Made by a program: the position numbers and the translations under genes | Source of the DNA: an uncultured Rubrobacteraceae bacterium | Lineage (GTDB): Bacteria; Actinomycetota; Rubrobacteria; Rubrobacterales; Rubrobacteraceae | Reading direction: 5' to 3' | Assembly: GCA_902805985.1 (NCBI GenBank) | Contig: CADCUW010000391.1 | Location: 1-28,607, forward strand | Length of the DNA: 28,607 nt | Notes under the pieces: model-generated | Database searches by the model: none | Told to the model about the DNA's origin: nothing | The model's input: only the letters and a program-made list of their open reading frames with translations | Shown here: positions 1 through 28,607 of the stretch, piece by piece | How the letters are laid out: every line of letters begins with the position of its first letter | Numbering within the stretch: position 1 is the stretch's first letter

Positions 1-364
1 GTTCGCTGTGCATGATCGCCAGGTCGGGCCCCTCGCCGCTCTGCACCGCAGACGGAGTCCTCGCGTAGAAGTCCGCCCACTCGATGGTGTTCATCTTGAC
101 CGCGATATTGTCGTGTTCGGCCATAAAGTCTTCGACGAGTTGGCTCATGAACGGCCCGTCGCCGCCGGTGAACCCGTTCCAGAACGCGAGCTCGACGTTT
201 GGGCCGTCGTACGTCTTCCCGCCGCCGCCACCGCCGCCCCCCTGCACGGCCGGGTTGTTCTGCGGCCCCCCGCCACACCCGGCCACGAACAGACCCGCCC
301 CGGCACCCAGAGCCAGGAACTGTTGCCTCGTCAACCTGCGGAGACCCGCTCGTCCCTCGCCCAT
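1..364 (-). CDS. Sugar ABC transporter substrate-binding lipoprotein, N-terminal part (runs off window)
   Basis: This is the first 121 codons of an extracellular solute-binding protein (family 1), which captures a sugar outside the membrane for an ABC importer. The ATG at 364-362 follows an AAGGAG ribosome binding site with about 7 bases of spacing. The N-terminus has an arginine-rich n-region (RR at 9-10), a hydrophobic stretch, and a lipobox ending in Cys30 (VAGC), then a Gly-rich linker including seven consecutive glycines near residues 42-48. After the linker come the beta-strand 'ELAFWNGFTGGDG' and a 'GEGPDLAIMHSE' segment, both typical of family 1 binding proteins. It is divergent from the DeoR-type regulator at 530, which is the obvious candidate to control it. 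The substrate cannot be named because the C-terminal three quarters and any permeases lie outside the window. Confidence 0.88.
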   Translation of the reverse strand, partial: MGEGRAGLRRLTRQQFLALGAGAGLFVAGCGGGPQNNPAVQGGGGGGGGKTYDGPNVELAFWNGFTGGDGPFMSQLVEDFMAEHDNIAVKMNTIEWADFYARTPSAVQSGEGPDLAIMHSE

Positions 365-426
365 GCCGCACGCTCCTTCTGATCGGCTGTCCATCGGCTG
401 CCCCTTCCCCAAGAGACCTTTCGGGC

Positions 427-455
427 AGCCTAACAACGCCTTGAACAAAGATCAA
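427..455 (-). promoter_or_regulatory. Candidate promoter of the substrate-binding protein gene
   Basis: Read on the minus strand there is TTGATC (455-450) and TAGGCT (432-427) separated by exactly 17 bases, which fits a sigma-70/SigA-type promoter. It sits about 63 bases upstream of the ATG at 364. This is read by eye from consensus matches and is not experimentally supported. Confidence 0.4.
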
Positions 456-463
456 CGTTCGCC

Positions 464-478
464 AACAGGTATTCTGTT
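464..478. promoter_or_regulatory. Small inverted repeat in the divergent region, possible DeoR-type operator
   Basis: The arms AACAG (464-468) and CTGTT (474-478) flank a 5-base centre. Related half-sites occur nearby, for example GTTCG at 457-461 and TGTTCG at 475-480, and TTGAAC at 441-446. The repeat lies between the two candidate divergent promoters, where a DeoR-family repressor would be expected to bind. DeoR/GlpR operators often contain TTCG/CGAA half-sites, which is why this is proposed; binding is inference. Confidence 0.3.
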
Positions 479-494
479 CGTATCTTTTCTCCGT

Positions 495-500
495 TATAGT
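495..500 (+). promoter_or_regulatory. Candidate -10 box for the DeoR-type regulator
   Basis: TATAGT at 495-500 is a good -10 hexamer 30 bases before the GTG start at 530. The -35 position 17 bases upstream (TTCTGT, 472-477) is a poor match, so the promoter would be weak or activator-dependent. The ribosome binding site AAGGGAGG is at 516-523. Confidence 0.35.
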
Positions 501-529
501 AGGCTCGGATACGCTAAGGGAGGTCCCTG

Positions 530-1297
530 GTGCTGGCGGAGCAGAGACGACGGGCGATACTGAACGAGCTAGAGACGGCCGGGGGCGTCTCGGTTTCGGC
601 TCTCTCCGAACGGCTGCACGTCTCGGACATGACGGTCCGTCGGGACCTTGAGGAGTTGTCCGCGCGCAACCTTTTGCGCAAGGTCCACGGGGGGGCGGTG
701 CCATTCCCGAAGACCGCCTCGGAGCCGCACTTCGTCCAGAAGCGGGCTCTCAACCGACTGGAGAAGGAGGCCATAGCGCGGGCGGCGTCGGTATTGGCCG
801 GGGACGGCGACACCGTGGCCTTCAGCGCGGGCACGACGACCTGGCACGTGGCGGAGGCGCTGGGGCGGGGGCACAAGGACCTGACGTTCGTCACCAACTC
901 GACCAACATCGCGCTCACGCTCCAGGAGGCGGGTTGGGAAAGGATCCTGCTCTCCGGCGGCTCCTTCCGTACCCCATCAGACGCCCTCGTCGGGCCCTTC
1001 GCCGACCGGACGCTAAGGACGCTCAACGCGGACGTGCTCTTCCTGGGGGTTCACGGGATCCACCCGGACGCGGGACTCACCACGCCCAACACGGCCGAGG
1101 CGGAGACCGACCGCGTCCTCGTCGACGCCGCCCAGAGGGTTGTCGTCGTCGCCGACCACACCAAGCTCGGCGTGGTGGCGCTCGCCAAGATCGTGCCGCT
1201 CGACAGGGTGGACGTCCTCGTCACCGACGGGGAGGCGGCGTCGGCGGTGCTGCGCGAGATAGAGCTTGCCGGCGTCCGCGTCGTCGTCGCCGGCTAG
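530..1297 (+). CDS. DeoR/GlpR family sugar-operon transcriptional regulator
   Basis: A 255-residue DeoR-family regulator, a common repressor of sugar uptake and catabolism genes that responds to a phosphorylated sugar. The start is the GTG at 530, preceded by AAGGGAGG at 516-523. Residues 1-57 form the DeoR winged helix-turn-helix (RRRAILNELE..., then SDMTVRRDLEEL and KVHGGAV, the family signature). Residues from about 75 on form the DeoRC sensor domain, with the phosphosugar-binding-type loops 'FSAGTTTWHVAEAL' and 'TNSTNIALTL', and the C-terminal 'VVVADHTKLG' motif. Length is normal for the family (about 250-260). It is divergent from the sugar-binding lipoprotein gene ending at 364, so that transporter is the likely target. 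It converges on the GH2 gene; control of GH2 is possible but not shown. Confidence 0.9.
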   Translation: MLAEQRRRAILNELETAGGVSVSALSERLHVSDMTVRRDLEELSARNLLRKVHGGAVPFPKTASEPHFVQKRALNRLEKEAIARAASVLAGDGDTVAFSAGTTTWHVAEALGRGHKDLTFVTNSTNIALTLQEAGWERILLSGGSFRTPSDALVGPFADRTLRTLNADVLFLGVHGIHPDAGLTTPNTAEAETDRVLVDAAQRVVVVADHTKLGVVALAKIVPLDRVDVLVTDGEAASAVLREIELAGVRVVVAG

Positions 1298-1311
1298 CGT
1301 CGGTGGGCGCG

Positions 1312-1330
1312 GGCGGGTTTGAAACCCGCC
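1312..1330. repeat. Intergenic palindrome GGCGGGTTTGAAACCCGCC
   Basis: Perfect inverted repeat with 9-base arms around a single G, followed by CCTACG. Elements of this general form (GCGGGTTTGAAACCCGCCCCTACG) are scattered between genes in many high-GC genomes, so this is probably one copy of a dispersed repeat. It lies 15 bases past the DeoR stop codon, between convergent genes, where it could also act in transcription termination. There is no T-run. Confidence 0.65.
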
Positions 1331-1354
1331 CCTACGAGGGGTGGTGGGGTTGGC

Positions 1355-1413
1355 GAGCCGGTCGGGGTAGAAGGTGCCAAGGGCGCCTTCCGGGGTTCAT
1401 GGATGACCGGCTC
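1355..1413. terminator. Compound stem-loop between convergent genes
   Basis: GAGCCGGTC (1355-1363) and GACCGGCTC (1405-1413) are perfect 9-base complements. Between them GAAGGTGCC (1370-1378) and GGCGCCTTC (1382-1390) form a second, inner hairpin with one G-T pair and a 3-base loop. The right outer arm touches the GH2 stop codon. The structure could end transcripts from both sides, but has no uridine tract, so intrinsic termination is unproven. Confidence 0.4.
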
Positions 1414-3209
1414 TAGGGTCTCTCCTTCGCGGTGATGGCGCGTATCCGATTGAGGTCGGCCTTGGGCTTGCGGTCGTAGGTGAGCAGGCCGTTGACCTCC
1501 TGCTCGACGTCCGTGAGCTGCGTGTAGCAGAAGCCGCGCACGGGGCCGCACGCGAGTAGGGCGTCGATCATGGCCTCGTAGCGCTCCAGGAACTCGTCCG
1601 AGTTCGCGACCGTGCTGTAGCCCCAGCCCCCCTCTTCCCCGGCGAAGGCGATGCCGCCGAACTCCGTTACCAGGATGGGCTCGCCGCGGTAGCCGTGGCC
1701 CGGGGCGTAGATCCTGCGCCCAGCCGGGGTGGCGGAGACGGAGGACTCGGGCGTGGCGTAGGTCCCTGCGAGAGCCTCCGCGTCGCGGTAGTCGTGGATG
1801 TTACAGAGGTCGGTCAGGGCGTGCTCCCAGCCGTCGTTGGAGACGACGGGGCGGGTCCCATCCAGCGAGCGGGTGAGGTGGTAGAGGGCGAGCAGGTGCT
1901 CCCTCTGGACGGGGTCCGTGCCAAGGTCAGGCACCCCCCAGCTCTCGTTCATCGGGACCCAGGCGACGATCGAGGGGTGGTTGTAGTCGCGCCGGACGGC
2001 CTCCTGCCACTCGGCGGTTATGCGCCGGACGGAGTCCTCAGAGTACTGGTAGGAGTTCGCCATCTCGCCCCAGACGAGGAAACCCAAGGTGTCGGCCCAG
2101 TACAGCCAGCGCGGGTCCTCGACCTTCTGGTGCTTGCGCGCGCCGTTGAAGCCCATCTCTTTTGCGAGCTCTATATCGCGGCGGAGGTCCTCGTCCGTGG
2201 GGGCGGTGAGGACGCCGCCGGGGAAGTAGCCCTGGTCCAGCACGAGGCGCTGGTAGTATGGACGGTTGTTCAGGAAGACCTCGCCGTCCCTGGCCTCTAT
2301 CTTGCGCACGCCGAAGTAGCTCTCCACGGAGTCCAGCGTCTCGCCGTCCGCGTCCACAAGATCCAGGCTGAGGTCGTAGAGGTTCGGCTCTTCCGGGCTC
2401 CAGAGGTTCGCGCCCGGCCACCGGGAGAGGTGCGGCGTGTCGGGTGCCACTCCGTGACGGATCAGGGGCAGGCGCCGCCGCACCATCGGGGAGGTAACCG
2501 CCACCCTATCGTCGAGCACCTCATTCCCGTCGAAGAGGACGACCATCCGCAGGGTCATGCCGGGCCGGAAGCCCTCGATACGGGCCTCGACGTCCAGGCT
2601 CGCCCGGTCCAGGTCCGGGGTGAGGCGGAGGGAGCCCACGCGGCGGCGGTTGACCGGCTCGAGCCAGACCGTCTGCCAGATGCCCGTGGTGCGGGTGTAG
2701 AAGATGCCCTCGGACTTCTCCTTCCAGTACTGCTTGCCGCGCGGGATCGTCGCGTCCCGCGAAGGGTCCTCGGCCCTGACGACCAGCACGTTCTCCCCCT
2801 CCCGCAAGGCGGACGTGACGTCCGCGGAGAACGGCGTGTGCCCCCCCTCGTGCGCGGCGACGAACGCGCCGTTGACCCAGACCGTCGCCCGGTAGTCGAC
2901 GGCCCCGAAGTGGAGCAGCAGACGCCCGTCGTCATCCCCGGGCGAATGCTCGAACGTCCTGGCGTACCAGACGACGTCGTGGAAGGCCGTCTCGCCTATC
3001 CCGGAGAGCTTCGACTGGTAGCAGAAGGGAACGGTTATCGCGCGGTCGAAATGGGAGTCTTCCAGGCCGGCGGCGGTGGCGTTCTGCCAGCCCTCGGCGA
3101 GCCCGGCGTTCCCGTCGTCAAAGGCGAAGCGCCATTCGCCGTTGAGGTTGGTCCAGGTCTCCCGGCGGAACTGCGGGCGCGGGTACTCGGGACGCGGTCT
3201 GGTGCTCAC
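1413..3209 (-). CDS. Glycoside hydrolase family 2 protein (beta-galactosidase/beta-glucuronidase type)
   Basis: A 598-residue GH2 enzyme that hydrolyses a terminal beta-linked sugar with retention of configuration. The layout is an N-terminal sugar-binding jelly roll (about residues 15-180), an immunoglobulin-like domain (about 190-300) and a TIM barrel (about 305-598). The acid/base is Glu422 in 'VPMNESWG' and the nucleophile Glu516 in 'VTEFGG'. There is no signal peptide, so it acts in the cytoplasm on imported oligosaccharides. I chose the GTG at 3209 because AAGGGGAG lies about 6 bases upstream; the longer frame to 3254 would start at a TTG that falls inside the promoter -10 box. The exact substrate (galactoside, glucuronide, mannoside) cannot be told from the sequence. 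It stands alone, between convergent DeoR and the exporter gene. Confidence 0.88.
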   Translation of the reverse strand: MSTRPRPEYPRPQFRRETWTNLNGEWRFAFDDGNAGLAEGWQNATAAGLEDSHFDRAITVPFCYQSKLSGIGETAFHDVVWYARTFEHSPGDDDGRLLLHFGAVDYRATVWVNGAFVAAHEGGHTPFSADVTSALREGENVLVVRAEDPSRDATIPRGKQYWKEKSEGIFYTRTTGIWQTVWLEPVNRRRVGSLRLTPDLDRASLDVEARIEGFRPGMTLRMVVLFDGNEVLDDRVAVTSPMVRRRLPLIRHGVAPDTPHLSRWPGANLWSPEEPNLYDLSLDLVDADGETLDSVESYFGVRKIEARDGEVFLNNRPYYQRLVLDQGYFPGGVLTAPTDEDLRRDIELAKEMGFNGARKHQKVEDPRWLYWADTLGFLVWGEMANSYQYSEDSVRRITAEWQEAVRRDYNHPSIVAWVPMNESWGVPDLGTDPVQREHLLALYHLTRSLDGTRPVVSNDGWEHALTDLCNIHDYRDAEALAGTYATPESSVSATPAGRRIYAPGHGYRGEPILVTEFGGIAFAGEEGGWGYSTVANSDEFLERYEAMIDALLACGPVRGFCYTQLTDVEQEVNGLLTYDRKPKADLNRIRAITAKERP

Positions 3210-3252
3210 GGATGCTCTCCCCTTCCCTGGAGCGAACGCTGGGCGTCGGGGC

Positions 3253-3261
3253 AATATAGCA
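3253..3261 (-). promoter_or_regulatory. Extended -10 promoter of the GH2 gene
   Basis: On the minus strand the sequence TGCTATATT (3261-3253) is an extended -10 element (TGnTATATT). The start codon at 3209 is 43 bases further on, giving a short leader with the ribosome binding site. No convincing -35 is present at 16-18 bases, as is common with extended -10 promoters. Confidence 0.45.
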
Positions 3262-3307
3262 GGCCGGCGGAGTTCTATTCGTCGAGCATTCCCTCGAGGT
3301 TCTTCGA

Positions 3308-3321
3308 CCGCGTCGACGCGG
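3308..3321. repeat. 14-base perfect palindrome after the exporter gene
   Basis: CCGCGTCGACGCGG reads identically on both strands and immediately follows the stop codon of the exporter gene. It could form a short stem (5 bp, 4-base loop) as a weak terminator, or be a protein site. No T-run follows. Confidence 0.3.
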
Positions 3322-4806
3322 CTAGTACCGGTGGTGCTCGAGTGGGTGGTCCGGGATCTCCGCGGGGCCGTCGCCGGGTCGAACGTCCCTGAGCCCGGCG
3401 GCCGCGAAGAGGATGCCGAGCAGTACGCAGCCGGCGCCGGCGAGGAAGGCGGCGTGGTAGCCGGCGTTGAGGGCGGACACGGTGCCGGGGCCGGCGATGA
3501 GCGCGGTGTAGGCGGCGGCCACGGCGGCGAGCGCCGCGAGGCCGAGGGCGCCGCCCATCTGCTGGGAGGTGTTGACGAGGCCCGAGGCGAGGCCGGCCTC
3601 GTTCTCGGGAACGCCGGAGGTCGAGGCCAGGATCACTGCCATGAACCCGAACGCCGCCCCCACGCCGAGGACGAGCATCCCCGGCAGAACGTCGACGAGG
3701 AAGCTCCCCCCGACCGGCGCCCGCGCGAAGAGGAGGAGGCCCAAGGTCATCAGGCCGAGCCCGCCGATGATCGTCGGCTTGATGCCGAAGCGGTTCACGG
3801 CCCTAGCCGCGGGGCCCTGGGAGATGACGCCGAGCGCGATCGTCGCCGGCAGGTAGGCGAGTCCGGTACCGAGGGAGTCGTAGCCCAGGACCCGCTGGAG
3901 GTAGAGGGCGCTGAAGAAGAACCACCCTACCATCCCGACGACGGCGAGCGCCATGACCACGTTGCTCACGGTGAGGTTGCGCGAGCGGGCGAAGACGCCC
4001 GGCGGCACGAGCGGCGCCTTGCTCCGCCGCTCGACGACGGCGAACGACGCCATGAGCCCCGCGGAGAGCAGGAGCAGTATCCCGGAGACGGCGGGCGGGT
4101 TGGTGGCGGCCCCGACGATGGCGTAGACGGCCGCCACCAGGGAGGCGGTGACGAGGAAGGCCCCTGGCAGGTCGAAGCCGCCACGGGCGTCAGGCTTGGG
4201 GTCCGGGGCGAGGAGCGGACGGCAGAGGACGAGGGCCACGAGGCCGACGGGCCCGTTGACGAAGAAGATCCAGGGCCACCCCATCGTCTGGGTGAGCACG
4301 CCGCCGAGCAAGACCCCGATGGAGGCGCCGCCCGAGACGACGAAGGCCCAGATGCCCATGGCCCTGGCCCGCTCTTTAGGTTCCTTGAAGGTCGTAATGA
4401 TGATCGAGAGGGCCGCCGGGGCGATGATCGCACCCCCGATCCCCTGCAACGCCCTTGCGGCCACGAGCAACCCCTGGGAACCGGCGATCCCGCACAGGAG
4501 CGAGGCGAACGTGAAGAGCGCGAGGCCCGCGGCGAACACCCGCCGGCGCCCGAACAGGTCGCCGGCCCTGCCGCCAAGCAGCAGGAAGCCGCCGAAGGTG
4601 AGCAGGTACGCGTTCACCACCCACGAGAGCCCCGCCTCGGAGAAGCCGAGCGAGCCCTGGATCGCGGGCAGCGCGACGTTCACTATCGTCCCGTCGAGCA
4701 CGATCATGAGCTGGGCGGCGCACACCAGGTAGAGGGCAAGCCAGCGCCTGTCCGCCGGGCGTCCCTTCCGGTAGGTTTTCGGTTCGATCACGTTCTCTTC
4801 CGCCAT
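3322..4806 (-). CDS. MFS multidrug exporter, DHA2 (EmrB/QacA) family, 14 transmembrane segments
   Basis: A 494-residue integral membrane protein expected to export toxic compounds by proton antiport. Motif D1 is present in helix 1 ('LDGTIVNVALPAI', Asp38), motif A in the loop after helix 2 ('GGRAGDLFGRRRVF', 78-91), and motif C in helix 5 around 'GGVLTQTMGWPWIFFVNGP', which marks antiporters. Hydrophobic segments and length fit the 14-helix DHA2 group rather than the 12-helix DHA1 group. The ATG at 4806 has AGAGGAAGG upstream with slightly long spacing (about 11). No TetR or MarR regulator is adjacent, but a small palindrome lies in the 184-base upstream gap. Substrate range cannot be predicted. 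Helix count is an estimate from hydrophobicity. Confidence 0.9.
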   Translation of the reverse strand: MAEENVIEPKTYRKGRPADRRWLALYLVCAAQLMIVLDGTIVNVALPAIQGSLGFSEAGLSWVVNAYLLTFGGFLLLGGRAGDLFGRRRVFAAGLALFTFASLLCGIAGSQGLLVAARALQGIGGAIIAPAALSIIITTFKEPKERARAMGIWAFVVSGGASIGVLLGGVLTQTMGWPWIFFVNGPVGLVALVLCRPLLAPDPKPDARGGFDLPGAFLVTASLVAAVYAIVGAATNPPAVSGILLLLSAGLMASFAVVERRSKAPLVPPGVFARSRNLTVSNVVMALAVVGMVGWFFFSALYLQRVLGYDSLGTGLAYLPATIALGVISQGPAARAVNRFGIKPTIIGGLGLMTLGLLLFARAPVGGSFLVDVLPGMLVLGVGAAFGFMAVILASTSGVPENEAGLASGLVNTSQQMGGALGLAALAAVAAAYTALIAGPGTVSALNAGYHAAFLAGAGCVLLGILFAAAGLRDVRPGDGPAEIPDHPLEHHRY

Positions 4807-4849
4807 GTTATGCCAGGCCTTCCTCTGAAACGTTCGGATCTTCCGGGTA

Positions 4850-4855
4850 GTTATA
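4850..4855 (-). promoter_or_regulatory. Possible -10 box for the exporter gene
   Basis: TATAAC on the minus strand (4855-4850) lies 43 bases before the ATG at 4806. No -35 at standard spacing is evident; the matching position is G-rich. Weak prediction. Confidence 0.25.
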
Positions 4856-4892
4856 AGCCATCATCGCGCCGCCCCCCTCACCCAATGGAGGG

Positions 4893-4908
4893 ATATTCGG
4901 GTGAATAT
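4893..4908. promoter_or_regulatory. Palindrome upstream of the exporter gene, possible operator
   Basis: ATATTC (4893-4898) and GAATAT (4903-4908) are perfect inverted arms around GGGT, forming an AT-rich island in otherwise GC-rich sequence. It lies 38 bases upstream of the candidate -10 of the exporter gene and could bind a dimeric regulator. The rest of the 4807-4990 gap shows nothing else that I can support. Confidence 0.3.
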
Positions 4909-4990
4909 TCAGCCCATCGAGATACCGTCCGCCCCGCTCTAATCCTCCTTCACGACACGGAACCGGAGGTGCGCCACCCTGTGGCCCCGA

Positions 4991-5404
4991 TCAACCGCGG
5001 GCGGATATCTGTTGCACGCACCAGCGGTTGCCGTCGGGGTCGCTGAAGAAGACGCATCCGACGTTGTCGAGGGACTCGCCCTCGCGGGCCGGGCGGTAGG
5101 CGCCGTCATCGAAGACCAGTACCTCGCCGACGTCCGCGCCCCGTTCGACGAGTTCCGCGTGGGCGGCGAGCACGTCGGGGACCACGAGAAAGACGCCGGA
5201 GAGCGAGCCCGTCTCCATGCCCATCCCCGGGGTTCCGAGGTGGATCGAGCAGGCCGATCCGGGCGGGGTCAACTGGACGAGACGGACCTCGTCGCTGACC
5301 TTGAAGTCTATGTCCACGGTGAAGCCGATCTTCCCGGCGTAGAAGTCTATGGCGCGGTCCAGGTCCGAGACGGGGACCGTCACCACCTCTATCTTCCAGT
5401 CCAT
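4991..5404 (-). CDS. VOC (glyoxalase/bleomycin-resistance fold) family protein
   Basis: A 137-residue VOC-superfamily protein: two beta-alpha-beta-beta-beta modules. Module one opens with 'VTVPVSDLDRAIDFYAGKIGF' and module two ends with 'VFFSDPDGNRWCVQQI', both standard for the family. Such proteins are metal-dependent lyases, dioxygenases or antibiotic-binding proteins; here the usual first metal-ligand histidine position is a valine, so a metal site is doubtful and no activity is assigned. The ATG at 5404 follows a strong AAAGGAGGA site. The start overlaps the last 16 bases of the upstream PNPOx-like gene, which suggests translational coupling. It is the last gene of the small-enzyme series before the exporter. 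Confidence 0.85.
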   Translation of the reverse strand: MDWKIEVVTVPVSDLDRAIDFYAGKIGFTVDIDFKVSDEVRLVQLTPPGSACSIHLGTPGMGMETGSLSGVFLVVPDVLAAHAELVERGADVGEVLVFDDGAYRPAREGESLDNVGCVFFSDPDGNRWCVQQISARG

Positions 5405-5967
5405 TTTTCGTCCTCCTTTCGTGTGTTCGCCTGCTTGAAGCTCCAACGGGTCTGGCTGAACGGATCTCCCTTGCCGAAACCGAAGATCCTGGTCGGCGCC
5501 ACCTCGTACACCCAGGCCGCGCCCGGGTCCGCCTCCCGCGACGCCCCGGGGTCGTGGTGGAAGGCGCCGTCCCGCACCGCGAAGCGCCAGTCGTCGCCGT
5601 ACTTGGACAGGTAGGCGTCCGCCACGCGCCGGAGCCTGGCGCCGTCGGTCAGCCTGACCGCGTCGCCCTCGACCACGAGGTCGAGGCCCTCCCCGAGCGC
5701 GTTGCACCCGGTCGTGAGGATGCAGTTGGAGTTGCGCGCGAGGTTCTTCGCCTTGCGTTCGTCCGGGCCGGTGCAGAAGTACAGCGCGCCGTCCAGCCAG
5801 ACGGCCAGAAGGGGCGTGACGTGCGGCCGTCCGTCCGGACGAACCGTGGAGATCCAGTACACCTCCGCCGTCTCCAGACGTTCGCGTCCCTCCATCCACG
5901 CCCTGGCGGCCGCGCCGCCGCTGCTGAACCGCGGCTCTAGTTCGGCCACGGGCTCCCTGCGTGCCAT
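5389..5967 (-). CDS. Pyridoxamine 5'-phosphate oxidase-like split-barrel protein (FMN type)
   Basis: A 192-residue protein of the PNPOx-like flavin-binding split barrel fold. The core is 'YWISTVRPDGRPHVTPLLAVWLDGALYFCTGPDERKAKNLARN', where the strand pair and the 'K-A-x-N-L' segment are the usual flavin phosphate-binding part. Members include F420- or FMN-dependent reductases, heme-degrading enzymes and proteins of unknown role; the sequence does not decide between them. I start at the ATG at 5967 rather than 5988 because AAGGGGGAAAG precedes it. It is followed, with a 16-base overlap, by the VOC gene and preceded by a second PNPOx-like gene 31 bases away, so these three are probably co-transcribed. 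Confidence 0.83.
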   Translation of the reverse strand: MARREPVAELEPRFSSGGAAARAWMEGRERLETAEVYWISTVRPDGRPHVTPLLAVWLDGALYFCTGPDERKAKNLARNSNCILTTGCNALGEGLDLVVEGDAVRLTDGARLRRVADAYLSKYGDDWRFAVRDGAFHHDPGASREADPGAAWVYEVAPTRIFGFGKGDPFSQTRWSFKQANTRKEDEKWTGR

Positions 5968-5998
5968 CTCTTTCCCCCTTCGCCCCAACTCCCTACGC

Positions 5999-6451
5999 CT
6001 ACCCCGCCTCGCCGGCGAAGTCGAAGGTCAGCCAGCGGTCGGGACGGACCTCGAACAGCACGAACTCGGACGCCGGGTGCTCGAGCTCCGCCCCGACGAA
6101 CCCCCGCGCCTGCTCCTCCGGCATGTATCGGCGGGCGACCGCGAGCGCCTGCTCGCGGGAGGGCGGCCGGTGTTCGGCGACGACGGTCCCCTCGACCGTG
6201 ACGTACCTGTAAGGGAACTCCTCGCGCTGGACCGTCAGGCTCAGGACGCCCGCTTCGCCGACGAGCGCGGCCTTGCGCGACTTGCGTCCCTGGGTTCCGG
6301 TAAAGAAGGTGACGTTTCCGCCCGGCTCGTGGGCGTACCAGACCGGGGTGGTGTGGGGCGGCCGGTCGCCGCCGCGGGCGACGCTCAGCACCGCCACGTG
6401 CGGTTCGGCCAGGAACTGCTGGCGCTCCCGTTCGGTCATCGGTCCCGGCAT
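5999..6451 (-). CDS. Pyridoxamine 5'-phosphate oxidase-like split-barrel protein, second copy
   Basis: A 150-residue PNPOx-like protein. It opens 'MTERERQQFLAEPHVAVLSVARGGDRPPHTTPVWY', then 'NVTFFTGTQGRKSRKAALVGEAGVLSLTV', matching the flavin-binding split barrel. It is shorter than and clearly diverged from the neighbour at 5389, so the pair is not a recent duplication. Length and layout resemble actinobacterial F420-dependent proteins of this fold (TIGR03618/Rv1155-like), which is a hint and not an assignment. The ATG at 6451 has GGGAGGAG 6 bases upstream. Flanked by a DHFR-like gene 32 bases upstream in the same direction. Confidence 0.83.
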   Translation of the reverse strand: MPGPMTERERQQFLAEPHVAVLSVARGGDRPPHTTPVWYAHEPGGNVTFFTGTQGRKSRKAALVGEAGVLSLTVQREEFPYRYVTVEGTVVAEHRPPSREQALAVARRYMPEEQARGFVGAELEHPASEFVLFEVRPDRWLTFDFAGEAG

Positions 6452-6483
6452 GCGTTCTCCTCCCTAGGGTCGTCGTGTTCCGC

Positions 6484-7041
6484 CTAGCCTTCTGCTTCCG
6501 CGGGTTTGTAGGTAAGGACCACGGCCCCCGAACTAAACGTCTTCGTATCGACGAGTTCCAGGTTCTTCGTGTCGATTCCATCCCCGAAGAGACGCTTGCC
6601 CTTGCCCACGACGACGGGGAAGACCATCAGGCGGTACTCGTCGATCAGGTCGTGCTCCAGCAGGGTGTTCACGAGGTCGCCGCTGCCGAAGACCAGGATG
6701 TCCTTGCCGTCTTGCCCCTTCAGCCTGGACACCTCCCCGGCGAGGTCCTCCCCGAGCAGGGTCGAGTTGTTCCAATCCAGGGGCTCTTGCAGGGTCGTCG
6801 AGACGACGTACTTGGGGTAGCCGTTCATCCAGGCGCCGTACTCGCCCGTCTCCTCCTCCATCCCGGGCCAGGCCGCGGCGAAACCCTCGTAGGTAACCCG
6901 GCCGAGCAGCAGGGCGTCCGCGGCGGCCAGCTCGTTGAACTTGAACGCATCCCGGTCCTCGCTCTCGAACCCGAAGGTCCATCCCGGGTTCTCCATCACG
7001 CCGTCCAGCGACAAAAACTCGGATACCACGATCCTTCTCAT
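6484..7041 (-). CDS. DHFR-like RibD C-terminal domain protein (copy 1)
   Basis: A 185-residue protein of the RibD_C/dihydrofolate reductase-like superfamily, the fold that binds NADPH and reduces pterin- or pyrimidine-like substrates. The N-terminus 'RRIVVSEFLSLDGVM' and the 'ADALLLGRVTYEGF', 'VVSTTL', 'ILVFGSGDLVNTLLEHDLIDEYRLMVFPVVVGKGKRLF' blocks are typical. Stand-alone members have no settled function and should not be called folate enzymes. It pairs closely with the copy at 12598 (shared 'DALLLGRVTYE.FAA.WP', 'KYVVSTTL.EPL.WNNS', 'GKRLF'), so the two are paralogs. The ATG at 7041 has AAGGGAGGG upstream. The 98-base gap before it contains a strong stem-loop. Confidence 0.88.
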   Translation of the reverse strand: MRRIVVSEFLSLDGVMENPGWTFGFESEDRDAFKFNELAAADALLLGRVTYEGFAAAWPGMEEETGEYGAWMNGYPKYVVSTTLQEPLDWNNSTLLGEDLAGEVSRLKGQDGKDILVFGSGDLVNTLLEHDLIDEYRLMVFPVVVGKGKRLFGDGIDTKNLELVDTKTFSSGAVVLTYKPAEAEG

Positions 7042-7079
7042 ACGCCCTCCCTTGCGATCTTCAAGATGATGTGCGCCTC

Positions 7080-7109
7080 AGGTCAAACGCGGACAGCCGC
7101 GTTTAACCT
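7080..7109. repeat. Long stem-loop, 13-base arms, between two minus-strand genes
   Basis: Arms at 7080-7092 and 7097-7109 are complementary at 12 of 13 positions (core AAACGCGG / CCGCGTTT) with the 4-base loop ACAG. It lies 30 bases past the VOC gene stop at 7140 and 39 bases before the next ATG at 7041. It could terminate or attenuate transcription, or protect the upstream message; there is no T-run on either strand. Confidence 0.55.
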
Positions 7110-7139
7110 GTAACGTCCCCGGCCACGGTTGCGTGGTGC

Positions 7140-7526
7140 TCAGTCACGGGCTTCCTGGAGGAGCCCGAAGACGTTGCCGTCGGGGTCCCTGACTTGGGCG
7201 TAGACGCCGTAGGGGGACTCCTCGGGCTCGCTCTCGAACGTCACCCCTCTCGCCCGGAGGGCTCCAAAGGTGCTCCTCAGGTCGTCCACGGAGAAGATCA
7301 GGCGGCACCAGCCGCCAACCTTCTCCGGGCTCCAGGAGCCGAAGCCGTGCGAGAGGACGAGCGCGGTCTTCGAACCGCTCGGTGCGACCTCGACCCAGCG
7401 GTGCCCCTCCTCGTCCACGGGCTCGTCGACGCGCTTCTCGAAGCCGACCTTGTCCACGTAGAAGTCGATGGCTCTGTCCAGATCATGCACGTATATGTCC
7501 GCAGAGTAGAGCCTGGCGATGCTCAT
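7140..7526 (-). CDS. VOC (glyoxalase fold) family protein, second copy
   Basis: A 128-residue VOC protein with paired modules: 'SADIYVHDLDRAIDFYVDKVGFEKRVDE' at the start and 'VYAQVRDPDGNVFGLLQEA' at the end. The middle 'CRLIFSVDDLRSTFGALRARGVTFESEPEESPYG' is typical of actinobacterial glyoxalase-like proteins, and an H-R-W 'GHRWVEVAPSG' strand sits where the domain-one ligand strand falls. Reaction unknown. The ATG at 7526 follows the stop of the DHFR-like gene by a single base (TAGCATG) with GAAGGAGG upstream, so it is translationally linked to that gene. Confidence 0.86.
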   Translation of the reverse strand: MSIARLYSADIYVHDLDRAIDFYVDKVGFEKRVDEPVDEEGHRWVEVAPSGSKTALVLSHGFGSWSPEKVGGWCRLIFSVDDLRSTFGALRARGVTFESEPEESPYGVYAQVRDPDGNVFGLLQEARD

Positions 7527-7527
7527 G

Positions 7528-8076
7528 CTAGTCCTCCTTCAAGACGCGGTACAAGAGGTGCGTTACGCCGGGGGCGTCGACCACCCTGACCCCTTCTAGC
7601 CCCACCCTCCCGACACCCTCGAACAACCTGATTCCCCCGCCGAGCAGCACGGGCACCAGGTGGACCTGTATCTCGTCGACGAGCCCGGCCCCAAGGCACT
7701 GCTGCGCGACGCTCGCCCCACCGCCCACGGCGACGTTCCCGTCGCCCGCGCTCCTCTTCGCCCTCTCGACGGCCTCTTCGACCCCCTCCGTGACGAAGGT
7801 GAACTTCATCCCGCCCCTGGCCGGCCTCTCGGGCGGCTCGTGGGTCAGCACGAAGTGTTCGACCGCGTAGGGACTGTGCGCGAACCCGTCCATCCTGTCC
7901 CCCTGGTCGTAGGTGCGGCGGCCGATCAAGATCGCCCCCGTGTTCCCCACGGACTCGGCGACGGCCTCGCCGCCCGAGGGCGAGAAGAACCAGTTGTGGA
8001 GCCCCCCGTCCTCGCCGCTTGGCCCCGCGACGAACCCGTCGAGCGAGACGTTCATATCCAGTAGCACTTTGCCCAC
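7528..8076 (-). CDS. DHFR-like RibD C-terminal domain protein (copy 2)
   Basis: A 182-residue member of the same superfamily as the copies at 6484, 9013 and 12598. It starts 'GKVLLDMNVSLDGFVAGP' and carries 'AILIGRRTYD', 'FVTEGVEEAVERAKRSAGDGNVAVGGGASVAQQCLGAGLVDEIQVHLVPVLLGGGIRLF'. Its nearest relative in the window is the copy at 9013, which shares this C-terminal block almost residue for residue, defining a second paralog pair. The start is a GTG at 8076 with GGGGAGGA at proper spacing. One base separates its stop from the VOC gene, making a two-gene unit. Expected to bind NAD(P)H; substrate unknown. Confidence 0.87.
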   Translation of the reverse strand: MGKVLLDMNVSLDGFVAGPSGEDGGLHNWFFSPSGGEAVAESVGNTGAILIGRRTYDQGDRMDGFAHSPYAVEHFVLTHEPPERPARGGMKFTFVTEGVEEAVERAKRSAGDGNVAVGGGASVAQQCLGAGLVDEIQVHLVPVLLGGGIRLFEGVGRVGLEGVRVVDAPGVTHLLYRVLKED

Positions 8077-8101
8077 GAGATCCTCCCCTGGTCGTTAACT
8101 A

Positions 8102-8923
8102 CTACTCTGCCGCCCCGGGCTCGGGCGCTTCGAGGAACGGGATGGCCATCGCCAGCAGCCAGTCGGCGCGGTCGAGGATACCGCTGCCCGGCGGGATAAA
8201 GTGCGTGGTGCCGGGGAGCACCGCGAGCCGGTGCCTGGAGAGGCCCGCGAGGTCTCCCATCGCCCCGCCCCCGAGCAACCGGAACATCTCGACGGCGTGC
8301 TCGACTCGGACCGCGTCGGCGTCGCCGACGACGATCATGGTCGGCGACCCGATCCCCCGGACGTTCTCGGCGCCCCAGTCGTAGGGCGTGGTGTCGAGCC
8401 TCTTGAGCTTCTCGACTAGCGTGGGGAAGTCGTCGGGGTTCGGCGCGACTTCTTTGTAAGCCGTCTCGAAAGGGGTACCGGCGAACATCTCGGGCGTGAT
8501 GCTCGGGGCCATCTCGTGCAGCTCGGGCTGCATGCCGTCGCTCGAGTACGAGACCGAGACGGCCACCAGCCTGCGCACCGCTTCGGGGTGGCGGATGGCG
8601 AGCTGGAGGGCGACGCCTGCGCCCATGCTGTATCCGAAGACGTCCGCCTCCCCTATCCCGAGGTGCCCCATCAGGGCCGCCACGTCGTCGGCCATGCCCT
8701 CGTAGGTGATGGGACGGTCCACGTCCGCGGTGCGCCCGTGCCCCTGCAGCTCCACGGCGATTACCCGGCGGACCTCGGCGAGGGCGGCCAGGAGGGCCCC
8801 CATGTCGTCGACGATCATGTAGGCGCCGTGCAGCAGGATTAGCGGCCGGCCCTCACCGTGTACCTCGTAGTACATCCTCACGCCGTTTACCTCAGCGTAG
8901 TTGCCCCTGGTTTCATCGGCCAT
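8102..8923 (-). CDS. Alpha/beta hydrolase
   Basis: A 273-residue alpha/beta-hydrolase, a Ser-His-Asp esterase or related hydrolase acting in the cytoplasm. The oxyanion 'LILLHG' strand is at 28-33, the nucleophile elbow 'GYSMGAG' has Ser99, an acid lies in 'VVGDADAV' (Asp201 or Asp203), and the histidine is His241 in 'GTTHFIPP'. Length fits a single-domain hydrolase with a small cap. I start at the ATG at 8923, which has GGAGAGGGG upstream; the much longer open frame to 9520 is only antisense-rich filler overlapping the DHFR-like gene. The stop is 25 bases before the next gene, so the two may share a transcript. Substrate unknown. Confidence 0.88.
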   Translation of the reverse strand: MADETRGNYAEVNGVRMYYEVHGEGRPLILLHGAYMIVDDMGALLAALAEVRRVIAVELQGHGRTADVDRPITYEGMADDVAALMGHLGIGEADVFGYSMGAGVALQLAIRHPEAVRRLVAVSVSYSSDGMQPELHEMAPSITPEMFAGTPFETAYKEVAPNPDDFPTLVEKLKRLDTTPYDWGAENVRGIGSPTMIVVGDADAVRVEHAVEMFRLLGGGAMGDLAGLSRHRLAVLPGTTHFIPPGSGILDRADWLLAMAIPFLEAPEPGAAE

Positions 8924-8984
8924 TCTTTCCCCTCTCCTTTTGCCCGCTCTTTCCTGCCGGATCCTACCGGCCCCAACCCATTCC

Positions 8985-9006
8985 CGGCACGAAGCCGCTC
9001 GTGCCG
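8985..9006 (-). terminator. Stem-loop after DHFR-like copy 3
   Basis: CGGCACGA (8985-8992) and TCGTGCCG (8999-9006) form a perfect 8-bp stem with a 6-base loop. It begins 6 bases after the stop codon of the minus-strand gene ending at 9013, the usual place for a terminator. The following sequence is not U-rich, so it is at best a weak or Rho-assisted terminator. Confidence 0.45.
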
Positions 9007-9012
9007 ATCCCG

Positions 9013-9627
9013 CTACTTGACGACGCGGAAGGTAAGGTGCGTAACCCCGGCGCCCTCGATAACGCGGGTACTCCTTAGGTCTATCGGCCCCGCGCCGAGG
9101 TGCTCGAAAAGCCGGACGCCGTCCCCGAGCAGCACGGGTACGAGGTCCACGTGTATCTCGTCGAGGATGCCGGCCCTGATGCACTGCTGCGCGATGCTGG
9201 CGGCGCCCACGGCGACGCCCTTGTCGCCCGCTGCCGCACTCGCCCTCTCCACGGCTTCTTCGACGCCGTCCGTGACGAACTGGAACGGGGATCCCTCGTA
9301 GACCCACTCCTCGGGAGCCGTGTGGGTGACGACGAAGGTCGGCACGCCCAGGGGTGGATCGCCGCCCCACCCGTTGGCGATGTCGAAGGTCCTCCGCCCC
9401 GTCACGAACGCCCCCATACCCGCGTGCGCCTCCCGGAGCATCTCGGCGCTCTGCGACGAGACCTCGAACACCATCTCGGTGCCCGGCAGCCCGTATTCGG
9501 TATCGCCGCCGGAGTACCAAGCGAAGAGCCGCTCGCCGCCTTCGCCCAGCGGTGCGCCGGGGCCATCGTTCGGGCCGGCTATGAAGCCATCAAGCGACAT
9601 CGTGAGCCCCGTGGAGACCTTCCCCAT
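9013..9627 (-). CDS. DHFR-like RibD C-terminal domain protein (copy 3)
   Basis: A 204-residue DHFR-like/RibD_C protein, the longest of the four in the window. It opens 'GKVSTGLTMSLDGFIAGPNDGPG' and has 'GAFVTGRRTFDIANGWGG' and 'SIAQQCIRAGILDEIHVDLVPVLLGDGVRLFEHLG'. The extra length compared with copy 2 is an insertion around residues 30-75. The ATG at 9627 follows GAAAGGAAGGA; the longer frame to 9900 runs into the serine hydrolase gene and is not used. NAD(P)H-dependent reductase of unknown substrate by family. Confidence 0.87.
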   Translation of the reverse strand: MGKVSTGLTMSLDGFIAGPNDGPGAPLGEGGERLFAWYSGGDTEYGLPGTEMVFEVSSQSAEMLREAHAGMGAFVTGRRTFDIANGWGGDPPLGVPTFVVTHTAPEEWVYEGSPFQFVTDGVEEAVERASAAAGDKGVAVGAASIAQQCIRAGILDEIHVDLVPVLLGDGVRLFEHLGAGPIDLRSTRVIEGAGVTHLTFRVVK

Positions 9628-9647
9628 GTTCGTCCTTCCTTTCGTGT

Positions 9648-9675
9648 GGTGGATACCGTCAAGGTGGATACCGTC
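9648..9675. repeat. Short tandem direct repeat
   Basis: GGTGGATACCGTC occurs at 9648-9660 and again at 9663-9675, with a 15-base period, in the 62-base gap between two genes. A 9-base partial copy (GATACCGTC) is at 9717-9725 inside the serine hydrolase gene. Probably slippage duplication of the 3' flank. Confidence 0.5.
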
Positions 9676-9689
9676 GTGGTGCTGACGCG

Positions 9690-10802
9690 CTAGCTGCCGG
9701 CGACGGCCTTCGTGACGATACCGTCGATCTTTTGGGCGGCGTCGAAGTTGGAGGTGAGCCTGTTCTTTACCAGCGCGAAGGTGGTCCCGGTTGCGGTGTC
9801 GGCGTACGCGTGGCTTCCGCCGGCGCCCCCCATGCCGAACACGGTCGGGGGCTCCTGCGAGTCGGCCCCGAGGCGTCCGGGGGCGTAGCCGAGCGCCCAA
9901 GAGACGGGGTTTCCCATGATCTCATCGACCCCGCTGAACGCCACGGCGGAGGCCTCGCGCAGCCGCTCGGGCGGGAGGAGCCGGACGCCGTCTACCTCGC
10001 CGAGCAGCGCGGCGTACATACGAGCGATCGCGCGCGCGGACATCTTGCCCCCGGCGGGGATGTCCGCCATCAGCACGTCGGGACGGTTGCCGAACTCGGC
10101 GGTCGGGAAGGTCGCGCGCGGCCCCCACTTGAGGATCGGCGCATCGTCGGGCATGGCGGCCACAAATTCTGCGCCGCCCTCCTCATCCTCTAGGCGGGCC
10201 AGCCTGCCAAGCTCGGGCTCCGGCATTCCGAAGTACAGTTCGTCGGCGATGCCGAGCGGGCCGGCCACCTCCTCCCGGAGGACCCGGGAGATAGGCTCGC
10301 CGGTGGCCCGGCGCACGATCTCCCCGACGATGTACCCGAAAGTGTAGGCGTGATAGGCGGTCCTGGTCCCCGGCTCCCACCAGGGCTCCAACCCGGCGAT
10401 AACGGCGCACATCTTCTCCCAGTCGCACAGGTCTTCGGGTGTCGTGTCGGCCGGTATGCCGGGCACGCCGACCGTGTGCGTCAGGGCATGGCGCACGGTC
10501 GCCGTCTCCTTGCCGTGGGCGCCGAACTCGGGCCACAGATCGACGATCGGGGTGTCGTAACCGAAGACGCCGCGCTCAACGAGCACGTGCGCCACGGTCG
10601 CGGTCGCGCCCTTGCCGGTCGAGTAGGCGTAGAAGGGGGTGTCTGAAGCGACCGGGCGTCCGCTCTCGTGATCGGCGACGCCAGCCACAGCGTCTACTAC
10701 CTGTTCGCCGTGGCGGTAGACGGCCACCTGCAGGCCCCTCTCGGCTCCCGACTCGACGAGATCGTCGATGGCTTCCTGGACTTGTTGCTGCAGATCTTTC
10801 AC
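9690..10802 (-). CDS. Serine hydrolase, class C beta-lactamase/esterase (EstB-like) family
   Basis: A 370-residue serine hydrolase of the beta-lactamase superfamily, usually an esterase or peptidase-type enzyme rather than a true beta-lactamase. The SxxK motif is S61-T-G-K64 ('AYSTGKGATATV'). The tyrosine motif is at Y153 in 'YHAYTFGYIVGEIV', where the Asn of YxN is replaced by Phe, as in many EstB-like esterases. The third motif region is 'GGAGGSHAYAD' near the C-terminus. No signal peptide is seen, which argues against a periplasmic/exported beta-lactamase and for a cytoplasmic esterase. The GTG start at 10802 has GAAGGG about 9 bases upstream. An ATG two bases earlier in another frame is closed by a stop. 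Confidence 0.87.
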   Translation of the reverse strand: MKDLQQQVQEAIDDLVESGAERGLQVAVYRHGEQVVDAVAGVADHESGRPVASDTPFYAYSTGKGATATVAHVLVERGVFGYDTPIVDLWPEFGAHGKETATVRHALTHTVGVPGIPADTTPEDLCDWEKMCAVIAGLEPWWEPGTRTAYHAYTFGYIVGEIVRRATGEPISRVLREEVAGPLGIADELYFGMPEPELGRLARLEDEEGGAEFVAAMPDDAPILKWGPRATFPTAEFGNRPDVLMADIPAGGKMSARAIARMYAALLGEVDGVRLLPPERLREASAVAFSGVDEIMGNPVSWALGYAPGRLGADSQEPPTVFGMGGAGGSHAYADTATGTTFALVKNRLTSNFDAAQKIDGIVTKAVAGS

Positions 10803-10883
10803 GCTCGCATCCCTTCGTACTGGTAGATTGCCCGTTGGCGGGCGCCGCCGCCTCTCGGGTGTGTCCCCTCCGCGGATACTCCT

Positions 10884-11429
10884 TTACAGACCCTTGATAT
10901 CCAGGGCGACTTCGGACAGATCTTCGTCGAACTGGTGTCCCCGGCCGTCGAACTCCCGGACGGTCGCCCGCGGGAGCACCTCCGCGTAAAGCGCCAGGTG
11001 CTCGAAGGGCACCACTTCGTCTTCGCGGCCGTGGTAGAGGAACACCGGCAGTCTCTCGGGGAGCCTCGACGCGAAGTCCTTTTGCAGCGCGTAACCGTCG
11101 ATCTCCCAGCCCCCAGTCCCCACGTAGGGAGCGGCGACGAGGAACAGCCCGGCAATGGGTCCCTCCACCGCTTCCTCAGAGAGGTACTTGAGCAGAACGA
11201 AAGCGCCCGCGGAGTGCCCGACCAGGACCACTTCGCCGTCCGTCGCGGCGAGTTCTTCTGAGATCCTATCTTTCCAGGCCGCGTCCTCGGGGCTGTCTTC
11301 GTCCGGCATCTTCGGAGACCGCACTTCGTAGCTGGTCCCCAGCGCATCTCCTAGAGAGACCGCCAGCTTCTCATCCGCCTCGTGCGCCCCCTGCCCTGCG
11401 CCGTGAACGAACAGCACCTGTCTCTTCAT
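10884..11429 (-). CDS. Small alpha/beta hydrolase, RBBP9/YdeN-like
   Basis: A 181-residue single-domain alpha/beta hydrolase. The catalytic residues are visible: Ser73 in 'GHSAGA', Asp137 in 'GREDEVVP' and His165 in 'GRGHQF'. The first strand 'QVLFVHGAGQG' at 4-14 supplies the oxyanion hole. The size and the late Asp/His pair place it near the RBBP9/YdeN group of serine hydrolases, which are cytoplasmic and of poorly known substrate. The ATG at 11429 has GAAGGAGGGAAG upstream with suitable spacing. It is preceded by a 231-base gap and so may have its own promoter. Confidence 0.86.
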   Translation of the reverse strand: MKRQVLFVHGAGQGAHEADEKLAVSLGDALGTSYEVRSPKMPDEDSPEDAAWKDRISEELAATDGEVVLVGHSAGAFVLLKYLSEEAVEGPIAGLFLVAAPYVGTGGWEIDGYALQKDFASRLPERLPVFLYHGREDEVVPFEHLALYAEVLPRATVREFDGRGHQFDEDLSEVALDIKGL

Positions 11430-11660
11430 GGGTTCACTTCCCTCCTTCCTGTCGGCCTCTGCGATAGAGACCGGTGCAGAGCCTCTCCACCGGGTGAGAG
11501 CTATCTCGGGACGATGCCGTGCGCCTGCACGGGGACTCGGTGTGGGACTGGTTCATGGCACCCTTCGGTACTCTGAGTTTGTCCTGCGACTTTTCTTGGT
11601 CCCACTCGGCTCCCTGCACGTCGTTCGTGAGAGCGTCCCGACGTCCAAGCCGTTCCTCTG
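11430..11660. other. Gene-free gap of 231 bases
   Basis: I found no supported coding region here; overlapping open frames on both strands have no ribosome binding site or recognisable protein. It holds the ribosome binding site of the downstream hydrolase at its left edge and one short inverted repeat, CCGGTG (11471-11476) with CACCGG (11488-11493). No convincing promoter hexamers were seen. Confidence 0.5.
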
Positions 11661-12509
11661 CTACGGCCGGCCGGCGCGGGCAGCGGGCGCCGGGGCGGTC
11701 AGGATCTGGCCGGTCCGCTCTTCTTCGGTCGCGCTCTCCATGCCGCGCCACTCCCGCGCCACCATGAACAGCGTCTTCCCATCGGGGCCCCCGAGCATGC
11801 AGGCGAAGCAGCCCCGGTCGGGCTCGATGGTCTGCAGAATCTCGCCGCCTTCGCGGACGCGCACGCACCGCTCGTTCGGGACGTCCGCGTACCAGATCGC
11901 GCCCTCCGCGTCCAGGCAGATGCCGTCGGGCACGCCGTCGCCGAGGTCGGCCCACACCCGCCGGTTCGATAGATCTCCGTCGACCGCGACGTCAAAGGCG
12001 GTAAGCCTGCTGCCGTAGGACTCGGCGACGATAAGCGTCGAGCCGTCGGGCGTCAAGACGATGCCGTTGGGGAAAGCGAGGCAATCCGCCACCTGCCGGG
12101 CCTCTCCGTCCGGGGTGATCAGCGCGAGGGCTCCTGGGGCAAACTCGCCGGCCGGGAAGTCGAAGCCGATGTTGCCGACGTAGGCGTTGCCCCGGCCGTC
12201 CACGACGATGTCGTTCCAAGGGTGCTCGGAGAGGTTGCTCAGGTCGGCGTGGTCCACCAGCAGCCCGTCGGGTTCCCGGCGCCGGAGCCGCGCCTCGGGC
12301 CCCGACACGACTAGAAGGCGGCCGTCGGGCAGCCAGTCGATGCAGAACGGGGCGTTAGTCGCGGCGTGGACGATTACCTCGCTGTTGCCCTGGAGGTCGA
12401 CGGCGACGATCTCTTGGGTACCCCAGTCGGAGAACCAGAGATGGTCATGGTGCCAGCGCGGCGACTCGCCGAACGAGATGCCGCCCAAGAGTATTTGCGG
12501 CTCAGGCAC
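11661..12509 (-). CDS. SMP-30/gluconolactonase/LRE family protein
   Basis: A 282-residue six-bladed beta-propeller of the SMP-30 family, typically a metal-dependent lactonase that opens sugar lactones. The metal ligands line up as Glu15 ('SFGESPRW'), Asn148 ('AFPNGIVL') and Asp195 ('GVPDGICLD'), the same order and spacing as in regucalcin. Repeated 'W-x-DG/PDG' blade ends support the fold. The start is a GTG at 12509 with GAGAGGAG 7 bases upstream. Its start overlaps the end of a 31-codon remnant ORF. Lactone hydrolysis is known for the family; the natural substrate here is not known. Confidence 0.88.
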   Translation of the reverse strand: MPEPQILLGGISFGESPRWHHDHLWFSDWGTQEIVAVDLQGNSEVIVHAATNAPFCIDWLPDGRLLVVSGPEARLRRREPDGLLVDHADLSNLSEHPWNDIVVDGRGNAYVGNIGFDFPAGEFAPGALALITPDGEARQVADCLAFPNGIVLTPDGSTLIVAESYGSRLTAFDVAVDGDLSNRRVWADLGDGVPDGICLDAEGAIWYADVPNERCVRVREGGEILQTIEPDRGCFACMLGGPDGKTLFMVAREWRGMESATEEERTGQILTAPAPAARAGRP

Positions 12510-12597
12510 CCGCGTACTCCTCTCCCCCGAACTGGTCGAAGGCGGCGATCCCGGCCCGGTAGATCACTACGCTTTTATCCTGCAGTAGAAGCTCCAT
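12502..12597 (-). pseudogene. 31-codon ORF, probable remnant of a short-chain dehydrogenase N-terminus
   Basis: The ATG at 12597 directly follows the TAG of the DHFR-like gene, with GGGAAGG upstream, and the frame runs to a TGA at 12502 overlapping the SMP-30 start. The product starts 'MELLLQDKSVVIYRAGIA'. Many SDR oxidoreductases start in this way (LLL.DK.AVIYGAGG.IG), but the glycine-rich loop is broken (RAGIA) and nothing SDR-like follows. I infer an old internal deletion that removed most of an SDR gene. It might still be translated and couple the flanking genes. The match is short, so chance cannot be excluded. Confidence 0.4.
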
Positions 12598-13158
12598 CTA
12601 GGCCTTCCCCTCTCCGGCGGGCCGGTAGTCGAGGGAGACGACGCCCGTGTCGAACGTCTTTGTGCGGACGAGTTCGAGTCCCACAGGAGGCCCTTCCCCC
12701 TCGAAGAGGCGCTTCCCGCCGCCCACGACGACGGGATAGACCATGAGCCTGAGCTCGTCGAGGAGACCCTCCTTGAGCATGGAACGGGCCAAGGTGTCGC
12801 TGCCGACTATCGTGATGTCCTCTACGGGTTGCCGCTTGAGTTCGGCTATCTTCTCCACGACGTCGCCCCCGATCAGGGCGGAGTTGTTCCACCCCAGGGG
12901 CTCCTCCAGGGTCGTCGAGACCACGTACTTGGACACGCTGTTGATGTAATCCACCATCGGCGCGCCGCCCTGCTGGTGCGGCCAGAAGGCGGCGAACGCC
13001 TCGTACGTCACCCTCCCGAGCAGCAACGCATCAGACGCGGCCATGCCGGCCTCGTTGGACCTCTCGATCTCGCGATCGTTGTACGGAAAGGCCCAACGAT
13101 CCGGCGCCCCCATAACCCCGTCCAGGGATACCATCTCCACCGCGACCAATCTCCTCAA
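12598..13158 (-). CDS. DHFR-like RibD C-terminal domain protein (copy 4)
   Basis: A 186-residue RibD_C/DHFR-like protein, paralogous to the copy at 6484. Common blocks are 'SLDGVM', 'SDALLLGRVTYEAFAAFWP', 'KYVVSTTLEEPLGWNNSALIGGDVV' and 'GLLDELRLMVYPVVVGGGKRLF'. I start at the TTG at 13158, because GAGGAGG lies 5 bases upstream and the resulting N-terminus (RRLVAVEMVSLDG) matches copy 1; the longer frame to 13347 crosses the promoter region. It is divergent from the HxlR-type regulator at 13288, which is probably its regulator. Function unknown, NAD(P)H binding expected. Confidence 0.87.
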   Translation of the reverse strand: MRRLVAVEMVSLDGVMGAPDRWAFPYNDREIERSNEAGMAASDALLLGRVTYEAFAAFWPHQQGGAPMVDYINSVSKYVVSTTLEEPLGWNNSALIGGDVVEKIAELKRQPVEDITIVGSDTLARSMLKEGLLDELRLMVYPVVVGGGKRLFEGEGPPVGLELVRTKTFDTGVVSLDYRPAGEGKA

Positions 13159-13194
13159 TGAACCCTCCTCGCCAGCCCAGAATCTCCTGGTCTG

Positions 13195-13222
13195 AGCATA
13201 CGGAGTTAGTCCTAAACCACAA
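13195..13222 (-). promoter_or_regulatory. Candidate promoter of DHFR-like copy 4
   Basis: On the minus strand TTGTGG (13222-13217) and TATGCT (13200-13195) are 16 bases apart, about 37 bases before the TTG start at 13158. An inverted pair TTAGTC (13206-13211) and GACTAA (13242-13247) brackets the -35 side and could be part of the HxlR operator. Confidence 0.4.
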
Positions 13223-13271
13223 CCATTAGATTGATAAATACGACTAAACAGATAGACGTTAGGATCTTCGG

Positions 13272-13280
13272 TGGTAGACT
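13272..13280 (+). promoter_or_regulatory. Extended -10 element giving a leaderless HxlR transcript
   Basis: TGGTAGACT (13272-13280) is an extended -10 (TGnTAnnnT). Seven bases separate it from the ATG at 13288, so transcription would begin at or next to the A of the start codon. Neither ATG nearby has a properly spaced ribosome binding site, in contrast to nearly all other genes here. Leaderless mRNAs with this geometry are common in actinobacteria. Confidence 0.45.
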
Positions 13281-13287
13281 CGGCTGT

Positions 13288-13974
13288 ATGGTGGGTATGC
13301 GGGAATCGAAGAAGCGCACGTACGACGACGGGTGCGCGGCGGCGCACGCGCTCGACCTTGTCGGGGAGCGGTGGGCGCTGCTGGTGGTGCGCGAGTTGCT
13401 GCTAGGACCGAAGCGTTTTACGGACCTCAGGGCCGGCCTGCCGGGCGCGAGCCCCAACGTTATCTCCCAGCGGCTGCGGGATCTGGAAGCGGCGAGTATC
13501 GTGCGCCGCCGGAAGCTCCCGCCTCCGGCGGCCTCCCGCGTCTACGAGCTGACCGGGTGGGGCGAAGAACTGGAGCCTGTGATCGTGAGGTTGGGACGCT
13601 GGGGCGCCCGGTCCCCCTCCAAGCCCCGAGACGCCGCTCTAGGCGTTGACTCTCTGATTCTGTCCTTCCGAACGATGTTCGATCCGCAGGCCGCCCAGGG
13701 CCTCAGCGCTAGCTACGAGCTAAGGTTCGGCGAGGACCGGTTCCATGCCGTGGTGGACGACGGGCGGTTCGAGATCTCCCGCGGGAGCGCGGACGGTCCC
13801 GATGCTGTCGTCGAGGCCGACTCCGACACCCTGGCCGCCCTGATCTACGCGGGCCGTCCCCTCGACGAGGCCGTGGATTCTGGGGACCTGAGGATAGAGG
13901 GCGACCGGACTGCGTTCGAGCACTTCCTGGCGCTATTCCCCCTTCCTGAGCCCGCGCCTCCCGCCGAAGCCTAG
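13288..13974 (+). CDS. HxlR-family transcriptional regulator with SCP2-like C-terminal domain
   Basis: A 228-residue two-domain regulator. About residues 12-105 are the HxlR winged helix ('DGCAAAHALDLVGERWALLVVRELLLGPKRFTDLRAGLPGASPNVISQRLRDLE...'). The C-terminal half ('YELRFGEDRFHAVVDDGRFEISRGSADGPDAVVEADSDTLAALIYAGRPLDEAVDSGDLRIEGD') resembles the SCP2/sterol-carrier fold, a hydrophobic ligand pocket that may act as sensor. The combination is known in actinobacteria. I use the ATG at 13288 because a promoter -10 ends 7 bases upstream; the ATG at 13297 is the alternative. It is divergent from a DHFR-like gene, its likely target. Its stop codon and that of the convergent deacetylase-like gene share the palindrome CTAG. 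Confidence 0.87.
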   Translation: MVGMRESKKRTYDDGCAAAHALDLVGERWALLVVRELLLGPKRFTDLRAGLPGASPNVISQRLRDLEAASIVRRRKLPPPAASRVYELTGWGEELEPVIVRLGRWGARSPSKPRDAALGVDSLILSFRTMFDPQAAQGLSASYELRFGEDRFHAVVDDGRFEISRGSADGPDAVVEADSDTLAALIYAGRPLDEAVDSGDLRIEGDRTAFEHFLALFPLPEPAPPAEA

Positions 13975-14978
13975 CTCCGCCCGGCCGAAGGGTCGGGTAT
14001 GAGTTGCACCGCGTGGTTGGCGAACAGTAGCTCGAAGCCCGCTTCCGAGAGCGCCCCGTCGGCGCGCCGGTCGGCGTGGAGCGGGGTGCCCTCGCGCCAC
14101 GCCAGGGCGCGCACCGGTCTGCCCGCAAACTCCTCCAGGGTCCTTTTCGAGCCGGCGACCTCTTGGGCGAGTGCCCCGGGGGAGAGGTCGGGGGCGAAGC
14201 CGGGTGAGGCGGTTGTGTGGCTTTGGGTGTGGGAGGCGATGACGTGGCCGCGGCGGGCCAGGTCCCCGATCTCCCCGGGAGAGAGGGCCAGGCGGTAGCC
14301 CTTCGAGAGCTCGTCATCGTCGTACGGCAGGTTCATCAGGTGGGTGTCGGCGAAGGCGCGCTGGTCTTCGGGGCGGGAGGAGATCCAGCCGGAGATCAGG
14401 AAGAACCAGCCGGTCAGGCCGAGCCTGTCGAGGATGGGGGCGGCCACCTCGTGGTTGTCCCTGAAGCCGTCGAAGAAGTTGATGACGACGCCGGGCCTCT
14501 CGTGCGGCCACTCGCCGCGGGCGAGCAGGCCCACAAGGTCCTCGTGGGAGACGGGCGCGAAGTGCTCAGCTAGCCTTGAGAGCTGCTCCTCGAACCCGGC
14601 GGCGAGACGGCGGGGCGTGGCGTGGAAGTTGACCACCCGCACGTAACGCCCCTCGGCCAGCGCGCGGAAGGTCTCGCTCTCGTGGTGAGTACCCGCGGGC
14701 GCGACGGCCGGCGGGAAGAACGAGCGGTCCGCGAGCGTCTGCAAGGCCAGGGCTACGCCGCCGGGCCAGCCGTCGCGCTCCGCGCGGGCAAGCCCCCGGT
14801 AGATGTCCCCGGCCAGCGCCCCGAGCGCCGCGCCCTCCGCGTCCGGCCGCGCCGGGCCAACCCCGCCTTCGAGCAGGAGGAAGGTGGGCGCGCCCTTCTC
14901 GGCCAGCACCCGCCACTTCTCCCCTCCCGGGGTGCGCATGAGGTCGGCTATGGGCCCGTCGCGCCGCTCCTCATCCAC
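13971..14978 (-). CDS. Polysaccharide deacetylase-like (NodB fold) protein with altered catalytic base
   Basis: A 335-residue protein. Residues about 110-335 match the carbohydrate esterase 4/NodB fold: 'VVINFFDGFRDNHE' at motif 1 and 'GHVIASHTQSHTT' at motif 2. The metal triad is intact (Asp170, His250, His254), but the first Asp of the canonical TFDDG, the catalytic base, is Phe169. The usual R-x-P-Y motif 3 is replaced by 'RALAWREG'. Residues 1-110 match nothing I recognise. There is no signal peptide or membrane segment, unlike secreted chitin or peptidoglycan deacetylases. The start is a GTG at 14978 with GGAAGGAGGG upstream. It follows the YcaO gene by 57 bases as the last gene of the transporter operon. 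Deacetylation is uncertain; it may be a non-acetyl hydrolase or a binding protein. Confidence 0.78.
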   Translation of the reverse strand: MDEERRDGPIADLMRTPGGEKWRVLAEKGAPTFLLLEGGVGPARPDAEGAALGALAGDIYRGLARAERDGWPGGVALALQTLADRSFFPPAVAPAGTHHESETFRALAEGRYVRVVNFHATPRRLAAGFEEQLSRLAEHFAPVSHEDLVGLLARGEWPHERPGVVINFFDGFRDNHEVAAPILDRLGLTGWFFLISGWISSRPEDQRAFADTHLMNLPYDDDELSKGYRLALSPGEIGDLARRGHVIASHTQSHTTASPGFAPDLSPGALAQEVAGSKRTLEEFAGRPVRALAWREGTPLHADRRADGALSEAGFELLFANHAVQLIPDPSAGRS

Positions 14979-15035
14979 GGGAGCCCTCCTTCCTCGCGCC
15001 GGTCGCCCCCGCTCGCCACGCGAGGGTTCGGCACC

Positions 15036-16538
15036 TCACAGGACACCGTCGGCGACGAGGGCCGCCACGTGGCGGGAAGGCTCGCGGTAGAGCGGGTAGA
15101 GGCGCCCCACCCGGCTATTCAGCGTCGCCACGTCCAGCCACGGTTCGGGGCCGAACTCCCCGCGACGCGCCTCGGGCAGAAGGATGCGCCTGGCGCCCTC
15201 CGGCGGGGCTTCCGTGCCGGCGAGGTCGTCGTCGCGGCGGAGCAACCGGCGCAGGTTGCGGGCCCCGATGCGGCCGTAGCTCGCCGTCTCGACCTCCAGG
15301 CCCGGCACGATGGCCCTGACAACCCGGACCTCACCGTCCGGCGGGGAGAGGTCGATGTACAGAGGATCGAGGCCCCCCTCGCGCAGCCGGTTTGCCACCA
15401 CGGCCGCCGCGGAGCCATCGCCCACCTCTGTCGGGGGCTCGGGCAGGGAGGAGAAGTTCACCCGGGAGCGGACCGAGAAAACGGGGTCTTCGAGGAGATC
15501 CCGCATCCCGCGGGCGTCCATGCCGAGCCAGGCTACCGCCTCGCGCAGGTCCCTCTCTTCCTCGTGCTCGAGGGTGGCCGTCCGGATGGCACGGCCGACG
15601 TAGGAGCCGGGGGCGACGGCGGTCATGCGGGAGATGGGACCGTTGTCGAAGGGCTTTCGGGAGCGGCCGGCGACGTACTCCATGAGGGCTTTATTGAGGG
15701 CCTTCTCGCGGTCGGGGTCGGCCGCCTCGCCGCAGGCGGTGAGCGCGAGTGGGTGCGGCGTCTCTTCCGAGTCGCGCTCGGCGCCGACGACGTAGAGGTT
15801 CGTGATGCTGAAGTCCGTGGAGGCGAGCTTGACCGTCACCTCGATGCCGGCGCGGTCGAGCGTGTCGAGGAGCGCGAGGGTGGCCGGGTCACGGACGCTG
15901 TCCAGGCGGATGCCGATGCCGAGGTCGAGCGCGCGGTAGGTCGCGCTGTTGCCGTCCCGCTGGACGAGCTCAAGCAGGCCGTGGGCGAAGGCGTGGTCCA
16001 ACGTGGGCCCGGCCCCGAGCCCGTTGGTGACCGGCGGGACGAGCCACGCCCCGTCGGGCTCTATATCCACCGGGGAGGCCGCGACGAGCTCGATCGGTAC
16101 GAGCACGCCCTCCCCCGTCGCCCACCGCCGCGCCTCCACCCAGCGTAGGGGCCGGGTCGGCGTGTAGTCGCCGCCGGCGGGGAGGCAGACGCCAAGCGGG
16201 TCGACGACGCCGTCGGGGCCCACCTCGCGGAGCACGTCCAGGTACGAGGCCCGGCGCGGACGGAGGCGCTTCACGGCGTCGCCGGCGAACAGGGTCTCGG
16301 AGAGCTCGCCGAAGGCGCCGATGGCGGCCCGCGCGTCGGTCGGGCCGAAGCCGACGCCGTGGTGCATCGAGCCGCGGGCGGCGAACAGCTCCGCGGACCA
16401 GACCGGCAGGCCGACGCGGTCGAGCGGGTCCAGCGGGTAGGCGAGGACCGCGCCCTCCGGCAGGGCGCGCCGGTAGGACTTTATCGCGGGGTGCTCCGGG
16501 AGGGGGCGGTGCGGCGGGTCGAAAAGGGGGACCGTCAA
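15036..16538 (-). CDS. YcaO-superfamily protein encoded in a sugar ABC transporter operon
   Basis: A 500-residue YcaO-fold protein. YcaO enzymes use ATP to activate an amide, typically cyclising Cys/Ser/Thr or making thioamides in peptides. The superfamily blocks are visible: 'DARAAIGAFGELSETLF' (E78, E81), 'TNGLGAGPTLDHAFAHGLLELVQRDG' split over 171-196 with E190, R194 and D195, 'REKALNKALMEYVAGRSR' (E287, R292) and 'RAIVPGLE' (408-415). In the nucleotide-binding blocks, the usual ERD is QRD (Q193) and the Gln three residues after E287 is Ala290. The C-terminus lacks the Pro-rich PxPxP tail of azoline-forming YcaOs. The TTG start at 16538 uses an AAGGAG site lying in the last codons of the upstream permease gene, so it is translationally tied to the transporter. 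No precursor peptide, TfuA or dehydrogenase gene is adjacent. Substrate unknown. Confidence 0.86.
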   Translation of the reverse strand: MTVPLFDPPHRPLPEHPAIKSYRRALPEGAVLAYPLDPLDRVGLPVWSAELFAARGSMHHGVGFGPTDARAAIGAFGELSETLFAGDAVKRLRPRRASYLDVLREVGPDGVVDPLGVCLPAGGDYTPTRPLRWVEARRWATGEGVLVPIELVAASPVDIEPDGAWLVPPVTNGLGAGPTLDHAFAHGLLELVQRDGNSATYRALDLGIGIRLDSVRDPATLALLDTLDRAGIEVTVKLASTDFSITNLYVVGAERDSEETPHPLALTACGEAADPDREKALNKALMEYVAGRSRKPFDNGPISRMTAVAPGSYVGRAIRTATLEHEEERDLREAVAWLGMDARGMRDLLEDPVFSVRSRVNFSSLPEPPTEVGDGSAAAVVANRLREGGLDPLYIDLSPPDGEVRVVRAIVPGLEVETASYGRIGARNLRRLLRRDDDLAGTEAPPEGARRILLPEARRGEFGPEPWLDVATLNSRVGRLYPLYREPSRHVAALVADGVL

Positions 16539-16541
16539 GAC

Positions 16542-17384
16542 CTACTCCTTCAGGGAGCCGCCGAAGACGCCGGAGACGATGTACTTCTGGAAAAAGAAGA
16601 ACAGCAAGACCAGCGGGATCAGGCCTATAACGGCGGCGACCATGATCGGGGCGTACTCCACAGCCCCGCCCTGGCGCACGAGGCTCGAGAGCATCAGCGG
16701 GTAGGTGAACTTCTCCGGCGTGCTTATGATGACCAGCGGCCACAGGAAGTTCCCCCACTGGCTCATAAAGGTGACGATGCCTAAAGCCGCGCAGGCGGCC
16801 TTCATGTTCGGCAGGACGACCCTGAAGAACGCACCCAGCTCGCCGTTGCCGTCGATGCGGGCGGCGTCGAGCAGGTCGTTCGGGAAGCCCATCATCTGCT
16901 GGCGCATCAGGAAGACGCCGAAGCCCGTGACGAGGTAGGGCACGATCAGGGCGGCAAAGCTGTCCACCCACCCCAGTTGCAGCATGATGATAAAGAGCGG
17001 CACGATCATGATCTCCGTCGGCAGCATCAACGTCCCGAGCACGACCACGAACATGAGATTCCGCCCCCTGAACCTGAACTTGGCGAACGCGTACCCCGCC
17101 AGCGCCGAGAGAAAGACCGTGCTTACGGTAGTCACGGTGGCCACGAACATGCTGTTCAAGAGAGCCCTGAGGAACGGGGCAGACTCCGAGAGAGTCCTCA
17201 GGTTGGCAAAGAACTCGTCGCCGGGCAAGAGACGCGGCGGGGACTTGAAGATCTCGGACTCAGTCAGCGTCGCCGCCGTAAGCGTCCAGTAGAACGGGTA
17301 GAGCGTCACGAGCGCGCCCACGCCGAGAAAGATGTAGAGGATGAGCCTCGCGGGCTCGCTCATGCGGCGCGAACGGCCCTTCAC
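16542..17384 (-). CDS. Carbohydrate ABC transporter permease, MalG type (YcaO operon)
   Basis: A 280-residue inner-membrane permease with six predicted helices. The MalG-type EAA loop that docks the ATPase is 'LLDAARIDGNGELGAFFRVVLPNMKAA'. The N-terminus has a short basic segment and then 'LILYIFLGVGALVTLYPFYWTLTAA', typical of UgpE/MalG proteins. The GTG start at 17384 has GGGGAGGTG upstream, inside the end of the preceding permease gene; only one base lies between the two genes. Its stop overlaps the ribosome binding site of the YcaO gene, three bases before that start. It would form a heterodimer with the permease at 17386. The ATPase must come from elsewhere. Confidence 0.92.
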   Translation of the reverse strand: MKGRSRRMSEPARLILYIFLGVGALVTLYPFYWTLTAATLTESEIFKSPPRLLPGDEFFANLRTLSESAPFLRALLNSMFVATVTTVSTVFLSALAGYAFAKFRFRGRNLMFVVVLGTLMLPTEIMIVPLFIIMLQLGWVDSFAALIVPYLVTGFGVFLMRQQMMGFPNDLLDAARIDGNGELGAFFRVVLPNMKAACAALGIVTFMSQWGNFLWPLVIISTPEKFTYPLMLSSLVRQGGAVEYAPIMVAAVIGLIPLVLLFFFFQKYIVSGVFGGSLKE

Positions 17385-17385
17385 C

Positions 17386-18282
17386 CTACACCTCCCCCCA
17401 CCGGGCGAGCCGGATCTGGGCGTAGGACATCGCCGCGACTATGCCGGAGAGGACGTACGTCCCGGCGGCGGCCAGGCCGAAGTCGAAGCGGGCGAAGCCC
17501 GTGTCGTAGATGTAGAAGAAGCTCGTGAGCGTCGCGTTGTTCGGCCCGCCGCCCGTGAGGATGTACGGCTCCGTGAAGAGTTGGAGGGTGCCTATGGTGC
17601 CGAGGACCGCGCAGAAGAGGATGACGGGCCTGAGCAGCGGGACCGTGATGCGCACAAAGCGGGTGACGCTTCCGGCTCCGTCCACGCTCGCGGCGTCGTA
17701 GAGGTCCTTCGGGATGTTCTGGAGGCCCGAGAGCAGGATCACGGCGTTGTAGCCCGTCCACCGCCACGTCACCGCCAAGATGATGAGCACCCGCGCCCAG
17801 AACGGGTCCGAGCGCCACGCGATGCCTTCGAGGCCCACCAGGCCGAGCGCCTGGTTCACCACGCCGTAGCGCTCCGAGAAGATCAGGGAGAAGACCACGG
17901 AGTACGTCACGAGGTCTATCGCCACCGGCAAGAAGAACGCGAGCCGGAAGGCCGCCTTGCGCCTCCTCCCGAGCAGATCCGAGTCGATCACCGAGGCGAT
18001 GACGGTGGCCAGCCCGATCATTAGCGGCACCTGCACCACGAGGATGAGCCCCGTGTTCAACAGCGACTTCAGAAAGAGCCCGTCGGAGAGGAGCCTGCGG
18101 TAGTTCTCGAGTCCCACGAAGGTGATGCTCCCCCCGCTGAACTGCCCGAAGCTCAGGGCGGCGGAGTAGAGAATCGGATACAGGATGAACCCCGCGAAGA
18201 GCAAGAAGAACGGCGCCACGAACAGGTAGGGGGCCGCGGTCGACCAACCCGACCGCGGCCCCTTCTTGCGCCCTCCCGCCAA
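17386..18282 (-). CDS. Carbohydrate ABC transporter permease, MalF type (YcaO operon)
   Basis: A 298-residue integral membrane permease. The first helix is 'APYLFVAPFFLLFAGFILYPILYSAALSF', followed by five more, and the EAA loop is 'LYDAASVDGAGSVTRFVRITVPLLRP'. This is the MalF/UgpA half of a CUT1-type (di- and oligosaccharide) importer. The TTG start at 18282 has GGGGAG with 5 bases spacing and follows the binding-protein stop by 10 bases. Its last codons carry the ribosome binding site for the next permease. Confidence 0.92.
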   Translation of the reverse strand: MAGGRKKGPRSGWSTAAPYLFVAPFFLLFAGFILYPILYSAALSFGQFSGGSITFVGLENYRRLLSDGLFLKSLLNTGLILVVQVPLMIGLATVIASVIDSDLLGRRRKAAFRLAFFLPVAIDLVTYSVVFSLIFSERYGVVNQALGLVGLEGIAWRSDPFWARVLIILAVTWRWTGYNAVILLSGLQNIPKDLYDAASVDGAGSVTRFVRITVPLLRPVILFCAVLGTIGTLQLFTEPYILTGGGPNNATLTSFFYIYDTGFARFDFGLAAAGTYVLSGIVAAMSYAQIRLARWGEV

Positions 18283-18292
18283 TGCAGCTCCC

Positions 18293-19582
18293 CTACGCGA
18301 CCTTGAGGCCGGACGCCGAGGCGGCCCGCTCCTCGGCCTGGGCCATGGCCTCTTGCGGCGGGGTGTCGCCGGTGAGCACGGCCGAGTAGGCGTCCATGAG
18401 GGGCTTCTGGAAGTCCAGGAAGTGCGGGCCGTAGTCGAGCGCGGGGACGTTGCGGGCGATGTCCGCGAACTTCGGCGCCACGGCGAACCCGAAGTACGGG
18501 TCCGGCTCGTTGAAGGCGTCTGTCTCCCAGTACGGCTTCCACGACGGGAAGAGGCCCTGCTCCCACGACTTCGCCTGCCCCTCGCGGGTGAGGATCGCCT
18601 GCTCGATAAAGTCCCAGGCCGCGTCCTCGTTCTCGGTCTGGGAGGAGATCACGAGCACGGAGCCGCTCAAGGTCGCCTCGCGCCGTCCACCCCGCGCGAA
18701 GGCAGGGAGCGGCATCACGTCCCACTTCCCCTTCTGGGCGTCGCCGCCGGCGCTCTTTATCGTCCCGACGTCCCAGGCCGCCCCCATCGAGGTCGCCGTG
18801 TCGCCGTTAGAGATGGCGCGGCTGCTCTCGTCGTAGGTCGGGGTGTCTATGACGATCTCCTCGTTCACGAAGCGGTCGAGGAGGTCCATCGCCGCGTAGC
18901 TCTTCTCGTTGGTAAAGTCGATCCCGCCGCCCGAGCCGTAGAACGAGCCGTCCTGCTGGTTGAGCAGGATGTGGTAGTGGGAGGGGTTGTCACCGCCGCC
19001 GGAGGCGTCGAAGGCGGTCATCTTCGCCCCACCGCCGATCCTCTGCTCCAGCTCCTTGCCCGCCTCGATAAAGCCATCGTAGGTGGCGACGTCTTCGGGG
19101 GTTATGCCGGCCTCTTCGAAGAGGTCCTTGCGGTACCAGAGGCCGACGGGGCCCATGTCCCACGGCACGGCGAAGATCTTGCCGTCCTTGCGGGCGTGGG
19201 AGAGCGGGGCTTCGGCGAACTGGTCCGCGTACTTCTCCATCCTGTCGGTAACGTCCACGAACTCGCCGGGGAAGCGCGTCAGGAAGTTCTGGAAGTCCTG
19301 CTGCGCCAGGGAGAAGACGTCGGGCGCCCCGCTGCCGGCCTGCAGGCGCGGGACGAGTTGCTGGTAGTCGATGGTGATCGACTGCATGGATACGTTCGTG
19401 CCGGGCTGCTTCTTCTTGAAGAGCGGGATCGTGTTCCGCAAGGCATCGCTCGCTATGTCCCACGAAGCGACGGTCAGGCCGCCGCCAGCCGAACCTCCGC
19501 CACCGCACCCGGCGAGCGTTCCCAGCAGGGCCGTCCCGGCGAGCCCGGCGCCCCCGAGCCTCAAGAACTCCCGGCGGTTCAT
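18293..19582 (-). CDS. Sugar ABC transporter substrate-binding lipoprotein (YcaO operon)
   Basis: A 429-residue family 1 solute-binding protein that catches the sugar outside the cell and delivers it to the permeases at 17386 and 16542. The N-terminus has a clear twin-arginine motif (NRREFLRLGG) and a lipobox ending at Cys26 (LAGC), so it is probably exported folded by Tat and lipid-anchored. 'APDVFSLAQQDFQNFLTRFPGEFVDVT', 'IFAVPWDMGPVGLWYRKDLFEEAGI' and 'AAWDFIEQAI' are typical of CUT1 binding proteins. I chose the ATG at 19582 because it gives a normal signal peptide; no good ribosome binding site precedes it (AAGGTGGG is about 13-16 bases away), and a GTG at 19660 would add 26 residues. 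The ligand is unknown. Confidence 0.88.
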   Translation of the reverse strand: MNRREFLRLGGAGLAGTALLGTLAGCGGGGSAGGGLTVASWDIASDALRNTIPLFKKKQPGTNVSMQSITIDYQQLVPRLQAGSGAPDVFSLAQQDFQNFLTRFPGEFVDVTDRMEKYADQFAEAPLSHARKDGKIFAVPWDMGPVGLWYRKDLFEEAGITPEDVATYDGFIEAGKELEQRIGGGAKMTAFDASGGGDNPSHYHILLNQQDGSFYGSGGGIDFTNEKSYAAMDLLDRFVNEEIVIDTPTYDESSRAISNGDTATSMGAAWDVGTIKSAGGDAQKGKWDVMPLPAFARGGRREATLSGSVLVISSQTENEDAAWDFIEQAILTREGQAKSWEQGLFPSWKPYWETDAFNEPDPYFGFAVAPKFADIARNVPALDYGPHFLDFQKPLMDAYSAVLTGDTPPQEAMAQAEERAASASGLKVA

Positions 19583-19842
19583 GCCACCGCCGTTGACCCA
19601 CCTTGTTTTTCTTCCGGCAGACAAACCAGGCCCCTTCCGTTCGACAGAGCTAGACGCCACGGCCTTCCGTGGCTGGGCTCATTCTTGTTCAGGGGAGGCC
19701 GAACTTATGTGTTAGGGGCTACTCAGCCTCAGGTTCGAGGTTTGAGGTCGCCCCCTTTGGGGGGCTCAGAGGTTCTAGGTACGCGACATCGGGACCCCGC
19801 CCCGGACCGCACCCCTAGAACCTAAAGCCTAGGACCTCGAAC
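19583..19842. other. Upstream region of the YcaO operon
   Basis: This 260-base gap separates the aldo/keto reductase stop from the binding-protein start. It contains the nested inverted repeats at 19731-19844. No promoter with both hexamers in good positions was found on the minus strand between the repeats and the gene. No short ORF with a plausible ribosome binding site and a Cys/Ser/Thr-rich core, as expected for a YcaO peptide substrate, is present. Confidence 0.45.
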
Positions 19843-19844
19843 CT
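19731..19844. repeat. Nested inverted repeats built from AGGTTC(G/T)AGGT
   Basis: Four related 10-11-mers occur: AGGTTCGAGGT at 19731-19741, AGGTTCTAGGT at 19770-19780, then inverted CCTAGAACCT at 19814-19823 and ACCTCGAACCT at 19834-19844. The outer pair is a perfect 11-base match, the inner pair a perfect 10-base match. A smaller hairpin (GCCCCC 19750-19755, GGGGGC 19760-19765) lies within the left half. The right end runs into the stop codon of the aldo/keto reductase. Possible roles are bidirectional terminator, a dispersed repeat of the genome, or a protein-binding array. Confidence 0.7.
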
Positions 19845-20829
19845 ACCAGAGGTGATGGACCTCGGGCCGGATCGCGGCGTCGTAGACCTCGCGAGCGCGC
19901 CCCATCGCCTCGTCCGAGAGCGGGGGCAACGCAGCGGCGGCGACGTTGTCCTCGACCTGGGACGGGTTCTTGCCGCCGGGGATGGCGCACGAGACCGCAG
20001 GGTGCATCAGGATCCAACGCAGCGCGAATTGGGCCAGCGTGTGCCCCTCGGGGACAAGCTCTTTAAGCTCTTCGGCAGCCCGCAGCCCCGTCTCGAAGTC
20101 CACGCCCGAGAACGTCTCGCCCCTATCAAAAGCCTCCCCGTTGCGGTTGAAGCTCCTGTGGTCGGATGCGTCGAATTGGCGATCCGGGCTCATCTTGCCC
20201 GAGAGGAGGCCGCTCGCAAGCGGGACGCGGGCCAGGACGCCGACGTTGCGCTCCTCGGCAAGCGGAAAGAACTCCCCGGCGGGCTTCTGGCGGAAGACGT
20301 TGAAGATGATCTGGACGGTCCTTACGCCCGGGTACTCGAGCGCCATCCGAGCCTCCTCGACCTTCTCCACGCTGACACCGTAGTTCTTGATCTTGCCGGA
20401 TTCCTGTAAAGCGTCGAGCGCCCCGAAGGTCTCGTCCTGCCGGTACGCCTCTGTCGGAGGACAGTGGAGCTGGAGGAGGTCGAGCGCCTCGACGCCGAGG
20501 TTTTGTAGGCTCCGCTCGACGAAGGCCTTGAGGTTCTCGGCGTTGTAGCCCTCCGCGGTGTGCGGGTCGAGGCGGCGGCCGGCCTTGGTGGCGACGAAGA
20601 TCTCGTCATTCGGACGGTCCTTCAGCAGGCGACCTATAAGTTTCTCGCTGCGGCCGTCGCCGTAGACGTCGGCGGTGTCGAGAAAGTTGACGCCGAGGTC
20701 TATCGCGCGGTTCAGGGCGGCGTAGGCGTCGTCGTCGCCCACCGTCCCCCACTCGCCGCCGAAGGCCCAGGTGCCGAGGCTGATCTCGGACACCCTCATC
20801 CCGGTCTCCCCCAGATTACGGTAGTTCAA
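19843..20829 (-). CDS. Aldo/keto reductase
   Basis: A 328-residue NADPH-dependent aldo/keto reductase with the complete catalytic tetrad: Asp51 and Tyr56 ('NFLDTADVYGDG'), Lys82 ('VATKAG') and His122 ('LLQLHCP'). The C-terminal 'CAIPGGKNPSQVEDN' segment contacts the cofactor phosphate. The fold is a TIM barrel and the protein is cytoplasmic. Related proteins of this length are often annotated as sugar or general stress reductases (YhdN/Tas-like); the substrate is not evident. The start is a TTG at 20829 with GAGGA at proper spacing. It lies 60 bases after the CmoM-like gene and may be the last gene of the right-hand transcript. Confidence 0.92.
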   Translation of the reverse strand: MNYRNLGETGMRVSEISLGTWAFGGEWGTVGDDDAYAALNRAIDLGVNFLDTADVYGDGRSEKLIGRLLKDRPNDEIFVATKAGRRLDPHTAEGYNAENLKAFVERSLQNLGVEALDLLQLHCPPTEAYRQDETFGALDALQESGKIKNYGVSVEKVEEARMALEYPGVRTVQIIFNVFRQKPAGEFFPLAEERNVGVLARVPLASGLLSGKMSPDRQFDASDHRSFNRNGEAFDRGETFSGVDFETGLRAAEELKELVPEGHTLAQFALRWILMHPAVSCAIPGGKNPSQVEDNVAAAALPPLSDEAMGRAREVYDAAIRPEVHHLW

Positions 20830-20889
20830 AGTCGCGTCCTCTCTGGTAGTCTCTTTCGTAGTGACGGGCCGCCTGTCATTCTGGCTGAG

Positions 20890-21648
20890 TCAACGCGTCC
20901 GCTCGCAGACCAGGTGCACGTGTTGGCCGAGAGACGCGAACGGCTCTCGCTTGCGCAGGACCTTTTCGAGGCTTAGCAGGTCCTCGAGCCAGCCCCGGTT
21001 GCGGGCCTGCTCTGGCAGGTGATCGTGGAACATTCGGATGCCGGATTTCGACTTGATCGTCATACCCGAATCCACCAGCCAGCCCCGCACGGTCTCTTCG
21101 GACAGCGGGGTACAGTCCTGCCCTTCCCCGCTGGATCCCTCCAAAGCCCCCACGAAGTCGCCGCGAAGGACCCGTTTTAGGATGGCGGCGTTCCGATTGT
21201 AGAACATGAGGGACATCAGGCCGTCTTCCCTCAAGTACGTGATGAGATGCTTCAAGGTCGCTTCGGGATCGGCGAGCCATTCGAGAACCGCGTGGCAGGT
21301 GATCACGTCGAAACCGGCTTCAGGTTTGTCCAGGCCCTGGATGGTCGAGTGCTTGGTGGTAACTAGATCCCCAAGGCCCGCATCCCGGACAGATTTCTCG
21401 GCCAGATCCAGCATCTCCCGCGACGGGTCGCACAGCAAGACCCGGTTGCTTTGCTCCGCCATCATGAGCGACAGGTGTCCGGCGCCACCACCGGCATCCA
21501 GGATCGAAAGTCCTCCGCGTGAGATCCCGGGAACTTCGGTAAGCAGGTCATCCCACAGCACACGTAGCCTGATGTAGCCCTTAGAGGAACCGTAGATTTC
21601 CCCCTCGAAGCTTGTCGCCCTGCCATCGAAGTTGACGTCAGGTCCCAC
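20890..21648 (-). CDS. cmoM: CmoM-like tRNA wobble-uridine carboxymethyltransferase homologue
   Basis: A 252-residue class I SAM-dependent methyltransferase that closely follows E. coli CmoM (SmtA) along its whole length. Shared landmarks are 'NFDG.A..F...IYG..KG.IR..VLW.DL' at 6-35, SAM motif I 'LDAGGGAG' (50-57), 'LCDPS' (Asp74), 'CHAVLEWLADP', 'SLMFYN', 'G.R.FHD.L' and 'EPF.SLG...H' near the end. In E. coli CmoM methylates cmo5U34 of tRNA to the methyl ester, working after CmoA and CmoB. The start is the GTG at 21648 with GGAGGGG upstream. Orthology is inferred from remembered motifs; the reaction here depends on whether cmoA/cmoB or another 5-oxyacetyl pathway exists. It lies 29 bases after the histidine phosphatase gene in the same direction. 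Confidence 0.8.
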   Translation of the reverse strand: MGPDVNFDGRATSFEGEIYGSSKGYIRLRVLWDDLLTEVPGISRGGLSILDAGGGAGHLSLMMAEQSNRVLLCDPSREMLDLAEKSVRDAGLGDLVTTKHSTIQGLDKPEAGFDVITCHAVLEWLADPEATLKHLITYLREDGLMSLMFYNRNAAILKRVLRGDFVGALEGSSGEGQDCTPLSEETVRGWLVDSGMTIKSKSGIRMFHDHLPEQARNRGWLEDLLSLEKVLRKREPFASLGQHVHLVCERTR

Positions 21649-21677
21649 GTTTACCCCTCCGATCTCCGACGTTGCCC

Positions 21678-22346
21678 TCAATCTACGGGTTCTCCGCCCG
21701 TCGCCGCTTCTTCGTCGGGGTCTGACGTGAGGTGGCCGACCTCGTTGGTGTAGAGGAACTTCGCCGGTCCCGCGCCGTTCGGGGGGATCTCCGCCTCGGT
21801 TATGGAGCAATTGTCGAGCCTGGTGTAGCTGTGGGGCCACTCCCCGTCGGGCTCGCCGAGCAGGTGCGCGATGATCCAGGCGAGCGCCCCCCCGTGCGAC
21901 ACGACGACGACCGCGCCGGCCTCGCGCCTGTGGGCCTCCAGGATGCGGCCTATCTCCCTCTCGGCGCGCGCCGAGAGATCAAACCCGCTCTCCCCGCCGG
22001 GCCAGCGGTAATCCACGCCCTCGAGGCGGAACCGCTCCGCCTCCTCCGGGAACTCCTCGATCCACGCCTCGAAGCGGTAGCCGGCGGCCTCCCCAACGTC
22101 GAGCTCGGCGAGCGCCGCCCTAGGCTCGGGCTCCACGCCCAGAGCGTCGCCGATGGCGCGGGCCGTGTCGAAGGCCCGCCGGTACGGGCTGGCGTAGAGC
22201 GCCAAGACGTCGTCGCGCCCGGAGAGGTGCGCCGCGATCTCCGCCGCCTGCCGCCGGCCGCGCTCCGTGAGCGGGTCCTCGCTCCCCTGGAGCCTGCGCC
22301 GCACGTTTCCCTCGGTCTCGCCGTGGCGGACCAGCAGCAGCCTCAA
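21678..22346 (-). CDS. Histidine phosphatase family protein (phosphoglycerate mutase-like)
   Basis: A 222-residue histidine phosphatase. The phosphohistidine motif 'LLLVRHGETEGN' gives His8, and the second catalytic His is about 151 in 'VVVSHGGALAW'. Other conserved residues are 'SPYRRAFDTARAI' and the acidic 'LAELDVGEAAG'. These are cytoplasmic phosphatases or mutases; with glycosidase neighbours a sugar phosphate is a plausible substrate, which is inference. I start at the TTG at 22346, which overlaps the GH1 stop as TTGA and gives the standard length N-terminus; a GTG at 22352 is the alternative. A Gly-rich GGGGTG serves as a weak ribosome binding site, so translation likely depends on reinitiation after GH1. 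Confidence 0.86.
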   Translation of the reverse strand: MRLLLVRHGETEGNVRRRLQGSEDPLTERGRRQAAEIAAHLSGRDDVLALYASPYRRAFDTARAIGDALGVEPEPRAALAELDVGEAAGYRFEAWIEEFPEEAERFRLEGVDYRWPGGESGFDLSARAEREIGRILEAHRREAGAVVVVSHGGALAWIIAHLLGEPDGEWPHSYTRLDNCSITEAEIPPNGAGPAKFLYTNEVGHLTSDPDEEAATGGEPVD

Positions 22347-23725
22347 GAACACCCCGGCCCGTTGCGCCCGATAACCTCCGAGTACCAGCGGGCGCTCGCC
22401 TTGGGGACGCGCCTCCCGGTGCCGTAGTCCACGAAGACGAGCCCGAACCGCTTGGAGTACCCCTCGGCCCACTCGAAGTTGTCCAGGAGGGACCAGACCA
22501 TGTACCCCCGCAGGTCCGCGCCCCGCTCCATCGCCTCCCGCGCGGCCCGGAAGTGGGCGTCCAGGTACGAGATGCGCTCCTCGTCGTCCACATCCCCCTC
22601 GGGGTCCACGTAGTCGTGGACGGCGCGGCCGTTCTCCGTGACGTAGAGGGGAACGTCAGCGTACTCCTCCTTGACGCGCACGAGCATCTGCGTGAGGCCT
22701 TCGGGATCCACCGGCCAGCCCATCGCGGTCTTCTCCGCCGCGTGCGGGACGATCGGACGAACCTGCAGGTCGGAGAAAGGCACCTCAGAATGCGCCTCCT
22801 CCGGCGCATCCCTCACAACGTGGCGGAAGTAGTAGTTCACGCCCAGGAAGTCGATGGGGGCCGAGATCTTCCGCAGGTCCCCGTCATTCACAAACGAGAG
22901 GTCCGCGCCGAGTTCGCGGTAGTGGGAGAACACGTCCTCGGGGTACGAGCCGCGGAAGAGCGGGTCCAGGTAGAGGCGGTTTGCCTGCCCGTCCACCCTT
23001 CGGGCGGCCTCCCTATCGGCGTCGCGGTCGCGCCCCGGGAGGGCCGGGTGCAGGTTGAGGGTGGCGCCGAGCTGGTTATCGTCGCCGGGGTTCCCCATCG
23101 AACGCATCCGCTCCATCGCCAGGGCGTGCCCGAGTAGCAGGTGGTGTGTGGCAGAGAGGGCGGCGCTCGGGTCTTTCATGCCGGGGGCGTGGGTGCCGTA
23201 GGCGTGGCCCATCCAGGCTGAGACCCAGGGCTCGTTCAAGGTGATCCAGTACGCGACAGAGTCCGAGAGCGCCTCGTAGACGATCCCCCCATATTCGGCG
23301 AAACGCTCGCTGGTCTCCCGGCTCGTCCAGCCGCCCCGGCCCTGGAGCGCCTGCGGCAGGTCCCAGTGGTAGAGGGTGAGCATCGGCTCGATGGACCGTT
23401 GCCTGAGCCCGTCGACCAGGCGCCGGTAGAAGTCCAGGCCCTTCTCGTTCGCCGGCCCGCTCCCGTCCGGCTGGATGCGGGGCCAGGCGACGGAGAAGCG
23501 GTAGGCCTTAAGGCCGATCTCCGCCATCAGGTCGAGGTCTTCTTCGAGGCGGTGGTAGTGGTCGCAGGCCGTGTCGCCCGTGTCGCCGTGCAGCACCTTG
23601 CCCGGCGTGTGGGAGAAGGTGTCCCAGATAGAGGCGCCGCGCCCGTCTTCGTTGGCTGCGCCCTCGATCTGGTACGAGGCCGTCGCCGCACCCCACAAGA
23701 AGCCTTCGGGAAAGTCCAAGCTCAT
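22343..23725 (-). CDS. Glycoside hydrolase family 1 beta-glucosidase
   Basis: A 460-residue GH1 TIM-barrel enzyme that cleaves terminal beta-glucosyl (or beta-galactosyl) residues. The N-terminal signature 'FLWGAATASYQIEGA' is at 9-23, the acid/base Glu165 in 'TLNEPW', and the nucleophile Glu364 in 'YVTENG'. There is no signal peptide. The motif around the -1 subsite lacks the basic residues of 6-phospho-beta-glucosidases as far as I can see, in keeping with ABC rather than PTS uptake. The ATG at 23725 has AGAGGAGG at good spacing, 29 bases after GH5. It probably splits disaccharides produced by the GH5 enzyme or imported directly. It overlaps the start of the histidine phosphatase by 4 bases. 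Confidence 0.93.
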   Translation of the reverse strand: MSLDFPEGFLWGAATASYQIEGAANEDGRGASIWDTFSHTPGKVLHGDTGDTACDHYHRLEEDLDLMAEIGLKAYRFSVAWPRIQPDGSGPANEKGLDFYRRLVDGLRQRSIEPMLTLYHWDLPQALQGRGGWTSRETSERFAEYGGIVYEALSDSVAYWITLNEPWVSAWMGHAYGTHAPGMKDPSAALSATHHLLLGHALAMERMRSMGNPGDDNQLGATLNLHPALPGRDRDADREAARRVDGQANRLYLDPLFRGSYPEDVFSHYRELGADLSFVNDGDLRKISAPIDFLGVNYYFRHVVRDAPEEAHSEVPFSDLQVRPIVPHAAEKTAMGWPVDPEGLTQMLVRVKEEYADVPLYVTENGRAVHDYVDPEGDVDDEERISYLDAHFRAAREAMERGADLRGYMVWSLLDNFEWAEGYSKRFGLVFVDYGTGRRVPKASARWYSEVIGRNGPGCS

Positions 23726-23754
23726 GCCTCCTCTAGAACGTATGGTCCGTTTAC

Positions 23755-25164
23755 CTAGCTTCGCACACCACCGGGGACGGCGTGCTCGGCCAGGATGGAG
23801 GCCAGCTCCTCGCGCCTGACGCAGTTCTCGAAGCGGAACGAGCGCATCAGGTCGTCTATCTCGGCCTCGTCCATGTCCCGGAACAGTTCAGCATACTCCC
23901 GCACCAGCGGCTCGGCGAGAAGGATGTTGCGCACCAGAAGCTCTATCTCCCGCTGGGTCCCGAACGGGAACGGCCTGTGGTCGGGGTACTCCTCGGCGAA
24001 GAGCCTCTCCAGGGGCTCCATGACATGCCTGATCCTGGCGTCCGTGCCGCCCCAGGCGTCCACTCCGAGGCGGGCCTTCTTCTCGACGATGGGCCCCACG
24101 CGCTCGACCCAGGGCGAGTCGGGGGCGGCGTGGACGACGCCCTGCAGGCCTATGTCCTTGTAGGTCCAGATCGCCCAGTTGGCGCCATGGCGGGCGTAGA
24201 TCTCGAGCTGGTCCCGCAAAAGCTCGCGGCGCATGGCGTGGGAGCCAGGGTCGTCCGGCGGGTAGACCGGCCCGAACTCGCCGACCCAGATGGGCACGTC
24301 GTGCTCCAGCATGTAAGCGCTGCGCTTGAGGAACGTCTCTTCGAGGACGCCCCTGTCCACGTACTCGCCGCGCGAGACGCCGGGGTACGGCCCACCGTCC
24401 ACGAAGCCTGGCAGGGCATAGTCGTGGTTCGTGTAGACGATGCCGGGCCACGGCTCGCCGAACATGTGGAAGTCCACCGAGTAGCGGTTGCCCTCCAGGA
24501 AGATCAGGCGCCCCGGGTCCACAGCCCTTATCGCGTCGTAGAGCCGCCGGTAGAAGGGCATCAACATCTGTTCGGTCGGGTCGGCCGGCTCGTTTATGGG
24601 ATTGTAGCCGGCGACCCACGGGTTGTCCCTGTAGCGGTCGGCTATGTGCTCCCAGATGTTCACGGTCCGGTCCTGGAAGTGCTTGTGGCGCCAGAGGAGG
24701 GCCTTGTGGGTCGGGTTGTCCGAGTGCCAGTGCTGGTTCTGGTAGCCGGGCAGGGCGTGCAAATCGATTATCGTGTAGACCCCGTGCGCCGCGCACAGCT
24801 CTACGACCCGGTCGAGGTGCCTGAAGCCCCCTTCCTTGATCTCGAACGGCCGCGAGTCGTCTTCGAAATGGCGGTAGTTCACGGGCAGCCTGAGCAGGTT
24901 CATCCCGAGCGAAGAGATAAAGCGCGCGTCCTCCTCGGTAAAGAAGTGCTCAAGGAAGCTGTCGAAGAAGTGCTCGTAGAGGTCGTCCCCGAGCACCTCC
25001 CTTACCGCCTCGCGCTTGGCCTCCTCGTTGGCCGGGTAGCCGGTGATGAAGTTCTCCATGTTCATCCAGCCGCCTAGGCCGAAGCCTCGTAGCACGATGC
25101 GGTTCCCCTGCCCGTCCACAAGCCCAGATCCCTCAACGTTCAGCCTCGCGTCGACGGTCGCCAT
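23755..25164 (-). CDS. Glycoside hydrolase family 5 protein, cytoplasmic
   Basis: A 469-residue GH5 enzyme. The barrel starts 'LRGFGLGGWMNMENFI' and has acid/base Glu192 ('NPINEP') and nucleophile Glu296 ('WVGEFG'). The His residues of 'DLHALPG' and 'HDYALPG' complete the usual GH5 active site. The barrel ends near 370; residues about 370-469 are a helical, charged C-terminal extension with no carbohydrate-binding module that I recognise. There is no signal peptide, unlike secreted cellulases, so the substrate must be imported by the adjacent ABC system. The layout is closer to exo-acting beta-glucanases or beta-glucosidases than to endocellulases. I chose the ATG at 25164 for spacing to AAAGGAC; a GTG at 25170 would add two residues. 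Confidence 0.88.
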   Translation of the reverse strand: MATVDARLNVEGSGLVDGQGNRIVLRGFGLGGWMNMENFITGYPANEEAKREAVREVLGDDLYEHFFDSFLEHFFTEEDARFISSLGMNLLRLPVNYRHFEDDSRPFEIKEGGFRHLDRVVELCAAHGVYTIIDLHALPGYQNQHWHSDNPTHKALLWRHKHFQDRTVNIWEHIADRYRDNPWVAGYNPINEPADPTEQMLMPFYRRLYDAIRAVDPGRLIFLEGNRYSVDFHMFGEPWPGIVYTNHDYALPGFVDGGPYPGVSRGEYVDRGVLEETFLKRSAYMLEHDVPIWVGEFGPVYPPDDPGSHAMRRELLRDQLEIYARHGANWAIWTYKDIGLQGVVHAAPDSPWVERVGPIVEKKARLGVDAWGGTDARIRHVMEPLERLFAEEYPDHRPFPFGTQREIELLVRNILLAEPLVREYAELFRDMDEAEIDDLMRSFRFENCVRREELASILAEHAVPGGVRS

Positions 25165-25212
25165 CTCCACGTCCTTTCTTGTTGGAGTGTCTTCTTTCGG
25201 GCGCGGCCCGTC

Positions 25213-26091
25213 CTACTTGCCGAAGCCGGCGGTGAGGCCGCTCAAGAGCTGGCGGCGCGCCACAATGTACAAGAAGACGATGGGCAACGAGGATAGGAAG
25301 ACCGCCGCCATGATCGCGGGTATGTTGATGGTGAACTCCCCCCGGAAGGTCCACAGCGCCAGCGGCAGGACGCGGACATTCGGGCTCTGGGTCAGGATCA
25401 GGGGGAACAGGAACCCGTTCCAGACCTGTAGGGCATTGTAGATCGTCACAGTCACCAGCGCCGGGCGCGAGAGCGGTATCACCAGAGCCTTGAGCACCTG
25501 CCAGTGGCTAGCGCCCTCGATGACCATCGCCTCGTAGAGCTCCTTCGGGATGTCGCGGATAAAGTTGACCAGGATCAGCACCGTCAGCGGTATCCCGAAG
25601 GCGACGAAGGGGAAGATCAGGGCGAGCAACGTGTCGTAGATGCCGAGTTGGATCATGAGTATGTAGATCGGGATGATCGAGGCCTGCAGCGGTATCGCGA
25701 GCCCCAACAGAAAGACGTTGAAGACCGCCTGCACCAACCGCCCCTTGATGCGGGCTATGACGTAGGCCGTAAGCAGCGAGGAGGCGACGATGAGGAGCAC
25801 GCTCGCCGCCACGACGACCACGCTGTTGAGCAAGTACAGCCAGAAGCCGCTGCTCAAGACCAGCGCGTAGTTCTCGAAGGTGGGCCTCAGGGGCGGCAGC
25901 CATGCGCTCCCGCCCAGAAAGGACTCCTGCGTCCTGAGGCTTGCGCCAAGCATGAAGAGCACCGGGTAGAAGGCGACGAACAGCCATACGAGGCCGAGGA
26001 GGACCGGCACCACCTCCCGCCTCCGTCGGCGCTTTCGGGTCGCCTTGCCGGTACCGCTCGTGGTCCCCGCCGACTCTACGTTCGCGGCCAT
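25213..26091 (-). CDS. Carbohydrate ABC transporter permease, MalG type (GH5/GH1 operon)
   Basis: A 292-residue permease with a basic cytoplasmic N-terminus (KATRKRRRRRE) and six hydrophobic helices. The ATPase-docking EAA loop is 'YEAMVIEGASHWQVLKALVIPLSRPAL'. The ATG at 26091 follows GGGGGAGAAGA. It lies 12 bases after the MalF-type gene and 48 bases before GH5, in one operon. It is not a close relative of the permease at 16542, so the two transporters likely carry different sugars. Confidence 0.92.
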   Translation of the reverse strand: MAANVESAGTTSGTGKATRKRRRRREVVPVLLGLVWLFVAFYPVLFMLGASLRTQESFLGGSAWLPPLRPTFENYALVLSSGFWLYLLNSVVVVAASVLLIVASSLLTAYVIARIKGRLVQAVFNVFLLGLAIPLQASIIPIYILMIQLGIYDTLLALIFPFVAFGIPLTVLILVNFIRDIPKELYEAMVIEGASHWQVLKALVIPLSRPALVTVTIYNALQVWNGFLFPLILTQSPNVRVLPLALWTFRGEFTINIPAIMAAVFLSSLPIVFLYIVARRQLLSGLTAGFGK

Positions 26092-26103
26092 TCTTCTCCC
26101 CCT

Positions 26104-26994
26104 TTACAGTCCCTCTGACTGGCTCTCCATCTTTCCGTACCCCGTCAGCCTGAGCAGCACGATGGAGAGCGTTATGCCGAAGACCGCCAAGACGATGGCT
26201 ATGACGCTCCCGGGGCCAAAGCGCAACTCCTGGAAGGCGGTGAGGTACTGGTGGAGCGGCAGTATCCTCGTCGAGTAGCCGGGACCGCCCTCGGTCATTA
26301 TGTAGATCAGGTCGAAATACGTGAGCGAGCCGGTGAAGATCAGGATAGAGGAGGTGACAACCGTGTACTTGAGCTGCGGCAGGGTGATGTAGAAGAAGCG
26401 CGCGAAGGTTCCGGCACCGTCTATCCGAGCCGCCTCGTAGAGCACCGGAGGTATCTGGCGCACCCCGGCCTGGTAGAGCAGCGTATGAAAAGGGATGAAT
26501 TGCCAGGAGATGACCAGCACTACCACGAGGAGCGCCAGGTTGGGGTCGCCGAGCCAGGTTCTGGCGAACGCGTCGAGGCCGGCGGCCTCCAACGCCGTGT
26601 TGAGCGCCCCGAGGTTCGGGTCGAGGATGTACTGCCAGGTGATCCCGACCGCCACCGCCGAGAAGAGCAGCGGGAGAAAGTAGAATACCCCGAGCACCGC
26701 ACGGTATCCTTGGTGCCCGGCCAGGTACACCCCGATCAAGAGGCTCAAGGGCGTCTGTATGAGCCAGTTGAGAATCATGAGCGCCACGGTGAGGAAGACG
26801 GAGCGCAAGGTGAGGGAATCTGAGAACGTGTCCACCCAGTTCGAGAGACCGACCCACGTCGGCTCCGAGACGCCGTTCCAATCCAGAAAACTTATTCCGG
26901 CGGCGACCACCATGGGTCCCAGGGCGAAAAGAAAAAAGAACAGTGCCGCCGGGACCAGCATTAATACCGTCGCCGGAGTCAGGCGTTGCGCCAT
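26104..26994 (-). CDS. Carbohydrate ABC transporter permease, MalF/UgpA type (GH5/GH1 operon)
   Basis: A 296-residue inner-membrane permease: helix 1 'TVLMLVPAALFFFLFALGPMVVAAGISFL', and EAA loop 'LYEAARIDGAGTFARFFYITLPQLK'. It would pair with the permease at 25213. The ATG at 26994 has GGGAGGTG upstream, sited over the last codons of the binding protein, with 3 bases between the genes. Confidence 0.92.
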   Translation of the reverse strand: MAQRLTPATVLMLVPAALFFFLFALGPMVVAAGISFLDWNGVSEPTWVGLSNWVDTFSDSLTLRSVFLTVALMILNWLIQTPLSLLIGVYLAGHQGYRAVLGVFYFLPLLFSAVAVGITWQYILDPNLGALNTALEAAGLDAFARTWLGDPNLALLVVVLVISWQFIPFHTLLYQAGVRQIPPVLYEAARIDGAGTFARFFYITLPQLKYTVVTSSILIFTGSLTYFDLIYIMTEGGPGYSTRILPLHQYLTAFQELRFGPGSVIAIVLAVFGITLSIVLLRLTGYGKMESQSEGL

Positions 26995-26997
26995 GTC

Positions 26998-28305
26998 TTA
27001 CACCTCCCTCATCGCTTCATTCATGGCCGCGGAGAAGTCTTTAGGTGCTGACGCCAGCAGCACCATCTGCTCCAGGTTGACCAGCAGCCTCTCTGCCAGT
27101 ACGGGGCTGAGGGCCTGGTCCCAGGAGAGCTGGTAGCTGGGTGCCCCCTTCACCAGGTCGTAGACGAACGTCAACCAAGTACTGTTGTCCGCCTTCTCCA
27201 ACCGAGACTCTATGCCCTTGACCGGCGGGACCGCGCCGTTCTTTATGCGGGTTTCGACGCTCAAGGTTCCCTCCTTGAGGAAAGTTATGGCCTCCCCCTT
27301 GTTTTTCGAGGCCCGGGAGACAGAGTAGAAGTTGGCAAGGTTGCCGGAGGCGTCCACGGGGTCTTCGCCACCGACCGCGGGGAACCTGAACCAACCGAGC
27401 TTGTTCTTCACAAAGTCGGGGTTGGCGGTGAGATGATTCTCGTAGTCGTAGACGCCTACGTGGTGCATGGCGGCCGCGCCCGTGTTCAGGAGGGCGCTCG
27501 CCTGCCCCGTGTCGAAGCTGACGCCCGCGAAGCCCTCCTCGAATGCTCCCATTCGTACCAGATCTTGGAGCATGGCGCCCGCCTCGACAAACGCGGGGTC
27601 GGACCACGCGTTCGCCTCGCCCCGGATCACCCTGTTGAAAGGCTCGGCGCCGCCGACGCGCAAGACGAGCTGCTGCATCCAGATCATGTAGGTCCACTTG
27701 CTCTGTCCGCCGAGGGCTATGGGGATCACGCCCTCACCCTTGAGCGCGCTTATGACGTCTTTGAGCCCATCGAACGTCTTGGGCGGGGACAGACCGTACT
27801 CCTCGAAGATGGCCCTGTTGTAGAAGACGCAGTTCGGCTGCACGTCGGTTACGGGCACGCCGTAGACCTTGCCGTCGAAGGTTACGCCCTCCATGACGTT
27901 GGGCAAGAACTCTTCGCCCCAGTCCGGGTCGTTCTCCAGCGCCTCCGACAGATCGTAGACCTTGCCCGCATCCACGTAGGATTCGAGGTTGCCCCCACCC
28001 CAACTGTAGAATACGTCTGGCGGGTTGCCCGCGCCCATGGCTACCCGGAGCTTCTGCTTGTAGGGATCGTTCTCAAAGAACTGCATCTTCGCGTCTACCC
28101 CGGGATGCCCCTCGTTGTACCGCGCCAGCTCCTCCAGAAGCGACGCCTTCTCTATGCCGGTGCTGATCTCCCAGATCGTGACAACACCGCCCAAGCCGCC
28201 GGTGCTCTGCCCCACGCCGAAGCCGCCGCAACCGCCCAGCAGCGCCGCCACGGAAGCGCCCCCACCCACCTTGAGAAACGTCCCGCGACTCAACTTGCGT
28301 TGCAT
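26998..28305 (-). CDS. Sugar ABC transporter substrate-binding lipoprotein (GH5/GH1 operon)
   Basis: A 435-residue family 1 solute-binding protein. The signal peptide 'QRKLSRGTFLKVGGGASVAALLGGCGG' is lipoprotein type (Cys26 in LGGC) with a degenerate Tat-like SRGTFLK. Motifs include 'GVVTIWEIST', 'NPPDVFYSWGGGNLESYVDAG', 'VYGVPVTDVQPNCVFYNRAIFEEYGL' and 'FLKEGTL'. The ATG at 28305 has GAAGGGGGA upstream. Given the downstream intracellular GH5 and GH1, the ligand is likely a beta-glucoside or short beta-glucan; this is inference from context. It is the first gene of the right-hand operon. Confidence 0.92.
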   Translation of the reverse strand: MQRKLSRGTFLKVGGGASVAALLGGCGGFGVGQSTGGLGGVVTIWEISTGIEKASLLEELARYNEGHPGVDAKMQFFENDPYKQKLRVAMGAGNPPDVFYSWGGGNLESYVDAGKVYDLSEALENDPDWGEEFLPNVMEGVTFDGKVYGVPVTDVQPNCVFYNRAIFEEYGLSPPKTFDGLKDVISALKGEGVIPIALGGQSKWTYMIWMQQLVLRVGGAEPFNRVIRGEANAWSDPAFVEAGAMLQDLVRMGAFEEGFAGVSFDTGQASALLNTGAAAMHHVGVYDYENHLTANPDFVKNKLGWFRFPAVGGEDPVDASGNLANFYSVSRASKNKGEAITFLKEGTLSVETRIKNGAVPPVKGIESRLEKADNSTWLTFVYDLVKGAPSYQLSWDQALSPVLAERLLVNLEQMVLLASAPKDFSAAMNEAMREV

Positions 28306-28607
28306 CTATCCCCCTTCCCGGGCCCACCGGACGCCGACGTTCCTCGCCCTGCTCCACGGCCCCCTGCACGAGGCGCGAACGCGACGAGGAGACCGCGCGG
28401 AGCACGAGCGCGGCGACGACCGCAACATCTACCCCGAAACGCTCAGGCCAAATATCGCAGACCCAAGCGTGCACGCCCTCACCGACGCGCTTAAACCGCA
28501 TCGCGGCAAACATCGAGCAGGCAACTCTCCTCCTAATCCCACTGGTAGGCTTCCCCAAGCCTACGAAACGGGTTCCTACTATTCCGTAACTAGCGTAGCA
28601 GGGATCG
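28306..28607. other. Upstream region of the GH5/GH1 operon
   Basis: No gene is supported in these 302 bases. A minus-strand open frame covering the left part starts at a TTG inside a hairpin, has no ribosome binding site and overlaps the binding-protein gene out of frame, so it is not called. The region contains the stem-loop at 28545-28564. A long 5' leader or an upstream gene outside the window is possible. TTGGGG/TAGGAG hexamers 17 bases apart on the minus strand (around 28555-28528) are too weak to call. Confidence 0.45.
28545..28564. repeat. Perfect inverted repeat, possible operator or terminator
   Basis: GTAGGCTT (28545-28552) and AAGCCTAC (28557-28564) form a perfect 8-bp stem with a CCCC loop. 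It lies 240 bases upstream of the binding-protein start. It may be the operator of a sugar regulator, or a terminator of whatever lies beyond the window. No T-run follows on either strand. Confidence 0.5.

Follow-up and report, generated by a model that had tools for sequence, protein, structure and literature searches.

The window, meaning the whole stretch of 28,607 nt that was analyzed, comes from an uncultured Rubrobacteraceae bacterium. Five genes on its minus strand run in one direction in the ORF list and encode a substrate-binding lipoprotein (SBP), two CUT1 permeases, a YcaO protein and a NodB-fold protein:

18293..19582, minus strand: SBP lipoprotein, SBP_bac_8/SBP_bac_1 (Pfam 97.1/96.9 bits; lipobox LAGC in the translation)
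17386..18282, minus strand: CUT1 permease, MalF/UgpA type (Pfam BPD_transp_1, 54.6 bits; NCBIfam UgpA-like below cut-off)
16542..17384, minus strand: CUT1 permease, MalG/UgpE type (Pfam BPD_transp_1, 61.2 bits; NCBIfam UgpE-like below cut-off)
16545..16550, minus strand: AAGGAG ribosome-binding site of the YcaO gene, within the final permease codons (upstream bases)
15036..16538, minus strand: YcaO-fold protein, 500 aa, TTG start (Pfam YcaO, 174.8 bits; homologues; motif counts; fold)
13971..14978, minus strand: NodB/CE4-fold protein, GTG start (Pfam Polysacc_deac_1, 43.2 bits; alignment; fold)

The successive intergenic gaps, from the SBP to the NodB-fold gene, are 10, 1, 3 and 57 bases. Order, common direction and gaps had been given in a preliminary description of the locus and were reproduced by the ORFs and Pfam; its observation of an importer-YcaO-NodB operon is confirmed, and its first interpretation is partly supported. 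The SBP ORF extends to 19660, and the ATG at 19582 is the likelier lipoprotein start. The YcaO ribosome-binding site does lie within the end of the permease gene, as had been proposed, the sequence up to the YcaO start being ..CTG AAG GAG TAG GTC TTG. With an SBP and two permeases in order, the operon has the make-up of a CUT1 importer; it contains no ATPase gene, and CUT1 importer operons commonly lack one of their own. Genes for GH1, GH2 and GH5 proteins surround it, so plain polysaccharide use fits equally well.

The window YcaO matches PF02624 well above the gathering score (25.7 bits), has the YcaO fold, and is a member of a clade of YcaO proteins of about 500 residues. The published ATP motif, Sx6-7Ex3Qx3ExxER (Dunbar 2014, as quoted in a passage of PMC7774982), is matched by E. 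coli YcaO but by none of 95 clade locus rows and none of 120 listed homologues; where the motif normally ends in ExxER, the clade has ExxQRDGN. The strict motif does not discriminate sharply, since three other YcaOs, from three genomes with the cluster or importer settings described below, also miss it while keeping the acidic positions. By a motif alignment to E. coli YcaO made by eye, Q193 (the E202-equivalent position) is Gln in 95/95 rows, the R286-equivalent position is Lys in all 95, the window included, and the E191-equivalent position is non-acidic, also in the window protein (Phe 56, His 19, Arg 9, Gln 8 and Trp 1, for the 93 listed of 95 rows), while E78, E81, E190, R194, E287 and R292, equivalent to E. 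coli E75, E78, E199, R203, E290 and R295, are nearly invariant. The preliminary description had singled out Q193 and A290 as substitutions; both are present, but they are features of the whole clade and not of the window gene (the A290 position is Ala in 70, Ser in 12, Gly in 11 and Cys in 2 of the 95 rows). It had not mentioned the changes at the E191- and R286-equivalent positions. Because the unusual residues are shared clade-wide, local decay of a single YcaO is ruled out. Two acidic positions of the ATP motif are lost throughout the clade, so that ATP use by this YcaO is not assured. A clade that has given up the usual use of ATP, its former nucleotide site now holding a phosphorylated sugar or cyclitol, would account for the missing motif and for the Gln, Lys and non-acidic positions. 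This reading is nonetheless improbable, as it sits poorly with the six nearly invariant residues and with the three other YcaOs, which miss the strict motif yet retain the acidic positions.

To our knowledge, the characterized YcaO enzymes all act on peptide or protein amides, on which the papers cited here agree. Stand-alone archaeal YcaOs (MJ1094 and that of Methanopyrus kandleri) are associated with McrA thioamidation, according to part of PMC5589413; the window protein differs from them in having about 65 extra C-terminal residues past the match, in the E191, E202 and R286 positions that are altered in its clade, and in neighbors unrelated to methanogenesis. In contrast to the TOMM cyclodehydratases LynD, TruD and McbD, it has no PxPxP tail, and the NCBIfam model TOMM_cyclo_SagD scores 99.6 bits, below its cut-off of 219.25. 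The PxPxP C-terminus, already reported missing from the window protein, is also absent from 30 aligned sequences and from the locus rows; in its place stands a conserved tail whose core is YxxYRE (Y481, Y484 and R485 in 98/98 rows, E486 in 97/98). A TOMM C protein was not found among the 12 Pfam-scanned window proteins, nor is one named in the annotated relatives, and TfuA is absent next to the window YcaO, whose operon neighbors are the permease and the NodB-fold gene. E. coli YcaO, which thioamidates uL16 (a section of PMC13063428), shares the PF02624 domain and several ATP-site residues with the window protein. The clade, with its changed nucleotide motif, bears out the earlier suggestion of a separate YcaO subgroup. 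The lack of a RiPP setting is likewise supported, none being seen in the window or its relatives (for genes longer than short precursor ORFs), and the possibility that homologues are RiPP-linked, with the transporter link confined to this genome, was not borne out, as the link occurs in other genomes.

The partner protein had been called deacetylase-like, and it does carry the CE4/NodB Pfam domain and fold, but the usual catalytic Asp is missing. At the position of the TFDD-type motif, which we take to be the site of the CE4 catalytic-base Asp, the window protein has Phe, and the Asp is replaced in 22 of 23 aligned NodB rows (drawn from 114 hits), the exception being a distant row (P0233). Simple deacetylation by this protein is therefore doubtful. 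The same replacement sets it apart from the CE4-fold de-N-acetylases PgaB, IcaB and PplD, as do the lack of an evident signal peptide, an extra N-terminal domain, and its occurrence with sugar importer genes. In Microvirga-type genomes and on an Arthrobacter plasmid, a gene of its own encodes the N-terminal domain. Together, the clade-wide acidic losses in YcaO and the NodB-fold protein without its catalytic Asp count against a simple 'ATP-dependent amide activator'; the original proposal, in which an imported amino-sugar compound would have an amide activated by YcaO, remains plausible.

The gene order of the window is repeated in another Rubrobacteraceae contig (L006), where 3 bases separate the permease from YcaO and, if the longest NodB ORF is taken, 30 separate YcaO from NodB; a later NodB start would make the second gap wider. 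The importer setting was found in the window, L006, L042 and L079, and in two further genomes of the L079 genus, which is that of Microvirga aerophila. The YcaO is present in 3 of 48 genomes of this genus and adjoins a sugar ABC importer there, and in a Chloroflexota genome two permeases are followed by YcaO. Because the order is kept in L006 and the link recurs in other lineages, three in all, the arrangement is conserved and chance adjacency is ruled out, as the preliminary description had argued in calling the link structural. Co-occurrence of the NodB partner, which it had also raised, holds in two of the three lineages, the exception being the Chloroflexota genome, which lacks a NodB match. 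Within the Microvirga aerophila genus, NodB matches (E < 1e-70) were found in precisely the 3 genomes with YcaO. Among the Rubrobacterales, G000, G020 and G021 have NodB, whereas the five cluster-type genomes listed do not; absences in the large genome samples refer to at most 5-13 scored candidates per genome. Using contig size in place of contig names, a same-size contig carries a NodB hit for 15 of 34 window-branch YcaO clusters (contigs of at least 4 kb), leaving 19 of 34 with no such contig; none of the 62 remaining YcaO hits listed has a contig that agrees exactly in length with one bearing NodB. NodB-family genes also lie beside sugar ABC genes in L115 and L125, with no YcaO in the stretch.

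In a tree of 51 rows the importer-linked YcaOs need three changes of setting, and a single clade of them is rejected (pAU 5e-5). These changes would most simply be three gains, or else a mix of gains and losses. Of 45 Methylobacterium-type loci, 7 were retained for the trees, which also omit repeats, two additional loci of that type (L109 and L111) and the short row L083. A first tree that still included L108 (G147) had four changes of setting; this locus was dropped as an importer case since its YcaO matches only from residue ~120-128 onward and abuts a possible SBP fragment near 10528 (weak tblastn hits, E 0.007-0.009), which looks like an assembly join or rearrangement. Shared importer ancestry is unsupported: the window permeases share only 34–43% identity with the L042 and L079 permeases, which is no more than they share with other CUT1 permeases of L006 (33–43%), and the L079 SBP gives a match of 24% over 170 residues. 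A shared import substrate thus has no sequence support.

The sugar-importer context recurs, as described, but most close relatives lie instead in a cyclitol/glycosyltransferase/PIG-L gene cluster. This makes the importer the less frequent setting and probably the derived one. The SBP and permease profiles came from a small number of importer loci, and further CUT1 genes close to cluster loci could have escaped them. The cluster, or part of it on short contigs, surrounds YcaO in 76 of the best 80 loci and includes genes for a cyclitol-phosphate synthase, an HD protein, a methyltransferase, an IolG-like enzyme resembling inositol dehydrogenases, an isomerase, an MshA/BshA-like glycosyltransferase and a PIG-L deacetylase. 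Among the 58 cluster loci of at least 19 kb, the dehydrogenase, HD protein, glycosyltransferase and PIG-L are present in all, and the isomerase and cyclitol synthase in 57 each; the deposited annotation of two plasmids concurs for most cluster genes. In 4 of the 76 cluster loci a DHQ-synthase-type cyclase family (one member Pfam-tested) replaces MIPS, which points to a cyclitol as the shared need. The HD protein was found in 7/7 cluster-type and 0/7 importer-type genomes, two of the latter being 89% (G000) and 82% (G020) complete, and G020 being classed by NodB alone because its contig begins at YcaO. The combination of cyclitol synthase, GT4 glycosyltransferase and PIG-L deacetylase is reminiscent of mycothiol and bacillithiol synthesis (MshA-MshB, BshA-BshB). 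However, in one representative cluster (L118) the equivalog scores are far under the cut-offs (MshA 70 vs 462 bits, BshB1 30 vs 182, INO1 36 vs 638), and the cluster adds YcaO, the HD protein, the dehydrogenase and the isomerase, with no cysteine ligase annotated.

In many phyla the cluster setting resembles small-molecule metabolism, and it suggests that this YcaO branch may act on sugar-like molecules rather than peptides. Should the target of YcaO instead be a protein or peptide from another locus, much as uL16 is for E. coli YcaO, the position of the YcaO gene after the permease gene would only supply a convenient promoter; this is unlikely, in view of an importer setting at three separate tree positions, a NodB link in two phyla, and that resemblance to small-molecule metabolism. 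The best explanation, which we put forward tentatively as a little short of probable, is that the operon forms a branch, for uptake or salvage, of a cyclitol-aminosugar pathway not yet described, and that YcaO performs the same step in both settings. The imported substrate would be a cyclitol glycoside or N-acyl amino-sugar precursor from other organisms, the NodB-fold protein may replace PIG-L as hydrolase or binder of an N-acyl group, and the YcaO step would in both settings probably be a phosphate-assisted carbonyl activation on a small molecule; we infer both the substrate and the reaction of YcaO. A shared reaction is suggested by the 49 residues that are invariant in 41 cluster YcaOs (45 Methylobacterium-type loci thinned to 2), since nearly all are kept by importer-linked proteins: 47 in the window, 49 in L079 and 48 in L042. 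This retention also weighs against a catabolic operon, in which an imported cyclitol glycoside or N-acyl amino sugar is food, dismantled by the NodB-fold protein and by YcaO, the latter using ATP to cleave an amide in the manner of the YcaO peptidase in PDB 7u58; the window operon itself contains no kinase, aldolase or isomerase, and we regard this reading as rather unlikely. Extending the salvage reading, the YcaO branch may have left peptides for a mycothiol-like cyclitol-aminosugar, several lineages then swapping the cluster for a salvage importer and keeping the YcaO step only, a history that is somewhat doubtful.

Among the literature matches listed, no paper was found that deals with this clade of YcaO proteins, with the cyclitol cluster or with the link to importers. 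YcaO with Rubrobacter gave no match, and YcaO with Methylobacterium gave only PMC8776678, which is unrelated in the portion retrieved; 'non-TOMM YcaOs' with unknown substrate are already mentioned in an excerpt of PMC4603692. If true, a small-molecule setting conserved across several phyla would broaden the uses of YcaO chemistry and imply a cyclitol glycoside not yet described, and on the salvage reading the importer SBP should bind the compound made by the cluster. Many of the bacteria carrying the cluster are presumably from exposed habitats. Spore photoproduct lyase was rejected as a cluster gene: a four-sequence profile gave full hits in two loci, L004 and L079 (twice in the latter), and a weak fragment in L045, and a Roseomonas plasmid has two annotated spore photoproduct lyase genes.

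The preliminary description placed five genes in one operon, all running in one direction and coding for a sugar-binding lipoprotein (SBP), two permeases, a YcaO protein and a NodB-fold protein. ORF calling and Pfam searches confirmed that these genes are real and positioned as described; they are on the minus strand, the permeases are of the CUT1 type, and YcaO and the NodB-fold protein are encoded at 15036..16538 and 13971..14978. Inspection of the upstream bases bore out the claim that the YcaO ribosome-binding site lies within the end of the permease gene; it is formed by the last permease codons, and just 3 bases separate the two genes. Gene order is identical in the Rubrobacteraceae contig L006, including the 3-base gap, and relatives of the window GH5 and GH1 proteins are encoded upstream of its operon. 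In contig L003, YcaO is followed by NodB, and the upstream part is not visible because the contig begins at the YcaO gene. A second, partial YcaO-NodB copy with the same NodB neighbour occurs on contig C68 of the window genome, and probably comes from a second strain within that bin (contamination 5.93%). Upstream of the window operon, on the same strand, are a second CUT1 importer and GH5 and GH1 genes (22343-28305), and the permease, GH5 and GH1 genes upstream of the L006 operon have a similar order. Beyond the 3' end of the operon (6484-13347) are several reductase-like proteins, which we take to be RibD/DHFR-like, with SLDGVMxxP- or SLDGFxAGP-like starts, resembling a local family expansion.

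Homologues of the window YcaO, themselves about 500 residues long, numbered 1864 at E <= 0.001 among 7996 candidates scored. With each species represented by a single genome, 258 encoding loci were obtained, and gene families were mapped across the best 80 of these using profiles made from the same loci. A conserved cyclitol cluster, or part of it on short contigs, was found in 76 of the best 80; the other four were L003, L006, L042 (Chloroflexota) and L079 (Microvirga-type). By Pfam and deposited annotation, the cluster comprises inositol-3-phosphate synthase (MIPS), an HD domain protein, a methyltransferase, a Gfo/Idh/MocA dehydrogenase, a metallo-beta-lactamase-type (MBL) protein, YcaO, a sugar phosphate isomerase, a GT4 glycosyltransferase and PIG-L. 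Of the cluster loci, 58 span 19 kb or more. All 58 contain the dehydrogenase, HD protein, glycosyltransferase and PIG-L, 57 the isomerase, and 56 each MIPS and the methyltransferase; a DHQ-synthase-type cyclase was found in one, so that 57 carried either cyclase or MIPS. The MBL protein (16/58) belongs to some clusters only, since its gene cannot fit between dehydrogenase and YcaO in Methylobacterium. Profile mapping detected a MalG/UgpE-type permease in one of the 58 loci, and MalF/UgpA-type permeases, SBP and NodB in none. Hosts include Actinomycetota, Chloroflexota, Alphaproteobacteria, Myxococcota, Armatimonadota, Planctomycetota, Verrucomicrobiota and Bacteroidota. The cluster is uncommon: this YcaO was found in only 1/340 evenly sampled Chloroflexota genomes (4 candidates scored per genome), and that one (G039) is importer-type. 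Two or three tandem YcaO genes occur in Myxococcaceae clusters (L019, L038), and L015 and L076 (Armatimonadota, Verrucomicrobiota) have two each, with the DHQ-synthase-type cyclase replacing MIPS.

A YcaO of this clade was present in 9/39 Rubrobacterales genomes, three of the window kind (G000, G020 and G021, with G020 so classed by NodB alone) and six of the cluster kind (G028, represented by L004, and G031, G012, G038, G011 and G010). The NodB family was detected in 4/396 sampled Actinomycetota genomes (G000, G020, G021 and G699), and in 1/249 genomes from the order of Microvirga aerophila (G040) compared to 5/249 for YcaO, the other four being cluster-type; weak members of either family may be missed in both samples because 5 to 8 candidates were scored per genome. 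Among 48 genomes of the G040 genus, NodB matched at E < 1e-70 in exactly the three with this YcaO, where the importer genes lie on the opposite strand together with a small gene and NodB, all pointing towards YcaO. Matches in five more were weak and incomplete (E between 1e-21 and 1e-30), and we take these for ordinary CE4 proteins. In G039, an ORF that by eye reads like an SBP end, without a Pfam match, is followed on the same strand by two permeases and YcaO, and NodB had no match in this genome. The cluster HD protein, a single marker gene, was found in 0/7 importer-type and 7/7 cluster-type genomes, some of which are incomplete. A truncated YcaO head-to-head with a possible SBP fragment (L108, around 10528) was set aside as a likely assembly join or rearrangement.

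The association is conserved, its genes co-occur, and it recurs in separate lineages. In a 51-row tree, well-supported branches force each of the three changes that the importer label requires, and grouping the importer-linked YcaOs into one clade was rejected (pAU 5.4e-5). Three gains are the simplest story, with the root not fixed and losses perhaps contributing. An initial tree placed the window group together with YcaOs of Rubrobacteraceae clusters and some of different phyla; in it the Microvirga YcaO was sister to Methylobacterium and the Chloroflexota importer YcaO to a Chloroflexaceae cluster YcaO. Of 49 residues invariant in cluster YcaOs, 47 (window), 49 (L079) and 48 (L042) are kept; when cluster rows were left out one at a time as a control, the median row retained all of them and the lowest 92%. 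Members of one YcaO clade seem to have become linked to different importers with their cluster-invariant residues retained, the window importer being no closer to those of Microvirga and Chloroflexota than to other CUT1 systems.

The window YcaO has the fold of stand-alone YcaOs. Residue correspondence to E. coli YcaO was made by motif over 95 locus rows, rich in Methylobacterium. E75, E78, E199, R203, E290 and R295 (window E78, E81, E190, R194, E287 and R292) are nearly invariant. All 95 rows have Gly for S184, His for Q195, Gln for E202 and Lys for R286, and the residues at E191, listed for 93 of the rows, are Phe (56), His (19), Arg (9), Gln (8) and Trp (1). The published ATP motif (Sx6-7Ex3Qx3ExxER) occurs in none of the 95 rows, nor in 120 homologues among the matches listed. 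The His and the missing Ser can be discounted, since they are shared by three other YcaOs (from G049, G048 and G040), which keep both acidic residues, and by MJ1094, similar in sequence there and solved with ATP (6pe3). Judged by alignment, the real oddities of the clade are the two lost acids (E191, E202) and the Lys at R286.

The NodB-fold protein shares the fold of the PgaB, IcaB and PplD deacetylases, and in the alignment the paired His is present but the usual catalytic Asp is absent. Its N-terminal domain is matched by a separate small gene in the three Microvirga-type genomes, also present on an Arthrobacter plasmid (hhalign probability 71 and E 3.8e-5, compared to E 0.05 for the best of 20 shuffles). 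The protein seems to be linked primarily to the importer, because relatives on that plasmid (L115:11688-12648) and in G699 (L125:9396-10337) occur together with sugar ABC genes in stretches that contain no YcaO. Both have PfkB-type or other sugar kinases and FAH-type genes close by. On the most likely reading, the importer operon substitutes for the cluster: importer and NodB-fold protein would supply or trim a sugar-like compound, and YcaO would act on it just as it does in the cluster, where its gene lies near that of a PIG-L deacetylase. The nature of the compound, its fate (salvage or breakdown) and the use of ATP are inferences. Spore photoproduct lyase genes occur near the YcaO locus in Microvirga (L079:8675-9784), Rubrobacter marinus (L004:959-2074) and a Roseomonas plasmid (L118:15780-17901), possibly hinting at UV or desiccation stress.
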